A stretch of DNA of 64,000 bases, taken from NCBI RefSeq assembly GCF_036013645.1, contig NZ_CP107869.1, positions 8,680,001 to 8,744,000 on the forward strand. The letters run 5' to 3'. The position numbers were made by a program, and so were the translations under genes. This DNA is from Streptomyces sp. NBC_00490. GTDB lineage: Bacteria; Actinomycetota; Actinomycetes; Streptomycetales; Streptomycetaceae. Within the stretch, counting starts at the first letter, position 1; the number at the start of each line of letters is the position of its first letter. Of the stretch, positions 1-64,000 are shown in pieces. The notes below the pieces were generated by a model that saw only the letters and a program-made list of their open reading frames with translations, was not told the origin of the DNA and ran no database searches.

Positions 1-722
1 TGACGACCACGCGTAGAGCCTTCACCACCCTCGCGGCAGGAGCCGCCCTGGCCGCCCTCGCCCCCGCCACGACCGCCACTGCCCACTCCTCGCACCGGCG
101 CGGCCGCCTCATCGCCCACGACGACTTCCGCCACGGCCTCGGCCAGTGGGCCGTGGAGCTGGAGAAGGGCGGCACCGTCACCGCCTCCCGCGGCACCCTG
201 GAGGTCGAGGTACCGGCCGGTGCGACGATCTGGTTCAAGAAGCGGCTCGAAGGCCCCTACGTCATCGAGTACACGGCCACGCCGGTGTCCGAGGGCGGCG
301 TCAACGACCGGGTCTCCGACCTCAACAACTTCTGGAACGCGGTCGACGTCCGTTCCCCCGACGACCTCTTCGCCACGCGGCGGGGCGGGGCGCTGGCCGA
401 GTACGACTACCTCAGGACGTACTACGTCGGCTACGGCGCCAACACCAACACCACGACCCGGCTGCGGCGCTACGTCGGTGAGGCCGGCGTCCGTCCGCTG
501 ATCTACGACTACACGGAGCCGCTGCTCGTGGCGAACGAACCCCACCGGGTCCGGATCGTCTCCGACGGCTCCACCCAGCGGTGGTGGAACAACGGGCGCC
601 TCGTCTTCGACTACACCGACCCGGAGCCGTACACGAGCGGGCACTTCGCCTTCCGGACGACGTGGAGCCACTTCCGCCTGAACGACTTCCGAGTGTGGCG
701 GCTGAGCCCTCAACATCGCTGA
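1..722 (+). CDS. Tat-exported DUF6250/DUF1961-like protein (start codon cut by window edge)
   Basis: The frame is open from base 3, and bases 1-2 (tg) look like the end of an ATG or GTG whose first base lies outside the window. The N-terminus has a twin-arginine signal (TTRRAFTT, then an Ala-rich hydrophobic stretch and TATAHS), so the product is probably exported folded. The mature part, about 205 residues, is rich in W, Y and F in beta-strand-like patterns (WFKKRLEGPYVIEYTAT, FWNAVDVRSPDD, GHFAFRTTWSHFRLNDFRV). These resemble concanavalin-fold proteins of the DUF6250/DUF1961 (YesU-like) type that accompany polysaccharide-degradation genes. The family call is from memory of these motifs and no catalytic residue can be assigned. 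It stands apart from the next gene by about 100 bases. Confidence 0.65.
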   Translation, partial: TTTRRAFTTLAAGAALAALAPATTATAHSSHRRGRLIAHDDFRHGLGQWAVELEKGGTVTASRGTLEVEVPAGATIWFKKRLEGPYVIEYTATPVSEGGVNDRVSDLNNFWNAVDVRSPDDLFATRRGGALAEYDYLRTYYVGYGANTNTTTRLRRYVGEAGVRPLIYDYTEPLLVANEPHRVRIVSDGSTQRWWNNGRLVFDYTDPEPYTSGHFAFRTTWSHFRLNDFRVWRLSPQHR

Positions 723-789
723 TCGGAGAGGTATTCCGGGCTTGGCCAACACTTTAGGAGTGGCTTATCTCACCGCACGTCAACCCTTC

Positions 790-805
790 CTTACGGTCGC
801 GTAGG
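790..805. promoter_or_regulatory. Possible operator upstream of the SGNH esterase
   Basis: An imperfect dyad, cTTACG-gtcg-CGTAGg followed by TCA, lies about 20 bases before the esterase start. It resembles the TACGnnnnCGTAGGTnA boxes associated with TetR-type regulators of fatty-acid desaturase genes in actinobacteria. The core arms are only TACG/CGTA, so this is a weak inference. Confidence 0.25.
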
Positions 806-824
806 TCACATTCGAAGGTGAATC

Positions 825-1652
825 ATGCCGGGTGTGGCAGACGATTCGAAGAGTGACAGCAGAAGAGTGATCGGGTCGTACGTTGCGGTGGGGGACAGCT
901 TCACCGAGGGCGTCGGCGACCCCGGCCCCGACGGGGCGTTCGTCGGCTGGGCCGACCGGTTCGCGGTACTTCTCGCGGACCGGCGGCCCGAGGGCGCCTT
1001 TATGTACACCAACCTCGCCGTGCGCGGAAAGCTGCTCGACCAGATCGTGGAGGACCAGCTTCCCAAGGCCGTGGAACTCGCCCCGGACCTGGTCTCCTTC
1101 TGCGCCGGCGGCAACGACATCCTCCGACCCGGAACCGACCCCGACGAGGTCGCCGAGCGCTTCGAGCGGGCCATCGCCCGGCTCTCCGAGGCGTGCGGGA
1201 CCGTGATGGTGACCACCGGCTTCGACACCCGTGACGTGCCCGTGCTCAAGCACCTGCGCGGCAAGATCGCCACGTACAACGGACATGTGCGGGCGGTCGC
1301 CGACCGCTACGGCTGTCCCGTCCTCGACCTGTGGTCCCTGAAGACGATCCAGGACCGCAGGGCCTGGGACGGCGACCGGCTCCACCTGTCGGCGGACGGG
1401 CACACGCGCGTGGCGCTCCGGGCCGGCCAGGTGCTCGGTCTGGAGGTCCCTGCCGACCCCGACCAGCCGTGGCCGCCGCTGCCGCCGCGCGGCACCCTCG
1501 ACATCCGGCGCGACAACGTGCAATGGGCGCGCGAGTACCTGGTGCCGTGGATCGGGCGCCGGTTGCGCGGGGAGTCCTCGGGCGACCATGTGACGGCCAA
1601 GGGCGCGCTGTCGCCGGACGACATCAAGATGCGGATCGCCCCGGTGGCGTGA
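825..1652 (+). CDS. SGNH/GDSL-family hydrolase (esterase/lipase)
   Basis: A 275-residue cytoplasmic-looking protein with no signal peptide. Block I is AVGDSFTEGVGDP with the catalytic Ser at about residue 25. Block III is CAGGNDI near residue 90. Block V is DRLHLSADGH in the C-terminal third and supplies the Asp and His of the triad. The expected reaction is hydrolysis of an ester or thioester substrate, and the acyl donor cannot be told from sequence. The ATG at 825 is preceded by GAAGGTG at a good Shine-Dalgarno distance. The last 50 residues, after the His block, are basic and Pro-rich, as in many Streptomyces members. It is read alone, with the SIMPL gene beginning about 130 bases later. 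Confidence 0.9.
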   Translation: MPGVADDSKSDSRRVIGSYVAVGDSFTEGVGDPGPDGAFVGWADRFAVLLADRRPEGAFMYTNLAVRGKLLDQIVEDQLPKAVELAPDLVSFCAGGNDILRPGTDPDEVAERFERAIARLSEACGTVMVTTGFDTRDVPVLKHLRGKIATYNGHVRAVADRYGCPVLDLWSLKTIQDRRAWDGDRLHLSADGHTRVALRAGQVLGLEVPADPDQPWPPLPPRGTLDIRRDNVQWAREYLVPWIGRRLRGESSGDHVTAKGALSPDDIKMRIAPVA

Positions 1653-1784
1653 CGGCGGTACGGGCCGCGCGGTGGCGGCTCGACCAGTGAGGTGACCGCG
1701 CGGGAGTGGTGCGCGGTCCGGTCCCGGGGCCGGTGCTGGGATGACGGCACACCGTCACCCCGCCCCCGGAAGGACCGGACGCGC

Positions 1785-2540
1785 ATGCCCGTCCCCCGTA
1801 CGACCGTCACGGCGGTCGCCGTCATCCTCCTGGCCCTGGGCGTGCCCGCCGTCACCGCACCCGGGGCCGCCGCCGCGGGCGGTGCCGTCCCCGCGGCCCG
1901 TGTCACGTCGGCGCCCGCCACCGTCACCGTGACCGGCGAGGGCAGCGCCGTCGCGAAGCCCGACATCGCCGTGGTCGGCGCCGGGGTGGAGGCCACCGCC
2001 AAGACCACCCGGGCCGCGCTGGACGCGCAGAACGAGGCGGCCGCCGCACTGCTGAAGGCGGCGCGTGCCCAGGGGATCGCCGACCGGGACATCCGTACCG
2101 AGAACGTCTCCCTCAGCTCCGTGTACGACTACCAGGACGGCGAGTCGACGCTGAAGGGCTACCGGGCCGCGCAGTCCTTCTCGATCAAGGTGCGCGAGGT
2201 GGCTGCCCTCGGCGCCCTGATCACGGCCGTCACCGAGGCCACGGGCGACGCGGGCCGCATCCATTCCGTCGTCTTCGATCTCGACGACCGCCGCCCGCTC
2301 CAGGCCCGCGCCCGCAAGGCCGCGTACCGGGACGCCCACGCCAAGGCCGCACAGTACGCCGGGCTCGGTGGCCACCGCCTCGGCCGCCTCGTCTCGCTCA
2401 GCGAGGGCGGCACCGGATACGTCCTCCCGATGCCACCGGTCTCCGGGGACACGCCGGGCGCGGGCCTCGGCGCGGTACCCCTCGCACCGGGGGAGATCAG
2501 GGCGACGGCCTCGGTCACGGCCGTGTACCAGCTGGACTGA
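1785..2540 (+). CDS. Secreted SIMPL-domain (DUF541) protein
   Basis: The start is taken at ATG 1785, 11 bases after GGAAGG, because the product then begins with a typical signal peptide (basic MPVPRTT, hydrophobic VAVILLALGVPAV, Ala-rich cleavage region). The upstream in-frame extension has no signal character. The mature domain starts at VTVTGEGSAVAKPDIAVVGAGVEA, the usual opening of SIMPL/DUF541 proteins, and continues with the family pattern (YRAAQSFSIKVRE, then a KAAYRDAHAKAAQYA helix). The length of 251 residues is normal. The family forms oligomeric, often periplasmic or cell-surface proteins (E. coli YggE, Brucella BP26) linked to oxidative stress. The biochemical role is unknown. It is monocistronic as far as can be seen. 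Confidence 0.88.
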   Translation: MPVPRTTVTAVAVILLALGVPAVTAPGAAAAGGAVPAARVTSAPATVTVTGEGSAVAKPDIAVVGAGVEATAKTTRAALDAQNEAAAALLKAARAQGIADRDIRTENVSLSSVYDYQDGESTLKGYRAAQSFSIKVREVAALGALITAVTEATGDAGRIHSVVFDLDDRRPLQARARKAAYRDAHAKAAQYAGLGGHRLGRLVSLSEGGTGYVLPMPPVSGDTPGAGLGAVPLAPGEIRATASVTAVYQLD

Positions 2541-2573
2541 CGAGCCGTACGGGTGCGGACGGGCACGCGACGG

Positions 2574-2987
2574 CTACGCCCGGATCCAGCGCCGCAGTGC
2601 CTCGACCGTGTTCTCCGGCGACGAGTTGAAGCACAACCGGATCCCGGGCGCCTCCTCGGTGAGCACGTTGACCAGCCGTTCGAACAGCACGGTGTGCTCC
2701 GGCGCCATCCGTACGCCGCCCCCGATCATCGCCAGGCCGAACGCATCCGCCCGCAGCCGTTCCCGGACGGCCGCCTCGGAGCGGTCCGGATCGGTGTCGA
2801 TCAGACAGGGGACCACATCGAACCCCGCCTCGCGCAGCGCCGTGTGCGCCGCCTCGATGCGGGCGGTGAAGGCCGTCTCGTCGACACCCTCGGGCATCCG
2901 GCTGTAGTCGAGCACCCGCGGGTGCAGTCCGACGGACAGCACCTTCGTCGTGCTGGGCAGGGGAGGTGAGGCAGTCGGTAAGACCAC
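2574..2987 (-). CDS. Conserved hypothetical protein, about 120-137 aa
   Basis: A small soluble protein with the pattern VLSVGLHPRVLDYSRMP at the start, a middle VPCLIDTDP, then MIGGGVRMAPEHTVLFERLVN and LCFNSSPENTVEALRRWI at the end. I recognise this as a recurrent short actinobacterial family of unknown function. The alternating strands and helices with GGG and NSSP turns suggest a small Rossmann-like or flavodoxin-like fold. The start is uncertain. The GTG at 2987 gives 137 residues and puts a TTA leucine codon at position 3, while homologues I recall begin near the KVLSVG stretch (GTG about 45 bases further in). Neither start has a convincing Shine-Dalgarno. No partner gene is evident. Confidence 0.6.
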   Translation of the reverse strand: MVLPTASPPLPSTTKVLSVGLHPRVLDYSRMPEGVDETAFTARIEAAHTALREAGFDVVPCLIDTDPDRSEAAVRERLRADAFGLAMIGGGVRMAPEHTVLFERLVNVLTEEAPGIRLCFNSSPENTVEALRRWIRA

Positions 2988-3066
2988 GGGCGGGGCCCTC
3001 TCTGCGGACGGGGTCGGATCCGGCTCTGCTGGGCGCCGCTCCGTGCGTGGGGCCGGTGCGGCCCCC

Positions 3067-3687
3067 TCAGCGCTCCTGTGCGCTCAACGTCTCGGCTCCC
3101 AGGCCGAGTTCCCGGGCCAGGGCCTCGTCCACCCACTCCTGGGCGCGGGAGCGGGACACGGCTCCCGGATAGGACGTCAGCTGTACGGCGAGACCGTCGA
3201 GCAGGGCGGTGAGGCGCAGGGCCGTGCCGTCCGGGTCGGGGCAGTGGAACTCGCCCGCGGCCATGCCCTCCCTGACGACCTCGGTGATCGCCGCCTTCCA
3301 CCGCCGGTCGAGGTCCCGGGTGACCTCCTGCAGCGCGGGCTCGCGCAGCGCCGCCGCCCAGCCCTCGATCCACAGCCGCCAGCCCTTGGCCTGGCCGGTC
3401 GGGGCGTACCAGCGCACGGCGGACCGCAGCCGGCGCAGCGCGGTCGTGCGGCGGCCGAGCAGCTTGCGCAGCTGTGCGAGGTCGTCCTCCGCGGCGTGCC
3501 GGAACGCGGCGGCGACCAGCTTCTCCTTCGTCGAGAAGTGGTAGAGCACCAGCGCGTTGCTGACCCCGAGCGCCGAGGCCACGTCGGCGATCCTGACCGC
3601 CGCCACGCCCCGCGCCTCGATCTGCTCGACGGCGGCCCGCAGCAGCTCCTCGCGCCGCTCGGCCACACCCAACCGCACTCTCGCCAC
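3067..3687 (-). CDS. TetR/AcrR-family transcriptional repressor
   Basis: A 206-residue protein with an N-terminal TetR HTH: RREELLRAAVEQIEARGVAAVRI, then DVASALGVSNALVLYHFSTKEKLVAA, where the recognition helix ends at YHF. The C-terminal all-helical domain (RLWIEGWAAALREPALQEV, WVDEALARELGL) resembles the BetI-type ligand-binding domain. It lies downstream of, and on the same strand as, the amino-acid dehydrogenase, whose promoter carries a good dyad (5168-5187). I infer that it represses that gene. The GTG at 3687 has no Shine-Dalgarno but has TAGGGT (complement of 3694-3699) six bases before it, a leaderless arrangement. A decameric tandem repeat occupies the gap upstream. Confidence 0.9.
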   Translation of the reverse strand: MARVRLGVAERREELLRAAVEQIEARGVAAVRIADVASALGVSNALVLYHFSTKEKLVAAAFRHAAEDDLAQLRKLLGRRTTALRRLRSAVRWYAPTGQAKGWRLWIEGWAAALREPALQEVTRDLDRRWKAAITEVVREGMAAGEFHCPDPDGTALRLTALLDGLAVQLTSYPGAVSRSRAQEWVDEALARELGLGAETLSAQER

Positions 3688-3860
3688 GCGGCCACCCTAT
3701 CGAGGCAGATCATGGGAGCGCCGATGGGCCGCGGTCATCGGAACCGGCCGGAACAGCGCGGATGCCGCCGACGCCGGCCGCGACGTTGCCGACACCACCA
3801 CCGGCCGATGCGCCAAAGGCCCCGTTCACGCCCGGACGGACCGAGCTACGACAAGGCTCC

Positions 3861-3920
3861 TCCCGCCGACATCCGCCGACATCCGCCGACATCCGCCGAC
3901 ATCCGCCGGCATCCGCCGAA
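3861..3920. repeat. Six-copy 10-bp tandem repeat
   Basis: Six consecutive decamers of consensus ATCCGCCGAC. Copies at 3871, 3881 and 3891 are identical, while the first (tcccgccgac) and the last two (ending ggc and gaa) differ by one base. The repeat sits in the 282-base gap between the TetR start and the dehydrogenase stop, with no gene there. The unit length is close to one helical turn. Confidence 0.95.
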
Positions 3921-3968
3921 CCGCCAGGACCCACCCCGCTGTACCCGCGGCACCGCCGGTGGCGACCG

Positions 3969-5147
3969 TCACCGGTACCACCCGAACCGTTCCGCGATCA
4001 CCGGCAGCCGGTCGGCGACGATCGCGTGTGCGGCGGCGCGCGGTGACGACCCGTCGGCCTCCGCGCGGGCCAGCATCAGCTCGACGAGCGCCCGCATGGC
4101 GCGGCGGGTGTGCGCGAACGCCTCTTCCGCGTCGGCGCCGATGTCGCCGAACAGGGTCCACCACCACCAGGCGTTCGTCGCGGAGTTCACGACGACGTCG
4201 GGCAGCACGGTGACGCCCCGCGCGGCCAGCAGCGCCTCCGCCGCGGGCAGGACGGGCATGTTCGCGGCCTCCACGATCCAGCGGGCGGTGATCCGGGCCT
4301 GGTTGGAGACGTCGATCGCGTACGACACCGCCGCGGGCACCAGCACCTCCGCGTCGGCGGACAGCCAGGCGTCGCCCGGCAGTTCACGGTCGCCGGGGCG
4401 CAGCACGGCGCGGTCCACGGTGCCGTAGGCGTCCCGCCCGGCGAGCAGCGCCTCCACGTCGAGGCCGGCCGGGTTGGCGATCGTGCCCTTGATGTCGGCG
4501 ACGGCCACGACGTGGAGTCCCGCGCGCGCAAGGAACCGTGCCGTGGCTCCGCCCATCGTGCCGAGCCCCTGCACCGCGACCCGCGTGCCCGCGTACGGCA
4601 TCCCGGCCCGGTCCAGGGCGGCGAGCACCGACTCGGCGACCCCGCAGCCGCCCGCCAGTTCGTCGAGCCCGATGCCGTCCACCTCGACCGCGAACGCCTC
4701 CGCGAGCCGCCGCCGGGCCGCCGTCTCGTCGTCGAGCAGCGGATACACGGCCTGGATCGAGGAGACGAGCCCCGCCTCGGCCGCCGCCCGGTCCACGAGG
4801 TCCTGGGTGAGGCCGAGGTCCTCGCCGGTGGTCCAGAAACTCTCGACGTACGGTCCCGTCGCCCGCAGGAAACGCACGAGGATGCCGTACGCCGCCGGGT
4901 CCCGGGGATCGCAGTCGATGCCGCCCTTCGCGCCGCCCAGGGGGATGTAGCGGCCCTCGGGGTCGTAGTGCAGCGCTTCCTTCATCGTCATGCCGCGGGC
5001 CAGTCCGGTGACCTCGTCCAGGGTGCAGCCCTCGCGCATGCGCAGCCCGCCGCTGGACACGCCGCGCACCAGCCGGTCGACGACCAGGAAGCCCTGTCGG
5101 CCGGTGACATGGTCGGTCCAGGTGAGCGACAGCAGAGGGGTGGTCAT
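3969..5147 (-). CDS. Glu/Leu/Phe/Val-family amino-acid dehydrogenase
   Basis: A 392-residue NAD(P)-dependent dehydrogenase that would oxidatively deaminate an amino acid to the 2-oxo acid, or run in reverse. The N-terminal domain holds the glycine-rich catalytic segment PLGGAKGGIDCDP with the active-site Lys. The C-terminal Rossmann domain has VQGLGTMGGATARF as the GxGxxG dinucleotide site and PAAVSYAIDVSNQARI downstream. Length is between leucine/valine dehydrogenases (about 360) and glutamate dehydrogenases (about 420), so the substrate is not fixed. ATG 5147 follows AGGAG. Its promoter (TTGACA, 18 bp, GATACT) overlaps an inverted repeat that fits a TetR operator, and the TetR gene lies immediately downstream. 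Confidence 0.88.
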   Translation of the reverse strand: MTTPLLSLTWTDHVTGRQGFLVVDRLVRGVSSGGLRMREGCTLDEVTGLARGMTMKEALHYDPEGRYIPLGGAKGGIDCDPRDPAAYGILVRFLRATGPYVESFWTTGEDLGLTQDLVDRAAAEAGLVSSIQAVYPLLDDETAARRRLAEAFAVEVDGIGLDELAGGCGVAESVLAALDRAGMPYAGTRVAVQGLGTMGGATARFLARAGLHVVAVADIKGTIANPAGLDVEALLAGRDAYGTVDRAVLRPGDRELPGDAWLSADAEVLVPAAVSYAIDVSNQARITARWIVEAANMPVLPAAEALLAARGVTVLPDVVVNSATNAWWWWTLFGDIGADAEEAFAHTRRAMRALVELMLARAEADGSSPRAAAHAIVADRLPVIAERFGWYR

Positions 5148-5167
5148 GAAGGCTTCTCCTGGTCGAT

Positions 5168-5213
5168 TACTGAACGGTGAGTCAGTATCGGGAGGCGGTC
5201 GGGGCGCTGTCAA
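5168..5213 (-). promoter_or_regulatory. Promoter and overlapping dyad of the amino-acid dehydrogenase
   Basis: Read on the minus strand, TTGACA (complement of 5208-5213), an 18-bp spacer and GATACT (complement of 5184-5189) form a clear sigma-70-type promoter. The -10 overlaps a dyad TACTGA-N8-TCAGTA (5168-5173 and 5182-5187). Its position over the -10 and start region is that of a repressor operator. The TetR gene at 3067-3687 is the natural candidate. Confidence 0.6.
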
Positions 5214-5229
5214 CGCGAGGGGAAACCGG

Positions 5230-5274
5230 TTGACGGGTCCGGATCCGGGGCTGTTACGTTCCGTTGGGGAACGT
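5230..5274 (+). promoter_or_regulatory. Probable promoter with inverted repeat upstream of the MOSC gene
   Basis: TTGACG (5230-5235) and TGTTAC (5252-5257, 16-bp spacer) give a plausible promoter. A perfect 7-bp inverted repeat, ACGTTCC (5256-5262) and GGAACGT (5268-5274) separated by GTTGG, begins at the -10 and covers the expected transcription start. It could be an operator or a 5'-end hairpin. Confidence 0.45.
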
Positions 5275-5300
5275 ACTGGTCGGTGGATGGGGGCGGGGAC

Positions 5301-6140
5301 GTGGCGAACGTCGTCGAGTTGTCGTACTACCCGGTGAAGGGATGCGCCGGGATCTCGGCGAGCGAGGCGATGGTGACGCCGGCCGGGCTCGCCCACGATC
5401 GCGCCTTCATGGTCGTGAGCGACGAAGGGGTCTTCCGGACCCAGCGGCGCGACCCGCGGCTCGCGCTGATCCTGCCCGGCATCGACGCCGCGGGCGAGCG
5501 GCTCACGCTGCGCGCGCCGGACCATGGCGAGGTGGCCGTCGACGTCGACACCGCCGGAGAGCGGCGGCCCGTCGAGCTGTTCGGGAAGCCGTTCCGGGGC
5601 ATCGACCAGGGCGACTCCGCGGCGCGGTGGCTCACCGACGTGCTCGGCGTCCCGAGCAGGCTCGTCCGGGTACCGCCGGAGCATGACCGGGTCACCGACG
5701 GCAGAACGCCGGGCACCGCCGGCTGGGCGGACAGCGGCGCGCTGCACGTGCTGTCGCGCTCCAGCCTCGACCTGCTCAACGAGAGGATCGCCGAGCGGGG
5801 CGGGGAACCCCTGTCGATGAACCGCTTCCGCCCCAACATCGTGATCGGCGGCTGGGACACCCCGCACACCGAGGACCGCGCCCACCGCATGCTGATCGGC
5901 GGCACCGAACTCGCCTACGCGAAGCTCGCCGTCCGCTGCGCCGTCACCCTGGTCGACCAGGAGCGCGGCGCCAAGGGCGGCCCGGAACCCATCCGCACCC
6001 TGGCCGGCTACCGCCGCGGCGCCGTCGGCACCGTGTTCGGCGTGAAGTTCTCCGTGCTGCGGCAGGGCAAGCTGGCGGTCGGCGACGAGGTGGACGTCAC
6101 GGCGTGGGGCGCCGCCGAAGTGGAATTCACGCGGCCGTGA
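5301..6140 (+). CDS. MOSC-domain protein with MOSC N-terminal beta-barrel
   Basis: A 279-residue protein. The N-terminal beta-barrel part starts ELSYYPVKGCAGIS, then AGLAHDRAFMVV and the typical RDPRLALI. The C-terminal MOSC domain has MNRFRPNIVIGG and ending RGAVGTVFGVKFSVLRQGKLAVGDEV. In MOSC proteins a conserved Cys binds the sulfurated molybdenum cofactor; here a Cys is present at VRCAVTLVDQ, just after the RPNIVIGG block. Relatives include mARC/YcbX reductases that reduce N-hydroxylated bases. GTG 5301 is chosen because GGGGCGGGGAC precedes it and homologues begin at this residue; a second GTG at 5283 is possible. It faces the dehydrogenase across a shared regulatory region. Confidence 0.88.
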   Translation: MANVVELSYYPVKGCAGISASEAMVTPAGLAHDRAFMVVSDEGVFRTQRRDPRLALILPGIDAAGERLTLRAPDHGEVAVDVDTAGERRPVELFGKPFRGIDQGDSAARWLTDVLGVPSRLVRVPPEHDRVTDGRTPGTAGWADSGALHVLSRSSLDLLNERIAERGGEPLSMNRFRPNIVIGGWDTPHTEDRAHRMLIGGTELAYAKLAVRCAVTLVDQERGAKGGPEPIRTLAGYRRGAVGTVFGVKFSVLRQGKLAVGDEVDVTAWGAAEVEFTRP

Positions 6141-6160
6141 CCAGGGCGGTCCTGGTTTGT
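6140..6160 (+). terminator. Weak hairpin after the MOSC gene
   Basis: ACCAGG (6140-6145) and CCTGGT (6151-6156) pair around a GCGGT loop and are followed by TTGT. A 6-bp stem is short for a Streptomyces terminator, so it may attenuate rather than stop transcription. Confidence 0.35.
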
Positions 6161-6211
6161 CGGAGCGGCCGACCATAATGGAACGCCTCACCGACTCCAC
6201 CTGGAGGTACC

Positions 6212-7447
6212 GTGTCCGGTTTCCGTTCCCTGAGCTCCGGGCTCCGCGCGCTGCAGCCCGCGGCCTTCGGCGTGGACCCGAGCGGTGAGCGCCTCGCGCG
6301 CATCCGTAGATCCCCGCACTTCAAGGACGGGGTCTTCCAGAACCCGGGCGGCTTCGCCCGCACCCGGCCCTCCGGCTCGACGGTGGAGTTCGCGAAGGTC
6401 TTCTTCGACAAGGACCAGCGGCCCCGCCGCGCCCCCGAGGGCCGGATCCCCGTGCACCCCACCACCCTCGCCGACATCTCCCGGCCGCCGGCCACGGGGC
6501 TGCGGCTGACCTGGATGGGCCACTCCAGCGTGCTCGCGGAGATCGACGGACACCGGGTGCTCTTCGACCCGGTCTGGGGCGAGCGCTGCTCCCCGATCCC
6601 CTTCGCCGGGCCCAAGCGCCTCCACCCGGTTCCCCTGCCGCTGGCCGCGCTCGGCCCGGTCGACGTGGTCGTCATCTCGCACGACCACTACGACCACCTG
6701 GACATGCCCTCCATCAAGGCGCTGGCGGGCACCGACACCCTCTTCGCGGTGCCGCTCGGCGTCGGCGCCCACCTGGAGCACTGGGGCGTCTCCGCCGACC
6801 GGCTGCGCGAGCTGGACTGGCACGAGACGACCAAGGTCGGCGGCCTCACCCTGACCGCCACCCCGGCCCGCCACTTCTGCGGCCGCGGCCTGCGCAACAC
6901 CCAGCACACCCTCTGGGCCTCCTGGGTCGTCGCCGGCGAGGAGCACCGGGTCTTCCACAGCGGGGACACCGGATACTTCGAGGGCTTCAAGGACATCGGC
7001 GCCGAGCACGGCCCGTTCGACGCCACGATGATCCAGATCGGCGCGTACAGCGACTTCTGGCCCGACATCCACATGACACCCGAGGAGGGCATGCGCGCCC
7101 ACCTCGACCTCCAGGGCGGACCGTCGGCCGGACCGATGCTGCCGATCCATTGGGCGACCTTCAACCTGGCCACGCACGCGTGGGCGGACCCGGGGGAGGG
7201 CAGCCTCGCGGCCGCCCGCCGGGCCGGGTCCCGGGTCGCCCTGCCCCGGCCGGGCGAGCCCTTCGAGCCCACCGCCGAGACCGTGCCGGGCGAGCCGTGG
7301 TGGCGAGGTGTCGCGGCGGTGCCGGCGGGCGGGTGGCCCGCGGACGGCGTGGGTGGCGAGACGGGCCCGGCGACCGACACGGCCCGTGACATTCCCGGTG
7401 CCGCGCCCGAGGGCACCGGAGAGCCCGAGATCGTGCCCGCGGGCTGA
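6212..7447 (+). CDS. Metallo-beta-lactamase-fold hydrolase, NAPE-PLD/UlaG-like
   Basis: A 411-residue MBL-fold enzyme. After about 95 residues typical of the N-acyl-phosphatidylethanolamine phospholipase D group (HFKDGVFQNP) comes WMGHSSVLAEIDGHRVLFDPVW, then the metal motif HDHYDH at 157-162. Further ligands are supplied by PARHFCGRG and FHSGDTGYF, and late by PIHWATFNL. This family hydrolyses phosphodiester or lactone-type bonds with two metal ions, and the real substrate is unknown. The C-terminal 70 residues are a Pro/Gly/Ala-rich low-complexity tail. GTG 6212 follows GGAGG. The gene is closed by a very strong hairpin. Confidence 0.9.
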   Translation: MSGFRSLSSGLRALQPAAFGVDPSGERLARIRRSPHFKDGVFQNPGGFARTRPSGSTVEFAKVFFDKDQRPRRAPEGRIPVHPTTLADISRPPATGLRLTWMGHSSVLAEIDGHRVLFDPVWGERCSPIPFAGPKRLHPVPLPLAALGPVDVVVISHDHYDHLDMPSIKALAGTDTLFAVPLGVGAHLEHWGVSADRLRELDWHETTKVGGLTLTATPARHFCGRGLRNTQHTLWASWVVAGEEHRVFHSGDTGYFEGFKDIGAEHGPFDATMIQIGAYSDFWPDIHMTPEEGMRAHLDLQGGPSAGPMLPIHWATFNLATHAWADPGEGSLAAARRAGSRVALPRPGEPFEPTAETVPGEPWWRGVAAVPAGGWPADGVGGETGPATDTARDIPGAAPEGTGEPEIVPAG

Positions 7448-7470
7448 TCCCGGGCCGAACAGCGACTGAC

Positions 7471-7509
7471 GGCGAGGGCCGGAGAGCGTCACGCTCTCCG
7501 GCCCTCGCC
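7471..7509. terminator. Perfect 19-bp hairpin terminator
   Basis: Arms 7471-7489 and 7491-7509 are exact inverted repeats with one base between them (a 5-nt loop in practice). It sits 24 bases after the metallo-hydrolase stop and should isolate it from the conservon. The stem is GC-rich without a U-tract, as is usual in Streptomyces. Confidence 0.85.
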
Positions 7510-8026
7510 GTCTTCTCGTGACCGCTTCTGACCAGGTCCGATCAAAGTCCGCTCGTTCCCGAACGGACGTCCGAGGGCTTATCGGGCTGTCGTACGAAGC
7601 CTCATACCAGAGCGGGATGCTCCGCGTACGAGTTTGTCAACTGCCCACCGCACATGATGCCTTGCCGACTACTGTGAGTGTCCGTCGGGCGACGCAGGGC
7701 CGCTTTTTCGGCGCTCTCGACCGACGCAGCGATGGCGCACATCCCGCCGGGGGCGTCATCGGAATCCGACCGGATCAGGGAGCGGGGTCTGGTACGTGCA
7801 GCCGCGAGCCGGAGGAGGGAGTCGACGCGATGGGGATCCCCCCAGCTCGACCGCAACCGGGCACCGGGGGAAGCCGGTGACCGACGACCGCGTCGGAGTG
7901 CGCGCCGCCCGCGGCGAGCGCGCCGGACAACCGGCGGGAGCACGCACCGGACCACGGGAACCAGCCCGCGGGCATCCGGGCCCGCCCGGCGACCAGGCCC
8001 GACGGACCACCAGTACGAGGACACCG
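7510..8026. other. Conservon upstream region, no confident gene
   Basis: About 500 bases between the terminator and the preferred cvnA start. The frame of cvnA stays open back to GTG 7796, but third positions from 7796 to 8026 are unusually poor in G/C (many gga, gca, cga, gat), unlike real coding sequence here. I therefore regard most of it as promoter and 5' leader. TTGTCA near 7635 is a possible -35, but no convincing -10 partner was found. Confidence 0.5.
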
Positions 8027-10090
8027 ATGGCTCAGCTCCGCGCACCGGCGACACGCGCAGACCGCCGCGAAGGAGGCCGGCACGGAAGGCCGGCCGCCCG
8101 CCCCGCACCCGCGCTGCCCGAGACGCACCTACGGCCACAGCTGCTGCGGCTCGCCGTGCTGCCGCCCATCGCGGTCGGCCTCAGCGGCTCGGCAGCCGTC
8201 CTCTTCACGGTCCGCTCCACCGGCGCACAGCCCGGTCTCACCCTGTGGGGCGTGCTCGCCGGCGCCTTCTCGGTCGCCCTCGCCGGCATCCTCATCGCCG
8301 CTGTGGCCGCCGACCGCGCCGCGAGGACGGTCAGCGACCGCATCGGTGCCCTGCGCCGCACCAGCGCGCGCGGCGAGGCGGACCTGCGGGCCCTCGTCGA
8401 GGCGCTGCGCCGTGGCGACGGACCGCCCCAGCGCAAGCCGCGCGGCGGTCCCCCCGAGGACGCCGACGACTTCGAACTCCTCGCCGCCGACCTCACCCGC
8501 GCCCACGACGGCGCCGTCACCGCCGTGGTCCACGCGGCCCAGCTCTCCAGCCAGGCGGGCAGCGAGCAGAAACTCGAGGTCTTCCTCAACCTCGCCCGAC
8601 GCCTCCAGTCACTGGTGCACCGCGAGATCTCCATCCTCGACGAGCTGGAGAACGAGATCGAGGACCCCGACCTGCTCAAGGGCCTCTTCCACGTCGACCA
8701 CCTCGCCACCCGCATCCGGCGGCACGCCGAGAACCTCGCCGTGCTCGGCGGCGCCGTCTCCCGCCGGCAGTGGAGCCACCCCGTCTCCATGACCGAGGTG
8801 CTGCGCTCCGCCATCGCCGAGGTCGAGCAGTACTCCCGGGTCAAGCTCGTGCCGCCCATCGACGGAACCCTGCGCGGGCACGCCGTCGCCGACGTCATCC
8901 ACCTGCTCGCCGAACTGGTCGAGAACGCGACGGTGTTCTCCGCGCCGCACACCCAGGTCCTGCTGCGGGCCAACCTCGTCACCTCCGGGCTCGCCGTCGA
9001 GGTCGAGGACCGCGGGCTCGGCATGCCCGTGGGCGAGCAGAACAAGATGAACGCCCTGCTCGCCGACCCCGACCAGGTCAACGTGGGCAGCCTGCTGGCG
9101 GACGGCCGCATCGGCCTGTTCGTGGTCTCGCAGCTCGCCCGGCGGCACGGCATCAACGTCCGGCTCCAGACGAACATCTACGGCGGCGTACAGGCCGTAC
9201 TCGTCGTACCGCAGGGGCTGTTGGGCGCGGACCCGGACGCCCCGGGCGCCATGCCGCGCTCACCGGGCGGGACCGGAGCGCCGGACACGGGCCCGGGTGT
9301 GCCGGGTCCGCCGGTGCCACCGCAGGGTTCGACGGACCGGACGGGGATCTCCGTACCGCCGCCGCAGCAGCAGTATCCGTACGCGGGAGCCGGAGCCGGT
9401 GTTGACGGCGGAGCCGGTGCCGTCGCCGACACCGGGCCGCAGCGCGTCGTACCCTTCGCGCCCCGCCGGCAGCCGGACGCCCCGCGAGCGGCCGCCCCCG
9501 CGCCCGACACCGGCGCGGCGGTACCGCTGCCCGTGCGCGGCACCCACCAGGCCCGGCCCAACCCGGCGGAGGCCGTCCCGGGCGTCCGCCCCGAGGACCG
9601 GCACCGCGCCGCCGACCGCGCCGCCGTGCCGCCCACCCCGCGCACCGGCACCGTGCGCGGCACCATGGGCAAGCCCCAACTGCCCCGCCGCCGCGCCCAG
9701 GAACACATCGCACCCCAGCTGCGCGACGGCCCGGCGGCACCGCGTCCCGAGACGGACCACCTCGCCGGTCACGACCCGGGTCTCATGGCGGCCTTCCAGC
9801 GCGGCGTCGGCCTCGCCGAGGCACAGCAGCACCTGGAGGCCGAGCACCCGGGGGCACCCCACCCGGACGCGGGCAGCCCGCAGGCCCCGCACATGGAGGC
9901 CGTGCGCTTCGACACGGACCGGACCGGGCCCACGTACCTCGGCGCGCCGCACCCCGCCCCGGCACCCCAGGACGCCCCCGCCATGGACCAGGGCCGGATA
10001 GCCGAGGTGCGCGGCGCGCACGACGGCGGGTCCGCGGCCCGCCCCGACCACACCCCCACCCGGCACGACGGGAGCGCAACAGCCGGATGA
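8027..10090 (+). CDS. cvnA: Conservon sensor-like ATPase/histidine kinase (CvnA)
   Basis: First gene of a conservon. ATG 8027 has GAGGA just upstream; GTG 7877 and GTG 7796 are in-frame alternatives. Two membrane helices lie near the N-terminus (LLRLAVLPPIAVGLSGSAAV; LWGVLAGAFSVALAGILIAA) with almost no extracellular loop, so signals are probably sensed in or below the membrane. A helical dimerisation-like region (AVVHAAQLSSQAG, FLNLARRLQSLVHREI) precedes a GHKL ATPase domain: N box AELVENATVFSAP, G1 VEDRGLGMP, G2 GRIGLFVVSQLARRHG. The last 300 residues are Pro/Ala-rich, disordered-looking and low complexity. In S. coelicolor such proteins form a membrane-associated complex with CvnB-D resembling a eukaryotic G-protein system. 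Confidence 0.88.
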   Translation: MAQLRAPATRADRREGGRHGRPAARPAPALPETHLRPQLLRLAVLPPIAVGLSGSAAVLFTVRSTGAQPGLTLWGVLAGAFSVALAGILIAAVAADRAARTVSDRIGALRRTSARGEADLRALVEALRRGDGPPQRKPRGGPPEDADDFELLAADLTRAHDGAVTAVVHAAQLSSQAGSEQKLEVFLNLARRLQSLVHREISILDELENEIEDPDLLKGLFHVDHLATRIRRHAENLAVLGGAVSRRQWSHPVSMTEVLRSAIAEVEQYSRVKLVPPIDGTLRGHAVADVIHLLAELVENATVFSAPHTQVLLRANLVTSGLAVEVEDRGLGMPVGEQNKMNALLADPDQVNVGSLLADGRIGLFVVSQLARRHGINVRLQTNIYGGVQAVLVVPQGLLGADPDAPGAMPRSPGGTGAPDTGPGVPGPPVPPQGSTDRTGISVPPPQQQYPYAGAGAGVDGGAGAVADTGPQRVVPFAPRRQPDAPRAAAPAPDTGAAVPLPVRGTHQARPNPAEAVPGVRPEDRHRAADRAAVPPTPRTGTVRGTMGKPQLPRRRAQEHIAPQLRDGPAAPRPETDHLAGHDPGLMAAFQRGVGLAEAQQHLEAEHPGAPHPDAGSPQAPHMEAVRFDTDRTGPTYLGAPHPAPAPQDAPAMDQGRIAEVRGAHDGGSAARPDHTPTRHDGSATAG

Positions 10091-10158
10091 CCACCCCCGT
10101 TTTCACCCCACCCCCCAGCGCTCCCGCAGACCTTCGTACCTCAAGGAGTCGATCCACC

Positions 10159-10593
10159 ATGGCGAGCGAAGCGCCGACCGGCCATGTATCCGATCTCGAC
10201 TGGCTGATGAGCGGCCTCGTGCAGCGCGTCCCGCACACCACCAGCGCGGTGCTCCTGTCCTGCGACGGGCTCGTGAAGTCGGTCCACGGTCTCGACACCG
10301 ACAGCGCCGACCACATGGCCGCCCTGGCCTCCGGCCTGTACTCCCTCGGCCGCAGCGCCGGAGTCCGCTTCGGGGACGGCGGAGACGTCCGCCAGGTCGT
10401 CGTCGAACTGGACGCGACCCTGCTGTTCGTGACCACCGCAGGCTCCGGCACCTGTCTCGCCGTGCTCGCCGGCCGCGAGGCCGACGCCGCCGTCCTCGGC
10501 TACGAGATGGCGATGCTGGTCAAGAGCGTGCGCCCCTATCTGGTGACCGCACCCCGGCAGCACGCAGGCGAACCGACGGCGATGAGGCCTTGA
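10159..10593 (+). CDS. cvnB: Roadblock/LC7-domain protein (CvnB)
   Basis: A 144-residue roadblock/LC7 protein (DWLMSGLVQRVPHTTSAVLLSCDGL, then MAALASGLYSLGRSAG and TAGSGTCLAVLAGREADAAVLGYEMAMLV). In prokaryotes these proteins regulate small Ras-like GTPases, here CvnD. The open frame reaches back to ATG 10087, which overlaps the cvnA stop. ATG 10159 is preferred because AAGGAG lies 10 bases upstream and because conservon homologues start at MASEAPTGHVSDLDWL. That leaves a 68-base leader between the genes. Confidence 0.93.
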   Translation: MASEAPTGHVSDLDWLMSGLVQRVPHTTSAVLLSCDGLVKSVHGLDTDSADHMAALASGLYSLGRSAGVRFGDGGDVRQVVVELDATLLFVTTAGSGTCLAVLAGREADAAVLGYEMAMLVKSVRPYLVTAPRQHAGEPTAMRP

Positions 10594-10595
10594 GC

Positions 10596-10967
10596 GTGGC
10601 GGCGGCCGGTGACGGGCCCTGGCTCGACGACGCGGCCGGACGCCTGGTGCGCCCCTTCACGGTCAGCAACGGCCGCACCAGACCCACCATCGCGCTCGAC
10701 CTGCTGTCGCAGGTGAGGGTCACCGGAGCCACCCCCCTCGGCTATCTCGGCCTCGAACACACCCAGGCACTCGACCTGTGCCGGGCACCTGTCTCGGTCG
10801 CCGAGATCGCCGCCCATCTGAAACTGCCGGCGGCCGTCACCAAGGTGGTGCTGTCCGACCTCGTCGACTGCGGGGCGCTCACCACCAAGCCCCCCGAGTT
10901 CACCCACAACCCGACTGACCGGGCCCTTCTGGAGGCAGTGCTCGATGGACTACGACGACAGCTCTGA
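10596..10967 (+). CDS. cvnC: DUF742 protein (CvnC)
   Basis: A 123-residue DUF742 protein, always third in conservons. It shows the opening WLDDAAGRLVRPFTVSNGRT, the block LSQVRVTG, and a winged-helix-like region (LCRAPVSVAEIAAHLKLPAAVTKVVLSDLVDCGAL). GTG 10596 is chosen; TTG 10590 would overlap the cvnB stop. The 3' end overlaps cvnD by 23 bases, so the two are probably translationally coupled. The molecular role is not established beyond interaction within the Cvn complex. Confidence 0.92.
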   Translation: MAAAGDGPWLDDAAGRLVRPFTVSNGRTRPTIALDLLSQVRVTGATPLGYLGLEHTQALDLCRAPVSVAEIAAHLKLPAAVTKVVLSDLVDCGALTTKPPEFTHNPTDRALLEAVLDGLRRQL

Positions 10968-11544
10968 CCCCTTCCCCACCGCACTCAAGATCCTGGTGGC
11001 GGGAGGGTTCGGAGTAGGCAAGACCACCTTCGTGGGCGCGGTCAGCGAGATCGCGCCCCTCAGCACCGAGGAACTGCTCACCACGGTCAGCGCCGCGACC
11101 GACAACCTGGACGGGATCGAGAACAAGGTCGAGACGACCGTGGCCATGGACTTCGGCCGCATCACCCTCGATCCGGAACATGTGCTGTACCTGTTCGGCA
11201 CGCCCGGGCAGGAGCGGTTCTGGTTCATGTGGGACGAACTCTCCGAGGGTGCGCTCGGCGCGGTCATCCTCGCCGACACCCGCAGGCTGGAGGACTGCTT
11301 CGCCGCCGTCGACTTCTTCGAACAACGCGGTCTCGGCTTCATCCTCGCGATCAACGAGTTCGACGGCTCCTACCGCTACGACCCCGAGGAGGTCCGCGCC
11401 GCCATCGACCTCGCCCCGGAGATCCCCATCGTCCGCTGCGACGCCCGGATCTCCAGCTCCGGCGTCCAGACCCTGCTGACCCTCGTACGGCACCTCATCG
11501 CCCACGCTCCGGCACCCGCGCCGAGCCACGGCGCCCACATGTGA
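10945..11544 (+). CDS. cvnD: Conservon Ras-like GTPase/ATP-binding protein (CvnD)
   Basis: A 199-residue P-loop protein. Walker A is GGFGVGKTT at residues 20-28. The switch-II region is FGTPGQERFWFMWDELS, where GTPG replaces the usual DxxG. The specificity loop reads NEFD in place of NKxD. The family is described in conservons as nucleotide-binding G-protein-like switches controlled by the roadblock partner CvnB. The start lies inside the end of cvnC. The C-terminal tail is Ala/Pro/His-rich (HAPAPAPSHGAHM). Confidence 0.93.
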   Translation: MDYDDSSDPFPTALKILVAGGFGVGKTTFVGAVSEIAPLSTEELLTTVSAATDNLDGIENKVETTVAMDFGRITLDPEHVLYLFGTPGQERFWFMWDELSEGALGAVILADTRRLEDCFAAVDFFEQRGLGFILAINEFDGSYRYDPEEVRAAIDLAPEIPIVRCDARISSSGVQTLLTLVRHLIAHAPAPAPSHGAHM

Positions 11545-11573
11545 TCCCCGCACCCGACGCCACGGAGCCGCAT

Positions 11574-11609
11574 ATGACCCACCGCCACAGCGACGGAACC
11601 CGCCGATGA
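11574..11609 (+). CDS. 11-residue leader mini-ORF coupled to the GAF gene
   Basis: ATG 11574 has GGAG a few bases upstream and encodes MTHRHSDGTRR. Its stop TGA (11607-11609) overlaps the ATG of the GAF gene as ATGA. The GAF gene has no Shine-Dalgarno of its own, so ribosomes would reach it by termination-reinitiation from this mini-ORF. Nothing else supports a functional peptide. Confidence 0.45.
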   Translation: MTHRHSDGTRR

Positions 11610-12184
11610 GCTACGACCCGGTGCGCCCCGCCGGTCGTCTGCTGCTCACCCCGGAGGACAAGGAGGCGCCCGCACGGGCCGTCCGACTGCACGGGCTGGG
11701 TCTGGGCGAGCGCCCGGAGCCGGCCCTGGACGCCTTCGCGGACCGGCTCGCCGAGCTCACCGGAGCGCCGTACGCGATGGTCAACTTCATCGACGAGAAA
11801 CGGCAGTTCTTCGCCGGACTGCACACCCCGGACGCCCGGCCGGCGGTGGTGCGGACCGACGAGACCAAACCGGAGCTCGGCCGTCATCTGGAGCGCGACC
11901 ACGGCTTCTGCCCGCATGTGGTCGTCCGTCGCAAGGCCCTGGTCCTCGAGGACGTCTGCGACTACCCGCGGTTCGCCGGCAATCCGGTCGTCGACGAGTT
12001 CGGCATCCGCTCCTACCTGGGCGCACCCCTCATCGACAGAACCGGGATGGTCCTCGGCACGGTGTGTGTCGTGGACGTGGAGCCGCGGCCCTGGGGGAGG
12101 CCCGGCCTGGAGACCATCAAGTCGTCGGCGGCGCAACTCGTCACGAGACTGGAGCGAATGGAGGCCGACGGCCTCCCGCTCTGA
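11606..12184 (+). CDS. GAF-domain protein, fifth gene of the conservon
   Basis: A 192-residue protein made almost entirely of one GAF domain: LDAFADRLAELTGAPYAMVNFIDEKRQFFAG, then FCPHVVVRRKALVLEDVCDYPRFAGNP and RSYLGAPLIDRTGMVLGTVCVVD. GAF domains bind small ligands or nucleotides, or hold haem; two Cys and two His are present (ERDHGFCPH), but no cofactor can be assigned. It follows cvnD by about 60 bases and is followed by a terminator, so it is the last gene of the operon. Some conservons carry a P450 at this place; this one carries a GAF sensor. It probably feeds a signal to the Cvn complex. Confidence 0.88.
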   Translation: MSYDPVRPAGRLLLTPEDKEAPARAVRLHGLGLGERPEPALDAFADRLAELTGAPYAMVNFIDEKRQFFAGLHTPDARPAVVRTDETKPELGRHLERDHGFCPHVVVRRKALVLEDVCDYPRFAGNPVVDEFGIRSYLGAPLIDRTGMVLGTVCVVDVEPRPWGRPGLETIKSSAAQLVTRLERMEADGLPL

Positions 12185-12206
12185 AGCCCCCGCCGCGCCG
12201 GGGGCT
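12185..12206. terminator. Bidirectional terminator between conservon and GPP34 gene
   Basis: AGCCCCCG (12185-12192) and CGGGGGCT (12199-12206) form an 8-bp GC stem with a 6-nt loop. It exactly fills the gap between the GAF stop and the convergent GPP34 stop. Confidence 0.75.
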
Positions 12207-12811
12207 CAGACCCCGCCCCGCCAGATGTTGTCGAACGCGGAGTTCTCTATCGCCCGCCGCTGCCGCACCGCCTCCAGCTCCATCACCGCGTCCCCGACGG
12301 CGGCCAGCACGCTCGTGACCACGTCGTCGGTGATCTCGAGGGTCTCGGCCGGCTCCTCCCGGATCCCGGCGGCGGCCACCAGGGCCGTGAAGGCCGGCTC
12401 GCCGGACGCGAGGCGGGTCTCGGCGCGCGTCCGCTCGGGCGAGTCGACCAGCGTCGTCCGTGCGCTCCGCGGCGGAATCACCCGGCCCCCCGGCCGGGCC
12501 GCCAGCCCCTCCCGCTCGATGGCGGAGTGGTACGCGGAGGACAGCCCGTCGCCCCTGCGCCACAGCCAGTCCTGGACCGACTCGTACGGCTCGTCCCGTA
12601 TGAGCGTGGCGGCGGCCTCGTCCAGCAGCGGGTCGCCCGTGACCTGCGGCGCGCCGGGCACGATCCGGTCATCGTCCACCTGGAGCGCGCCGGCCTCGAG
12701 GAGGTCCAGCAGCTCGGAGCCCGCGAGCACGAGCGACACATCGCCCTGCTCCAGCGGAGCCTCGGGCGCCGCGCCCAGCGCGAGCAGAGCGAGATCACGT
12801 GCGGTGTTCAT
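12206..12811 (-). CDS. GPP34 (GOLPH3/VPS74-like) family protein
   Basis: A 201-residue protein whose start is the GPP34 signature: ARDLALLALGAAP, EQGDVSLVLAGSELLDLLEAGAL, DDDRIVPGAP, then DPLLDEAAATLI and a helical C-terminus (DDVVTSVLAAVGDAVMELEAVRQRR). Eukaryotic GOLPH3 binds phosphatidylinositol-4-phosphate at the Golgi. The bacterial members are common in Streptomyces and their role is unknown, with membrane-lipid association a guess. ATG 12811 follows GGGGAG; a longer frame to 12853 lacks support. It is divergent from tdh across 240 bases in which I see no clear structured element. Confidence 0.85.
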   Translation of the reverse strand: MNTARDLALLALGAAPEAPLEQGDVSLVLAGSELLDLLEAGALQVDDDRIVPGAPQVTGDPLLDEAAATLIRDEPYESVQDWLWRRGDGLSSAYHSAIEREGLAARPGGRVIPPRSARTTLVDSPERTRAETRLASGEPAFTALVAAAGIREEPAETLEITDDVVTSVLAAVGDAVMELEAVRQRRAIENSAFDNIWRGGV

Positions 12812-13054
12812 GTGCGGCTCCCCGTGGGTCCGGTGCGTCCTCGGGGATTCCAACGGGCATCCCCGGCCCGGTGTTCCCCACGGAAGGGTTCACCGGTGGC
12901 GGGCGTGAAGCGGAGCTGCGGCGCGGGTTAAGAAAACCTCGATGGACCTGGGGCGCCGCCGTACGGCAGATTGCTACGCGATCCCACCCCCTCTCCCCGG
13001 ACGCGGGCCTCTTCGGTATGTCCGCGCACGGGGATCGCACCCACAGGAGCCGCG

Positions 13055-14083
13055 TTGAAGGCGCTGGTCAAGGAGAAGGCGGAGCCCGGGCTGTGGCTCG
13101 CGGACGTCCCGGAGCCCGCCGTCGGACCCGGCGACGTACTGATCAAGGTGCTGCGCACCGGCATCTGCGGCACCGATCTGCACATCCGGTCCTGGGACGG
13201 CTGGGCGCGGCAGGCGATCCGTACCCCGCTGGTGCTCGGGCACGAGTTCGTGGGCGAGGTCGTCGAGACCGGGCGGGACGTCGCCGACATCGCCGTCGGC
13301 GACCGGGTCAGCGGTGAGGGCCACCTGGTGTGCGGGAAGTGCCGCAACTGTCTCGCCGGGCGCCGCCATCTGTGCCGGGCCACGGTCGGTCTCGGCGTCG
13401 GACGGGACGGCGCGTTCGCGGAGTACGTCGCCCTGCCCGCCGCCAACGTCTGGGTGCACCGCGTCCCCGTCGACCTCGACGTCGCCGCGATCTTCGACCC
13501 GTTCGGCAACGCCGTGCACACCGCGCTGTCCTTCCCGCTGGTCGGCGAGGACGTCATCATCACGGGCGCCGGTCCGATCGGACTGATGGCCGCCGCGGTC
13601 GCCCGGCACGCCGGTGCCCGCAACGTCGTCGTCACCGACGTCAGCGAGGAGCGGCTGGAGCTGGCCCGCAAGATCGGCGCGAGCCTGGCACTCAATGTGG
13701 CCGAGGGCCAGATCGCCGACGGGCAGCGGGAGTTGGGGCTGCGCGAGGGCTTCGACATCGGCCTGGAGATGTCCGGCCGGCCCGAGGCCTTGCGTGACAT
13801 GATCGCCAACATGACGCACGGCGGCCGGATCGCCATGCTCGGCCTGCCGTCGCAGGAGTTCCCGGTCGACTGGGCACGGATCGTCACCTCGATGATCACC
13901 ATCAAGGGCATCTACGGCCGTGAGATGTTCGAGACCTGGTACGCGATGTCGGTGCTCCTGGAGGGCGGCCTCGACCTCGCCCCCGTGATCACCGGCCGGT
14001 ACGGCTACCGCGACTTCGAGGCGGCGTTCGCCGACGCGGCGAGCGGCCGCGGCGGCAAGGTCATCCTCGACTGGACCGCTTGA
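13055..14083 (+). CDS. tdh: L-threonine 3-dehydrogenase
   Basis: A zinc-dependent medium-chain dehydrogenase that oxidises L-threonine to L-2-amino-3-oxobutyrate with NAD+. The catalytic zinc ligands match E. coli Tdh position for position: Cys38 in GICGTD, His63 and Glu64 in LGHEF. The structural zinc loop follows ([15 protein letters not shown]). The NAD site is [12 protein letters not shown]. The C-terminus matches the family ([26 protein letters not shown]). The start is TTG 13055 with AGGAG eight bases before it, giving 342 residues, the family length; upstream extension has no homologous character. kbl follows 39 bases later, so the pair converts threonine to glycine and acetyl-CoA. Confidence 0.96.
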
Positions 14084-14122
14084 TTTTTTGGCTCGCCCTT
14101 ACGTCCCTCTTTGGAGCCCGAG

Positions 14123-15316
14123 ATGTTCGACACCGTCCGCGACGACCTGCGCGCCACCCTCGACGAGATCCGCGCCGCCGGTCTGCACAAGCCCGAGCGG
14201 GTCATCGGCACCCCGCAGTCCAGGGCCGTCGCCGTCACCGCGGGCGGCCGCCCCGGTGAGGTCCTCAACTTCTGCGCCAACAACTACCTCGGTCTCGCCG
14301 ACCACCCCGAGGTGGTCGCCGCCGCCCACGAGGCACTCGACCGCTGGGGTTACGGCATGGCGTCCGTGCGCTTCATCTGCGGGACGCAGGAGGTGCACAA
14401 GGAGCTGGAGGCCCGTCTCTCGGCGTTCCTCGGCCAGGAGGACACGATCCTCTACTCGTCCTGCTTCGACGCCAACGGCGGTGTCTTCGAGACGCTCCTG
14501 GGCCCCGAGGACGCGGTGATCTCCGACGCCCTCAACCACGCCTCGATCATCGACGGCATCCGCCTGTCCAAGGCCCGCCGCTTCCGCTACGCCAACCGTG
14601 ACATGGCCGACCTGGAAGCCCGGTTGAAGGACGCGTCCGACGCGCGCCGCCGTCTGATCGTCACCGACGGTGTGTTCTCGATGGACGGCTATGTGGCGCC
14701 GCTGCGCGAGATCTGCGACCTCGCCGACCGCTACGACGCCATGGTCATGGTCGACGACTCCCATGCCGTCGGCTTCGTCGGCCCCGGCGGCCGCGGCACC
14801 CCCGAGCTGCACGGGGTGATGGACCGTGTGGACATCATCACCGGCACGCTGGGCAAGGCGCTCGGCGGGGCGTCCGGCGGCTATGTGGCGGCCCGTGCGG
14901 AGATCGTCGCCCTGCTGCGCCAGCGCTCCCGCCCGTACCTCTTCTCGAACACCCTCGCGCCGGTGATCGCCGCCGCCTCGCTGAAGGTGCTCGACCTCCT
15001 GGAGTCGGCGGACGACCTGCGGGTCCGGCTCGCCGATAACACCGCGCTGTTCCGCCGCCGTATGACCGAGGAAGGCTTCGACATCCTGCCCGGCGACCAC
15101 GCCATCGCACCCGTGATGATCGGGGACGCGGGCAAGGCGGGACGCCTGGCGGAGCTGCTGCTGGAGCGCGGTGTGTACGTGATCGGCTTCTCGTACCCGG
15201 TCGTCCCCCAGGGCCAGGCGCGGATCCGCGTCCAGCTGTCGGCCGCCCACTCCACGGACGACGTCGACCGGGCCGTCGACGCCTTCGTCGCGGCGCGGGC
15301 GGAGCTGGACGGCTGA
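14123..15316 (+). CDS. kbl: Glycine C-acetyltransferase (2-amino-3-ketobutyrate CoA ligase)
   Basis: A PLP enzyme of the alpha-oxoamine synthase family that cleaves 2-amino-3-oxobutyrate with CoA to glycine and acetyl-CoA, completing threonine degradation started by Tdh. Diagnostic blocks are [66 protein letters not shown], and the PLP lysine motif [13 protein letters not shown]. The length of 397 residues is standard. ATG 14123 follows GGAG. A T-run (TGATTTTTTGG) lies directly after the tdh stop but no stem precedes it, so it is unlikely to terminate. Confidence 0.96.
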
Positions 15317-15339
15317 GCCGGAGCGCACGGGGCATTTGA

Positions 15340-15359
15340 GACAATCGATCCATGATCGA
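15340..15359 (+). promoter_or_regulatory. Leaderless -10 and start-codon dyad of the LysR gene
   Basis: GACAAT (15340-15345) lies six bases before ATG 15352 and there is no Shine-Dalgarno, so transcription may start at the A of the ATG. A dyad TCGAT-ccatg-ATCGA (15345-15359) straddles the start codon and could bind the LysR protein itself or another regulator. Confidence 0.4.
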
Positions 15360-16254
15360 AGCGCGGCGGCTCCACATCCTGCGTGCGGTGGCCGACCACC
15401 GCACGGTGACGGCGGCTGCCGCCGCGCTGTACCTCACCCCCTCGGCGGTCTCCCAGCAGCTCACGGCGCTGGAGCAGGAGACCGGGCACCGCTTGGTCGA
15501 GCGCGGCGCGAAGGGCGTACGGCTCACCCCGGCCGGCGAGATCCTGCTCAGCCACGCCAACGCCGTCCTCGCCCAGCTGGAGCGGGCCGAGGCCGAGCTG
15601 GCCGCGTACGACACGGGGCAGGCCGGCACGGTCACCGTCGCCTCCTTCGCGACCGGAATCGCCCTGGTCGTCGCCCCCGCGGTGGCCCGTCTCGCCGACA
15701 CCGCGCCCGGCATCCGCATCCGCGTCCAGGACGCCGAGGGCGACGCCAGTCTGCCGATGGTGCTGGACCGCCAGGTCGACGTCGCCGTGGCGGTGGAGTA
15801 CCGAGGGGCGCCGCCCGCCGACGACCCGCGGCTGTCCCATGTCCCGCTGTACGCCGAGCCCTTCGACGCGGTCGTCCCCGTACGCCATCGACTGGCCGAC
15901 GTGAGCGAGGTGCCGCTGGCGGAGCTGGCCAAGGACCCGTGGATCGGCCCCTACCCGGGCAACCCCTGTCATGACGTGGTGGTCCTCGCCTGCGAGAGCG
16001 CCGGGTTCCAGCCCCGCCTGGAGCACTCCTCGGACGACTTCCGGGCCGTCGTCGCCCTGGCCTCGGCCGACGCGGGCGTGGCACTCGTACCGCGGTCCGC
16101 GCTGATCGGCATGGATCTGACCGGCGTGGTCGTACGGCCCGTCGACGGCGTCGCGCCGACCCGCCGGGTCTTCGCGGCCGTACGGCGTGGTGCGGAGGGG
16201 CACCCGCTGATCCGCCCGGTGCTCGAAGCGCTCGAAGAGGCCGCCCAGCCGTAG
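15352..16254 (+). CDS. LysR-family transcriptional regulator
   Basis: A 300-residue regulator. The N-terminal winged HTH is RRLHILRAVADHRTVTAAAAALYLTPSAVSQQLTALEQETG, followed by the linker helix. The effector-binding domain starts at GTVTVASFATGIALVVAPAV, with VALASADAGVALVPRSAL in the second lobe, as in the ArgP/CbbR-like majority type. The effector is unknown. It follows kbl in the same orientation by 35 bases but carries its own putative -10. The downstream neighbour is the radical SAM gene, also on the plus strand, so control of tdh-kbl or of that enzyme is possible but unproven. Confidence 0.92.
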   Translation: MIEARRLHILRAVADHRTVTAAAAALYLTPSAVSQQLTALEQETGHRLVERGAKGVRLTPAGEILLSHANAVLAQLERAEAELAAYDTGQAGTVTVASFATGIALVVAPAVARLADTAPGIRIRVQDAEGDASLPMVLDRQVDVAVAVEYRGAPPADDPRLSHVPLYAEPFDAVVPVRHRLADVSEVPLAELAKDPWIGPYPGNPCHDVVVLACESAGFQPRLEHSSDDFRAVVALASADAGVALVPRSALIGMDLTGVVVRPVDGVAPTRRVFAAVRRGAEGHPLIRPVLEALEEAAQP

Positions 16255-16290
16255 GGAACCGGCCACCGGCCGAAAGCAGTCTGGGCTGTC

Positions 16291-17664
16291 ATGCGTGTGA
16301 CGATGATCCTCCCGGCCCTGACCGAGGCGACCAGCCCGCTGTTCCGGCCCATCAAGTACTCGCTGTTCCCGCCCCTGGGCCTGGCGACCCTGGCCGGATA
16401 TCTGGACCCCGACGACGAGATCACCCTGCACGACGAACACGTGGAGCGGATCGATCTCGAGGCTCTCGACACCCCCGACCTCCTGGTCGTCCAGCCGTAC
16501 ATCACCTCGGCGAGACGCAGCTACGAGATAGCCGACCACTTCCGGGCCCGGGGCGTCCATGTCGCCATGGGCGGTCTGCACGTCACCTCTCTCCCCGACG
16601 AGGCGGCGGCCCACGCCGACACGATCTTCACCGGCCCCGGTGAGGACACCTGGCCCCTGTTCCTGAAGGACTTCCGCGACGGAGTCCCCGCCCGCCGCTA
16701 CGACTCGAACCGGCGCACCCTGGCCGGACTGCCGCCCGTCCGACGCGACCTGATCAAGCGTCACCTCTATCTGGTGCCCAACTCCCTCGTGGTGTCGCGG
16801 GGGTGCCCCCACCACTGCGACTTCTGCTACAAGGACGCCTTCTTCGAGGGCGGCAAGTCCTTCTACACCCAGACCGTCGACGACGCCCTCGCGGAGATCG
16901 ACCGGCTGCCCGGCCGCCACCTCTACTTCCTCGACGACCATCTGCTGGGCAACCGGCGCTTCGCGGAGGCCCTGTTCGACGGCATGAAGGGCATGGGGCG
17001 GCTGTGGCAGGGGGCGGGCACGGTCAACTCCGTACTGAAGCCGGGCCTGTTGGAGAAGGCTGTGGAGGCGGGGCTGCGCAGTCTGTTCGTCGGCTTCGAG
17101 ACGGTCAACGACGCCAACCTCGCCGAGCGCCGCAAGAACCAGAACATCGGCGCCGACTACGCGGCCGCGGTGCGGCGCCTGCACGACGCCGGGGTGATGG
17201 TCAACGCGAGTTTCGTGTTCGGGCTCGACCAGGACGGCCCGGACGTCTTCGACCGCACGGTCGCGTGGGCGGTCGAGCAGGGCATCGAGACGGCGACCTT
17301 CCACATCATGACGCCCTATCCGTCGACCGGCCTGTGGAAGCAGATGGAGTCCGAGGACCGGATCGTGCACCGCGACTGGGACCTGTACGACACCCGGCAT
17401 GTCGTCTACCGGCCCAAGGGGATGACGCCACGTCAGCTGGAGGACGGCTACTGGCGCGCGTACCGCGACTTCTACCGCTGGTCCAACATCTGGCGCGGCT
17501 CGGCGGCCCAGCCGGGCCGCCCTGAGCGGCTGCGGCACCTCGCGTACTCGGGCGGCTGGAAGAAGTTCGAGCCCGCGTGGGACCTGCTGATCCGCTCGCA
17601 GCGGGTGGTGCGGGCGATGCCGGCGCTGGAGCGGACGCTGGCGGCGTTCGGCGGACGGGAGTGA
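16291..17664 (+). CDS. B12-binding-domain radical SAM protein
   Basis: A 457-residue enzyme. The N-terminal about 130 residues form a cobalamin-binding Rossmann domain (MRVTMILPALTEAT, FPPLGLATLAGYL, LLVVQPYITSARRSYEIADHF, VAMGGLHVTSLPDEA). The radical SAM core has VVSRGCPHHCDFCYKDAF, giving the CxxxCxxC [4Fe-4S] ligands, then FLDDHLLGNRRF and GFETVNDANLAERRKNQN. The C-terminal domain resembles DUF4070-type (YRPKGMTPRQLEDGYWRAYRDFY). Family members methylate unactivated carbons or rearrange substrates, for example in hopanoid, bacteriochlorophyll and natural-product pathways. No biosynthetic partner is adjacent, so the substrate cannot be inferred. Confidence 0.88.
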   Translation: MRVTMILPALTEATSPLFRPIKYSLFPPLGLATLAGYLDPDDEITLHDEHVERIDLEALDTPDLLVVQPYITSARRSYEIADHFRARGVHVAMGGLHVTSLPDEAAAHADTIFTGPGEDTWPLFLKDFRDGVPARRYDSNRRTLAGLPPVRRDLIKRHLYLVPNSLVVSRGCPHHCDFCYKDAFFEGGKSFYTQTVDDALAEIDRLPGRHLYFLDDHLLGNRRFAEALFDGMKGMGRLWQGAGTVNSVLKPGLLEKAVEAGLRSLFVGFETVNDANLAERRKNQNIGADYAAAVRRLHDAGVMVNASFVFGLDQDGPDVFDRTVAWAVEQGIETATFHIMTPYPSTGLWKQMESEDRIVHRDWDLYDTRHVVYRPKGMTPRQLEDGYWRAYRDFYRWSNIWRGSAAQPGRPERLRHLAYSGGWKKFEPAWDLLIRSQRVVRAMPALERTLAAFGGRE

Positions 17665-17711
17665 GGCGGGAGTGAGGGGGAGTGAGAGGGGTCACGATGA
17701 CTGATGTCCCG

Positions 17712-17734
17712 TATCCGGGATAGCATCCCGGATA
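17712..17734 (+). promoter_or_regulatory. Perfect 10-bp-arm palindrome over the XRE promoter
   Basis: TATCCGGGAT (17712-17721) and ATCCCGGATA (17725-17734) are exact inverted repeats around AGC, ending on the A of the XRE start codon. TAGCAT (17721-17726) inside it is a good -10, seven bases from the ATG. There is no Shine-Dalgarno. This looks like a leaderless promoter fully covered by an autoregulatory operator. Confidence 0.7.
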
Positions 17735-18321
17735 TGAAACAAGATGTCGTCGTCGAGACGGGACCCGACCCCGTCGACGTCCGGCTCGGCGCCCGCCTCG
17801 CCGAGCTGCGGGCCGAACGCGGCTGGTCGCTGGGGGAGTTGGCGGAGCGCAGCGGAGTGAGCAGGTCGACCCTGTCGCGGGCCGAGCGGGCGGAGACCAG
17901 CCCCACCGCCTCGCTGCTGAACCGGCTGTGCGGGGTGTACGGGCGGACCATGTCCCAGCTGCTCAGCGAGGTCGAGGCCGAACCCGCCCCGCTGATGCGG
18001 GCCGCCGAGCAGCCGGTGTGGGAGGACCGGGCCTCCGGCTTCCTGCGGCGGTCCGTGTCACCGCCGCACACCGGGCTGCGCGGCGAACTCGTCGAGGGGC
18101 GGCTCGCCGCGGGCGCCGACATCGCCTACGACCGGCCGCCCGTGCCCGGCCTCGAACAGCACATCTGGGTCCTGGAGGGGGCGCTCGACGTGACCGCCCA
18201 GGACGTCGAGCGCCACCTCGACACCGGCGACTGCCTGCGGCTGCGGGTGTGGGGGCCGACGCGGTTCCGGTGCGCGGGGCCCGAGCCGGTGCGCTACGCC
18301 CTGGCGGTGGTCCTGCCGTGA
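17734..18321 (+). CDS. XRE-family regulator with C-terminal cupin domain
   Basis: A 195-residue regulator with an HTH_3 domain (LGARLAELRAERGWSLGELAERSGVSRSTLSRAERAE, then TSPTASLLNRLCGVYG) followed by a cupin fold (GLEQHIWVLEGALDVTAQDVERHLDTGDCLRL). The cupin presumably senses a small ligand. ATG 17734 is chosen because it matches the usual start and the promoter geometry; ATG 17704 is in frame. The stop overlaps the GTG of the acetyltransferase (GTGA), so the two are co-translated. A perfect palindrome covers its promoter, arguing for autoregulation. Confidence 0.9.
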   Translation: MKQDVVVETGPDPVDVRLGARLAELRAERGWSLGELAERSGVSRSTLSRAERAETSPTASLLNRLCGVYGRTMSQLLSEVEAEPAPLMRAAEQPVWEDRASGFLRRSVSPPHTGLRGELVEGRLAAGADIAYDRPPVPGLEQHIWVLEGALDVTAQDVERHLDTGDCLRLRVWGPTRFRCAGPEPVRYALAVVLP

Positions 18322-18851
18322 ACGTGACACGCCTGGACGCGAGTGAGGTCCTGGACCGGCTGGACGCGCTGGCCGGCCTGATGGCCGACACCGTGGACGG
18401 GGGCGCCTCGATCGGCTTCCTCGGACCCCTCGACCACGCCGAGGCCACCGCCTGGTGGAAGGAGCGGGCCGCCGGTGTGGCCGCCGGTTCGCTGGCGATC
18501 TGGGCGGCCCACGACGGCGAGCGGGTGCTCGGCACGGTCAGCCTGGCCTTTCCCGACAAACCCAACAGCCGCCACCGCGCCGAACTGGTGAAGCTGATGG
18601 TGCACCGGGACGCCCGCGGCCGGGGCCTCGGACGCAGACTCCTGACGACCGCCGAGGAGGCCGCCGTCGCGGCCGGCGTCACCCTCCTCCACCTGGACAC
18701 CGAGACCGACAGCCCGGCGGAGCACCTCTACAGGAGGGCCGGCTGGACCCGGGCAGGCGTGATCCCGGACTACGCGGCCGATCCCGCCGGGGTGCTGCGG
18801 CCGACCACCCTCTACTTCAAGCAACTGGGAGCAGCCGCTCCCACCAGGTGA
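18318..18851 (+). CDS. GNAT-family N-acetyltransferase
   Basis: A 177-residue acetyl-CoA-dependent acetyltransferase. Motif A is VKLMVHRDARGRGLGRRLLTTAEEAA, with the Q/RxxGxG/A pyrophosphate loop as RGRGLG. Motif B follows as LHLDTETDSPAEHLYRRAGW, the standard GNAT end. It is translationally coupled to the XRE-cupin regulator upstream, a recurrent Streptomyces pairing that suggests detoxification or modification of the ligand sensed by the regulator. The acceptor substrate is unknown. Confidence 0.92.
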   Translation: MNVTRLDASEVLDRLDALAGLMADTVDGGASIGFLGPLDHAEATAWWKERAAGVAAGSLAIWAAHDGERVLGTVSLAFPDKPNSRHRAELVKLMVHRDARGRGLGRRLLTTAEEAAVAAGVTLLHLDTETDSPAEHLYRRAGWTRAGVIPDYAADPAGVLRPTTLYFKQLGAAAPTR

Positions 18852-18881
18852 TTGTCAGTGCGAGCGACTACGGTGCCTGCC

Positions 18882-19241
18882 ATGCCGGATGCCGAAGACG
18901 TACGCCGTATCGCCCTGTCCCTGCCGGACACCACGGAGAAGATCGCCTGGAGCATGCCCACGTTCCGGGTCGCGGGCAAGATGTTCGCCACGCTGCCCGA
19001 GGAGGAGACCTCCCTCGCGGTGCGCTGCCCCAAGGAGGAGCGGAACGAACTGGTGCTGGCCGAGCCGGAGAAGTTCTGGATCGCCGAGCACGAGGCGCAG
19101 TTCGCCTGGGTGCGGGCCCGGCTCGCCGCGCTGGAGGACGAGGACGAACTGCGGGCCATCCTGGCCGACTCCTGGCGCCAGGCCGCCCCGCCCCGACTCC
19201 TCGACGACCACCCCGAGTTGGGCAGACCGGCCACGGACTGA
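18882..19241 (+). CDS. MmcQ/YjbR-family protein
   Basis: A 119-residue protein of the MmcQ/YjbR fold (DVRRIALSLPDTTEKIAWSMPTFRVAGKMFATL, then AVRCPKEERNELVLAEPEKFWIAEH and DELRAILADSWRQAAPPRLL). The fold is CyaY-like and DNA binding has been proposed, but the function is unknown. ATG 18882 has no Shine-Dalgarno; TACGGT lies seven bases upstream, consistent with a leaderless message. Confidence 0.88.
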   Translation: MPDAEDVRRIALSLPDTTEKIAWSMPTFRVAGKMFATLPEEETSLAVRCPKEERNELVLAEPEKFWIAEHEAQFAWVRARLAALEDEDELRAILADSWRQAAPPRLLDDHPELGRPATD

Positions 19242-19272
19242 AATTCCCTCGGACGCCGTCGGCCCCCGTGGC

Positions 19273-19500
19273 ATGATCCGGAGCCGTGAGAGCCGGGGCG
19301 GCGACGTGGCGGGCTCCCTCGCCCTGATGCCCGTCGGCCAAGCCTTCGCCGGTCTCTCCGCCGCGGTCCTCGGCGCCGACCACGTGCTCCTCGTCTCCGG
19401 TGCGACCAGCCTCGTCGTCTGCGCCGCCCTGCTCTCGGTCCCCGCGATACGAGACCTCGTGCGCGCCGACGCCCACCCCAGGACCGGGGGCCCCGCGTAA
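19273..19500 (+). pseudogene. Remnant of an MFS transporter C-terminus
   Basis: A 75-residue frame containing GSLALMPVGQAFAGLSAAVLGADHVLLVSGATSLVVCAALLSVPAIRDLV. This reads like the last two transmembrane helices of an MFS permease. The rest of the transporter is absent: MmcQ ends only 31 bases upstream and no matching frame exists. I take it as the 3' scar of a deleted gene, although a tiny two-helix membrane protein cannot be excluded. Confidence 0.6.
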
Positions 19501-19530
19501 ACGGGTGCGCGACCACCGACCCGAGTGCGG

Positions 19531-19536
19531 TATTGT
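19531..19536 (+). promoter_or_regulatory. Likely -10 of tRNA-Pro copy 1
   Basis: TATTGT lies 45 bases before the mature tRNA 5' end. The second tRNA copy has TAAAGT at a similar distance. No clear -35 was found. Confidence 0.4.
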
Positions 19537-19581
19537 TTCCCTGCACGTTCGGCCGGGGGAAAGCCCAGGTCAGACGGACAC

Positions 19582-19655
<74 letters not shown>

Positions 19656-19662
19656 CGGTGTG

Positions 19663-19698
19663 AAGGGTCTTCACAGGCGAGAGCCTGTGGGGGCCCTT
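19663..19698 (+). terminator. Hairpin after tRNA-Pro copy 1
   Basis: Arms 19663-19678 and 19683-19698 pair around a GAGA tetraloop. The inner CACAGGC/GCCTGTG and outer AAGGG/CCCTT parts are exact, and the middle needs G-U pairs and one mismatch. It is followed by TTCTCG. Confidence 0.7.
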
Positions 19699-19750
19699 TC
19701 TCGTTGCACCGCTTGATCGCGTTGTCAGTGCCCCCTGCCATCATCCCGCC

Positions 19751-22243
19751 ATGCTCTACGACACCTTGGTGGCCGAGGCCCGCAGGAACGACCCCTTCGA
19801 CGACGTGCGGGCGGGCGCGCTCGCCCGCGCCCGGTGGCTCGTCGATCTTCTGGAACGGCTGCGAGCCGAGTTCGCGGCGGGACTGCACGGTCCGTACACG
19901 CCCGAGCAGTCCGATGCGCGATACGCGGGGATACGGGCCGAGATCGACGCGGGCCTCGCCGCCTGTGGGGACGAGGAGGGCCGGGCCGCGGTCCTGAGCC
20001 TGATGCTCGCCGCGACCTTCGGTGACACGCTGTGGCACTACGAATCAGAGATCGGCTCCCTGGTCTCGCGGGTGCGCGGGTGGACTCCCGCCGAGGTCGC
20101 GGTGATGCTGCTGCGCTCCGCCGAGTACGACATGGGGTTCTGGTTCGCCAACGGGCTCGGATCCGCCCTGACCGCCGCGGAGGAACTCGACGCCGAGGAC
20201 CTGCGCACGCTCGCGCCCTGGCTGCGGTGGGCGCACACGGAGCTCCTCGACACGGAGATCGGATCGGGAGCCGCCTCCCTCGCCCGCAGGCTCCGTGCCT
20301 TGCTGGTGCTCGTGGACGGCGCGGAGATCCCCGACGGCCTCATCCCCGACCGGGCGCCCTGGGCCGCTCCGCTCCGCGCCCGGGCGGTCGCCGCCCCCGG
20401 CGCCGAACTGGCCGGACTCATACGCCACTTGGCCGACCTCACGGCGCCGCGTCCCACACAGCGCTGGCGCCGGACGTGTCTGGCGGCCGTCGATGCGGCG
20501 TCGGCGCGGGAGGTCGTCGCCGAGACGCTGAGGGCGCTGGCGAAGGGCGAGCCGCTGTGCAGCAGGGAGCACGGTCGGCAGACCGCCTGGGAGTACGGCG
20601 ACCACCACTACCACTACGTCGTCCACCAGAACGACGCTGACCTCGCGCGCGGCACGGTCTGGGCCGCCGCCCTGACCGCCGGCCCGGCCGCGGTGCCCTG
20701 TCTCGACGCCCTGGCGCTGCGCACCGGCGGCGCCCGGCCGACCGGCGTGGCCGAGGACCTCAAGCTCGCGGGCGCCGCGATCAACGCACTGGCCGAGATC
20801 GACGACCCGGCCGCCCTGGAGTCCCTGTGGCGGCTCCGGTCCCGGATCAGGCACCGGGGTCTGCGCAAGCAGCTCGACACCGCGCTCACGGCGGCAGCCG
20901 CGCGGCAGGGCATCACCCCGGAGCAGCTCGTCGAGCGCAGCGTGCCCGACCACGGTCTGGCGGCGGACGGCTCACTGGAACGCGAGGTGGGCGGCCACCG
21001 GGTCCGGGTGGAGATCGAGGACGCCACGACCGTACGGATCGGCTTCACCGCCCCCGACGGGCGGACGTCCCGCACGGCGCCCGCCGCGCTGAAGGACGGG
21101 TTCCCCGAAGAGCTCAAGGAGCTGAAAGGCCTGGTCAGGGAGGTGCGCGGCACGCTGGCGGGGGAGCGGGGCCGGCTCGAAGCGCTGATGTCGGCGGCGC
21201 GGGAATGGCCGTACGACGCATGGTGTCGCCACTACCGCGACCACCCGGTCACCGGTGTGCTGGTGCGGGGTCTGATCTGGGAGTTCCAGGGCGCTGACGG
21301 GGAGTGGCACGCCGTGGCACCGGCCGCCCGCCCGGACGGGCGGCCTGAGCGGGTGCGGCTGTGGCATCCCGTCCGGGCGTCGGTGGACGAGATCGGGGCG
21401 TGGCGGGAGCGGATCATCGGCGAGCGGCTGAGGCAGCCGTTCAAGCAGGCCTTCCGGGAGCTCTATCTGCTCACTCCGGCCGAGGAGGAGACCGGCGTCT
21501 ACTCCAACCGGTTCGCCGCCCACATCGTCCACTACCGGCAGCTCTACGCGCTGTTCAAGGAGCGCGGCTGGCAGAGCAACTTCCTGGGCCACTACGACGG
21601 CGGGCGGTACGGGGAGGCCCGGGCGGAGTTCGCCGACGGCCGGTGGCGGGTCTGCTTCCACCATGAACCCGCGGACGACGGGGGCCAGGACATCGAGCGC
21701 GCCGCCACCGACCAGGTGCGCTTCGAACGAAGAGACGGCCGGCGCTGGCGCGAGACTCCGCTGGCCGACGTGGAGCCGCTGGTGTTCAGCGAGGCGATGC
21801 GCGACATCGATCTGTTCGTGGGCGTCACCTCGATCGCGGCGGACCCCGAGTGGAGCGACCGGGGCGAGAGCCGGCACGCCGCCTACTGGCGCAGCGCCGG
21901 CTTCGGCGACCTGACGGCGAGCGCCGAGGTCCGCCGCGAGGCACTGGAACGGATCCTGCCGCGCCTGAAGATCGCCGACCGGTGCTCGATCGCCGGCCGC
22001 TGGCTGACCGTGCGCGGCGATCTGCGGACGTACCGGATCCACCTCGGCTCGGCGAACATCCTGATGGAGCCGGACGACGCCTATCTGTGCATCGTCCCGG
22101 CGCGCCGCGGGGCCGAGGGCAAGGTGTTCCTGCCGTTCGAGGACGACCGGCTGTCGCTGATCCTGAGCAAGGCCCAGCTTCTCGCCGCCGACACGAAGAT
22201 CAGCGACGAGACGATCCTGCGGCAGATCAGGAGGGGCGGCTGA
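19751..22243 (+). CDS. DUF4132-domain protein
   Basis: An 830-residue soluble protein. The N-terminal 400 residues are alpha-helical repeat-like (AAALTAGPAAVPCLDALALR, AGAAINALAEIDDPAALESLWRLRSRI). The C-terminal half matches DUF4132 as seen in E. coli MolR-like and YehI proteins: WPYDAWCRHYRDHPVTGVLVRGLIW, WRERIIGERLRQPFKQAFRELYLL, YSNRFAAHIVHYRQL, and the end YRIHLGSANILMEPDDAYLCIVP. No catalytic residues or function are established for the family. ATG 19751 lacks a Shine-Dalgarno. It stands alone after the tRNA and converges with the LAxTG gene seven bases after its stop. Confidence 0.88.
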   Translation: MLYDTLVAEARRNDPFDDVRAGALARARWLVDLLERLRAEFAAGLHGPYTPEQSDARYAGIRAEIDAGLAACGDEEGRAAVLSLMLAATFGDTLWHYESEIGSLVSRVRGWTPAEVAVMLLRSAEYDMGFWFANGLGSALTAAEELDAEDLRTLAPWLRWAHTELLDTEIGSGAASLARRLRALLVLVDGAEIPDGLIPDRAPWAAPLRARAVAAPGAELAGLIRHLADLTAPRPTQRWRRTCLAAVDAASAREVVAETLRALAKGEPLCSREHGRQTAWEYGDHHYHYVVHQNDADLARGTVWAAALTAGPAAVPCLDALALRTGGARPTGVAEDLKLAGAAINALAEIDDPAALESLWRLRSRIRHRGLRKQLDTALTAAAARQGITPEQLVERSVPDHGLAADGSLEREVGGHRVRVEIEDATTVRIGFTAPDGRTSRTAPAALKDGFPEELKELKGLVREVRGTLAGERGRLEALMSAAREWPYDAWCRHYRDHPVTGVLVRGLIWEFQGADGEWHAVAPAARPDGRPERVRLWHPVRASVDEIGAWRERIIGERLRQPFKQAFRELYLLTPAEEETGVYSNRFAAHIVHYRQLYALFKERGWQSNFLGHYDGGRYGEARAEFADGRWRVCFHHEPADDGGQDIERAATDQVRFERRDGRRWRETPLADVEPLVFSEAMRDIDLFVGVTSIAADPEWSDRGESRHAAYWRSAGFGDLTASAEVRREALERILPRLKIADRCSIAGRWLTVRGDLRTYRIHLGSANILMEPDDAYLCIVPARRGAEGKVFLPFEDDRLSLILSKAQLLAADTKISDETILRQIRRGG

Positions 22244-22249
22244 GGACCG

Positions 22250-23521
22250 CTACGCGCGGGCCTTGCGACGCCGTACCACCAGCACGGCACCGGTTCCGAC
22301 GGCGACGGCCGCGGCCGCCGCGCCCGCGAGGGGCAGCGTCGAGGAGGAGCCGGTGCTGGCCAGGTCGCCGTCGAGGGTGGAGGAGCCGCCCGTGGTGGAA
22401 CCGCCGGTGGACGACGTGGAGCCGCCACCGTCGGTGGGGTCAGCGCTCGGGGTGGCCGTGGAGCCTCCGCCGCCCGTGGACCCGCCCCCGTTCGCGGTGC
22501 CGCCCCCGCCCGTCGAACCGCCGCCGCTGCCGGCGACGTCGAGGAGGATGGCGGCGGTGTCGTTCGCCGTGTTCTCGTCGAACGGCCTGGGCTCACCGGC
22601 CAGCTTCACCGAGCCCTCGGCTCCGGCCACCGTCTTGTCGATCCGCAGCTTGAAGGTGTAGGTCTCACCGTCGCCCGGGTCGACCCAGGCCTGGCTGGTG
22701 CCGCACTCGTAGGTACGGGCCGCGATCTTGTCGCAGAATCCGTGGGCCTTGGTCACAGTCGTCCCGGCGGGCGTCTTGACGACGACCTTGGTCGCCCCGG
22801 TGCCGGACTCCCGACGCACCCACGCGGGTCCGGCGTTGGTGAACTTCACCTCGAAGGACAGGGTTTCGCCGACCTTGCCCTTCAACTTCGCACCGGACAC
22901 CTGGAAGTCGGCCGTGTTGACCGCGTTCACCGGCACATCGGCGGCGTCCCAGCCCTCGTGCTCGCCGGAACCCGGGGCGGCCGGGGTGGCATCGGGCTGC
23001 TCGACGAGTTTCACGGCGGGCCCGGTCCCGGGCACCGGCCCCTCGTCGACGCCCTCCGTGGGGGCGGGGTCGTCCGCGGAGACGACGGCGCGCAGTTCAT
23101 CGGTGTAGGCCTTGCCGAGGGCCTTGAACTGCATTGACTTCTCGGGCGCGTAGACGACCCCGGGTTCCACGGTCTGGTCGAACTCGCAGACCGCGTACGA
23201 GTGGCTGGGCGCCTCGTCGAAGGAACCGACCTCGTAGCGGGCGCAGTTGGCGGGCAGCTCGGTGTGGCTCAGCCCCTGGGTGAGGGAGTACGACAGCCAG
23301 ACCTTGCCGAGCGCCTCGGTGCCCGTGTTGGTGAAGGAGACCGGTACGTCGAAGGCACTGCCCGGCTTCAGCCCGGTCACGGGCGCTATCTCTCCCAGTA
23401 CCAGTTCGGGCGTCGAGTCGTCGGCGACGGCGGGCGTGGCGCCCAGTGCCAGCAGGGCGACGGCGCCGAGCGCACCGGTGGTCCGGCGGAGCGTACGAGA
23501 GCCGGGAACGGCCTGGAACAT
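22250..23521 (-). CDS. LAxTG cell-wall-anchored surface protein (class E sortase substrate)
   Basis: A 423-residue secreted protein with an N-terminal signal peptide (RRTTGALGAVALLALGATPAVADD). Two DUF11-like beta-sandwich regions follow (GSAFDVPVSFTNTGTEALGKV; GETLSFEVKFTNAGPAWV), each with a Cys pair likely forming disulfides. A Gly/Ser/Thr spacer of about 60 residues leads to LASTG (about 387-391), a hydrophobic helix and an RRRKARA tail. This is a complete LAxTG sorting signal as used by Streptomyces sortase E. It should be linked to peptidoglycan and exposed on the hyphal surface. ATG 23521 follows GGGA. The sortase gene is not in the window. Confidence 0.85.
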   Translation of the reverse strand: MFQAVPGSRTLRRTTGALGAVALLALGATPAVADDSTPELVLGEIAPVTGLKPGSAFDVPVSFTNTGTEALGKVWLSYSLTQGLSHTELPANCARYEVGSFDEAPSHSYAVCEFDQTVEPGVVYAPEKSMQFKALGKAYTDELRAVVSADDPAPTEGVDEGPVPGTGPAVKLVEQPDATPAAPGSGEHEGWDAADVPVNAVNTADFQVSGAKLKGKVGETLSFEVKFTNAGPAWVRRESGTGATKVVVKTPAGTTVTKAHGFCDKIAARTYECGTSQAWVDPGDGETYTFKLRIDKTVAGAEGSVKLAGEPRPFDENTANDTAAILLDVAGSGGGSTGGGGTANGGGSTGGGGSTATPSADPTDGGGSTSSTGGSTTGGSSTLDGDLASTGSSSTLPLAGAAAAAVAVGTGAVLVVRRRKARA

Positions 23522-23566
23522 GCGGGTCCCTTTGTGTGAATCGGCGGTGGCGGTCGGTCGAACCGC

Positions 23567-23584
23567 GGGGAACGCGAGTTCCCC
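23567..23584. promoter_or_regulatory. Perfect dyad upstream of the LAxTG gene
   Basis: GGGGAAC (23567-23573) and GTTCCCC (23578-23584) enclose GCGA, about 45 bases before the LAxTG start. It could be an operator or a 5'-UTR stem-loop. The rest of the 157-base gap shows no gene. Confidence 0.45.
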
Positions 23585-23678
23585 GGAGTGAGACGTCAGC
23601 GCTCGCCGAATGGTTGTACTCCTCAGGGATCCGTGAGGTCTCAGTGAGCTCGGCGCACCCGACCTGGGGACCGGCCGG

Positions 23679-24215
23679 TCAGACCGCGCAGCCCAGGTGT
23701 GCCAGCGCCTGCTTCAGCAGCACCCCGTGCCCGCCGGGCATCTCGCTCTGCACCGCCTCCGACACGGCGTCCTGAGGGCTGAACCAGACCAGGTCGAGGG
23801 CGTCCTGGCGGGGGCGGCAGTCACCGGTCACCGGGACGACGTAGGCCAGCGACACCGCGTGCTGACGGGGGTCGTGGTACGGCGTGATGCCCTGCGTCGG
23901 GAAGTACTCGGCCACCGTGAAGGGCTGCGGGGCCGCCGGGATGCGGGGCAGCGCCACCGGGCCGAGGTCCTTCTCCAGGTTCCGCATGAGGGCGTCGCGG
24001 ACGCGCTCGTGGTGCAGAACACGGCCGGAGACCAGCGTCCGGCTGACCGTCCCGCCGGAACCGATGCGCAGCAGCAGGCCGACGCTGGTGACTTCGCCGC
24101 TGTCGTCGACGCGCACGGGCACGGCCTCGACGTACAGGATCGGCATACGGGCGCGCGCCTGCTCGAGGTCGTCCGTAGTCAGCCAGCCGGGCGTGGTTTC
24201 GGTCATGTCAGACAT
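23679..24215 (-). CDS. DUF4916 / Nudix-like protein with degenerate Nudix box
   Basis: A 178-residue protein opening WLTTDDLEQARARMPILYVEAVPVRVDD, typical of DUF4916. The region that should be the Nudix box reads GRVLHHERVRDALMRNLEKDLG. G, the first E and R are kept, but the REUxEE core has become RNLEKD, so metal-dependent pyrophosphatase activity is doubtful. The C-terminal half (TPYHDPRQHAVSLAYVVPVTG, DLVWFSPQDAV) keeps the fold. It is the last gene of a minus-strand operon, 15 bases after the amidohydrolase. ATG 24215 is used; ATG 24206 is an alternative. Confidence 0.8.
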   Translation of the reverse strand: MSDMTETTPGWLTTDDLEQARARMPILYVEAVPVRVDDSGEVTSVGLLLRIGSGGTVSRTLVSGRVLHHERVRDALMRNLEKDLGPVALPRIPAAPQPFTVAEYFPTQGITPYHDPRQHAVSLAYVVPVTGDCRPRQDALDLVWFSPQDAVSEAVQSEMPGGHGVLLKQALAHLGCAV

Positions 24216-24230
24216 TGCTTGATCATACTT

Positions 24231-25331
24231 TCAGGAGGAGCCGGAAAGGCGGTAGACCTGATGGGCATTGTGTGCTCCCGCCCACTCTGCGAGCCGCAGC
24301 GCGTCGGACAGGCTCAGCTCGTCGTCGTCCACCCGGTCCTGGAGCAGCTCGCCCAGGCCCTTGCGGAAGGACAGCGCGCCGAGCGCGTAGAACTCGGACA
24401 GACCGTACGCGTCGGAGCTGTACAGCAGTTTGCGGAACGGTGTGATCTCCAGCGCCTCCTCCAGTACCGCCCGTGCCCGTGCCGGACCGACGTGGTGCAA
24501 GGTCAGGCCCACATCGAGGTACACCTGCTCGAAGACCGCCGCCAGATAGCCGGCCTGCCGCTGATACGGCCAGCAGTGCAGCAGCAGTACCGGGATCGTA
24601 CCGGCGGTCAGATGCAGCCAGTCCGTGAGGTGGGTGGGATCCGCCCGGTGCAGCCGGATGTCGTTGTCGCCGAACCCCGTGTGCAGCTGGAGCGGGAGGC
24701 CCAGGTCGACCGCCGTCCAGAGCAGGTTCCGGACGAGGACCGGGTCCTCCAGTCGGCCGCCCACCGCGAGCCGGTGCCGCGCTGCCCGCTCGACCTCCGC
24801 CGCTGACGGACGCGCCGGATCCAGGTCGAAGCCCGTCCGGTAGGCCGCCACGGACTTCACCGCCACCACGCCCGGCCGCCCCACCGCCTGCCGCGCGGCC
24901 GAGTGGAAGGCCCGCGCGTAGGCGTCGGGCTCCACGCCCCCGGCGGCCATCGCCTCCTCGACGCTCTCCAGCCGGACGACCTCGTACACGTCGTCCGCGG
25001 CGAGCTCGGCCGGGGCGATTCCGGTGTCCACGCAGTACGTGCCGGTGCCCGCGGCGGCCAGGAAGCGGCGGTTCACCTCCCGCCAGCCCAGCTCCGTCCG
25101 CCGCGCCAGGTACTCCCGCGGTGGGGCGTGCCGGTCCAGGTCGAGCAACGGTGCGCAGTGGCGGCGTACGGCCACGCCCACCGGGGTGTCGAAGGGCGAG
25201 CCGCCCGGCCGGCGGTCGCCCTCGGTCAGCAGCGACTCGAAGCCGGGCCGGTCCAGGTCGGCGGTCACGACACCGTGGCAGTGGTGGTCGACCAGGCTCA
25301 GGGCGGCGAGCGCCTCGTGGACCGCGCCCAT
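24231..25331 (-). CDS. Amidohydrolase-family protein, FluG N-domain-like
   Basis: A 366-residue TIM-barrel hydrolase. Metal-site candidates are VDHHCHG near residue 15, LQLHTGFGDNDIRLH in the middle, VLLLHCWPYQRQAGYL, and LLYSSDAYGLSEFYALG near the end, where the Asp of SSDAYG is the usual catalytic base. This layout is that of the amidohydrolase half of fungal FluG, in which it is fused to a glutamine-synthetase domain; here the GS-like gene ends one base upstream. The pair probably makes and breaks gamma-glutamyl amides. ATG 25331 is read directly after the GS stop, so the two are co-translated. Confidence 0.85.
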   Translation of the reverse strand: MGAVHEALAALSLVDHHCHGVVTADLDRPGFESLLTEGDRRPGGSPFDTPVGVAVRRHCAPLLDLDRHAPPREYLARRTELGWREVNRRFLAAAGTGTYCVDTGIAPAELAADDVYEVVRLESVEEAMAAGGVEPDAYARAFHSAARQAVGRPGVVAVKSVAAYRTGFDLDPARPSAAEVERAARHRLAVGGRLEDPVLVRNLLWTAVDLGLPLQLHTGFGDNDIRLHRADPTHLTDWLHLTAGTIPVLLLHCWPYQRQAGYLAAVFEQVYLDVGLTLHHVGPARARAVLEEALEITPFRKLLYSSDAYGLSEFYALGALSFRKGLGELLQDRVDDDELSLSDALRLAEWAGAHNAHQVYRLSGSS

Positions 25332-25332
25332 G

Positions 25333-26745
25333 TCAGTACTTCCAGCGGTACGCCGCAGCGACCTGCTCGTCGTCCAGCCCGGCCACGGCCGCGATCTCGC
25401 CTTCCCGTACGGCGATCACGGCGTCGGCGAGGACCGTGCCCAGGGCTCCGCGCAGCGTCTTGTCCCCGCGGAACTCCACCACCGCCTCCGCCAGCGACGC
25501 GGGCAGCCGGCGCACGCCGCGGGCCGTCGCGGCGCCGGCTTCGAGGCGGGCCGGGTCGCCGGTGATCTCCTCGGGGAGCGGCGTGGACGACGTGATGCCG
25601 TCCAGGCCCGCGGCGATCACACTGCCCAGCGCCAGATACGGGTTGGCGGCCAGGTCGACCGGCTTGACCTCCAGGTTGGCCGCCTGGTCGCGCAGGCCGA
25701 GGGTGCCGGTGACGACGCGCAGCGCCGCCTCGCGGGTCTCGCGGCCCCAGGCGGTGAACACCCCTGCCCACTGGGAGGGTTTGAGGCGCAGATAGCTGGC
25801 CGGGCTGGGTGCGGTGACGGCCGTGAGGGCCGGGAGGTGGGCCAGTACCCCGGCCGCGAAGGACTCCGCCTGTGCCGTCATGCCGTAGCGGCCGTCGCCG
25901 CCCGCGTGGAGGTTCGTGCCGTCGCGCCAGGCGGAGAGATGGAGATGGCCGCCGTTGCCGACGCCCTGGGCGAGGACCGCCGGGGCGAACGAGACCACGA
26001 ACCCGTGGCGCGCGGCCACCGCGCGGATCGTCTGCCGCACCAGTACGCTCCGGTCCGCCGCCGCCACCGGGTCCAGGGCGCCGACCGAGACCTCGAACTG
26101 CCCGGCCGCGTACTCGGGATGGAGCTGCTCGACGTCGACGCCCTGTGCAGCGAACGCGGCCAGCAGATCGGCCGTGTAGTCGCTGACCTCGACCTGGCGG
26201 ATCGCGCCGTAGGCCGGACCCGACAGGGCGGGGACGAAGTCCCCCTCGGCCGACGGGCCTTGGCCGATCGCCCACTCGACCTCGACGGCCGCCTTGAAGG
26301 TGATCCCGTGCCGCCGCTCCGCGTCCGCGACGAGCCGGCGCAGGAAGGTGCGGGTGCAGCCCGGGTGCCGCTCGCCCTCCTGGGTGATGCGGTCGACCGG
26401 CGCCCAGGCCCAGCCGGGCTGCCCGGCCAGGACCACGAGCCGGTCGAGGTCGGGGTAGAGGCGCAGATCGCCGTCCGGGGAGCCGAGGACGTCGGTGCTG
26501 ACGATGGAGTCGTTCGCCAGGAAGGTGTCGAAGACCGGTGACATACCGACGCCCCAGGCCGCGGCCGAGGCCAGCCTGGCCGTCGGGACCGTCTTGACCC
26601 GGCCGACGCCCGCGGTGTCGACGTAGGACAGCACGACGCCGTGCACGCCCCGCTCGGCCAGTTCGTCGCTCAGGGCGGTGGCCCGGTCGACGTCACCGGG
26701 ACGCCCGCCCGGCACGGGGTCGGCGGGGTCGGAAAGGGGTGTCAT
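25333..26745 (-). CDS. Glutamine-synthetase-like gamma-glutamyl ligase
   Basis: A 470-residue GS-fold protein. The beta-grasp N-domain carries VHGVVLSYVDTAGVGRVK. Catalytic-domain motifs are FKAAVEVEWAI (metal ExE), GVGNGGHLHLSAW (ATP/glutamate loop), SYLRLKPSQWAG and the late NPYLALGSVIAAGLDGI. The C-terminal adenylylation loop of GlnA is absent. Its divergent N-domain resembles GlnA3/GlnA4/IpuC ligases, which attach glutamate to polyamines, ethanolamine or alkylamines, rather than making glutamine. The amidohydrolase partner one base downstream and the methyltransferase 30 bases upstream support an amine-catabolism or modification operon. The exact amine is unknown. Confidence 0.87.
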   Translation of the reverse strand: MTPLSDPADPVPGGRPGDVDRATALSDELAERGVHGVVLSYVDTAGVGRVKTVPTARLASAAAWGVGMSPVFDTFLANDSIVSTDVLGSPDGDLRLYPDLDRLVVLAGQPGWAWAPVDRITQEGERHPGCTRTFLRRLVADAERRHGITFKAAVEVEWAIGQGPSAEGDFVPALSGPAYGAIRQVEVSDYTADLLAAFAAQGVDVEQLHPEYAAGQFEVSVGALDPVAAADRSVLVRQTIRAVAARHGFVVSFAPAVLAQGVGNGGHLHLSAWRDGTNLHAGGDGRYGMTAQAESFAAGVLAHLPALTAVTAPSPASYLRLKPSQWAGVFTAWGRETREAALRVVTGTLGLRDQAANLEVKPVDLAANPYLALGSVIAAGLDGITSSTPLPEEITGDPARLEAGAATARGVRRLPASLAEAVVEFRGDKTLRGALGTVLADAVIAVREGEIAAVAGLDDEQVAAAYRWKY

Positions 26746-26775
26746 ACGTCCTCCACGACGGGCTGGGCCAGCGTG

Positions 26776-27579
26776 TCAGGGTTTCACGGCCACCGCGCCG
26801 AACTGCGGTACCACGCCCGGGGAGTCGGACTCGGCGCGCCACTGCGAGCACGACACCAGACCCGGCTCCAGGAAGTCCAGTCCGTCGAAGAACGCGGCGA
26901 TGTCGGTGCCGCTGCGGGCGGTGATCGGCGGGGTGGCGTTCTCGTTCCAGAACTTCATGGCCGGGATCTGGCCCGCGCCGCCGAGGGCGTCGTCGAAGGT
27001 GGGGTGGGTGAGCACCAGACAGCTGCCGGAGGGAACGTCGGCCAGCACCCGGCGGACGATGTCCCGCGCCTTGTCGTAGTCGAGCACGAAGTTGAGGATG
27101 CCCAGCATCAGCACCGCGACGGGCTCGGTGAAGTCCAGGGTGTGCGCGGCGCGTTCGAGGATCGCCTCCGGCTCGTGGACGTCGGCGTCGATGTAGGCGG
27201 TGACGCCCTCGCCGGTGCTGGTGAGCAGGGTGCGGGCGTGGGCGAGGACGACGGGGTCGTTGTCGACGTAGACGATCCGCGCGTCCGGGGCGATGCGCTG
27301 GGCGATCTCGTGGGTGTTGTCCACCGTCGGCAGGCCGGTGCCGAGGTCCAGGAACTGGCGCAGCCCACGCTCGGCGGCCAGGTGGCGCACGGCCCGGCCG
27401 AGGAAGTCGCGGTCGGCGCGGGCGATGGACCGGATGACCGGGAACATCCCGGCGACCTGCTCGCCGACCCGCTGGTCGACCTCGTAGTTGTCCGTGCCGC
27501 CGATCCAGTAGTTCCACACGCGCGCGTTGTGCGCGACACCGGTGTTCAGCCTCGACGGCAGGTCCGGGGTGTCACTCAC
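26776..27579 (-). CDS. SAM-dependent methyltransferase, DUF574 (Methyltransf_19) family
   Basis: A 267-residue protein of the actinomycete-specific DUF574 family. It opens with NTGVAHNARVWNYWIGGTDNYEVDQR, followed by FLDLGTGLPTVDNTHEIAQ as SAM motif I, VYVDNDPVVLAHA as motif II, and the C-terminal FFDGLDFLEPGLV. GTG 27579 is chosen because GAGGAGAGGA precedes it and the family starts here; an upstream in-frame ATG would add 18 unlike residues. Targets are unknown. It heads the GS/amidohydrolase/Nudix-like operon. A paralogue lies at 42303-43121. Confidence 0.9.
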   Translation of the reverse strand: MSDTPDLPSRLNTGVAHNARVWNYWIGGTDNYEVDQRVGEQVAGMFPVIRSIARADRDFLGRAVRHLAAERGLRQFLDLGTGLPTVDNTHEIAQRIAPDARIVYVDNDPVVLAHARTLLTSTGEGVTAYIDADVHEPEAILERAAHTLDFTEPVAVLMLGILNFVLDYDKARDIVRRVLADVPSGSCLVLTHPTFDDALGGAGQIPAMKFWNENATPPITARSGTDIAAFFDGLDFLEPGLVSCSQWRAESDSPGVVPQFGAVAVKP

Positions 27580-27699
27580 GTCTCGTCCTCTCCTCGCTCC
27601 GACGACCGCGGCGCCGCAGCCCGTCGTCGCCATTGTGCCGCCGGATGATCAAGCTGTCCCGGAATCGGCTCAAGTGAGCGGTGCGGAAGAGGGGTTGTC

Positions 27700-28479
27700 C
27701 TAGCTCAGCACGTCGTCGAGGCGCTTGGTGCCCGCGCTCACCGCGTCCTTGACGCTGTCGTGCTCGATGCCGTCCAGACCACCGCCCGTCACCGTGATCG
27801 CGTCCGTGCCGACGCGTACGGCGGCGACGTCCAGGGTGAGGGTGGCCGGGTTGCCGCCGGACGTGCCCTGGACCGTCACTCGCAGCCCCTCTCGTGCGTC
27901 GCCCTCATCGGGCAGCGAGGTCTCGATGACCTGCACCGTGCGCCTGTCGCCCGCGGAGTCGATCGCGATGAACTGGTCGCACTTGGTCGGCAGGGACTTC
28001 AGCCAGGCCAGGGAGGCGTCGAGGCCCGGTTGCCGGTAGGCGCCCACCTGGTAGAGCAGCCGGGAGTCCTCCTCCTCGAAGCCGGTGAGCGCGGAGGCGC
28101 CGGACGGCTTGCCGAGCAACTCGTCGCTGTAGAGGCCGTCGAGGAGCTTCTGGCAGTCGGCGGCGTCCGCCTTGGCGGTGAGGAAGTCGGCCACGTCGAC
28201 CTTGCCGATGAGCAGGCTGTCGCGCCAGGTCGCGGCGTCCTCGACCCGCGTCCAGTCGTCCTCGAGGTCGGTCTCGGTGATGAGGGCCCGGCGGGCCCCG
28301 GCCTCGGTGAGGCGGGCCGGGGCGGAGGCGGTCGGGGAGTCGGCGGCCAGGGGGGTGGCGCCGATGGCCGAGGCGCCGGCGTCCTTGTCGTCGTCCGAGC
28401 AGGCCGCGCAGGTCAGCAGCACGGTCGCTGCCAGGGCCGGGGCGAGGAAGCGGGCGGGTCGGGACGGACGACGGGTCAT
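27700..28479 (-). CDS. Secreted lipoprotein, unknown function
   Basis: A 259-residue lipoprotein. A basic start (TRRPSRPARF), hydrophobic segment and lipobox LTCAAC place the lipidated Cys at about residue 27, followed by an acidic SDDDKDAG stretch. The mature domain (LITETDLEDDWTRVED, then FEEEDSRLLYQVGAYRQP, and ALRVGTDAITVTGGGLDGI-like beta strands near the end) resembles the PknH-like extracellular sensor-domain lipoproteins common in Streptomyces. Its two remaining Cys (ADCQKLL and TKCDQFI) could form a disulfide, as in that family. No kinase is adjacent. The role is unknown. Confidence 0.75.
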   Translation of the reverse strand: MTRRPSRPARFLAPALAATVLLTCAACSDDDKDAGASAIGATPLAADSPTASAPARLTEAGARRALITETDLEDDWTRVEDAATWRDSLLIGKVDVADFLTAKADAADCQKLLDGLYSDELLGKPSGASALTGFEEEDSRLLYQVGAYRQPGLDASLAWLKSLPTKCDQFIAIDSAGDRRTVQVIETSLPDEGDAREGLRVTVQGTSGGNPATLTLDVAAVRVGTDAITVTGGGLDGIEHDSVKDAVSAGTKRLDDVLS

Positions 28480-28543
28480 CGCGGATGCCTCCTGGGGCGT
28501 GGGGGTGCTCTCAGCGCATCACCGGGCCGCGCGGCTCACCAGC

Positions 28544-28870
28544 TCAGTCGGACCGTTCGGGTGAGCGGTGGGGGAGATGGAGGCGGTGCTTGTGGCGGGT
28601 GCGGGGTTCCGGCTCCGCGTGCCGGGCGTGTTCCGCGTGCCCGGCCTCCAGGATGTTCACCCTGCGGCCGCCGCACTCGGGGCAGACCGCGTCGGCGAGG
28701 GGCGACCTGATGGCCCTGCCCGCCTCGTCGACGTACTCCTGTGTGGTCAGACCCGAGGTGTCCAGCGGGTCGGTGAAGAACATGACCCGGAAGGAGGCCT
28801 CCCAGGTGTGGCCGCAGTCTCCGCAGGTGAACGCGAAGGTCTCCGGCACCGATCGGGGCTCCGGCGTCAT
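28544..28870 (-). CDS. Small zinc-ribbon protein
   Basis: A 108-residue protein with two CxxC knuckles, TFAFTCGDCGHTWEASF near residues 15-18 and DAVCPECGGRRVN near 62-65, spaced as in a single rubredoxin-like zinc ribbon. A His/Arg-rich tail (GHAEHARHAEPEPRTRHKHRLHLPHR) follows and could bind metal or nucleic acid. ATG 28870 has GGAGG just upstream. The function is unknown. It lies between the lipoprotein and the K+ channel with no obvious partner. Confidence 0.75.
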   Translation of the reverse strand: MTPEPRSVPETFAFTCGDCGHTWEASFRVMFFTDPLDTSGLTTQEYVDEAGRAIRSPLADAVCPECGGRRVNILEAGHAEHARHAEPEPRTRHKHRLHLPHRSPERSD

Positions 28871-29014
28871 GGGTCCTCCGTCGTCGCGTGGGGGGCGTCG
28901 GCCCCAGCAGATGACGGCGTGCGGCGCACGGCAACTCGAACGAGCCGCCCGGCATGCCCGCCCGCACACCGCCGCCGACACTGACTCCAAGCGCCCGCAC
29001 CCGAAGGAGTCGCC

Positions 29015-29461
29015 ATGCTGCCCGGATTCCTGACCAGGGCCGTCGAGTTGCTGCTGGCCCGGGAGGGGCGCTCGCTCCATCTGAAGGCGGCGGGCGGTGC
29101 CACGGCCGTTCTCGCGGTGGTGATGCTGCTCGGTTCGTGGGCGGCGGTGGCCGCCGAGGAGGGGGCGCGGGGCGCCAATCTGACGTCGTACCCGAAGGCG
29201 CTGTGGTGGTCGATCGAGACGGCGACGACCGTCGGATACGGCGACTTCTTCCCGGTGACGCCGTGGGGCCGGGTCGTGGGCACGGTGGTGATGGTCGTCG
29301 GCATCACCACGTACGGCATGGTGACCGCGGCCCTGGCCACCTGGTTCGTCGCCCGGGAACAGAAGCGCAGCCACCGGCTGGGGCACGAGACGGTCCAGGC
29401 GCTGCACGAACGGTTCGACCGGCTGGAGCAGTTGGTGGCCGGGAAGGGCGACCGACACTGA
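29015..29461 (+). CDS. Two-TM potassium channel (KcsA-like)
   Basis: A 148-residue channel subunit. TM1 is GGATAVLAVVMLLGSWAAV. The pore helix and selectivity filter are ALWWSIETATTVGYGDFFP with TVGYGD at 72-77, the same filter as KcsA. TM2 is VVGTVVMVVGITTYGMVTAALATWF. A charged cytoplasmic helix ends the protein (ETVQALHERFDRLEQLV), as in KcsA tetramers. The extracellular turret is longer and acidic (AAEEGARGANLTS). ATG 29015 follows GAAGGAG. It is about 10 residues shorter than KcsA (160). It should assemble as a homotetramer in the cytoplasmic membrane. Confidence 0.92.
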   Translation: MLPGFLTRAVELLLAREGRSLHLKAAGGATAVLAVVMLLGSWAAVAAEEGARGANLTSYPKALWWSIETATTVGYGDFFPVTPWGRVVGTVVMVVGITTYGMVTAALATWFVAREQKRSHRLGHETVQALHERFDRLEQLVAGKGDRH

Positions 29462-29476
29462 TCGCTACCGGTCAGT
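29457..29476 (+). terminator. Hairpin at the K+ channel stop
   Basis: ACTGATCG (29457-29464) and CGGTCAGT (29469-29476) pair over 8 bp with one U-G around CTAC, and include the stop codon. It is followed by the P450 promoter and may separate the two units. Confidence 0.45.
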
Positions 29477-29486
29477 ACCCCGGCAC

Positions 29487-29514
29487 TTGACGCCCGTCAC
29501 CCCTCGGGTAGGGT
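29487..29514 (+). promoter_or_regulatory. Promoter of the P450 gene
   Basis: TTGACG (29487-29492), a 16-bp spacer and TAGGGT (29509-29514) match the vegetative HrdB-type consensus. The start codon is about 40 bases beyond the expected transcription start and has a GGGGGG ribosome site. Confidence 0.65.
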
Positions 29515-29561
29515 CCCGTGCGGCCTGTCATGGCCGGGCGCCGAAGGGGGGCGACAGCACG

Positions 29562-30971
29562 ATGGAATTCCATGTGGTCGACGAGGAGGAGTCCACGTCG
29601 GACGGGGCACGGCTGGAGGACCTGGCCCCCGAACCCCTGCTGACGCGGGACTACGAGACGCGCCCCGCGCTCGTCTACGAGCGGCTGCGTGAGCGCCACG
29701 GTCCCGTCGCACCGGTCGACCTGCTGGGCGTGCCCGCCTGGCTCGTGCTCGGCTACCGCGAGTCGCTCCAGGTGCTCCAGGACGACGCCGGCTGGCCGAA
29801 GGGCCTGGAGAACTGGCGGGCCCGCACCGAGGGCCGGGTGCCCGCCGACTGGCCGCTCGGCCCCTCCCTCGAGGTCAACCACGTGCTGATCCAGGGCGGT
29901 CCCGGCTACCCCCGGCTCCGCGGCGCCTGGGACACCGCCCTGCGGCCCTTCCAGGACCCGCGCCACCCGCAGGCCAAGCGGCTCAAGGCCGCCGTCACGG
30001 GCTACGCCGACGAGCTGATCGGCCTGCTCGCGCAGGGCGGCTGTACGGGCCACGCCGACCTGTCGGCGCAGTTCTCCCGCCCGTTGCCGCTGATGGCGGC
30101 GAGCCACCTCCTCGGCTTCCCCGGCTCGCAGGGCGACGACGCCCTGATGGACATGTGGCGGGTGCTGGACGCCGGCCCGGACGCCGAACCCGCCCTGGCG
30201 CGACTGCTGGTGACGCTCTCGGAGCTGGCCGCCGCGAAGCGGGAGAAGCCCGGCGACGACTTCCCCTCCCATCTGCTCGCCGCCCACCCGGACCTCACGG
30301 TCGACGAACTGGCCCGCGAACTGTTCATGTTGCTCGGCATGACCTCCGATCACGTCGGCATCCTCATCTCCAACACCGTCGTCGAGGTGATCTCCGGCGA
30401 GGGCGACGGCGGGGTGCGCCAGACGCTGTCCGCCGGCATGGTCCGGGAGACCATGAACCGGGTGGTCATGCGCAAGCCGCCGCTGGTCAACTTCGTGCCG
30501 AGGTTCGCGGCCGCGGACACCCCGCTCGGCGACTACACCATCCGCGCCGGCGACCCCGTGTGGGTCTCCTCCGCCGCCGCGCACGCCGACCCCCTGTTCG
30601 CCGGGCAGATGACACCGGGCTCCTCCAGCATCAGCAGCCGGGCACATCTGGCGTGGGGCGCGGGGCCCCGTCAGTGCCCGGCCCGGGAGCTGGCGTCGAC
30701 GATCGCGGCGGCCGGAGTGGGCCGCATCGTCGAACGGTTCGGTCATCTGGAGCTCGCCCTGCCGGCGGACCAACTGCCGTGGCGTTCCTCGCCGTTCATG
30801 CGGGGACTGCGATCCCTGCCGGTGCGCTACGAGCTGTCCGGCACGTTCGTGCCGCCGCCCGTACCGGCCGAGGCGCCCGCAGACGGCGCAGCGGAGGGAC
30901 AGGACCCGGCGGTGAAGCGGCGGTCGTCGCTGTGGCGGTATCTGACGGGGCTGATCCGGTCGGGAGACTAG
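29562..30971 (+). CDS. CYP157-like cytochrome P450 lacking the EXXR motif
   Basis: A 469-residue P450. The haem loop is AWGAGPRQCPAREL with axial Cys372. The I-helix region is FMLLGMTSDHVGILIS. In the K helix, where nearly all P450s have ExxR, it reads MVRETMNRVVMRKPP, that is Glu296-T-M-Asn299. Together with WGAGPRQCPA and KPPLVNFVPRFAAADTPLG this resembles the CYP157 family, known for losing EXXR and usually encoded in conservons. Here no conservon is adjacent. The C-terminus carries a Pro/Ala-rich extension and basic patch. ATG 29562 follows GGGGGG. Its stop overlaps that of the convergent response regulator within CTAG. No ferredoxin gene is nearby. Confidence 0.88.
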   Translation: MEFHVVDEEESTSDGARLEDLAPEPLLTRDYETRPALVYERLRERHGPVAPVDLLGVPAWLVLGYRESLQVLQDDAGWPKGLENWRARTEGRVPADWPLGPSLEVNHVLIQGGPGYPRLRGAWDTALRPFQDPRHPQAKRLKAAVTGYADELIGLLAQGGCTGHADLSAQFSRPLPLMAASHLLGFPGSQGDDALMDMWRVLDAGPDAEPALARLLVTLSELAAAKREKPGDDFPSHLLAAHPDLTVDELARELFMLLGMTSDHVGILISNTVVEVISGEGDGGVRQTLSAGMVRETMNRVVMRKPPLVNFVPRFAAADTPLGDYTIRAGDPVWVSSAAAHADPLFAGQMTPGSSSISSRAHLAWGAGPRQCPARELASTIAAAGVGRIVERFGHLELALPADQLPWRSSPFMRGLRSLPVRYELSGTFVPPPVPAEAPADGAAEGQDPAVKRRSSLWRYLTGLIRSGD

Positions 30972-31672
30972 GCGCCGGGCGTGACCTGTCCGTGCTGCCA
31001 GGCCCACGCGGCGATCTCCACGCGGTTCCGTGCCCGCAGTTTCAGCTGCACGCTGGACAGGTGCGTCTTGACCGTGGACAGCGAGACGTACAGCTCGGCG
31101 GCGATCTCGGCGTTGGTGCGGCCGAGGGCGACCAGCCGGACCACGTCGAGTTCGCGGTCCGTCAGTGGCTCGGTCACGGGTGCGGGGCGGGTGGCGGCGG
31201 CCGGCTGCGGGGCGTCCGTCACATGCTTCAGCAGGCGGACGGTGACCGAGGGGGAGACCAGCGAGTCGCCGGCCGCCGCGGCCCGGACCGCCTCGGCCAG
31301 GAGCGCGGGACCGGCGTCCTTGAGGAGGAAGCCGCAGGCGCCGCCGCGCAGCGCGCCGTACACGTACTCGTCGAGGTCGAAGGTGGTGACCACGACCACC
31401 CGCAGCGGGTCGGCGACATCCGGCCCGGCCAGCAGCCGGGTGGCCGCCAGTCCGTCCAGCTTCGGCATCCGGATGTCCAGCAGACACACGTCCGGACGCA
31501 GTTCACGGGCCAGTGCCACCGCCTCCTCGCCGTCGGCGGCCTCGGCGACGACGGTCATGTCGGGCTGCGCGTTCAGGAAGAAGCGGAAGCCGGTGCGGAC
31601 CATGTCCTGGTCGTCGGCGAGGAGCACCCGGATGGGGCTGCCGGGGGCGCCGGCCGGGCTGGGGGCGGTCAT
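30968..31672 (-). CDS. NarL/LuxR-type response regulator, orphan
   Basis: A 234-residue two-component regulator. The receiver domain opens IRVLLADDQDMVRTGF, the phosphoacceptor is Asp66 in CLLDIRMP, followed by VVVVTTF and the conserved Lys in GFLLKDAGPALL. The C-terminal LuxR HTH is LTDRELDVVRLVALGRTNAEIAAELYVSLSTVKTHLSSV. A histidine kinase normally sits next to such genes in Streptomyces, and none is present here. It lies downstream of an FtsX-type ABC exporter on the same strand but beyond a strong hairpin, so it probably has its own promoter. ATG 31672 has no strong Shine-Dalgarno. Confidence 0.93.
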   Translation of the reverse strand: MTAPSPAGAPGSPIRVLLADDQDMVRTGFRFFLNAQPDMTVVAEAADGEEAVALARELRPDVCLLDIRMPKLDGLAATRLLAGPDVADPLRVVVVTTFDLDEYVYGALRGGACGFLLKDAGPALLAEAVRAAAAGDSLVSPSVTVRLLKHVTDAPQPAAATRPAPVTEPLTDRELDVVRLVALGRTNAEIAAELYVSLSTVKTHLSSVQLKLRARNRVEIAAWAWQHGQVTPGA

Positions 31673-31706
31673 GGCTCGATCATGCCTCACGGACGCGGGT
31701 GGCCGG

Positions 31707-31737
31707 ACGGCCCGCCGCTGTCGTGGCGGCGGGCCGT
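31707..31737 (-). terminator. 12-bp hairpin after the ABC permease
   Basis: Arms 31707-31718 and 31726-31737 are exact inverted repeats (ACGGCCCGCCGC) with a 7-nt loop. It lies 16 bases after the permease stop on the minus strand and before the response-regulator start. Confidence 0.75.
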
Positions 31738-31752
31738 GCGCGGAGGGTCGGT

Positions 31753-33765
31753 TCAGTCCGCGGTCTGTGCCGGATCGGCCGTCACCCGCCGCAGCAGCGG
31801 CCGGCTGGCGCTGATCGCGGCGAACATCGCCAGCGCGCCCAGCACCGCGCAGACGGCCAGTTGCAGGAGGCCGGTGGCGCTGACCGTGGTGCCGAACGCC
31901 TGGTTGAGCTTGCCGGCGCCGTACATGCCCATCGCGGTGGTGCCGCCCGCCAGGACCACCAGCGGGACGACCGTCTCGCGGACCCGGGCCCGGTCCAGCA
32001 CCTTGAGAGGGGTGCCGGCCAGCCGGAGCAGGCCGTACACGCGGCGCCGGTCGAGGACGTTCGCGGCGGCGGTCAGACCCGCCGAGGCGCTCGCCACGAC
32101 GAAGCTCAGGGCCAGGGTCGCGATGCTGACCTGGGCGATCCGTCCGGTGGCGACGCTGTCGCCCGCGCCGGCGTAGTCGCCGGAGTAGGGCGGTGTGCCC
32201 GGGGCGAGCGGGACGAGCGCGGTGACGGCGGTGTCGACACCTTCCGTGCCGCCGGAGACCTGGGCGATGACACCCGGTGCGCCGCCCAGCACGGTGTCGA
32301 AGTCGTCCTCCCGCCCGACGGCGACGGTCGCGGTGACACCGGCCCGGCGTAGGAGCGTACGAGCCTCGGCGGCGGCCTGTTGGGCGGTGCCGGCGTCGGT
32401 GGTGACCACGGCGACCTGGTCCCGGTACTGCCCGGTGTCCCCGCCCAGCATGCTGATGGAGAAGAACCCGGCCGCGAACCCGGCCAGCACCAGGCCGCTG
32501 ACGGTACGCCAGGCACCCCGCGGGTCGTCGCTGAGCCGGCGCGCGGCCAGCAAGGTCGCCGGTCGGCGGGCGAAGCGGCCGAGCACCCGGCCGAGCCGGT
32601 CCACGACCCACGGGCCGAACAGCCAGAACGCGCCGTAGAACAGCAGCAGAAGGGTCAGGAGCTGCCGCTTGTTCAGCTGGCCGGCACCGCCGGAGGTCGC
32701 CCAGATGTAACCGAGGGCGCCCACGAACAGCACCAGACGGATCATCCGGGTGCGCCGCGGATTCGCCTGCTGGGCCACGCCGAGCGGTGAGGTCGCCACC
32801 TGGCGCAGCATCGACACCGCGCTGACGGTGAGCAGGGCGGTGACGCCCAGCACGACGGCCGCGAACCAGCCGGTCCCGACCCAGAGTTGGCTCGTGTACC
32901 AACCGCCGATGCCGTACGGGATCCGCGCGAGGGCGGGCAGCAGGGCCGCGTAGGCGAGCGCACCGGTGAGGGCGCCGGCGAGGCCCACGGCCGCCGCCTC
33001 CAGGGCGGTCATCGCGATGATCTGGCGCGGCGTCGCCCCGGCCAACCGCAGGGCGGCGAGCCGCTGTTCGCGTCGGGCCGCGCCGAGCCGCCCGGCCGCG
33101 GAGGCCAGCACGACCACGGGCATGCCCAGGAGCACGACGCCGAGCATGGCCGCCGTCTGGTCGGAGTCGGTGAACAGGCTCCGCCGGGTGCCGGAGAACC
33201 CGGAGATCTCGGCGCGCGCGGCCTGTCCGATGTCGAACCAGGTGGCGCCGCCCTCGGCGGCCGGGGACACCGCGGCGGCGTCCGGCGCCCGTCCCACCAC
33301 GGCGACCAGCTCGTCCGGCGAGGCGAGACCGGCGGAGCCGATCGTGCCGTAGGCCGCCGGCTTCGGAAAACGGTCGGCGAGCCGGCCCGCCGGAAGCTTG
33401 TGCAGCAGGGCGGCCAGGGCGGGGGAGACATACACCTCGCCCTGCTTCGGGAAGCTGGGGAGACCGGGCGGTGCGGGGGTCCGGGCGCGGCCGGGCAGCT
33501 GGGCCAGCGACACGACCGTGACGGGCTCGTGGCGGACATACGTCGTGGCCAGCGCCTGGACGGCCGTGCCGTGTGTGACGGCGTCGGGCGTGCGCCAGGC
33601 CGTGCGGTCGGCGCGGACGGCGGAACCGGTCGTGGCGGCGATCATCACCAGCATGACGAACACGCCGACGGCGGCGGCACCGGCCGCGAGCAGCCGGCTC
33701 TGGAGGCCGCGGCGGCCGGAGGACCGGGCCAGATGCCAGGTCAGGGGCAGGACGGGGGAGCGCAT
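31753..33765 (-). CDS. FtsX-family ABC transporter permease
   Basis: A 670-residue MacB/FtsX-type permease. TM1 is near the N-terminus (RLLAAGAAAVGVFVMLVMI). A large extracytoplasmic domain spans about residues 60-200. FtsX TM clusters follow (MLGVVLLGMPVVVLASAAGRL with LAALRLAGATPRQI; VGLAGALTGALAYAALLPAL). A second extracytoplasmic region is followed by a duplicate FtsX set (VSIATLALSFVVASASAGLTAAANVLDRRRVYGLLRLAGTP). These proteins act as mechanotransmission exporters of peptides or antibiotics, or as lipoprotein-type transporters. ATG 33765 is taken with GGAG upstream; GTG 33768 is adjacent. The ATPase gene ends 16 bases upstream, forming one operon. Confidence 0.9.
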   Translation of the reverse strand: MRSPVLPLTWHLARSSGRRGLQSRLLAAGAAAVGVFVMLVMIAATTGSAVRADRTAWRTPDAVTHGTAVQALATTYVRHEPVTVVSLAQLPGRARTPAPPGLPSFPKQGEVYVSPALAALLHKLPAGRLADRFPKPAAYGTIGSAGLASPDELVAVVGRAPDAAAVSPAAEGGATWFDIGQAARAEISGFSGTRRSLFTDSDQTAAMLGVVLLGMPVVVLASAAGRLGAARREQRLAALRLAGATPRQIIAMTALEAAAVGLAGALTGALAYAALLPALARIPYGIGGWYTSQLWVGTGWFAAVVLGVTALLTVSAVSMLRQVATSPLGVAQQANPRRTRMIRLVLFVGALGYIWATSGGAGQLNKRQLLTLLLLFYGAFWLFGPWVVDRLGRVLGRFARRPATLLAARRLSDDPRGAWRTVSGLVLAGFAAGFFSISMLGGDTGQYRDQVAVVTTDAGTAQQAAAEARTLLRRAGVTATVAVGREDDFDTVLGGAPGVIAQVSGGTEGVDTAVTALVPLAPGTPPYSGDYAGAGDSVATGRIAQVSIATLALSFVVASASAGLTAAANVLDRRRVYGLLRLAGTPLKVLDRARVRETVVPLVVLAGGTTAMGMYGAGKLNQAFGTTVSATGLLQLAVCAVLGALAMFAAISASRPLLRRVTADPAQTAD

Positions 33766-33781
33766 CACATCTCCGAGAGGC

Positions 33782-34465
33782 TCAGGCGACCGTGAACTGG
33801 CTGTGGCTGCTGATCCGGCCGTCGCGGACCTGCAGCACGCGGTCGCAGTGGGCGGCGACGTCGGCGTCGTGGGTGACCATGACGAGGGCGGCGCCCTGCT
33901 CGCGGGTGACGGAGGTGAGCAGACGGATCACCTCGGTGCTGGTCGTCTGGTCGAGGGCGCCCGTCGGCTCGTCGGCGAAGACCACGTCCGGTTCGACGGC
34001 CAGGGCCCGGGCGATGGCGACGCGCTGGGCCTGTCCGCCGGACAGCTGGCCGGGCCTGCGGTGCTCCAGGCCGTCGAGGCCGAGCGGGGCGAACCAGCGG
34101 CGGGCGCGTTCCACGGCCTGCCTGCGGGGGGTGCCCTCCAGCATCAGCGGCAGGGCGACGTTCTCGTCGGCGGGCAGTTCCGGCAGCAGCTGGCCGAACT
34201 GGAAGACGAACCCGAACCGCTTGCGGCGCAGGGCGCTGAGCCGGTTCTCGCCCAGCGTGTCGATGCGGTCGCCGCGCAGCAGGACCTGCCCGCCGTCGGG
34301 GCGGACGATCCCGGCGAGGGTGTGCAGCAGGGTGGACTTGCCGGAGCCCGACGGGCCCATGATGGCGAGGGAGTCCCGCTCGCCGACCTCCACGTCGACG
34401 CCCGCGAGGGCGGTGGTGGAGCCGTACTTCTTCACGAGGCCGCGACCGGCCATAACAGTGCTCAT
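33782..34465 (-). CDS. ABC transporter ATPase, MacB/LolD type
   Basis: A 227-residue ATPase. Walker A is MGPSGSGKST at about 36-45, the Q-loop lies in FVFQFGQLLPELPADENVALPL, the signature is LSGGQAQRVAIARALA, Walker B is DVVFADEPTGALD, and the H-loop is VMVTHDADVAAHC. The ENVALPL insertion and GALDQTTS identify the MacB/LolD/FtsE group, which pairs with FtsX-type permeases; its permease follows directly. The start ATG 34465 lies 19 bases after the DUF4333 stop, so the three genes form one transcription unit. Confidence 0.95.
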   Translation of the reverse strand: MSTVMAGRGLVKKYGSTTALAGVDVEVGERDSLAIMGPSGSGKSTLLHTLAGIVRPDGGQVLLRGDRIDTLGENRLSALRRKRFGFVFQFGQLLPELPADENVALPLMLEGTPRRQAVERARRWFAPLGLDGLEHRRPGQLSGGQAQRVAIARALAVEPDVVFADEPTGALDQTTSTEVIRLLTSVTREQGAALVMVTHDADVAAHCDRVLQVRDGRISSHSQFTVA

Positions 34466-34484
34466 GAGGTGGGGTGGCCTTCTG

Positions 34485-34856
34485 TCAGCGCTCGAACTTC
34501 CAGGTGACGGACGTATGCGTGGCCTTGACCACGGAGACCGGGATCGTGACGGCCTTGCCGCCCGTGGTCCTGCCGGTGCAGGTGACGGTGGCCCCCGCCA
34601 CGGCCTTCAGACCGGTCGGGCAGGTGACGCCGGTGACCTTCTCGCCGACCCAGGGCAGCGGGTGGTACTTGCTCTGGGTGCGGCCCGCGACGACCGTGCC
34701 CGACAGGGCCCTGTGCCCGTCGACGGTCACCGTGCTGATGTCGTCGAGCCCGGTGGTCGACTCCGTCCCGGAGAGCAGGTACGTGCCGAGGCCGCCGACG
34801 GCGACGACCGCGGCCGCGCCTCCGACGGCACCGACGAGGAACTTGCTGCGCTGCAT
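34485..34856 (-). CDS. Membrane-anchored DUF4333 protein
   Basis: A 123-residue protein. Residues 8-30 form an uncleaved hydrophobic anchor (VGAVGGAAAVVAVGGLGTYLL). The external domain has the DUF4333 pattern VTGVTCPTGLKAVAGATVTCTGRTTGGKAVTIPVSV, with the two Cys presumably disulfide-linked, and ends in VTWKFER. ATG 34856 follows AGGAG. It is first in an operon with the ABC ATPase and FtsX permease, so it may be an accessory or substrate-binding subunit of that exporter. This role is inferred from position only. Confidence 0.82.
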   Translation of the reverse strand: MQRSKFLVGAVGGAAAVVAVGGLGTYLLSGTESTTGLDDISTVTVDGHRALSGTVVAGRTQSKYHPLPWVGEKVTGVTCPTGLKAVAGATVTCTGRTTGGKAVTIPVSVVKATHTSVTWKFER

Positions 34857-35421
34857 CGTGAACTCCTGCGGGTGGAAGGGCGGAGGGGAGGAGAGGGGCG
34901 GTTCGGAGGGGGCCGGAGTGGCGGCTCCGGGTGGCTCTGAAGTGGCTCCAGCCTCGCCCGCGGGCCCGGGTGTGCGCCTCGGCCATACGGCCATGACCGC
35001 GGCGGGCAGGGTCGGCCGAACGGCCGAGCTCACCGCCCGGCGCCCGCGCCCGCGGGTCACCGGCATGCCATCGGTATCCGGCCGGGGCGCCGAGGCCGGG
35101 GGCTTCGTCCGGAGCCCGGCGTTTCCCGCCGAGGCGCCCGTGCCCACGGACCCCGTCGGAGTGGGGGCGCTGGTGTCCCGGGTCCGGGTGCTGGTGCTGG
35201 TGCTGGGGGCCACGCCGGTCCTCGCCCGCTCTCGCGGTACCCGACAGGCCGGGCCGCTCCGCTCGCGCCGAGCACCGCGGCGCCACGTCGTGCCCGTCGT
35301 CCGGTCCCGCCCAGCCGTCCGGTGCGAGCTGTCGTGCCGCGCCTGCCTGCGATGCTGGCCGTGCGGCGGGTCCCGGCTGTTCAATGGGGCTGCACATTCC
35401 CGCGAGGGAGAGGAGTCGCCG
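34857..35421. other. 565-base gene-free divergent region
   Basis: No frame here has coding character on either strand. Upstream of DUF4333 are three direct heptamer-like repeats, read on the minus strand as GAGCCAC (34942-34948), GAGCCAC (34931-34937) and GAGCCGC (34921-34927), spaced 11 and 10 bp. On the XRE side lies TGTTCAATGGGGCTGCACA, an imperfect dyad about 35 bases before the GTG, which could be the XRE operator. The rest is GC-rich sequence with small GGCC-type dyads. Confidence 0.5.
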
Positions 35422-36054
35422 GTGTCACCTGTCGCCGTGCCGCCCGTGGGTGCGCGCATTCGGCGGGCGCGCCTGGAGAGCGGGCTCAGTCTGCGGGCCC
35501 TCGCGCGGGACGTCGGGGTCTCCGCGAGCCTGGTGTCGCAGATCGAGACCGGCAAGAGCCAGCCGTCGGTGAGCACGCTGTACGCGATCACGACGGCACT
35601 CGGCATCTCCGTCGAGTCGCTCTTCGAGGCGCGGGAGCCCGCCGCGGCGACGGTCGCGGGCGCCGCGCTGCACGCCATGGCCGCCTTCGCCGCCGACCCC
35701 GGCCGACGTATAGGTCCCCTGGTCACCCCGGGTGAGCGGGAGGTCCTGGAGCTGGACTCGGGCGTCGTGTGGGAGCGGCTCGGACACGTCCCCGGCACGG
35801 ACGCCGACTTTCTGCTGGTGACCTACCGGCCCGGTGGCTCCTCCGCCACCTCGGGCGGTCTGATGCGGCACGCGGGCACCGAGTACGGCTATCTCACCTC
35901 CGGTGAACTCGTCCTCACCCTCGGTTTCGAGGACCGCGTCCTGCGCCCCGGCGACGCCGTCTGCTTCGAGTCGACGACCCCGCACCGCTACCGCAACGAC
36001 GGCGCCGAACCGGCCGTGGGGGTCTGGTTCGTCGCCGGCCGGAGTGTTCAGTAG
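35422..36054 (+). CDS. XRE-cupin regulator heading the unknown catabolic cluster
   Basis: A 210-residue regulator. The HTH_3 domain is VGARIRRARLESGLSLRALARDVGVSASLVSQIETGKSQPSVSTLYAITTALGISVESLFE. The cupin domain follows (LMRHAGTEYGYLTSGELVLTLGFEDRVLRPGDAVCFESTTPHRYRND) with the usual His/Glu/His-type positions, so it may bind a pathway intermediate. GTG 35422 follows AGGGAGAGGAG. Regulators of this architecture often control amine or amino-acid catabolism (PuuR-like). It is co-directional with, and 52 bases upstream of, the M24 gene, and I infer it controls the seven-gene block to 42306. Confidence 0.9.
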   Translation: MSPVAVPPVGARIRRARLESGLSLRALARDVGVSASLVSQIETGKSQPSVSTLYAITTALGISVESLFEAREPAAATVAGAALHAMAAFAADPGRRIGPLVTPGEREVLELDSGVVWERLGHVPGTDADFLLVTYRPGGSSATSGGLMRHAGTEYGYLTSGELVLTLGFEDRVLRPGDAVCFESTTPHRYRNDGAEPAVGVWFVAGRSVQ

Positions 36055-36106
36055 CACTTGACACTTCCGGGGCGCGGTCGTTGACTCGAAGGTGGGGGTG
36101 GTCGCC

Positions 36107-37441
36107 ATGGCGATCCGCACTTTCGGACCCAACGCCGTCGACTGGGAAGAGCGCGTCGACCTGGACCGGCTCCGCGGGCAACGGCTGGCCCGGCTGCACG
36201 AGACCCTGAACCGCTCCTCCCTCGGCGCGGTGCTCAGCTTCGACTTCGCCAACATCCGCTACATGACCGCCACGCACATCGGCACCTGGGCGATGGACAA
36301 GCTGATCCGCTTCGCCCTGCTGACGCGCGGTGGCGAACCGGTCGTCTGGGACTTCGGCTCCGCCGCCCGCCACCACCAGCTCCACAACCCCTGGCTGGAC
36401 TACAGCGACGGCAAGGGCGGCCCGCCCACCGGCGCCCGCGCCGGCATCTCCACCCTCCGCGGCGCCTTCCACCCGGACGCCGGGATCGCCGAGGACGTCG
36501 CCGCGAAGATCGCCGCCGAGCTGCGCGAACACGGCCTGGCGGACGAGCCGTTGGGCATCGACGTCGCCGAGATGCCGGTCCTCGCCGCCCTGCGTGCCGA
36601 GGGCATCGACGTTGTCGACGGCCAGCAGGTCTTCCTGGAGGCCCGCCGCATCAAGACCCGCGACGAGATCTCCCTGCTGGCCCAGGCCTGCGCGATGGTG
36701 GACGCCGCCTACGAGGAGCTGTACGGCTATCTGCGGCCCGGTGTACGCGAGAACGAGTGCGTGGGGCTGGTCAGCAAGGTCCTGTACGACCTCGGCAGCG
36801 AGTACGTCGAGGGTGTCAACGCCATCTCCGGGGAACGCTGTTCACCCCACCCGCACGTCTACAGCGACCGTCTGATCCGCCCCGGCGACCCGGCCTTCTT
36901 CGACATCCTGCACAGCCACCTGGGCTACCGCACCTGCTACTACCGCACCTTCGCCGTGGGCAGCGCGTCCGGCGCCCAGCGTGACGCGTATGTCCGCTGC
37001 CGGGAGTACATGGACGAGGCGATCGCGCTCGTCCGTCCCGGCGCCACCACCGCCGACATCGTCCGGGTCTGGCCGCGCGCCGAGGAGTTCGGCTTCGCCG
37101 ACGAGACCGCCGCCTTCGCGCTGCAGTACGGCCACGGGGTCGGGCTGTCCATCTGGGAGAAGCCCATCTTCAGCCGTTTGGTCTCCCTCGACCACCCCGA
37201 AGTCCTCGAAGAGGGCATGGTGTTCGCGCTGGAGACCTATTGGCCGGCGGCCGACGGCTGGTCCGCCGCCCGTATCGAGGAGGAGCTCGTCGTCACCGCC
37301 GACGGCTGCGAGGTCATCACCAAGTTCCCGGCCGAGGAACTGCTGGTGGCGGGCCGCAAGTACTGGACGGTCGGCGGCGAACTCAACACCCGGCGGGAGT
37401 CGCAGTCCCATCTCAACCGGGGTGACTCTCATGGTGGATAG
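36107..37441 (+). CDS. M24-family (creatinase/aminopeptidase-fold) enzyme with altered metal site
   Basis: A 444-residue pita-bread-fold protein with the creatinase N-domain (residues 1-180, FDFANIRYMTATHIGTWAMD) and M24 C-domain. Of the five metal ligands of PepP/MetAP, four are visible: Asp266 in FFDILHSHLGY, His343 in YGHGVGLSI, Glu376 in FALETYWP and Glu391 in ARIEEELVV. The second Asp (D in the DITRTF motif) is replaced by Cys277 in RTCYYRTF. The overall pattern resembles non-peptidase M24 enzymes such as creatinase, ectoine hydrolase DoeA and the DMSP lyase DddP more than Xaa-Pro peptidases. ATG 36107 is preferred over GTG 36092. Its last 11 bases overlap the E1 alpha gene. Confidence 0.85.
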   Translation: MAIRTFGPNAVDWEERVDLDRLRGQRLARLHETLNRSSLGAVLSFDFANIRYMTATHIGTWAMDKLIRFALLTRGGEPVVWDFGSAARHHQLHNPWLDYSDGKGGPPTGARAGISTLRGAFHPDAGIAEDVAAKIAAELREHGLADEPLGIDVAEMPVLAALRAEGIDVVDGQQVFLEARRIKTRDEISLLAQACAMVDAAYEELYGYLRPGVRENECVGLVSKVLYDLGSEYVEGVNAISGERCSPHPHVYSDRLIRPGDPAFFDILHSHLGYRTCYYRTFAVGSASGAQRDAYVRCREYMDEAIALVRPGATTADIVRVWPRAEEFGFADETAAFALQYGHGVGLSIWEKPIFSRLVSLDHPEVLEEGMVFALETYWPAADGWSAARIEEELVVTADGCEVITKFPAEELLVAGRKYWTVGGELNTRRESQSHLNRGDSHGG

Positions 37442-38411
37442 CGCCGAACTCCTCGCCCTGTACGAGCAGATGGTCCTCATCCGCCGTACCGAGAAGGCCG
37501 CCCACGACCTGTTCCTCCAGGGACTCGTCAAGGGCACCACCCACCTCGCCGCCGGACACGAGGCGATCGCCGTCGGCGCGAGCGCCGCCCTGCGCGCCGA
37601 CGACTACGTCTTCGCCACCTATCGCGGCCACCACCACGCCCTGGCCCGGGGCGCCACCCCCGAGGAGTGCCTCGCCGAACTCATGAGCCGCGCAACGGGG
37701 TTGTGCGGCGCCAAGGGCGGCTCCATGCATCTGACCAAGGCGGCCACGGGCATGCTCGGCTCCTACGCCATCGTCGGCGCGCACCTCCCGATGGCGGCCG
37801 GCGCGGCCTGGTCGGCGCGGCTGCGCGGCACCGACCAGGTCGCGGTGGCCTTCTTCGGCGACGGCGCGACCAACATCGGAGCCTTCCACGAGGCGCTCAA
37901 CCTGGCCGCCGTGTGGAAGCTGCCCGTGCTGTTCGTCTGCGAGAACAACCTGTACATGGAGTACACGCCGATCGCCTCCGTCACCGCGGTCGCCCGGCCC
38001 GCCGCCGATCGGGCGCCCGCCTACGGCATCCCGGGCGAGACGGTCGACGGCAACGACGTCGTCGCGGTCCGGGACGCCGTCGCCGCCCTGGCGGGGCGGG
38101 CCCGGGCAGGAGACGGGCCCGCCCTGCTGGAGGCCGCCACCTACCGGCACTTCGGGCACAGCCGCTCCGACCCGGCGACCTACCGCCCGGCCGAGGAGGT
38201 CGAACGCTGGCTCAAGCACGACCCGTTGGACATCGCGCGGGGGCGGCTGACCGAGCTGGGGGTGTCCGAGGAGACGCTCACCGCGGCCGACGAGCGTGCC
38301 CTGGACGTCGTACGCAGGGCGGTCGAGGCGGCGAAGAGCGCGCCCGCGCCCGATCCGGAGCAGGCGCTGACCGATGTATGGGCCGACGGGAGTGCCGCAT
38401 GGCGGACGTGA
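37431..38411 (+). CDS. Thiamine-diphosphate-dependent 2-oxo-acid dehydrogenase E1, alpha subunit
   Basis: A 326-residue E1 alpha of the pyruvate/acetoin/branched-chain group. It shows LIRRTEKAAHDLFLQGLVKG, the substrate region YRGHHHALARG, and GGSMHLT. The ThDP motif begins GDGATNIG (GDG at 143-145) and ends ENN at 171-173. The phosphorylation-loop region is RHFGHSRSDPATYRP. With E1 beta it should decarboxylate a 2-oxo acid and transfer the acyl group to lipoyl-E2. The length and TKAATGMLGSYAIVG block are closest to acetoin-dehydrogenase AcoA-like proteins. ATG 37431 overlaps the M24 stop. No E2 or E3 gene is in the window. Confidence 0.92.
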   Translation: MVDSAELLALYEQMVLIRRTEKAAHDLFLQGLVKGTTHLAAGHEAIAVGASAALRADDYVFATYRGHHHALARGATPEECLAELMSRATGLCGAKGGSMHLTKAATGMLGSYAIVGAHLPMAAGAAWSARLRGTDQVAVAFFGDGATNIGAFHEALNLAAVWKLPVLFVCENNLYMEYTPIASVTAVARPAADRAPAYGIPGETVDGNDVVAVRDAVAALAGRARAGDGPALLEAATYRHFGHSRSDPATYRPAEEVERWLKHDPLDIARGRLTELGVSEETLTAADERALDVVRRAVEAAKSAPAPDPEQALTDVWADGSAAWRT

Positions 38412-39379
38412 TCACCTACCGGGAGGCGGTCGCCGAGGGCATCGCGCGGGAGATGCGCCGGGACGCGGCGGTCGTGTGCCTGGGAGAGGACATAGGAGAG
38501 GCCGGCGGGGTGTTCAAGACGACCGCAGGGCTGTTCAAGGAGTTCGGGCCGGAGCGGGTGTGGGACACGCCGATCTCCGAACAGGCCATCGTGGGCGCGG
38601 CGATGGGCGCGGCCATGACCGGGATGCGGCCCGTCGCGGAGATCATGTTCTCGGACTTTTTGGCCTGTTGTTGGGACTACCTCGCCAACGAGATACCCAA
38701 GGTGCGTTACATGACGGGCGGTCAGGTCACCGTGCCCCTCGTCGTTCGCACCGCCAACGGCGGCGGGCTCGGTTTCGGCGCCCAGCACTCGCAGGCCACC
38801 GAGAACTGGGCGCTCACCGTCCCCGGCCTGCAGATCGCGGCTCCGGCGACGCCCGCCGACGTGATCGGCATGATGGCGGCGGCGATCCGCAGCGACGACC
38901 CCGTGGTCTTCTTCGAGCACAAGGGGCTGCTGGCGTCGAAGGGTTCGCCCCCGCCGCCCGATCACGTGGTCGAGCTGGGGCGCGCCGCCGTCGTGCGCGA
39001 GGGTGCCGACGTGACCCTCGTCGCCCTCGCCGCGATGGTGCCGGTGGCGCTGCGGGCGGCCGCCCGGCTCGCCGAGGAGGGCATCGCGGCCGAGGTCGTC
39101 GATCTGCGCTGTCTGGTGCCGCTGGACATGAGTACCGTGCTCGCCTCGCTCGCCCGGACCTCGCGGCTCGTCACCGTCGAGGAGAACCCGTACCAGGGCG
39201 GCTGGGGCGCCACCGTCGTCTCGGTCGTCGCCGACGAGGGCTTCGGCCTGCTGGACGCGCCCGTGCGCAGGGTGGCGGGCGAGTGCGTCCCGTTGCCGTT
39301 CGCGGACGCGCTGGAGGAGCGGGTCATCCCCACCGTCGACAAGGTCGTGGCGACCGTCCGCGACCTCACCGCGTACTGA
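38399..39379 (+). CDS. 2-oxo-acid dehydrogenase E1, beta subunit
   Basis: A 326-residue E1 beta with the standard opening ITYREAVAEGIAREMRRDAAVVCLGEDIG. It continues with VWDTPISEQAIVGAAMGAAMTGMRPVAEIMFSDF, GGQVTVPLVVRTANGGGLGFGAQHSQ, and the C-terminal transketolase domain (VEVVDLRCLVPLDMST-type block, TVEENPYQGGWGATV). It overlaps the alpha gene by 13 bases and must form the alpha2-beta2 heterotetramer with it. The next gene begins 22 bases downstream. Confidence 0.93.
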   Translation: MADVITYREAVAEGIAREMRRDAAVVCLGEDIGEAGGVFKTTAGLFKEFGPERVWDTPISEQAIVGAAMGAAMTGMRPVAEIMFSDFLACCWDYLANEIPKVRYMTGGQVTVPLVVRTANGGGLGFGAQHSQATENWALTVPGLQIAAPATPADVIGMMAAAIRSDDPVVFFEHKGLLASKGSPPPPDHVVELGRAAVVREGADVTLVALAAMVPVALRAAARLAEEGIAAEVVDLRCLVPLDMSTVLASLARTSRLVTVEENPYQGGWGATVVSVVADEGFGLLDAPVRRVAGECVPLPFADALEERVIPTVDKVVATVRDLTAY

Positions 39380-39401
39380 ACACCCCGAAGGAGGAAGGGC
39401 G

Positions 39402-40745
39402 ATGACCGTTCGGACACTCCTGCGCGCAGGTCACGTGATCTCGATGGACCCCGACATCGGGGACCTTCCCCGCGGGGACGTCCTCATCGAGGACGGAAGG
39501 GTCGCGGCCGTACGGCCCGAGATCAGCGCCGATGCCGAAGTCCTCGACATGAGCGGCCGGATCGTGATCCCCGGCTTCGTCGACACCCACCGCCACACCT
39601 GGGAGGCCTCGATCCGCGGGGTCGCGCCGGACGCCACGCTCGACGACTACTTCGTCGACATCCTCGACACCTTCGCGCCGCTCTACACCCCGGAGGACGT
39701 GTACGCGGCCAACCTGGCCGGCGCCCTGGAGTGCCTGAACGCCGGCATCACCACGCTCGTCGACTGGTCGCACATCAACAACACCCCCGAACACCCCGAC
39801 GCCGCGATCCGGGCCCTCGCCGAGTCCGGCATCCGCGCCCAGTACGCCTACGGCAGCGCCAACACCTCCCTCGCCGACTACTGGTTCGAGAGCAAGATCG
39901 CGATCCCGGGCGACGACGTACGGCGGATCCGCGCCGAGCACTTCGCCTCCGACGACTCCCTGCTCACCATGGGCCTCGCCACCCGCGGCCCCGGCTTCTG
40001 TGTGAACGACGTCGTCACCGCGGAATGGGGTCTGGCCCGCGAACTGGACATCCCGCTCACCGTCCATGTCGGCATGGGACGGCTGGCCGGCCGCTTCGGC
40101 ATGGTCAAGCAACTCCATGACCTGGGGCTCCTCGGTGCGGACACCACCTACATCCACTGCTGCTACCTCAGCGAGGAGGAGTGGCGGATGGTCGCCGACA
40201 GCGGCGGTACGGTGTCCGTCGCCCCGCAGGTCGAGACGCAGATGGGGCACGGCTGGCCGCCGGTGATGAAGGCGATCGAGTACGGACTGCGGCCCTCCTT
40301 GAGCATCGACGTCGTCACCACCGTCCCCGGCGACATGTTCACCCAGATCCGCGCGGCCTTCGGCGCCGAGCGCGCCCGCGTCAACGCCGAGTCCTGGCAG
40401 GCCGATGTCCCGGTGCCCGACACGATGCTGACGGCCCGTCGGATGCTGGAGATCGCCACGCTCAACGGTGCGCATGTCGCCGGACTGGAGGACCGCACCG
40501 GTTCGCTGACGCCCGGCAAGCGGGCCGACGTCGTCGCGATCGACGCCACCGCGCTGAACGTGGCGCCGGTGCACGACGCGGCGGCCGCGGTGACGCTGTC
40601 CGCCGATGTCTCCAACGTGGACACCGTGCTCGTCGACGGCGTGATCCGCAAGCGGGACGGGAAGCTGACCGGCGACGTGGCCCGCGCCCGGCGGCTCGTC
40701 GAGGAGTCCCGTGACCGGCTCCTGGCCGCGAAGGCCGCCCGGTGA
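39402..40745 (+). CDS. Amidohydrolase-superfamily deaminase/hydrolase (AtzA/TrzN/cytosine-deaminase type)
   Basis: A 447-residue metal-dependent hydrolase. The N-terminal beta-sandwich reads LLRAGHVISMDPDIGDLPRGDVLIEDGRV, and the metal site starts at GFVDTHRHTWEAS (His63, His65). Further ligands are likely the His in LTVHVGMG, the His in YIHCCYLSEEEW and the Asp in LSIDVVTTVPGDMF. The C-terminal metal-anchor end is GSLTPGKRADVVAIDATALN. The group deaminates or dechlorinates N-heterocycles and guanidine-like compounds. ATG 39402 has AAGGAGGAAGG upstream, the best ribosome site in the cluster. The stop overlaps the GTG of the bicupin gene. Confidence 0.9.
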   Translation: MTVRTLLRAGHVISMDPDIGDLPRGDVLIEDGRVAAVRPEISADAEVLDMSGRIVIPGFVDTHRHTWEASIRGVAPDATLDDYFVDILDTFAPLYTPEDVYAANLAGALECLNAGITTLVDWSHINNTPEHPDAAIRALAESGIRAQYAYGSANTSLADYWFESKIAIPGDDVRRIRAEHFASDDSLLTMGLATRGPGFCVNDVVTAEWGLARELDIPLTVHVGMGRLAGRFGMVKQLHDLGLLGADTTYIHCCYLSEEEWRMVADSGGTVSVAPQVETQMGHGWPPVMKAIEYGLRPSLSIDVVTTVPGDMFTQIRAAFGAERARVNAESWQADVPVPDTMLTARRMLEIATLNGAHVAGLEDRTGSLTPGKRADVVAIDATALNVAPVHDAAAAVTLSADVSNVDTVLVDGVIRKRDGKLTGDVARARRLVEESRDRLLAAKAAR

Positions 40746-41617
40746 CCGCTCACCTGGTGCGCCGCGCCACCGACGTACCGCCACTGGAGTACGACGAACA
40801 CGACTACCGGCGGCGGGAGTTGGTCGGCGAGGAAGACGGCAGCGTCCATACCGGCTTCGGCGTCTGCGAGTTGCTGCCGGACGGTGCGATCGGGCCCCAC
40901 GTCCACTCGTACGAGGAGAGCTTCTGCGTGCTCGACGGGACCGTCGTCCTCGACGTGCCCGACGGGTCCTACCTCCTCGAAGAGGGCGACTACGGGCTGC
41001 TGCCGACCGGTGTCCCGCACGCCTGGCGGGGCGCCGGGGACACCGCCGCACGCTGGGCGGACATGCTCGCGCCCGTGCCGCGCGCCCGCTACGGCCACGA
41101 CACCCAGGCGGTGCCCGCGCTGCCCCGCCGCAGCCCCGTCCGCCTCGACGTCCGTGACCCGCGCACCCGTTCCTTCGGGCACTTCGAGCCCGCGCAGATG
41201 GAACCCGGCAAGCAGTCCCAGGACGTGCTCGCGGTGTCGGCGAGCATGCGCACCGCGCTGCTGGTCTACAGCGGGATCACGGTGAAGATGATGGTCGACG
41301 GCGACCTGGGCGCGGTCGCCTCCACGATGTTCATGGTGCAGTACGCCCCGGACGGTGTCGCGGGCACGCACGACCATCCCTTCGAGGAGACGTACCTGAT
41401 CCTCGAAGGGACCGTCGACGCCACCTTCGACGGCTCGGTGTACCGGCTGGGGCCCGGCGATGTGGCCTGGGCGGGCGCCGGATGTGTGCACGGGTTCACC
41501 AACGCCGGTGCGGGGCCGGTGCGTTGGCTGGAGACACAGGCGCCGCAGCCGCCGGTCCGCCACTCGTACCGGTTCACACGGGACTGGGAGTACCTGAGGG
41601 AGGTGCTGGAGTCATGA
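40742..41617 (+). CDS. Bicupin protein, ureidoglycine-aminohydrolase-like
   Basis: A 291-residue protein made of two cupin barrels. Each has a full 3-His/1-Glu metal set: His53, His55, Glu59 and His93 in GPHVHSYEESF and GVPHAW; His210, His212, Glu216 and His250 in GTHDHPFEETY and GCVHGF. The size and tandem arrangement resemble (S)-ureidoglycine aminohydrolase and related Mn-bicupins of purine catabolism. The same scaffold also serves dioxygenases and isomerases, so the reaction is not assigned. GTG 40742 overlaps the amidohydrolase stop (GTGA) and its own stop overlaps the SDR start (ATGA), indicating coupled translation. Confidence 0.85.
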   Translation: MTAHLVRRATDVPPLEYDEHDYRRRELVGEEDGSVHTGFGVCELLPDGAIGPHVHSYEESFCVLDGTVVLDVPDGSYLLEEGDYGLLPTGVPHAWRGAGDTAARWADMLAPVPRARYGHDTQAVPALPRRSPVRLDVRDPRTRSFGHFEPAQMEPGKQSQDVLAVSASMRTALLVYSGITVKMMVDGDLGAVASTMFMVQYAPDGVAGTHDHPFEETYLILEGTVDATFDGSVYRLGPGDVAWAGAGCVHGFTNAGAGPVRWLETQAPQPPVRHSYRFTRDWEYLREVLES

Positions 41618-42306
41618 GCAGTGTGCTCGTCGTCGGCGGTACGTCGGGGATCGGCCGCGAGTTCGCCCGCTTCCGTGCGGGGCGGGGGGACGAGGTGGTC
41701 CTCACCGGCAGGGACGCCCATCGTGCCGACACGGCGGCCAAGGAGACCGGTGCGCTGCGCGGCATCGCGCTCGACCTGTCGCGGCCGCGGGAGATCGCGG
41801 CGGCGCTCGACGGCATCGGGCCTGTCGACCATCTGGTCCTGGCCGGCGTCGCCCGCGACGACAACCGGGTGAGCGCGTACGACATCGAGGCCGCCCTGAA
41901 CCTGGTGACGCTGAAGCTCGTCGGCTACACCGAGGTCGTCCACGCGCTCCGGGACCGGCTGCACGACGACAGTGCCATCGTCGTCTTCGGCGGACAGGCC
42001 AAGGAGCGGCCCTACCCGGGCGCGACCACCGTGGCGACCGTCAACGCGGGCGTACGCGGGCTCGTGCACACCCTTGCCGTCGAACTCGCCCCCGTCCGCG
42101 TCAACGCCGTCCACCCCGGGGTCGTCGGGGACAGCCCGTACTGGCTGGCCAAACCGGGGGAGGTGCTCGCCGGACTGCGCACCAGGACACCCAGCGGCCA
42201 GCTCGCCACGATGGCGGACGTGGTGGACGCCGTGGACTTCCTGCTGCGCAACCGGTCGGTCAACGCCGTCGAACTCGCCGTGGACGGGGGATGGTTGCTG
42301 GGCTAG
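41614..42306 (+). CDS. Atypical short-chain dehydrogenase/reductase-fold protein
   Basis: A 230-residue SDR. The NAD(P) loop VVGGTSGIGREFAR (GGTSGIG at 8-14) is intact, and NAVHPGVVGDSPYW near the end is the usual SDR block. The catalytic region is not canonical. Where Ser and the YxxxK pair should be, it reads IVVFGGQAKERPYPGATTV then ATVNAGVRGLV, so the Lys position is Asn144 and the Tyr position is a Val. It may bind a dinucleotide without classical reductase chemistry, or catalyse elimination or dehydration. ATG 41614 overlaps the bicupin stop. The gene ends the cluster, converging with the methyltransferase gene within a shared CTAG. Confidence 0.85.
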   Translation: MSSVLVVGGTSGIGREFARFRAGRGDEVVLTGRDAHRADTAAKETGALRGIALDLSRPREIAAALDGIGPVDHLVLAGVARDDNRVSAYDIEAALNLVTLKLVGYTEVVHALRDRLHDDSAIVVFGGQAKERPYPGATTVATVNAGVRGLVHTLAVELAPVRVNAVHPGVVGDSPYWLAKPGEVLAGLRTRTPSGQLATMADVVDAVDFLLRNRSVNAVELAVDGGWLLG

Positions 42307-43121
42307 GACTTGATCCCGACGGCCCCGTACAGCGACACCGGGCCCTCGTCGGTGTCCGGGGTCTCGTCCACCGCGAGTTCGGGACGCCAGTCCTTGACCG
42401 ACACGATCCCCGGCTCCAGCACGTCGAGTCCCTCGAAGAACCGGCCGAACTCGTCCCGCGTACGGGCCACCAGCGTCACCCCGCCCGCCGCGTAGGCCTC
42501 GATGCCCCGCCGTACGTTCTCCGGCTCGAAGTCGGCGGTCATCGCGGACAGCACCAGCGCGCTGCCCGGGGCCAGCGCGCCGACCAGCGTGTCCACCAGG
42601 TCGTACGCACCGTCCTTGTCGGCGACGAAGTGCATGAGCGCGATGAGCGACAGGGCGATGGGCCGGTCGAAGTCGAGGATGCGGCCCGCCTGTTCGAGGA
42701 TCGTCCGCGGCTCCCGCACGTCGGCCTCGATGTACTCCGTCACGCCCTCCTCGGTGCCGCGCAGCAGGGCGCCGGCGTGGGCGAGGACGATCGGGTCGTT
42801 GTCGACGTAGACGACGCGGGCGTCCGCGGCGACCTGCTGGGCGATCTGGTGGAGATTGGGCTCGGTGGGAATACCGGTGCCGATGTCCAGGAACTGGCGG
42901 ATGCCCGCGTTCGCGACCAACTGACGGGTGGCCCGGTTCATGAACCAGCGGTTGGCGCGCGCGGCCCGCGGGGCGTCGCCGCTGAGCGAGGCGATCTGAC
43001 GGCCGAGGGCCTCGTCGACCGGGTAGTTGTCCTTGCCGCCGAGGTACCAGTCGTAGACGCGGGCCGGGTGCGGCTTCGTCGTGTCGATCCGCTGGACGGA
43101 GGCCGGCTCGGTCCCGGTCAC
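42303..43121 (-). CDS. SAM-dependent methyltransferase, DUF574 family (second copy)
   Basis: A 272-residue paralogue of the protein at 26776-27579. It shows DTTKPHPARVYDWYLGGKDNYPVDE, FLDIGTGIPTEPNLHQIAQQV (SAM motif I), VYVDNDPIVLAHAGALL and FFEGLDVLEPGIV. The two copies share the architecture but differ in many positions, so they are not a recent duplication. GTG 43121 follows AGAGGAG. It converges with the SDR gene; the CTAG at 42303-42306 provides both stop codons. The target is unknown. Confidence 0.9.
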   Translation of the reverse strand: MTGTEPASVQRIDTTKPHPARVYDWYLGGKDNYPVDEALGRQIASLSGDAPRAARANRWFMNRATRQLVANAGIRQFLDIGTGIPTEPNLHQIAQQVAADARVVYVDNDPIVLAHAGALLRGTEEGVTEYIEADVREPRTILEQAGRILDFDRPIALSLIALMHFVADKDGAYDLVDTLVGALAPGSALVLSAMTADFEPENVRRGIEAYAAGGVTLVARTRDEFGRFFEGLDVLEPGIVSVKDWRPELAVDETPDTDEGPVSLYGAVGIKS

Positions 43122-43231
43122 GTGTGGCTCCTCTGCTCGCCGGTCAGGGTTGCGAGCAGTCTCGCACGATGATCCGGGCCGGGCGGAGTCGGTCTTCGGC
43201 CACCTGGTTCAGGTCAACTGCGGTGCTGTTC

Positions 43232-43564
43232 CTACGGTTTGAGCGGATCGTGGCCCAGCGTCATCAGCAGGTGCCGACGCGGTGTGTCCTCGGCCGCCGG
43301 CTCGTTCTCCGAGTCCGTCTGTGCCGAGACGGTGTCCACCACCTCGTACATCACCTGGACGTCGTCATCGGTGAGATCCGTGCGCCGTTTCTGCAGGATC
43401 GCCAGGACGTGCTGCCCGGTGGGCGACCCGGCGTGTTCCGGCAGCGGCTCGGCGTCCTCGGCGGCGTCGCTGACCCGCAGCCAGGCCGCCAGCTCCTGCG
43501 AGGTCATGTTCACCACGCGGTGGAAGTCCTCCCACAGCGCGTCGAGTTCGAGGGCGTCGGTCAT
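43232..43564 (-). CDS. DUF3140 protein
   Basis: A 110-residue helical protein: LEDALWEDFHRVVNMTSQELAAWLR-type opening (actual ELDALWEDFHRVVNMTSQEL), GQHVLAILQKRRTDLTDDDVQVMYEVVDTV and a C-terminal RRHLLMTLGHDP. DUF3140 proteins are small actinobacterial proteins of unknown function, sometimes near stress genes. Here the Dps gene lies 31 bases upstream on the same strand, so the two are probably co-transcribed. ATG 43564 follows AAGGGG. Confidence 0.82.
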   Translation of the reverse strand: MTDALELDALWEDFHRVVNMTSQELAAWLRVSDAAEDAEPLPEHAGSPTGQHVLAILQKRRTDLTDDDVQVMYEVVDTVSAQTDSENEPAAEDTPRRHLLMTLGHDPLKP

Positions 43565-43595
43565 CGTGTGCCCCTTCCGTACGTGCGGGTGGCGG

Positions 43596-44075
43596 TCAGT
43601 CCTTCGGCCAGTTCTCCGCGTCGAACATCCAGCGCTGCTTCTCCAGTTCCGCCGTGATGCCGATCAGCAGGTCCTGGGTGACCGGATCCGCCTTCTCGGT
43701 CGCGGCGATGCGCTCGCGCAGCCGGCCGATGGCCGTCTCCAGCGTCTCCATCATCAGGGCGACGACGTCGTTGTCCCGCTGCCAGCCCTCCTTCGAGCCG
43801 GGCAGGGTGTACGCGCTGGCGATCGTCTCCGGGCGGCCGTCGGGCGGCAGCCCGAGCGCCGCGGCGCGCTCCGCCACGGTGTCGGAGTAGTTGCGGGCCG
43901 TGTCCACCACTTCGTCCAGCTGGAGGTGGATGGAGCGGAAGCGCGGGCCGACGATGTTCCAGTGCGCCTGCTTCCCGATCAGCGACAGCCCGAGCAGATC
44001 CACGAGCGTGCTCTGCAGGGCGTCCCCGGCGATCCGTCGGGCGTCCTCGGGAAGGGTGCTCCTCACCACGGTCAT
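43596..44075 (-). CDS. dps: Dps-family ferritin-like DNA-protection protein
   Basis: A 159-residue four-helix protein. The inter-subunit ferroxidase signature is KQAHWNIVGPRFRSIHLQLDEVVD with His38, Trp39, His50, Asp54 and Asp58, followed by YSDTVAERAAALG. The C-terminus ends KQRWMFDAENWPKD without the Lys-rich N-tail that E. coli Dps uses for DNA binding. It should form a dodecamer that oxidises and stores iron and limits Fenton damage. ATG 44075 follows AAGGAGGAGC. DUF3140 follows in the same unit. Confidence 0.93.
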   Translation of the reverse strand: MTVVRSTLPEDARRIAGDALQSTLVDLLGLSLIGKQAHWNIVGPRFRSIHLQLDEVVDTARNYSDTVAERAAALGLPPDGRPETIASAYTLPGSKEGWQRDNDVVALMMETLETAIGRLRERIAATEKADPVTQDLLIGITAELEKQRWMFDAENWPKD

Positions 44076-44208
44076 ACCGTGCTCCTCCTTCTGGCGTGGT
44101 TCGTGCCGATCCGGAGCGGTGCGACGCGTCCCTGGTCACAGGGGGTCTGCCGCGACCACTCCATGTCGGCGCGGGTGCCCAGGGCGAACCGCCGCAAACG
44201 CCGCGGGA

Positions 44209-45006
44209 TCATCCGTCGAGCACCGCGTCCAGGAAACGAGTGAGGTCGGCGAGGACTTCTGCGCTGTTCGTCTCGTTGAACACCTCGTGCCGGGCGCCCG
44301 GATAGATCCGCTCGGTCAGGACACCCCCGCTGAGCTGCTCGACCCCGACGCGGCTGCCGGCGAGCGGCACCAGCCGGTCGTCGGCTCCGTGCAGCCACAG
44401 CAGCGGGAGCGGGCCGATGTCACCGCCCTGGGCCACGGTCTCCAGCGTGCGCAGGAACGACTCGACCGTCGGCCGCTTCATCGGCCCGTGCCACACCAGC
44501 GGATCCGCCGCGTACGCCGCTCCCACCGCGGGATCACGGGAGAGCGAGGCCGGGCTGACGGGCGTGTCCGGGATCTCGTCCAGGGCTAGCAGCCGCCTGG
44601 GCAGCTCCCAGTCGCCGATCACCGGTCCGGACAGGACGAGCGCGGCGAGTTCGGTGCCGTGGCGCTGTGCGAAGCGGGCGCAGATCAGACCGCCCATGGA
44701 GTGTCCGATCAGGACGACCGGCAGGCCGGGGTGGGCGGCTCGGGCGAAGTCGGCCACGGTGTGCACATCGGTGACCACGTCCTCGAAGTCCTCGACCAGC
44801 ACCCGCTCGCCCGCCGACTTCCCGTGACCCCGGTGGTCGGGCCCGAAGACAGCCGCGCCGTGCCGGTGGAGGACGTCGGCGAGCTCCTCGTAGCGCCCGA
44901 TGTGTTCGCCGTAGCCGTGCACGACGAGCGCGAGCCGGCGCGGCCGCGGGTGCGGCCACTCGCGTACGACGAGTCCGTCGAGGGTGTGCTCGCGGGCCTC
45001 GGTCAT
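44209..45006 (-). CDS. Alpha/beta hydrolase, monoacylglycerol-lipase type
   Basis: A 265-residue serine hydrolase. The oxyanion region is LALVVHGYGEHIGRYEELADVL, then FGPDHRGHGKSAGER. The nucleophile elbow is LIGHSMGGLICARF. The acid is in LLWLHGADDRLVP and the His in YPGARHEVFNE. These are the Hydrolase_4/monoglyceride-lipase motifs in order. No signal peptide is present, so it acts in the cytoplasm or at the membrane face. ATG 45006 has a GGAGG-type site. It diverges from the thiolase gene, raising the possibility of shared lipid-related control. Confidence 0.92.
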   Translation of the reverse strand: MTEAREHTLDGLVVREWPHPRPRRLALVVHGYGEHIGRYEELADVLHRHGAAVFGPDHRGHGKSAGERVLVEDFEDVVTDVHTVADFARAAHPGLPVVLIGHSMGGLICARFAQRHGTELAALVLSGPVIGDWELPRRLLALDEIPDTPVSPASLSRDPAVGAAYAADPLVWHGPMKRPTVESFLRTLETVAQGGDIGPLPLLWLHGADDRLVPLAGSRVGVEQLSGGVLTERIYPGARHEVFNETNSAEVLADLTRFLDAVLDG

Positions 45007-45078
45007 CTCTCCTCCAGCTGCGTCGGTGAAGGTCCCCGGGGATCTTCCCAGGGCGCGAGGGGGCGGTCTACACTCCGA

Positions 45079-45095
45079 AACTAGCAGTGCTAATT
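45079..45095 (+). promoter_or_regulatory. Dyad in the thiolase promoter region
   Basis: TAGCA-g-TGCTA (45082-45092) with flanking AA and TT gives a 17-bp imperfect palindrome in an AT-rich island (followed by ATTAATT). It lies about 25 bases before the thiolase start. The position and form suit a TetR-type operator; the regulator is not identified. Confidence 0.5.
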
Positions 45096-45117
45096 AATTC
45101 GACCGGGGAGACCAGCC

Positions 45118-46305
45118 GTGCGTCCCGTCCACTTCGCGGCCGCCCGCCGCACCCCCATCGGCAAGCTGCGCGGAGCCCTGTCCCGCGTACGCCCCGACGA
45201 CCTCGCCGCGGCCGTCATCCGCGGGCTCGTCGCCGATGTGCCCGCCCTCGACCCCGCCCGCGTCGACGACGTCTACTGGGGCGCCGCCAACCAGGCCGGT
45301 GAGGACAACCGCAACGTCGCCCGCATGGCGGCGCTGCTCGCGGGCCTGCCCGAGACCGTGCCGGGCGCCACGGTGAACCGGCTGTGCGCCTCGGGGCTGG
45401 AAGCGGTGACGACGGCCGCCCGCACCATCGCCGCGGGCGAGGCCGACATCGTGCTCGCCGGCGGCTCGGAGTCGATGAGCCGCGCCCCCTTCGTCCTGCC
45501 GCGCCCCGACGAGGCCCTGCCGCACCGCATCGAGACGGTGGACACCCGGCTCGGCTGGCGGCTGGTCAACCCGGCGATGAAGGAACTGCACGGACTGCTG
45601 TCCATGGGCGAGACGGCGGAGGAGGTCGCGGACCGCTACGCCGTCTCCCGCGAACGCCAGGACGAGTTCGCCCTGCGCAGCCATCAACGCGCCGCCGCAG
45701 CCCGCAAGAACGGCCACTTCGACGACGAACTCCTGCCCGTGGAGCTACCGGACGGCGTGGTCGTGGACGCCGACGAGTGCATCCGTGAGGACACCTCGTA
45801 CGAGAAGCTGTCCCGGCTGAAGCCGGTGTTCCGGCAGGGCGGGAGCGTCACGGCGGGCAACGCCTCACCCATGAACGACGGCGCGGCAGGCCTCCTCCTG
45901 GTCAGCGAGGAGGCGCTGAACGACCTCGGCCTGGAGTCGCTCGGCCGCTATGTCGCCGGTGGCTCGGCCGGCGTCCACCCCGACGTGATGGGCATCGGCC
46001 CCGTCCCCGCCACACAGAAGGTGCTCGCCCGCGCCGGCTGGACCGTCGGCGACCTCCAGGAGGCCGAGTTCAACGAGGCCTTCGCCGCCCAGGCCCTCGC
46101 CTGCGTGGACCGCCTCGGCATCGATCCGGAGCTGGTCAACCCGAGCGGCGGCGCGATCGCGCTCGGCCATCCGCTGGGCTGCTCGGGGGCCCGCATCCTC
46201 ACGACACTGCTGCACCGCATGCGGCGCACGGGGGCCGCGCGGGGCCTCGCGACGATGTGCGTGGGCGTGGGGCAGGGGAGCGCGGTGCTGGTGGAGAGGC
46301 ACTAG
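45118..46305 (+). CDS. Thiolase (acetyl-CoA C-acyltransferase)
   Basis: A 395-residue thiolase with all three active-site blocks: Cys in ATVNRLCASGLEAV near residue 89, His in NPSGGAIALGHPLGCSGARI, and the final Cys in TMCVGVGQGSAVLV. It condenses or cleaves acyl-CoA/3-ketoacyl-CoA. The block AGGSESMSRAPFVLP and the opening HFAAARRTPIGK resemble 3-oxoadipyl-CoA thiolase (PcaF) and degradative FadA/AtoB types; the chain preference is not decided. GTG 45118 follows GGGGAG. A palindrome sits in the promoter. Confidence 0.93.
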   Translation: MRPVHFAAARRTPIGKLRGALSRVRPDDLAAAVIRGLVADVPALDPARVDDVYWGAANQAGEDNRNVARMAALLAGLPETVPGATVNRLCASGLEAVTTAARTIAAGEADIVLAGGSESMSRAPFVLPRPDEALPHRIETVDTRLGWRLVNPAMKELHGLLSMGETAEEVADRYAVSRERQDEFALRSHQRAAAARKNGHFDDELLPVELPDGVVVDADECIREDTSYEKLSRLKPVFRQGGSVTAGNASPMNDGAAGLLLVSEEALNDLGLESLGRYVAGGSAGVHPDVMGIGPVPATQKVLARAGWTVGDLQEAEFNEAFAAQALACVDRLGIDPELVNPSGGAIALGHPLGCSGARILTTLLHRMRRTGAARGLATMCVGVGQGSAVLVERH

Positions 46306-46375
46306 GCACGGGAAGGGCCATCAGGCGAGACGCTGCTTACGTCACTCGTTAGATGCGCATAGCATCGGGTCCCGC

Positions 46376-47149
46376 ATGAACACGATGACGCTCTGGCACA
46401 TCACCGGCTGGGAGTTCGCCGCCCTCGCCTTCGCTGCAACCCTCGTCGGCTTCTCCAAGACCGCCGTGAGCGGGGCCAACACGGTCAGCCTCGCCATTTT
46501 CGCCGCCGTCCTGCCCGCCCGCGCCTCGACCGGTGTGCTGCTGCCGATCCTCATCGCCGGGGACGTGCTCGCCGTCCTCACCTACCGGCGCCACGCCCAC
46601 TGGCCGACCCTGTGGAAGCTGTTCCCGGCGGTCGCGGCGGGCGTGGTCGCCGGCACGCTCTTCCTGATGTGGGCCGACGACGAGATGGTCCGGACGTCGA
46701 TCGGCGCCATCCTGCTGCTGATGGCCGCCGTGACGGTGTGGCGCCGCCGCACCGCCGACCAGGCCGACGAACCCGACTCGGTCGCCACGAGAACGGGCCG
46801 GATCAAGGCCCGTTCCTACGGCGTCCTGGGCGGCTTCACCACCATGGTCGCCAACGCCGGCGGCCCCGTGATGTCGATGTACCTGCTGTCGGCGGGCTTC
46901 CGGAAGCTCGGCTTCCTGGGCACCTCCGCCTTCTTCTTCCTGATCGTCAACACGTCCAAGGTGCCCTTCAGCGTGGGCCTCGGCCTCATCGACGGGCACT
47001 CGCTCCTGCTCGACGCCGCACTCGTGGCGTTCGTCGTGCCCGGCGCGTTCCTCGGCAAGTGGGCCGTGAACAGGATCAACCAGCGGCTCTTCGAACAGCT
47101 CGTGATCGCGGCGACGATCGTCGGCGGCCTCCAGCTACTGCTCCGCTGA
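46376..47149 (+). CDS. TauE/SafE-family membrane transporter
   Basis: A 257-residue polytopic protein with about eight hydrophobic segments in two inverted halves. The TauE/SafE repeats are AATLVGFSKTAVSGANTVSLAI and LGGFTTMVANAGGPVMSMYLL, the latter with the typical NAGGP. The family exports sulfite, sulfoacetate or related organic anions, and the substrate here is unknown. ATG 46376 has no Shine-Dalgarno; TAGCAT lies 10 bases upstream. The 3' end overlaps the convergent HAD gene by 15 bases. Confidence 0.9.
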   Translation: MNTMTLWHITGWEFAALAFAATLVGFSKTAVSGANTVSLAIFAAVLPARASTGVLLPILIAGDVLAVLTYRRHAHWPTLWKLFPAVAAGVVAGTLFLMWADDEMVRTSIGAILLLMAAVTVWRRRTADQADEPDSVATRTGRIKARSYGVLGGFTTMVANAGGPVMSMYLLSAGFRKLGFLGTSAFFFLIVNTSKVPFSVGLGLIDGHSLLLDAALVAFVVPGAFLGKWAVNRINQRLFEQLVIAATIVGGLQLLLR

Positions 47150-47938
47150 CCACGCCCGGAGCAACGCGGGCAGCTCCGCGAACGAGTCGATCACATGGTC
47201 CGGGGTGCCGCTCGCGTCCCGATGCGTCTGAGGCAGATACTTGCCCGTCCTGACCAGCACGCCCGTGACCCCGGCGGCCTGCGCCGCCAGTACGTCCGAC
47301 TCCACGTCGTCCCCCACCATCACCGCCTCGTCCGCACCGGCCCCCAGCCGGGCCAGCGCCGAGGCGAAGAACGCCCGCGACGGCTTCCCCGTCACCACCG
47401 CGTCGGTACGGGCCGCCTTCTCCAGCCCCGCCAGGAACGCCCCCGCGTCCAGCTGAAGCCCGTCGTCGGTACGCCAGTACAGATTCCGGTGCATCGCCAC
47501 CAGCCGCGCGCCGCGCTGGAGGTGCCCGAACGCCCGGTTCAGCGCCACATAGTCGAACTCGGGCCCCGCACCCCCGACGATCACGACGTCCGGCACGGCC
47601 CCGGTCTCCCCGGCACCGATCACGTCCACCTCCCCGAGATCCTCCCTGATGTCCCCGCTGTTCAGCAGCGAACAACGCGCCCCCGGGAAATGCTCGGCGA
47701 TGTACGCGGCGGTGACGGCGGGCGCGGTGAGGATGTCCCGCGCCGTCACCGGGAACCCCGCCTCCGCGAGCGTCCCGGCGATCGACGCCCGTGTCCGGGA
47801 CGTCGTGTTGGTGACCAGCGCGACGGCGAGACCTGCCTCGCGGAGCTCCCGCAACGCCTCGACCGCACCCGGCAACGGCTCCCACGACACGGTGAGAACC
47901 CCGTCGATGTCGATCAGTACGGCGCGCACGGAGTCCAT
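47135..47938 (-). CDS. HAD-IIA family phosphatase
   Basis: A 267-residue HAD hydrolase. Motif I is VLIDIDGVLT with Asp10 and Asp12, motif II is VALVTNTTSRTR, motif III Lys is in VVTGKPSRAFF, and motif IV is VMVGDDVESDVLAAQAAG. The C2 cap between motifs II and III (PDVVIVGGAGPEFDYVALNRAF) places it with NagD, LHPP and HDHD2-like phosphatases. The substrate is unknown (phosphoamino acid, nucleotide or sugar phosphate). ATG 47938 has no Shine-Dalgarno and TATCGT six bases before it, consistent with a leaderless message. Confidence 0.9.
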   Translation of the reverse strand: MDSVRAVLIDIDGVLTVSWEPLPGAVEALRELREAGLAVALVTNTTSRTRASIAGTLAEAGFPVTARDILTAPAVTAAYIAEHFPGARCSLLNSGDIREDLGEVDVIGAGETGAVPDVVIVGGAGPEFDYVALNRAFGHLQRGARLVAMHRNLYWRTDDGLQLDAGAFLAGLEKAARTDAVVTGKPSRAFFASALARLGAGADEAVMVGDDVESDVLAAQAAGVTGVLVRTGKYLPQTHRDASGTPDHVIDSFAELPALLRAWSAEQ

Positions 47939-48086
47939 GGCAGGACGATAGCGATCCGCCCGGCCCGGCGGAGCGATCCGAACTCATGCCACACGACCCT
48001 CACACTTCAGGGCGCGGTGATCGTGGACAGATCGAACGAGTCCCCCCGTGCCCGCTCTCCCGCACACCCTTCGTACGCTCTCCTTC

Positions 48087-48833
48087 ATGGCCCCCCACGT
48101 CCTCATCCTCGGCGGCACCACCGAGGCCCGTGAAATCGCCGCCGCGCTCACCGCGCTGCCCGGTGTTCGCGTCACCACCTCGCTCGCGGGGCGCGTGAAG
48201 CGCCCCGGAGCGGTGACCGGGGACGTGCGGATCGGGGGCTTCGGCGGTGCGGACGGGCTCGCGGACTGGATGCGGGAGCAGCGTGTGGACGCCCTCGTCG
48301 ACGCCACGCATCCGTTCGCCGAGGCCATGACGGAGAACGCGGCCCGGGCCGCCGCGGCGACCGGCGTACCGGCGGTGGTGCTGCGCCGCCCGGGGTGGCG
48401 GCCCGGTCCCGAGGACCGCTGGTACCCGGTCGGTTCACTGGCGGAGGCCGCCGGTCTGCTGCCGCTGCTGGGCCCCCGGGTGTTCCTGACCACCGGCCGC
48501 CTCGGCCTCGCTGCCTTCGCGCACCTGACCGAGCTCCACTTCGTCGTACGCTCCGTGGAACTGCCCGAGCCGCCGATGCCGCCGCGCACCGAAGTCCTGC
48601 TGGCACGCGGCCCGTTCACCGTGGACGACGAGTCCGCGCTGCTGACCACGCACTGCGTCGACGTCGTGGTCACGAAGGACAGCGGGGGAGCGGCGACAGC
48701 CGCCAAACTCACGGCCGCACGCCGACTGGCCTTGCCCGTCGTGGTCGTACGACGTCCCCCGCTGCCCGCGGGCGTGGAGATGGTGCCCGATGTCGCCGGG
48801 GTCCTGGAGCGGCTGGGCCTCAGCCGGAGATGA
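48087..48833 (+). CDS. cobK: Precorrin-6A/cobalt-precorrin-6A reductase
   Basis: A 248-residue CobK/CbiJ enzyme reducing the precorrin-6A macrocycle with NADPH during cobalamin synthesis. Motifs are HVLILGGTTEAREIA, the DALVDATHPFAEAMTENAARAA block, VFLTTGRLGLAAF and VVTKDSGGAATAAKL. ATG 48087 is chosen because homologues begin at this residue. No Shine-Dalgarno exists and TACGCT lies seven bases upstream, suggesting a leaderless transcript. cobF (51412-52185, opposite strand) is the only other corrin gene in the window. The stop overlaps the convergent zinc-finger gene by 14 bases. Confidence 0.93.
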   Translation: MAPHVLILGGTTEAREIAAALTALPGVRVTTSLAGRVKRPGAVTGDVRIGGFGGADGLADWMREQRVDALVDATHPFAEAMTENAARAAAATGVPAVVLRRPGWRPGPEDRWYPVGSLAEAAGLLPLLGPRVFLTTGRLGLAAFAHLTELHFVVRSVELPEPPMPPRTEVLLARGPFTVDDESALLTTHCVDVVVTKDSGGAATAAKLTAARRLALPVVVVRRPPLPAGVEMVPDVAGVLERLGLSRR

Positions 48834-49236
48834 CCGAGGCCCGCATGCGGTCGATGGCGCGCAGCACCTCGGTGCGGTTCTTGGCACTCTTGATCCAGGC
48901 GGGGAGCCGGCCGATGTACGTCATCTTGCGCCCGTGCTCGTACCAGGGGTCCCGCTCCCGCAGGTCCGCCGCCACGAACCGCCTGAGCAGGTCGAGGTGT
49001 TCGAGGTTGTACGCCGACACCGTGCCGTGACGGGTCTCGGTCCGCAGCCACAGCGTCGGCCAGGCGCACCGGCCCGTGGGCCGGCACAGACCGCAGGACC
49101 GGCAGATCACCCGGGGCTGCGGCGGCGCGCTCCGCTCGAAGTGCGCGATCCGGTCGCAGCGCGGGCAGCGGACCAGCATCGAGCCGCTGAAGTGGTGCGC
49201 GTCGAGGCCGGGATCGTGGAAGCGGAGGGGAGGCAT
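48820..49236 (-). CDS. Zinc-ribbon hypothetical protein
   Basis: A 138-residue protein with a TFIIB-type zinc ribbon, MLVRCPRCDRIAHFE plus VICRSCGLCRPTGRC, giving four to six Cys in knuckle pairs. The second half is a conserved-looking helical region (YNLEHLDLLRRFVAADLRERDPWYEHGRKMTYIGRLPAWIKSAKNR). I recall similar uncharacterised Streptomyces proteins. ATG 49236 is used. The function is unknown; nucleic-acid binding is a reasonable guess from the ribbon and basic character. Confidence 0.75.
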   Translation of the reverse strand: MPPLRFHDPGLDAHHFSGSMLVRCPRCDRIAHFERSAPPQPRVICRSCGLCRPTGRCAWPTLWLRTETRHGTVSAYNLEHLDLLRRFVAADLRERDPWYEHGRKMTYIGRLPAWIKSAKNRTEVLRAIDRMRASVISG

Positions 49237-49280
49237 GCCGGGAGTATGACGAGTGTCCGGCCCGTCCCGCACCCGGATTC

Positions 49281-51353
49281 TCAGCGGGTGGAGGCGAGTT
49301 CCCCGGACCGTTGCGTCAGCCCGTTGCCCAGGTCCTCCACCAGCAGACGCTTGGAGATCGTGTCGACCGCGGCCAGCAGATCCGTGCCCGCCGGGCGGCC
49401 GATGTCCTGCTGCACCCGCTCCTCCAGCCACGTGGCCCAGGCCTTCCCGATGACACGGGCCTCGCGGGTGCCCGCGTCGGTGTGTGAGAAGAGGTTGCCG
49501 GCGCGGGTCAGGTAGCCCTCGTCGATCATCCGGTCGAAGACCGGCAGCAGCACCTCGGGCGGCATGTGTCGGCGGGCGGCGATCAGGCCCAGGCTGGCGT
49601 GGCCCGTCATCCGTGTGAACAGCTCCACCTGCATCACCGCCCAGGCGCCGGCGATGTCCAGACGGGTGTCGGACGCCGCCACGATACGGCGCGCGTCCTC
49701 CACCCCCGTGGTGCCGATGATCTTCCCGACCGCCGCCTCCAGCACCCGCTGCGAGTCCGCCCCGGACGGCTGCCCGAAGCCCTCGCCCATGTCGGTGGAG
49801 CCCGCCCGCGCGCTGTCGCGCAGCTGGACCTGTTTGAGGAACAGGGCGACCACGAACCCCAGCGCCGCCACCGGCACCGTCCACAGGAAGACGGTCTGGA
49901 TGGTGTCGGCGTAGGCGTCGATGATCGGGGCGGCCACCGCCGGCGGCAGGTCGTGCACGCCCTCCGGACTGGTCGCCGCCTTGGCGATGACCGCCGGGTC
50001 GAGACCGCTGCCGGTCTGCGCGGCCCGCGCGACGCCCTCCTCGAGGTTGGGCTTGAGGGAGTTGGCGTAGATGGTGCCGAAGACGGCCGTGCCGAACGAA
50101 CTGCCCAGCGTGCGGAAGAAGGTGACACCGGAGGTGGCGGTGCCCAGGTCGGTGTAGTCGACGGTGTTCTGCACGGCGATCGTCAGCACCTGCATGCACA
50201 GACCGATGCCGGAGCCGAGCACGAACATGTACAGCGACTCCAGCCAGGCCCCGGTGTCCGGCCCCATCAGGGACATCAGATACAGCCCGACCCCCATCAC
50301 CAGGGAGCCGACGATCGGGAAGATCCGGTACTGCCCGGTCTTGCTGACCACGTTGCCGCTCGCGACGGACGCGAGGAGCAGGCCGATGACCATCGGCAGC
50401 GTCCGCACCCCGGAGACCGTGGCCGAGTCGCCGTCGACGTACTGCAGATAGCTCGGCAGATACGTCATCGCGCCGAGCATGGCGAAGCCGACGATGAAGC
50501 TGAGGATCGAGCAGACGGTGAACACCGGGTTCCTGAACAGCCGCATCGGCAGCATCGGTTCGGGCGCCCGGGTCTCCACCCAGCAGAACAGACCGAGGGC
50601 GACGGCGCCGCCGACGAACAGGGCGATGATGACGCCCGAACCCCACGCGTACTCGTTGCCGCCCCAACTCGTCGCCAGGATCAAAGTGCTGGCCCCGGCC
50701 GCGACCAGAGCGATGCCGAGATAGTCGATGACCGGCCGGGAGGCCGACTTCACCACCGGGATCGTGCGGGCGGCCGCGAAGACGACGACGATCGCGATCG
50801 GGACGTTGACGTAGAACGCCCAGCGCCAGGTCAGATGGTCGGTGAACAGGCCGCCGAGCAGCGGTCCGATGACGGTCGCGACGCCGAAGACGGCACCGAT
50901 GGCGCCCTGGTACTTGCCGCGCTCCCGCAGCGGGATGACATCGGCGATCAGGGCCATCGACGTGACCATCAGACCGCCCGCGCCGATGCCCTGCATCGCC
51001 CGCCAGGCGATGAGCAGCGTCATGTTCCCGGCGAGACCGCACAGGAACGAACCCGTGATGAACACGATCGCCGAGACCTGGAACACCACCTTGCGGCCGA
51101 ACAGGTCGCCGAACTTGCCCACCAGGACCGTCGAGACGGTCTCCGCGAGCAGATAGGAGGTGACCACCCACGACATGTGCTCGGCGCCGCCCAGGTCCGA
51201 CACGATCGTCGGCAGGGCCGTGCCGACGATCGTCTGGTCGAGGGCGGCCAGCAGCATGCCCAGCATGATCGTCACGAAGACGACGTTGCGACGACGCTTG
51301 TCCAGTACCGGCGGCTCTGCGGCGGGCGGCGCGACTTCCTCGGTGACGGTCAC
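49281..51353 (-). CDS. DHA2-family MFS exporter (14 TM) with C-terminal winged-helix-like domain
   Basis: A 690-residue drug:H+ antiporter of the EmrB/QacA type. TM1 is [22 protein letters not shown], motif A is [13 protein letters not shown], and motif C is [21 protein letters not shown] in TM5. About 14 hydrophobic segments end near residue 535 ([19 protein letters not shown]). A further 145 residues are cytoplasmic and soluble. Within them [41 protein letters not shown] reads like a MarR/PadR winged helix. GTG 51353 is the start. No regulator gene is adjacent. Export of an antibiotic or lipid-like compound is likely, substrate unknown. Confidence 0.9.
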
Positions 51354-51411
51354 GAGGTCACGATCACACCGGCCACCCAGGGGCGCCTGCGGGACGGGCC
51401 GCTCGGGTGCC

Positions 51412-52185
51412 CTACCGCTGCCCGGGGTTGCGGCGCAGCAGATACGTGTCCATGATCCAGCCCTTGCGCTCCCGGGCCTCGGCCCGCAGCCGCTCGATCC
51501 GGGGCGCGGCCTCGGCGATCGGGCCCGAGGCGAGGATCTCGTCCGGGGTGCCGATGTAGGCGCCCCAGTAGATGTCGATGTCCTCGTCCGCGTACTGCCG
51601 GAACGTCTGGTGGGCGTCGAGCATCACGACCACGTCGTCCACGCCCTCGGGGAACCCCTCGGCGAGCCGCCGTCCGGTGGTGATCTGCACGGGCCGGGCG
51701 ACCCGGTTCAGTCCGGTGCGATGCCGGGCGACGAGGGCGGAGACACTGCTGATGCCGGGCACGACGTCGTACGCGAAGCTGACGGCACCCCGCTCCAGGA
51801 TCTCCTCCAGGATCCCGAGCGTGCTGTCGTACAGCGCGGGGTCACCCCACACCAGGAACGCGCCGCTCTCGTCCTCGCCCAGCTCCTCGGTGATCAGCCG
51901 CTCGTAGATCCCGGCACGGGCGCTGCGCCAGTCCCCGACGGCGGGCGAGTAGGCAGCGCCGCCCGCCTTACGGTCCCGCTCCGGGTCCCGCGCCTCGACG
52001 ACGCGGTACGTCCCCTCCGGTATGTGCGCCTCCAGCATGTCCCGGCGCAGATCCGTCAGGTCGCTCTTCACCTCGCCCTTGTCCAGGACGAAGAACACGT
52101 CCGTGCTCCGCAGCGCCCTGACCGCCTGGAGCGTGAGCTGGTCGGGGTCGCCCGCGCCGATACCGATGACATGAATCTTTCGCAC
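51412..52185 (-). CDS. cobF: Precorrin-6A synthase (deacetylating)
   Basis: A 257-residue class III SAM methyltransferase of the cobalamin pathway that methylates C-1 of precorrin-5 with loss of the acetyl group. The opening is [20 protein letters not shown], then [44 protein letters not shown] (the GDPxxY block), [18 protein letters not shown] and [34 protein letters not shown], which is specific to CobF. GTG 52185 has no Shine-Dalgarno and CAGACT lies six bases upstream. CobF indicates the aerobic route. It is separated from cobK by the MFS exporter and zinc-ribbon genes. Confidence 0.94.
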
Positions 52186-52338
52186 GCCCCGAGTCTGCCG
52201 TACGCCACTGACAGGGAGGTCACCGCGTCCGGGGGCGCGGCGCGGGGCCGCGGGGAGAGGGCCGCGCCCGAGGCCCGGTGCCGTGCCCCGGCGCCGCTTC
52301 CGGAGTCACCGTCGCATTCGTATCGGCTGCGGGCCGGA

Positions 52339-52752
52339 GGGGGCTGGTCGCGCAGTTCCCCGCGCCCCTTGGGTCGGGTGGCGGCCCGGAGTCGCAGGGT
52401 GCGGCTTCCGTGGCTGCGTCGGCTGCGGGTAGTCGTGATGGTGCGGGTGAGTGGGGGCTGGTCGCGCAGTTCCCCGCGCCCCTGAGGTCGGGTACCGACC
52501 CGAGTCGCAAGGCGAGGCATCCTTGCCTGCGTCGGCTGCGGGCGGTCGTGATGCTGCGGGCGGGTGGGGGCTGGTCGCGCAGTTCCCCGCGCCCCTGAGG
52601 TCGGGTACCGACCCGAGTCGCAAGGCGAGGCATCCTTGCCTGCGTCGGCTGCGGGCGGTCGTGATGCTGCGGGTGAGTGGGGGCTGGTCGCGCAGTTCCC
52701 CGCGCCCCTTGGGTCGGGTGGCGGCCCGGTGTCGCAGGGTGTGGCTTCCTCG
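52339..52752. repeat. Four-copy 113-bp tandem repeat with embedded hairpins
   Basis: Units start at 52339, 52453, 52566 and 52679 (periods 114, 113, 113), each opening with GGGGGCTGGTCGCGCAGTTC followed by CCCGCGCCCC. The first and last units share one variant of the middle, and the two inner units share another, differing from each other at only a few bases, so the order is A-B-B-A. Inner units contain GGTCGG-gta-CCGACC and GCAAGG-n8-CCTTGC stems. All reading frames are open by composition, but none looks like a protein. The flanks from 52186 to 52801 hold no other gene. Confidence 0.92.
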
Positions 52753-52801
52753 GCCGCCTTTGTTCCTGTCCTGGACGTCGACGTCGTGGCTACCACCGGT
52801 G

Positions 52802-53317
52802 TCACCGGCGCAGGCGTGGTGCCCGTAGTCCCGCGTCCACGGCCTCGCCGCCCCGCTCCACATCGTCCGCCAGCTCCCGAGCCCACCCGGCGAGTCCGGC
52901 CAGGTCCATTCCGTACGGCCGCCGCGTTCCCGTGTCCGACGCCCAGTCCTCGACCGCCCCGGCGCCGCGCCGCAGCAGCCGCGCCCCGCCCGTGACGTTG
53001 CCGCGGGCCGCGTGTGTGAGGCCGACCGCGAGCTGGGCCAGGCCGCGCCACAGGGCCCGCTCCTCGTCGGGGCCGGACTTCCAGGCGTCCTCGAAGACCT
53101 CGTGCGCATGGAAGGGCTTGCCCGCGTCCAGCAGCTCCTGGGCCTCCGCGACGCTCCGCTCGGGGGTGCGTACCACCCCCTCCGGCTGCCGCTCCACCCC
53201 GTCCGCGCCGTACGGCAGGGGCCGCCCGAGCCCGTCCCGCGGCCGGGCGTTGCGCGCCCGGCCCTCGTCGTCCCGGTCCCTGGCGTCGGCCTGCTGTCCT
53301 GAGGATGTGCTGCCCAT
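52802..53317 (-). CDS. DUF309 protein
   Basis: A 171-residue protein. The DUF309 helix pair is ELLDAGKPFHAHEVFEDAWKSGPDEERALWRGLAQLAVGLTHAARGN, with the metal-like HxHE...W pattern at HAHEVFEDAW, then GGARLLRRGAG. The N-terminal 55 residues are charged and probably disordered. The function is unknown. ATG 53317 has no Shine-Dalgarno and GACAAT six bases upstream, consistent with a leaderless transcript. It diverges from tRNA-Pro copy 2. Confidence 0.88.
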   Translation of the reverse strand: MGSTSSGQQADARDRDDEGRARNARPRDGLGRPLPYGADGVERQPEGVVRTPERSVAEAQELLDAGKPFHAHEVFEDAWKSGPDEERALWRGLAQLAVGLTHAARGNVTGGARLLRRGAGAVEDWASDTGTRRPYGMDLAGLAGWARELADDVERGGEAVDAGLRAPRLRR

Positions 53318-53372
53318 GTGCCGATTGTCCCGCGCGGCCCGGGCCGTCTTCGAGGCGGCCCACCAAGTGGGG

Positions 53373-53378
53373 TAAAGT
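53373..53378 (+). promoter_or_regulatory. Likely -10 of tRNA-Pro copy 2
   Basis: TAAAGT lies 42 bases before the mature tRNA 5' end, matching the position of TATTGT in copy 1. Confidence 0.4.
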
Positions 53379-53419
53379 GCTCTTCGCGCGATCACGCGGT
53401 TCGCCGCGCGAAAACGCAC

Positions 53420-53493
<74 letters not shown>

Positions 53494-53502
53494 CGGTGTT
53501 CA

Positions 53503-53533
53503 CCGGCGGATCTGCCTGAGGCAGGTCCGCCGG
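53503..53533 (+). terminator. Hairpin after tRNA-Pro copy 2
   Basis: Arms 53503-53516 and 53520-53533 pair over 14 bp (one U-G) around TGA. The stem also faces the 3' end of the convergent TetR gene at 53541, so it may serve both. Confidence 0.8.
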
Positions 53534-53540
53534 TCGCGTT

Positions 53541-54218
53541 TCAGCGGTCGCCCTGCCGCGTCCGGCCCCGGTAACGCTCCGCCACCTCCCCCAGATACCC
53601 CCGCAGCATGACCTTCGCCTCGTCCAGCAGCGCCGCGTCCCCCGTCCTGTCCCGCCGGAACGCCTCCTGGGCGAGAGCGTCGGCCGCGAGCATGGCCGCG
53701 TGGCAGGTGCGGGCCAGCGCCTCGTCGTCCTCGGCGAGGTCGAGGGCGAGGAGGATACGGCGGATGCCGTCGGCCATGCGGCGCTTGTGCTCACGGTCGG
53801 CGGCGCGGGTCTGCTCGGTCAGACCGCTGCCGAACCACAGGGCCCGGAAACCGTGCTCGGTGCGGTAGATGGAGGCGAACGCGTCGATGAGGATGCCGAC
53901 CGGGTCGACCCAGCGCTGCGCCGCGGCCGCGTCGACCAGGTCGTCCATCGCGGCCTCCAGCTTCGCGAAGTACCCGGCCGCGAGCGCCTCGATGATCGCC
54001 CCCCGGTCCGGCAGGTACTGGTACAGCGAGCCGACCGAGACCCTCGCCTCGGCCGCGATCCGGGTCGTGGTGAGCGCCTCGACGCCCTCCTCGACCAGCA
54101 CGCGCTCGGCGGTCTCCAGGACCCGGGCGAGCCGGGCCTTGCTGCGGGCCTGCTGGGGCGTGCGGCGCAGCGAGGCGACGCCCGCCGCCCAGTCCGTGTC
54201 CGTGAGGGGATCGGCCAC
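53541..54218 (-). CDS. TetR/AcrR-family regulator
   Basis: A 225-residue repressor. The HTH is ARLARVLETAERVLVEEGVEALTTTRIAAEARVSVGSLYQYLPDRGAIIEALA, followed by a TetR_C domain with ILIDAFASIYRTEHGFRALWF and AMLAADALAQEAF. GTG 54218 follows GGAGG. It is divergent from the aldolase/kinase pair with only 58 bases between the starts. That gap is AT-rich for this genome and includes TGAACGTGACTTTGTTTCA, a weak dyad. I infer that it controls itself and the aldolase operon. Confidence 0.92.
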   Translation of the reverse strand: MADPLTDTDWAAGVASLRRTPQQARSKARLARVLETAERVLVEEGVEALTTTRIAAEARVSVGSLYQYLPDRGAIIEALAAGYFAKLEAAMDDLVDAAAAQRWVDPVGILIDAFASIYRTEHGFRALWFGSGLTEQTRAADREHKRRMADGIRRILLALDLAEDDEALARTCHAAMLAADALAQEAFRRDRTGDAALLDEAKVMLRGYLGEVAERYRGRTRQGDR

Positions 54219-54276
54219 GCAACAACCTCCGAATGTGAACGTGACTTTGTTTCATGTTTAGGTTAGCGTCGCGCGC

Positions 54277-54960
54277 ATGACCGACTCAAGCTCGGCGTGG
54301 AGCGTGGAGCGGGCCGCCGTTGCCGACGCCTGCCGTCGGCTGGGCGCCGAGGGACTCCTCATCGGCACGGCCGGGAACGTCAGCGTGCGCACGGAGGACC
54401 GCGTCGCGATCACCGCCACCGGCGCGGTCCTCGCCGACCTCACCCCGGACCAGGTGACCGTCGTCGACCTCGACGGAAAGATCGTGTCCGGAGGTCTCAG
54501 GCCGACCTCGGAACTGGACCTGCACCTCGGTGTCTACCACCGCTACGGCACCGGCGCCGTCGTCCACACCCATGCGCCCATGGCGACCGCGCTCTCCCTC
54601 GTCCTCGACGAACTGCCCTGCATCCACTACCAGTTGCTCACTCTCGGCGGCACCGTACGCGTGGCACCGTACGCCACCTTCGGCACCCCGGAACTCGCCG
54701 AGTCGGTGCTCACCGCACTGGAGGGCCGCGGCGGAGCACTGATGGCCAACCACGGCGCGGTCACCCACGCCCCGACGCTCGACAAGGCGGTCGAGCACGC
54801 CCTGCTGCTGGAGTGGGCCTGCGGGGTCTACCAGAGCGCGGCCGCCCTCGGACAGCCCCGCGTCCTCGACGAACAGCAGCAACTCGCGGTCATCGAGGCC
54901 GCTGTCGCGCGCAATTACGGCACCACACAATCCGTACCACCTGTGCAGGAGGGACCCTGA
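54277..54960 (+). CDS. Class II aldolase/adducin-family protein
   Basis: A 227-residue zinc aldolase of the L-fuculose-phosphate/L-ribulose-phosphate epimerase fold. Motifs are LIGTAGNVSVRTEDRVAITATGA (phosphate-binding), RPTSELDLHLGVY, AVVHTHAPMATALS with zinc His residues, and a later MANHGAVTHAPTLDKAVEHALLLEW with the third His. It would cleave a ketose-phosphate to dihydroxyacetone phosphate and an aldehyde. The PfkB kinase overlaps its stop by one base, so the kinase probably makes the aldolase substrate. The sugar is not known. Confidence 0.92.
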   Translation: MTDSSSAWSVERAAVADACRRLGAEGLLIGTAGNVSVRTEDRVAITATGAVLADLTPDQVTVVDLDGKIVSGGLRPTSELDLHLGVYHRYGTGAVVHTHAPMATALSLVLDELPCIHYQLLTLGGTVRVAPYATFGTPELAESVLTALEGRGGALMANHGAVTHAPTLDKAVEHALLLEWACGVYQSAAALGQPRVLDEQQQLAVIEAAVARNYGTTQSVPPVQEGP

Positions 54961-55889
54961 TGAAGGTCGTCACGATGGGCGTGCACGTACTGGACGTGCT
55001 GGTACGGCCGGTGGAGGCCATACCCGAGGGGCAGGGCGCCACCCTGGTGGAGGACATCCGCATGACCGCCGCCGGTACGGCCGCCGGCACCGCGCTCACC
55101 CTCGCCAAGCTCGGCGCACGGGTGCGTACCGCCGGAGCGATCGGCACCGACCCGACGGGCGACCTGCTGGTGCGGCTGCTCGACCAGGCCGGCATCGACA
55201 CCGGGTTGCTCGTCCGCCGTATCGACACCTCCACCTCCGCGAGCGTGCTGCCCATCCGCCCCAACGGCGACCGCCCCTCCCTCCACCTCCTCGGCGCCAA
55301 CATCACCTACGGCCTCGACGACGTCCCCTGGGACGCGGTCGCCGAGGCGACCCATCTCCACCTGGGCGGACCGGAGTTGATCGGCGCCGAGGTCGCCGCG
55401 CGCATCCTGGCGCACGCCAAGGAGCATGGCGTCGTCACCTCCGTGGACCTTCTCGCCCCCGGTGAGCTCGGCACCTTCGACCAGATCGAACCGCTGCTCC
55501 CGTACGTCGACTACCTGCTGCCCAACGACGACCAGGTCCTCGGCTTCAGCGGCGAGGACGACCTCGTGACCGGCGCGAAGAAGCTGGTCGCCGCCGGGGC
55601 CGGGCTCGTCGCCGTCACCCGCGGCGGTGACGGCGCGCTGCTGGTGACCGCCGAGGGCACCGAGGACGTCCCCGCCTTCGAGATCGAGGTCGTCGACACG
55701 ACCGGATGCGGCGACGCCTTCTCCGCCGGCTTCCTGCGCGGCATCAGCCTCGACCGCACACCGCGAGAAGCCGCCATCCTGGGCAGTGCCGCGGCGGCCC
55801 TGGTGGCCCAGGGGCTCGGCAGCGACCACGGGGACTTCGACCTCGCCGAGGCCGACGAGTTCTCCATGACCGCCAAGGTGCGCGCCTGA
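54960..55889 (+). CDS. PfkB-family carbohydrate kinase
   Basis: A 309-residue ribokinase-like kinase. PfkB signature 1 region reads MTAAGTAAGTALTLAKLGARVRTAGAIGTDPTGDLL. Signature 2 is VVDTTGCGDAFSAGFLRGI, with the catalytic Asp in TGCGDAF. The typical GG dipeptide of motif 1 is TAAG here, which occurs in some sugar-specific members. It phosphorylates a ketose or nucleoside with ATP. ATG 54960 shares one base with the aldolase stop (TGATG), so translation is coupled. A terminator follows about 20 bases after the stop. Confidence 0.92.
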   Translation: MKVVTMGVHVLDVLVRPVEAIPEGQGATLVEDIRMTAAGTAAGTALTLAKLGARVRTAGAIGTDPTGDLLVRLLDQAGIDTGLLVRRIDTSTSASVLPIRPNGDRPSLHLLGANITYGLDDVPWDAVAEATHLHLGGPELIGAEVAARILAHAKEHGVVTSVDLLAPGELGTFDQIEPLLPYVDYLLPNDDQVLGFSGEDDLVTGAKKLVAAGAGLVAVTRGGDGALLVTAEGTEDVPAFEIEVVDTTGCGDAFSAGFLRGISLDRTPREAAILGSAAAALVAQGLGSDHGDFDLAEADEFSMTAKVRA

Positions 55890-55906
55890 GCCGAGGCCCC
55901 AGGAGC

Positions 55907-55935
55907 ACCACGGAGCGCGGGACGCCTCCGTGGTG
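55907..55935 (+). terminator. Terminator of the aldolase/kinase operon
   Basis: CACCACGGAG (55907-55916) and CTCCGTGGTG (55926-55935) form a perfect 10-bp stem. Outer GGCCCC and GGGGCC sequences can extend it. Confidence 0.75.
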
Positions 55936-56001
55936 CATCCGCCCCGGGGCCTGACCGCCGGTGCCCGCACCGAAGCTCCCGGGGCTGATAGACAGGGAGG
56001 C

Positions 56002-56043
56002 ATGACCACCTTGATCTTCCGCCCGACCTGGAACGCCCGATGA
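56002..56043 (+). CDS. 13-residue leader mini-ORF coupled to the Nudix gene
   Basis: ATG 56002 has an excellent GGGAGG five bases upstream and encodes MTTLIFRPTWNAR. The stop TGA (56041-56043) overlaps the Nudix ATG at 56040 as ATGA. The Nudix gene has no usable Shine-Dalgarno of its own, so its translation seems to depend on this leader. Confidence 0.5.
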   Translation: MTTLIFRPTWNAR

Positions 56044-56708
56044 CCGCCGGCATCGACACCCCCGACGGCCGGGGCCGCACCGGACTGCACCGCACCGGCC
56101 TCGACCTGAGCGGCAACCCCCGTGTCAAGGTCCGCGACGTGAAACTCCTGTCCAGCCACTGGTACGTCGAGCGGGCCACCACCTTCGACCTCCAACGCGC
56201 CGACGGCACGTGGAGCACGCAGCAGCGCGAGACCCACGACCGCGGCAACGGCGCCACCATGCTGCTCTACGACGCCGAACGCGAAACCGTCCTGCTCACC
56301 CGGCAGTTCCGCTTCCCCGTCTACGTCAACGGCCACCCCGACGGCATGCTGATCGAGACGCCGGGCGGGCTGCTCGACGACGAGGACGAGCACCCGGAGA
56401 TCGCGGTACGGCGTGAGGTCATCGAGGAGACCGGGCACACCATCGGCGAGGTCCGGCACGTCTTCGACGTCTACATGAGCCCGGGGTCCGTGACCGAACG
56501 GGTCAGCTTCTACGCCGCCGAGTACGGCCCCTCCACCCACACCCACGAGGGCGGCGGCCTGGACGAGGAGGGCGAGGACATCGAGATCCTCGAACTGCCC
56601 TTCCGCCGGGCCCTGGAGATGATCCGCGCGGGGGAGATCGCCGACGCGAAGACCATCATGCTGCTGCAATGGGCTGCTCTGGAGGGGCCGTTCGCCGCCA
56701 GGGCGTGA
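56040..56708 (+). CDS. Nudix hydrolase, NudK/ADP-ribose pyrophosphatase-like
   Basis: A 222-residue Nudix enzyme. The box is GGLLDDEDEHPEIAVRREVIEETGH, with the full G-x5-E-x7-REUxEE pattern apart from a short insertion. The upstream strand LLYDAERETVLLTRQFRFPVYVNGHPDG and the following VYMSPGSVTERVSFYAAEY are typical of GDP-mannose pyrophosphatase NudK and ADP-ribose pyrophosphatases. Substrate choice between nucleotide sugars is not decided. ATG 56040 gives 222 residues, slightly longer than E. coli NudK. Translation is apparently coupled to the 13-codon leader. Confidence 0.9.
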   Translation: MTAGIDTPDGRGRTGLHRTGLDLSGNPRVKVRDVKLLSSHWYVERATTFDLQRADGTWSTQQRETHDRGNGATMLLYDAERETVLLTRQFRFPVYVNGHPDGMLIETPGGLLDDEDEHPEIAVRREVIEETGHTIGEVRHVFDVYMSPGSVTERVSFYAAEYGPSTHTHEGGGLDEEGEDIEILELPFRRALEMIRAGEIADAKTIMLLQWAALEGPFAARA

Positions 56709-56714
56709 ATCCCC

Positions 56715-56745
56715 TTGCGTTGAAGTGCACTTCACCTTGCAGACT
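56715..56745 (+). promoter_or_regulatory. MerR-type promoter of the aldo/keto reductase
   Basis: TTGCGT (56715-56720) and CAGACT (56740-56745) are separated by 19 bp, longer than optimal. The spacer begins with the perfect palindrome TGAAGTGCACTTCA (56721-56734). An overlong spacer holding a centred dyad is the hallmark of MerR-family activation. No MerR gene is in the window. Confidence 0.7.
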
Positions 56746-56793
56746 CCCGTTTGCGCACCCCGAACGCGGATGCGTGAACGGGAGGGGTTTCCC

Positions 56794-57777
56794 ATGAAGT
56801 ACCGCACGATCGGCACCGACCCGACGACCCGCCGCGAGGTCAGTGTGCTCGCCCTCGGCGCGATGCTGTTCGGCTCGCGCACCGACGAGGAGACCGCCTT
56901 CGCCGTGCTCGACCGCTACGTCGAGGCCGGCGGCAACTTCATCGACACGTCCGACAACTACGCCTTCTGGATCGACGGCGGCCAGGGCGGCCAGAGCGAG
57001 GAGCTGCTCGGGCGCTGGCGGCGCAGCCGCGGCATCGGCGCCGAGATCGTGATCGCCACCAAGCTCGGCGCCCGCCCCCTCGCCCCCGGCACCAGCTATG
57101 TCGACAACGCGGAGGGCCTGTCCGCGAAGGTGATCCGTGAGGCCGCCGAGCGCAGCCGGGAACGGCTCGGCGTGGACAAGCTCGATCTGCTCTACGCCCA
57201 CGTCGAGGACCACGCGGTGCCCCTGCGGGAGACCGTCGAGGGCTTCGCCGAACTGGTCGCCGAGGGCACGGTCGGCCTCCTCGGTGTCAGCAACCACGCC
57301 GTGTGGCGGGTCGAGCGGGCCCGGTCGATCGCCGCCGCGGCCGGACTGCCCGGCTACGAGGTGTTCCAGTACGCCCACAGCCACCTCCGCCCGCGCTACG
57401 ACGTCCCCGACGACCTCTTCCCCGACGGCAGCCTCGGCCACGCGGGACCCGACCTCCTCGGCTATCTGCGCGAGGAGCCCGGACTGACCCTGGTCGCCTA
57501 CTCGCCCCTGCTCAAGGGCGCCTACACGCACCCGGAGCGGCTGCCCGCCGACTTCGACCACCCGGGCACCCCGGCCCGCCTCCAGGTCCTGCGCGAGGTG
57601 GCCCGCGAGACCGGGGCGACCGTCAACCAGGTCGTCCTGGCCTGGCAGATCGGCGGCACGCTGCCGATCATCCCGCTGGCCGGAGTGTCCTCGGTGGCCC
57701 AGCTGGAGGAGAACCTGGCCGCGATCGACCTGGAGCTGACCGAGGAGCAGCGGGCCCGGCTGGACGGGGCGCACTGA
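56794..57777 (+). CDS. Aldo/keto reductase
   Basis: A 327-residue NADPH-dependent TIM-barrel reductase. Catalytic residues are Asp in NFIDTSDNYAFW, Tyr55-like Tyr in DNYAFW, Lys in VIATKLGARP and His in DLLYAHVEDHAVPL. The C-terminal NADPH loop is IPLAGVSSVAQLEENL. It belongs with the AKR11/AKR12-like bacterial reductases. Substrate not determined; reactive aldehydes are likely given the MerR-type promoter. ATG 56794 follows GGGAGG; the longer frame to 56725 runs through the promoter and is rejected. Confidence 0.92.
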   Translation: MKYRTIGTDPTTRREVSVLALGAMLFGSRTDEETAFAVLDRYVEAGGNFIDTSDNYAFWIDGGQGGQSEELLGRWRRSRGIGAEIVIATKLGARPLAPGTSYVDNAEGLSAKVIREAAERSRERLGVDKLDLLYAHVEDHAVPLRETVEGFAELVAEGTVGLLGVSNHAVWRVERARSIAAAAGLPGYEVFQYAHSHLRPRYDVPDDLFPDGSLGHAGPDLLGYLREEPGLTLVAYSPLLKGAYTHPERLPADFDHPGTPARLQVLREVARETGATVNQVVLAWQIGGTLPIIPLAGVSSVAQLEENLAAIDLELTEEQRARLDGAH

Positions 57778-57822
57778 CCACGGCCGCAGTACGCTCCGAA
57801 GGACCCGAAGGGAGAGTGCGCC

Positions 57823-58626
57823 ATGAGCCTGTTCCCCACCGAGCGGTCCGTCCGGACGACCCCCGAAGGCCTGCTGTGGGAGCCCGGCGAGCGGTGGGTG
57901 CGCGGGTACAAACGCGACGTCACCGTCGTCGACAGCCGCCACCCGGTCCTCGTCTGGGAGCCCGGCGTCCCCGTCCCGTGCTACGCGTTCCCCCGCGAGG
58001 AGGTCCGCACGGACCTCCTCCGCCCGGCGAAGAACCCGCGCACCGGCGCCCACACCGGATCGCAGACCTTCTACGACCTCGAGGTCGACGGCGAGCTCGT
58101 GGAGAACGCGGCGTGGACCTTCCCGGCCGACGACCTCGCCGGGCACATCGCCTTCGAGTGGTTCCGGCACTGGGACAGCGGCCTGGACCACTGGTACGAG
58201 GAGGAGGAAGAGATCTTCGTCCACCCCCGTGACCCGCACAAACGGGTGGACGCGCTGCCCAGCAGCCGCCATGTCGTGGTCGAGATCGCCGGTACCGTCG
58301 TCGCCGACAGCCGGCGACCGGTCCTGCTCTTCGAGACCTCGCTGCCCACGCGGTACTACCTCCCCCGCGAGGACATCCGCCTCGACCTGTTCACCCCGAC
58401 CGACCACCGCACCGGCTGCCCGTACAAGGGCACGGCCGAGTACTGGAGTTGGCGCGGCGAGGGCGACATCCCCCGCAACATCCTGTGGAGTTACCCGGAG
58501 CCGCTGCTCGCGGTGGCCCCGGTCAGGGGACTCCTCGCCTTCTACAACGAGGCCGTCGACATCACCGTGGACGGCGAACGCCAGGAGCGGCCGGTCACGC
58601 CGTTCACCGCGAGCCTCACGACCTGA
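57823..58626 (+). CDS. Tandem DUF427 protein
   Basis: A 267-residue protein with two DUF427 domains. The first is VTVVDSRHPVLVWEPGVPVPCYAFPREEVRTDLL with QTFYDLEVDGELVENAAWTFP. The second is VVADSRRPVLLFETSLPTRYYLPREDIRLDLF with CPYKGTAEYWSW and ILWSYPEPL. Each half keeps the Asp-Ser-Arg, YxPREd and CPYKG or equivalent blocks, though the first lacks CPYKG. The function is unknown. ATG 57823 has GAAGGGAGAG upstream. It converges with the GntR gene, overlapping by 11 bases. Confidence 0.9.
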   Translation: MSLFPTERSVRTTPEGLLWEPGERWVRGYKRDVTVVDSRHPVLVWEPGVPVPCYAFPREEVRTDLLRPAKNPRTGAHTGSQTFYDLEVDGELVENAAWTFPADDLAGHIAFEWFRHWDSGLDHWYEEEEEIFVHPRDPHKRVDALPSSRHVVVEIAGTVVADSRRPVLLFETSLPTRYYLPREDIRLDLFTPTDHRTGCPYKGTAEYWSWRGEGDIPRNILWSYPEPLLAVAPVRGLLAFYNEAVDITVDGERQERPVTPFTASLTT

Positions 58627-59401
58627 CCAGCAGCTGGAAGTCGAACGCGTACCGGGACGCACGGTAGATGTGCGTCCCGTACTCGACCGGCCGGCCCGTG
58701 TCGTCGTAGGCCGTGCGCTGCATCGTCAGCAGCGCGGCCCCCGCCTTCTCGTCCAGGCGTGCCGCCTCCTCGGCGGTGGCGCAGCGGGCCCCTATGGTCT
58801 GGCGGGCGCTGTGCAGGGTGATGCCCGCCGAGCGCATCAGCCGGTACAGGCCCGTCGACTCCAGCCGGGCGGAGTCGAGTTCGAGGAGTGTCGCGGGCAG
58901 GTAGTTGCACAGGATCGCGACCGGTTGGCCGTGCGTGGCGCGCAGCCGTTCCAGGACGACGACGTCGCCGCCCTCCGCGACACCGAGCGCGGCGGCCACG
59001 TCGGCGGAGGCCGGGGTGTGCTCGTTGCGCACCACCACCGTGGTCGGCCCCTGTCCGGCGGCTTCCAAGTCGTCGTAGAGGCTGCTCAGTTCCAGGCCGC
59101 GCTTGACCTGGCTGTGCACCACCTGTGTGCCCACCCCGCGCCGCCGGACGAGCAGTCCCTTGTCGACGAGGGACTGGATCGCCTGGCGGACCGTCGGCCG
59201 GGACAGGCCGAGGCGTACGGACAGGTCTATCTCGTTGCCCAGGAGGTTTCCCGGGGCCAGGGCCCCGTGCTCGATCGCCGCCTCCAGCTGCTGGGCGAGC
59301 TGGTAGTAGAGCGGCACCGGACTGCCCCGGTCCAGGGCGAAGTCCAGGGAGTCGAGTGCGGGGGCGGTAGCGGCACGTGAGGAACCACCGGTCTTCGCCA
59401 T
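58616..59401 (-). CDS. GntR/HutC-family regulator of the inositol operon
   Basis: A 261-residue regulator. The winged HTH is VPLYYQLAQQLEAAIEHGALAPGNLLGNEIDLSVRLGLSRPTVRQAIQSLVDKGLLVRRRGVGTQV. The UTRA ligand domain follows (LYRLMRSAGITLHSARQTIGARCATAEEAARLD, ending YRASRYAFDFQLLV). It is the last gene of the minus-strand inositol operon, 27 bases after mmsA, with GGGAGG before ATG 59401. By position it is the likely inositol-pathway regulator (IolR in function, although B. subtilis IolR is DeoR-type). Confidence 0.92.
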   Translation of the reverse strand: MAKTGGSSRAATAPALDSLDFALDRGSPVPLYYQLAQQLEAAIEHGALAPGNLLGNEIDLSVRLGLSRPTVRQAIQSLVDKGLLVRRRGVGTQVVHSQVKRGLELSSLYDDLEAAGQGPTTVVVRNEHTPASADVAAALGVAEGGDVVVLERLRATHGQPVAILCNYLPATLLELDSARLESTGLYRLMRSAGITLHSARQTIGARCATAEEAARLDEKAGAALLTMQRTAYDDTGRPVEYGTHIYRASRYAFDFQLLVRS

Positions 59402-59428
59402 GGAACGTCCCTCCCTTCTGAGGAAGCG

Positions 59429-60922
59429 TCAGGAGTGGCTGGGGAAGCCGAGGTTGATACCCGCGTCGGCCGGATCCGGCCAGCGCGTGGTGATCACCTT
59501 CCCCTGGGTGTAGAAGGCGACGCCGTCGTTGCCGTAGACATGCAGATCGCCGAAGAGGGAGTCCTTCCAGCCGCCGAAGGAGTGGTAGCCGACCGGGACC
59601 GGGATCGGCACGTTCACGCCGACCATGCCCGCCTTGACCTCCAGCTGGAACCGGCGGGCGGCGCCGCCGTCCCGGGTGAAGATCGCGGTGCCGTTGCCCC
59701 AGCGGGAGTCGTTGATCAGCTTGATGGCCTCGTCGTAGGACTGAGCACGGACCACCACCAGCACCGGGCCGAAGATCTCGTCCCGGTAGGCGTCCGCCGT
59801 CAGCGGCACCTTGTCCAGCAGCGAGACGCCGAGGAAGAAACCGTCCTCGTGGCCCTCGACGGAGTGTCCGGTGCCGTCGACGACGACCACCGCGCCCTGC
59901 TCGGCGGCCGACGTCACGTAGGACGCCACCTTGTCGCGGTGCTCGCGCGTGATCAGCGGACCCATCTCGGACGACGGGTCGTCGCCGGGGCCGATCGTCA
60001 GGTTCCTCGCGCGTTCGGCGATCTTGCCGACCAGTTCGTCCCCCGTGTCGCCGACCGCCACGACCACCGACACGGCCATGCAGCGCTCGCCCGCCGAGCC
60101 GTAGGCCGCGTTGATCGCCTGGTCGGCGGCGAAGTCCAGGTCGGCGTCGGGCAGCACCAGCATGTGGTTCTTGGCGCCACCGAGCGCCTGCACCCGCTTG
60201 CCGTGCTCGACCCCCTTGAGCTGGATGTACTTGGCGATCGGTGTCGAGCCGACGAAGGAGACCGCCTCGACGTCGGGGTGCTCCAGGAGGCGGTCGACGG
60301 CCACCTTGTCGCCCTGCACGATGTTCAGGACACCGTCCGGCAGACCCGCCTCGGAGGCGAGTTCGGCCAGCCGGAAGGAGGCCGAGGGGTCCTTCTCGCT
60401 GGGCTTGAGCACGAAGGTGTTCCCGCAGGCGATGGCGAGCGGGAACATCCACATCGGCACCATGGCCGGGAAGTTGAACGGGGTGATGCCCGCGACCACG
60501 CCCAGCGGCTGCCGGATCGAGGCGACGTCGACCCGGGTCGAGACCTGCGTCGACAGCTCGCCCTTCAGCTGCACGCTGATCCCGCAGGCCAGCTCCACGA
60601 TCTCCATGCCGCGCGCCACCTCGCCGAGCGCGTCGCTGTGCACCTTGCCGTGCTCGGCGGTGATCAGCGCGGCGATCTCGTCGCGGTGGGCGTCCAGGAG
60701 CTCGCGGTACTTGAAGAGGACCGCCGTGCGCCTGGCCAGCGAGGAGGTGCCCCAGCTCTCGAACGCGGCCTTGGCGGAGGCCACGGCGGCGTCCACCTCG
60801 TCGACCGTCGCGAACGCGACCTGCTTCTCCTGCGCGCCGGTCGCCGGGTTGTAGACGGCGCCGTGGCGGCCGGAGAGGCCTTCGACGGGCTTGCCGTCGA
60901 TCCAGTGGGTGAGGGTCTTCAT
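59429..60922 (-). CDS. mmsA: CoA-acylating methylmalonate/malonate-semialdehyde dehydrogenase
   Basis: A 497-residue aldehyde dehydrogenase. Catalytic Cys is in GSAGERCMAVSVVVAVG. The VAGITPFNFPAMVPMWMFPLAI, SFVGSTPIAKYI and VGVNVPIPVPVGYHSFGGWKDSLFGDLHVYG blocks identify the CoA-dependent methylmalonate-semialdehyde group, which needs no general-base Glu. In inositol catabolism it is IolA and converts malonate semialdehyde to acetyl-CoA and CO2; it also serves valine breakdown. It lies 27 bases after the iolD stop and before the GntR gene. ATG 60922 has GAAAGG-type ribosome site. Confidence 0.95.
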   Translation of the reverse strand: MKTLTHWIDGKPVEGLSGRHGAVYNPATGAQEKQVAFATVDEVDAAVASAKAAFESWGTSSLARRTAVLFKYRELLDAHRDEIAALITAEHGKVHSDALGEVARGMEIVELACGISVQLKGELSTQVSTRVDVASIRQPLGVVAGITPFNFPAMVPMWMFPLAIACGNTFVLKPSEKDPSASFRLAELASEAGLPDGVLNIVQGDKVAVDRLLEHPDVEAVSFVGSTPIAKYIQLKGVEHGKRVQALGGAKNHMLVLPDADLDFAADQAINAAYGSAGERCMAVSVVVAVGDTGDELVGKIAERARNLTIGPGDDPSSEMGPLITREHRDKVASYVTSAAEQGAVVVVDGTGHSVEGHEDGFFLGVSLLDKVPLTADAYRDEIFGPVLVVVRAQSYDEAIKLINDSRWGNGTAIFTRDGGAARRFQLEVKAGMVGVNVPIPVPVGYHSFGGWKDSLFGDLHVYGNDGVAFYTQGKVITTRWPDPADAGINLGFPSHS

Positions 60923-60949
60923 GGTGCGGGGCCTTTCCTGAGCGGTGGT

Positions 60950-62827
60950 TCAGAGGTGGCGGCGGCGGTCGGCGACCTGGCGGTCGTACTCCCCGCGGGC
61001 CCGTACGGCCGCCTCGCGGGAGGCGGTCTCGGCGACCGGCACGTCCCACCAGGCCTCGGTCGGGGGAGCGGCCGGGTTGGCGGTGTCGGTCTCGACGTAC
61101 ACGCAGGTCGGCCGGTCCGAGGCGCGGGCCGCGGCCAGTGCCTCCCGCAGCTCGCGCACCGTCTTGGCGCGCAGCACGTCCATGCCGAGGCTGGCCGCGT
61201 TGGCGGCGAGGTCGACGGGGAGCGGGGCGCCGGAGAAGGTGCCGTCGGCGGCCCGGTAGCGGTAGGCGGTGCCGAAGCGCTCCGCGCCGACCGTCTCGGA
61301 GAGGCCGCCGATGGAGGCGTAGCCGTGGTTCTGGATGAGGACCAGGTTGATCGGCAGGCCCTCCTGGACGGCCGTGACGATCTCGGTCGGCATCATCAGA
61401 TAGGTGCCGTCGCCGACCAGCGCCCACACGGGTGTGCCGGGGCTCGCCTGCTGGACACCGATCGCGGCCGGGATCTCGTAGCCCATGCAGGAGTAGCCGT
61501 ACTCCAGGTGGTACTGGCGGGGGCTCCGGGCCCGCCAGAGCTTGTGCAGGTCGCCGGGGAGCGAGCCCGCCGCGTTGATCACCACGTCCTCGTCGCCGAC
61601 CACCGCGTCGAGGGCGCCCAGGAGCTGGGTCTGGGTCGGGACGGCGTGCTCGTCGGCGGCGCCGAAAGCCGCGTCGACCACCTGCTCCCAGCGTTCCTTG
61701 CCGGAGCGGTACTCGGACTCGTAGGCCGGGTCCACCCGGTGGCCGGACAGCGCCTCCGTCAACGCCGTGAGCCCCGCCCGGGCGTCGCAGACCAGGGTCC
61801 GCGCCGCGAGTTTGTGGGCGTCGAAGCCCGTGATGTTGAGGTTGAGGAACCGGACGCCGGGGTCGAGGAAGAGCGTGCCCGAGGCGGTGGTGAAGTCCGT
61901 GTACCTGGTGCCCACGCCGATCACCAGGTCCGCGGTGCGGGCCAGGTCGTCGCTGACCGATGTCCCGGTGTGGCCGATGCCGCCGAGGTCGGCGGGGTGA
62001 TCGTGGCGCAGCGAACCCTTGCCGGCCTGGGTCGAGGCGACCGGGATGCCGGTGGCGTCCACGAACGCCTTCAGCGCCTCCTCGGCCTTGCTGTGGTGGA
62101 TGCCGCCGCCCGCGACGATCAGGGGGCGGGCGGCGGACCGTACGGCACGCACCGCCTCGGCCAGCTCGACGGGATCGGGAGCGGGACGCCGTACGCGCCA
62201 CACGCGCTCGGCGAAGAACTCCTCCGGCCAGTCGTGGGCCTCGGCCTGCACGTCCTGGGGGAGGGCGAGGGTGACGGCGCCGGTCTCCGCGGGGTCGGCG
62301 AGGATCCGCATGGCGTTGAGGGCGGAGGGGATCAGGGCTTCCGGACGGGTGACGCGGTCGAACCAGCGGGAGACCGGGCGCAGGGTGTCGTTGACCGACA
62401 CGTCCGCCTCCGTGGGGTGCTCCAGCTGCTGGAGGAGCGGGTCGGCGGTGCGGGTGGCGAAGTAGTCGCCGGGCAGGAGCAGGACCGGGATGCGGTTGAT
62501 CGTCGCGAGGGCGGCGCCGGTGACCAGGTTGGTCGCGCCCGGGCCGATGGACGTGGTCACGGCCTGCGCGGAGAGCCGGTCGAGGTGGCGGGCGTGGCCG
62601 ACGGCCGCGTGCACCATGGACTGCTCGTTGCGGCCCTGGTGGAACGGCATCACGCCCTCACCGGCCTCCAGCAGCGCCTGCCCGAGCCCCGCCACGTTGC
62701 CGTGGCCGAAGATGCCCCAGGTCCCGGCGATCAGCCGGTGCCGTTCCCCGTCCCGCTCGGTGTACTGGACGGACAGGAACCGCACCAGGGCTTGGGCGAC
62801 GGTCAGGCGGCGGGCGGGCGTGCTCAT
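60950..62827 (-). CDS. iolD: 3D-(3,5/4)-trihydroxycyclohexane-1,2-dione hydrolase
   Basis: A 625-residue thiamine-diphosphate enzyme that opens the ring of the diketo-inositol intermediate to 5-deoxy-glucuronate. Motifs are GTWGIFGHGNVAGLGQAL, MPFHQGRNEQSMVHAAVGHAR with the ThDP-activating Glu, TTSIGPGATNLVTGAALA and, in the C-domain, EYGYSCMGYEIPAAIG followed by the ThDP motif GDGTYLMMPTE...NLVLIQNHG. The sequence appears complete and undamaged. ATG 62827 shares one base with the stop of the degraded iolB frame (TGATG). Confidence 0.95.
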   Translation of the reverse strand: MSTPARRLTVAQALVRFLSVQYTERDGERHRLIAGTWGIFGHGNVAGLGQALLEAGEGVMPFHQGRNEQSMVHAAVGHARHLDRLSAQAVTTSIGPGATNLVTGAALATINRIPVLLLPGDYFATRTADPLLQQLEHPTEADVSVNDTLRPVSRWFDRVTRPEALIPSALNAMRILADPAETGAVTLALPQDVQAEAHDWPEEFFAERVWRVRRPAPDPVELAEAVRAVRSAARPLIVAGGGIHHSKAEEALKAFVDATGIPVASTQAGKGSLRHDHPADLGGIGHTGTSVSDDLARTADLVIGVGTRYTDFTTASGTLFLDPGVRFLNLNITGFDAHKLAARTLVCDARAGLTALTEALSGHRVDPAYESEYRSGKERWEQVVDAAFGAADEHAVPTQTQLLGALDAVVGDEDVVINAAGSLPGDLHKLWRARSPRQYHLEYGYSCMGYEIPAAIGVQQASPGTPVWALVGDGTYLMMPTEIVTAVQEGLPINLVLIQNHGYASIGGLSETVGAERFGTAYRYRAADGTFSGAPLPVDLAANAASLGMDVLRAKTVRELREALAAARASDRPTCVYVETDTANPAAPPTEAWWDVPVAETASREAAVRARGEYDRQVADRRRHL

Positions 62828-63204
62828 CAGGACTTCTCCGGTGCCGTGTAGAGGGGGAGGCGGGGGTCGGCCGACTGGTCGGGCCAGGTGTCGCGGATGC
62901 GGGCGTGGTCCGGGCGGTCGCGGACCGGCCGGACACGCTCGGCCTCGGGGCCCGCCATGACGTCGAGGTAGTACATGGGGTGACCGGGTACGGCCATGGA
63001 GGGCCCGTGCCGGCCGTCCGGGCTCAGCACGACGTCACCGCCGCGCACTTCGGCCGAACCCTGTCCATCAGGGGCCTCCGGCGCGGGCGGCGGCACCGAA
63101 GTTGTCGACCTGCCGGGAGCAGTTGCCCCGGCCGGCCGACTCGGGGGACACGTCGACCAGGCAGGGGCCGCCGAGGGCCTTTCCCGGGGGAGGTGATGCG
63201 TCAT
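62827..63204 (-). pseudogene. iolB: Decayed iolB (5-deoxy-glucuronate isomerase)
   Basis: Intact IolB is about 290-300 residues; only 125 codons remain. In the frame from ATG 63204 the start MTHHLPRE and the end are IolB-like: VRGGDVVLSPDGRHGPSMAVPGHPMYYLDVMAGPE and RIRDTWPDQSADPRLPLY. Between them, homology continues in a different frame: LVDVSPESAG (N-terminal part of IolB) runs directly into RGNCSRQVDNFGAA (middle part). So roughly 130 residues are deleted there, a second deletion removes the metal-binding PPHKHD segment, and frameshifts flank the piece. The open frame is therefore accidental. The product cannot isomerise 5-deoxy-glucuronate. Position between the aldolase-like gene and iolD is normal for the operon. 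Confidence 0.85.
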
Positions 63205-63235
63205 CGGTGCCTCCGTGCCTTCCGTACCCGTCGTG

Positions 63236-64000
63236 TCACAGCAGCCCGACGGCCGTGTCGACCGCCGTCTCCACGCTGCCGTCGGCCGGGTAGAGCAGGG
63301 AGCGGCCCACGACCATGCCCTGGACCGTCGGCAGCCTGAGCGCCTTGCGCCAGCGCTCGTAGGCGGCCTCCTGGTCGTCGACCTCGCCGCCCAGCAGCAC
63401 GGCGGGCAGGGTGGAGGCCTCCAGGACCTCCGCCATGTCGTCCGGGTCATGGGTCACGGGCAGCTTCAGCCAGGTGTACGCGGAGGTGCCGCCGAGGCCC
63501 GAGGCGATGGCGATCGACCTGGTGACGGCCTCGGGGGAGAGGTCGTTGACGACCCTGCCGCCGAGCCGCCGGGAGAGGAAGGGTTCCACGAACAGGGGGA
63601 GCCGGTGGGCCGCCATGTCGTCGATCGCGCGGGCCGTGGACTCCAGTGTGGTCAGCGAGCCCGGGTCGTCGTGGTCGATGCGCAGCAGCAGCTTGCCCGC
63701 GTCGAAGCGGAGCCGGGCGAGGTCCTGGGCGCGGTGGCCGGTGAAGCGGTCGTCCAGCTCGAAGGCGGCGCCCGCGAGGCCGCCGCGGTTCATCGAGCCC
63801 ATGACGACCTTGTTCTCCAGCACACCGAGCAGGAGCAGGTCCTCCAGGATGTCCGCGGTGGCCAGCACCCCGTCCACGCCGGGCCGGGACAGGGCGATGC
63901 AGAGCCGTTCCAGCAGGTCGGCGCGGTCGGCCATGGCGAGCGGGCGGTCGCGGACACCGAGGGCGCCACGGGCCGGGTGATCGGCGGCGACGATCATCAG
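63236..64000 (-). CDS. Cgl0159-type (beta/alpha)8 aldolase-like protein of the iol operon (5' end outside window)
   Basis: At least 253 residues are visible: IVAADHPARGALGVRDRPLAMADRADLLERL, VMGSMNRGGLAGAAFELDDRFTGH, LLRIDHDDPGSLTTLE, YTWLKLPVTHD and GMVVGRSLLYPADG. This is the class I aldolase/DeoC-like family found in actinobacterial inositol operons, replacing IolJ to split 2-deoxy-5-keto-gluconate 6-phosphate into dihydroxyacetone phosphate and malonate semialdehyde. A methionine exists at 63997, but family members have more residues before IVAADHP, so the start is likely beyond base 64000. The catalytic Lys is probably the one in WLKLPV. iolB remnant follows 31 bases downstream. Confidence 0.85.
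   Translation of the reverse strand: MMIVAADHPARGALGVRDRPLAMADRADLLERLCIALSRPGVDGVLATADILEDLLLLGVLENKVVMGSMNRGGLAGAAFELDDRFTGHRAQDLARLRFDAGKLLLRIDHDDPGSLTTLESTARAIDDMAAHRLPLFVEPFLSRRLGGRVVNDLSPEAVTRSIAIASGLGGTSAYTWLKLPVTHDPDDMAEVLEASTLPAVLLGGEVDDQEAAYERWRKALRLPTVQGMVVGRSLLYPADGSVETAVDTAVGLL

Follow-up and report, generated by a model that had tools for sequence, protein, structure and literature searches.

Positions 35422-42306 of the window (the whole 64-kb stretch of DNA analyzed here) hold seven co-directional genes on the + strand:

35422..36054, + strand: XRE HTH and cupin transcriptional regulator (PF01381, PF07883)
36107..37441, + strand: M24-fold enzyme, Cys type (PF00557; alignment with DddP; residue counts)
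37431..38411, + strand: ThDP-dependent E1 alpha subunit (PF00676, 263 bits; TIGR03182, 343 bits against a cut-off of 394)
38399..39379, + strand: ThDP-dependent E1 beta subunit (PF02779, PF02780; NF006667, 334 bits, over the cut-off of 321)
39402..40745, + strand: amidohydrolase-superfamily protein of the unnamed NCBIfam subfamily PRK08204 (NF006056, 637 bits, cut-off 391)
40742..41617, + strand: bicupin (PF07883; residue counts; AF2 model; fold comparison)
41614..42306, + strand: SDR (PF13561; nearest NCBIfam model PRK07041, 140 bits, under the cut-off of 257)

Gaps of 52 and 22 bases separate the XRE and M24 genes and the E1-beta and amidohydrolase genes, respectively, and the remaining junctions overlap, by 11 bases (M24/E1-alpha), 13 bases (E1-alpha/E1-beta), and 4 bases each (amidohydrolase/bicupin and bicupin/SDR). 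ORF coordinates and Pfam assignments agree, gene by gene, with the one-directional arrangement, junctions, and gene identities given in the first-pass annotation, and we infer that the seven genes are read as a single transcript. A scan of ten neighboring ORFs places DUF4333, ABC ATPase, and FtsX permease genes on the opposite strand of the 5′ flank, and Methyltransf_19, DUF3140, ferritin-like, and alpha/beta hydrolase genes on the opposite strand of the 3′ flank; beyond the latter, a thiolase gene and a TauE/SafE gene return to the + strand. One of the ten ORFs gave no match.

Conservation of the gene set

Relatives were collected in a contig scan with the motifs WDFGSAA[KR] and GYRTCYYR, the second of which contains the M24 cysteine described below, and the best 80 of 580 were kept; their genes were called with a custom gene caller or by tblastn using identity cut-offs of our own choosing. 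All seven genes are present in 23 of the 24 Streptomyces loci (L050-L073), and the full set recurs in 6 of the 56 non-Streptomyces loci of the same scan. The recurrence in 23 of 24 loci establishes the seven-gene unit as real and beyond chance, bearing out the earlier suggestion that these enzymes belong together. Eight of ten relatives retrieved through the bicupin alone also carry the unit. The 24th Streptomyces locus (L055) stops after E1-alpha, while in L073 the E1-beta, bicupin, and SDR genes are fragmented. A 25th Streptomyces-titled locus (L087) encodes an M24 protein with 77% identity in another arrangement, with a fused E1 and without the operon, and L202 has no E1 between the M24 and amidohydrolase genes, for a cause that is not merely the contig end. 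Within the genus, 8 of 60 genomes contain the operon, a patchy accessory distribution. Among the titles listed from the open-licence PMC literature, which covers the field in part (12 of 85 titles in one case), none describes such a cluster, in keeping with the first-pass remark that no named pathway has this gene set.

Regulator and candidate operators

The XRE-cupin protein scores best against the NCBIfam model PuuR (65 bits, under the cut-off of 211). Five short elements lie near the regulator and enzyme genes:

35378..35385, + strand: TGTTCAAT, a TGTTCART-pattern half-site; candidate operator 5′ of the XRE gene
36045..36052, + strand: TGTTCAGT, a half-site at the 3′ end of the XRE gene and the XRE-M24 spacer; operator candidate for the enzyme genes
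36058..36063, + strand: TTGACA, -35-like (alignment of 25 spacers; sequence)
36081-36086, + strand: TT(G/C)ACT, 17 nt 3′ of TTGACA (spacer alignment; sequence)
39375..39382, - strand: third TGTTCART match, TGTTCAGT, at the E1-beta/amidohydrolase junction; weak candidate that overlaps a stop codon

The TGTTCART pattern, which was picked after inspection of the alignment, occurs three times in the 64 kb where 0.36 occurrences are expected, and none of 100 shuffles reaches three. At the upstream XRE site, relatives mostly read CTGTTCAATG-n3-CTGCACA, followed in some by GAACG. Among L050-L073, TGTTCA or TGAACA lies within 180 nt 5′ of the XRE gene at all 23 loci with sufficient upstream sequence, and within 150 nt 5′ of the M24 gene at 23 of 24 loci, compared with 266 of 3154 background windows there. 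Fourteen of the 23 Streptomyces E1-beta/amidohydrolase junctions listed carry the exact motif. A consensus scan of positions 35200-42500 called no sigma-70 promoter or terminator, the TTGACA pair included. The presence of TGTTCA-type sites 5′ of both the XRE-cupin and M24 genes fits an autoregulated operon under its own XRE-cupin regulator, in which these sequences would serve as operators. A candidate operator also makes a reporter screen for the inducer possible.

Metal sites and relatives of the encoded enzymes

The canonical metal site of M24 peptidases consists of Asp, Asp, His, Glu, and Glu. The corresponding positions here hold D266, C277, H343, E376, and E391, so that the site departs from that of Xaa-Pro/M24 peptidases at the second Asp. 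Cys277 occupies this position in 123 of 123 homologs of at least 45% identity, a sample partly biased by the Cys-containing scan motif. The best solved match is 4s00 (E 9e-31), named Peptidase M24, which we take to be a DddP. The first-pass annotation had read the protein as an M24 enzyme of the creatinase/DddP/ectoine-hydrolase fold. It has a cysteine in place of a ligand Asp, and its scores are far under the family cut-offs: 111 bits against 600 for DddP (NF043017, the best NCBIfam model), and 57.7 against 575 and 46.5 against 613 for the ectoine hydrolases DoeA/EutD. DddP, an M24-fold DMSP lyase, coordinates metal through D295, D297, D307, H371, E406, and E421, described as invariant in PMC4108388; relative to this set, the cluster enzyme keeps four of the six ligand positions but places C277 at the D307 position, while D297 falls inside an alignment insertion. 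The predicted model of the M24 protein is poor (pLDDT 64.3) and was set aside. We propose that the M24-Cys protein is a non-peptidase hydrolase or lyase. With creatinase, ectoine hydrolase, and DddP already known as non-peptidase examples, its site offers a direct test for further chemistry of that kind in the peptidase fold.

The operon core is the M24 enzyme, usually together with the ThDP E1 pair. As in AcoAB and the pyruvate dehydrogenase E1, both subunits are full length, with the alpha and beta domains of a 2-oxo acid dehydrogenase E1 and the beta subunit above the NF006667 cut-off. Unlike the acetoin and pyruvate dehydrogenase E1 proteins, they have no adjacent E2 and share a clade with other M24-linked E1 genes. 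The dedicated E2 of a 2-oxo acid or acetoin dehydrogenase complex is absent beside the E1, as had been noted from the sequence at first pass, and the genome's own E2 matches are located elsewhere; no E2 lies within 10 kb at any of 21 loci of L050-L073. One plasmid relative adjoins an annotated acetoin dehydrogenase E2. The E1 genes that neighbor Cys-type M24 genes fall into three clades, though the tree does not by itself prove independent origins. The frequent pairing of M24 with a ThDP E1 narrows the chemistry to be sought.

The bicupin contains two complete 3-His-1-Glu sites (H53, H55, E59, H93 and H210, H212, E216, H250), and its AF2 model has a pLDDT of 87.6. In the fold comparison it comes closest to quercetin 2,3(2,4)-dioxygenase (quercetinase) and salicylate 1,2-dioxygenase, with identities of 17% and 13% in the structural alignments; a fold's absence from that comparison excludes nothing. 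Quercetinase is the best solved sequence match as well, and dioxygenase activity is only predicted. The quercetinase-type combination of bicupin fold and metal-site His/Glu set is present but non-specific, being shared by other bicupins. The protein is unlike (S)-ureidoglycine aminohydrolase, scoring 23 bits where the cut-off is 445 (PRK11171.1-2).

The glutamate of the HxxE motif is catalytic in deaminases of the amidohydrolase superfamily. The cluster protein has the metal ligands of that superfamily (H63, H65, H222, H252, and D303), and the HxH, H, H, and D positions are kept in 71 of 71 homologs. Three residues past the metal ligand His222, Met225 occupies the position of the HxxE Glu, and none of the 71 homologs has Glu there. 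The four solved relatives shown all have HxxE; the Glu of AtzA aligns with Met225, and those of the other three lie in or beside an insertion. The protein resembles the triazine hydrolase/8-oxoguanine deaminase group in its metal-ligand residues (114 bits to 7ww2) but differs from it in having Met where the HxxE Glu stands.

Proposed pathway and competing readings

We tentatively favor reading the cluster as an operon for the oxidative catabolism of a small molecule, controlled by its own XRE-cupin protein and organized in two modules. In module B, the SDR would convert an alcohol to a ketone or enol, the bicupin would cleave or rearrange this product at its cupin metal center, probably with O2, and the amidohydrolase-like enzyme would then open the bicupin product hydrolytically. 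In module A, M24-Cys would cleave the intermediate, yielding a 2-oxo acid or alpha-hydroxyketone for the ThDP E1 to decarboxylate or split, perhaps with E2 and E3 borrowed from other complexes of the cell. We also suggest, about as tentatively, that M24-Cys represents a new enzyme class with an M24 fold and a metal-site cysteine, which would make the substrate of a ThDP E1 and would have joined with several E1 lineages. In Actinomycetota and marine Rhodobacteraceae it would form the lower half of a catabolic pathway not yet described; haloarchaea would have a distant M24-SDR-cupin version, and the window operon would be one complete form. Such recurrence and wide spread, in an operon for which no pathway is described, would point to a carbon or nitrogen source of soil and sea that has gone unrecognized.

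Clues to the substrate were also sought outside the enzymes. Protein names are generic among the best 120 of 8000 and the best 120 of 5292 matches. Rfam gave no riboswitch match in positions 34000-43500 of the window or in seven relatives; among six other relatives it found two msiK leaders, one each in L093 and L104, both at the far end of the stretch. In Paenarthrobacter R1 the M24 gene lies ~2.2 kb from sulR. A link to sulfonamide breakdown was dropped, since term searches in PMC10873849 and PMC9329766 found no peptidase, ridA, cupin, or thiamine, and the family is far wider.

Breakdown of a sugar acid, polyol, or cyclitol, by analogy with inositol catabolism, seems somewhat unlikely; here the SDR would oxidize, the bicupin isomerize, and the E1 split an acyloin. 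Loci from Acidimicrobiaceae, Microbacteriaceae, and Rhodobacteraceae pair Cys-type M24 with ribose-type ABC genes, an SDR there is nearest acetoin reductase and iditol dehydrogenase (under both cut-offs), and E1 relatives of 40-48% identity sit in PTS or sugar ABC clusters, all of which speak for such a route; as to a ligand, the binding proteins have generic sugar-binding relatives. The window cluster, however, lacks a sugar kinase, an aldolase, and a sugar transporter, and to our knowledge M24 and amidohydrolase enzymes have no usual place or role in these pathways. Nor do we know of a match to the gene set among the pantothenate, ectoine, Rut/pyrimidine, trigonelline, and inositol analogies.

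The first-pass annotation had pointed to a nitrogen-rich small molecule; on that reading the amidohydrolase would deaminate, the bicupin would be a ureidoglycine-aminohydrolase-like enzyme, and M24 would cleave a C-N bond. This is now unlikely because the amidohydrolase lacks the HxxE Glu, as do all its homologs counted, and the bicupin, whose closest folds are those of quercetinase and salicylate dioxygenase, scores far below the ureidoglycine aminohydrolase cut-off; the cysteine at the M24 ligand position and the low ectoine-hydrolase scores weigh against it as well. A role outside catabolism, in tailoring or detoxifying a secreted compound such as a natural product, is highly improbable: the patchy distribution and the lack of a local E2 or importer would suit it, but the conserved unit includes no biosynthetic genes, and in relatives M24-E1 is coupled to E2, aldehyde dehydrogenase, and importers, and in some of them to LpdA as well.

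Conservation and candidate regulation of the seven-gene operon

The window occupies positions 8680001–8744000 of contig C1 in a 10.8-Mb genome of two contigs; its closest named loci belong to Streptomyces. Gene calls and Pfam matches agree with the seven plus-strand genes, and the junctions between them, described in the first-pass annotation (35422..42306; XRE-cupin regulator, M24-fold enzyme, E1-alpha, E1-beta, amidohydrolase, bicupin, and SDR, with E1 denoting ThDP-dependent 2-oxo acid dehydrogenase-type subunits). The conserved synteny proposed there as a check is borne out. In a scan of named genomes, all seven genes occur together in 23 of 24 Streptomyces loci (L050–L073) and in 6 of 56 others (L077, L078, L080, L081, L082, and L086); the remaining loci hold only subsets, and the Streptomyces-titled L087 is without the operon form. 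Five of the six complete sets outside L050–L073 have the regulator on the opposite strand, and in L086 it is truncated by the contig start. With only the bicupin as query, 100 related genomes yielded 11 matches, the own genome included, and the gene was present in 8 of 60 same-genus genomes. An amidohydrolase and SDR flank the bicupin in all ten other matching genomes, and larger stretches contain the complete set in eight of them (L160, L194–L198, L200, and L201). The stretch at L199 stops within M24, ahead of the regulator position; in L202 (genome G083, 622–4769), whose contig stops within M24, E1 is absent and M24 directly precedes the amidohydrolase, bicupin, and SDR genes. The seven-gene unit is real and conserved, and within the reach of these searches it is undescribed.

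The motif TGTTCART occurs three times in the 64 kb (35378, 36045, and 39375) against an expectation of 0.36, a count reached in none of 100 shuffles. Within L050–L073, TGTTCA or TGAACA precedes the regulator at 23/23 loci and M24 at 23/24 (background windows, 266/3154); in L074–L129 the counts are 11/35 and 17/56, respectively (background, 456/6431). TTGACA lies in the XRE–M24 spacer, after the site upstream of M24. As a sequence pattern, these candidate operators fit autoregulation by the XRE-cupin protein.

Ten neighbouring ORFs were scanned and include an ABC ATPase and FtsX permease upstream of the operon, with no lipoyl protein or recognisable importer of the relatives' kinds among them. 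The genome's own matches to E2, the lipoyl partner, fall at other loci, in keeping with the annotated absence of E2 beside E1. Downstream, on the plus strand, are genes for a thiolase and a TauE/SafE-type exporter (45118–47149).

The M24 enzyme and its pairing with E1

Alignment to the best solved match puts D266, H343, E376, and E391 on ligand positions and C277 opposite an Asp, which the RdDddP paper names Asp307 (PMC4108388). Against DddP the operon's M24 scores 111 bits, versus a family cut-off of 600. Position 277 carries Cys in all 123 homologues at ≥45% identity, a sample partly biased by the inclusion of Cys in one scan motif; genomes chosen by E-value and plasmids likewise carry Cys at ≥45% identity. 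Below 38% identity, Asp occupies the position in 9 of 16 and Cys in 7. By its place in the alignment, C277 may be a metal ligand.

Across a further 395 genomes sampled from the phylum, a bicupin is present in 16 of the 31 with a strong M24 match versus 0 of 364 others, and a close E1-alpha in 26 of 31 versus 1 of 364; these figures reflect co-occurrence in a genome rather than adjacency, and their p values overstate independence because the genomes are related. At the gene level, Cys-type M24 has an E1 gene no more than 10 kb away in 21/21, 19/35, 12/18, and 7/10 cases across four samples, and Asp-type M24 (Asp at position 277) in 0/7. Since the own genome has just three strong E1 matches in 10.8 Mb beyond the operon's, chance M24–E1 proximity should be rare.

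The M24-linked E1 genes form three well-supported clades: clade I, which includes the window's E1 (27 rows, support 100/99), a fused alpha/beta clade from other Actinomycetota (11 rows, 100/100), and a Rhodobacteraceae clade (5 rows, 100/100). The tree has several long branches and an unsettled deep order, so that independent M24–E1 pairings are likely rather than proven. A stronger sign comes from identity to the window's proteins: at clade-II loci M24 is mostly 74–77% identical and E1 35–41%, whereas at distant clade-I loci both are ~60% identical.

An E2 gene accompanies Cys-type M24 at a distance of up to 10 kb in 0/21 and 1/18 cases in the two samples composed mainly of clade I, and in 11/35 and 7/10 in the remaining two; the corresponding counts for aldehyde dehydrogenase are 0/21, 6/18, 4/35, and 7/10. 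We tentatively propose, with somewhat less than even confidence, an oxidative catabolic pathway in which the Cys-type M24 would supply the substrate of E1 wherever E1 is present. The evidence only bounds the operon's chemistry.

The nearest plasmid E1 pair (L190, Rhodococcus sp. USK13, 7503–10952; 53/56% identity) has no M24 in the stretch read; an aldehyde dehydrogenase, a ring-hydroxylating dioxygenase, and an arylsulfatase are close by.

Partial gene sets and wider relatives

The partial sets fit a division into two modules. M24-E1a-E1b occurs in genomes with zero bicupin matches (L130–L134, L136, L138, and L143). Six other loci (L084, L085, L114, L115, L117, and L120) combine M24, bicupin, and SDR with a divergent amidohydrolase and a ribose-type ABC transporter alongside, with no E1 within the stretch read. 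The amidohydrolase is not at its usual place in L091. A second, more distant M24 copy (50–56% identity) lies 7–11 kb from the first in L112, L126, L128, and L129; three of these loci also have an XRE gene close by. The record titles of L125, L126, and L084 (Bifidobacterium breve MAG, Planococcus, and Acidobacteria MAG) sit uneasily with the closeness of these loci to those of other Actinomycetota and may reflect mislabelling or contamination.

Six Rhodobacteraceae plasmids carry the order solute-binding protein-SDR-M24-E1a-E1b-lipoyl-aldehyde dehydrogenase-E2, with a sugar-type ABC transporter alongside. Streptomyces YIM 121038 has LacI, NAD(P)-dependent oxidoreductase, M24, aldehyde dehydrogenase, VOC, fused E1, E2, flavin reductase, and LLM genes. 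On a Halorussus caseinilyticus plasmid (L178, 9046–11633), a haloarchaeal M24 relative of 35.6% identity, with Cys at the position-277 equivalent, sits between SDR and small cupin genes. Paenarthrobacter plasmids contribute RidA, regulator or cupin, enoyl-CoA hydratase-type, and dehydrogenase genes. The plasmid of Paenarthrobacter sp. R1 (L171, NZ_CP127116.1, 9196–16464) encodes a Cys-type M24, RidA, XRE, dehydrogenase, SDR, and LpdA ~2.2 kb from sulR, the flavin reductase gene of sulfonamide degradation.
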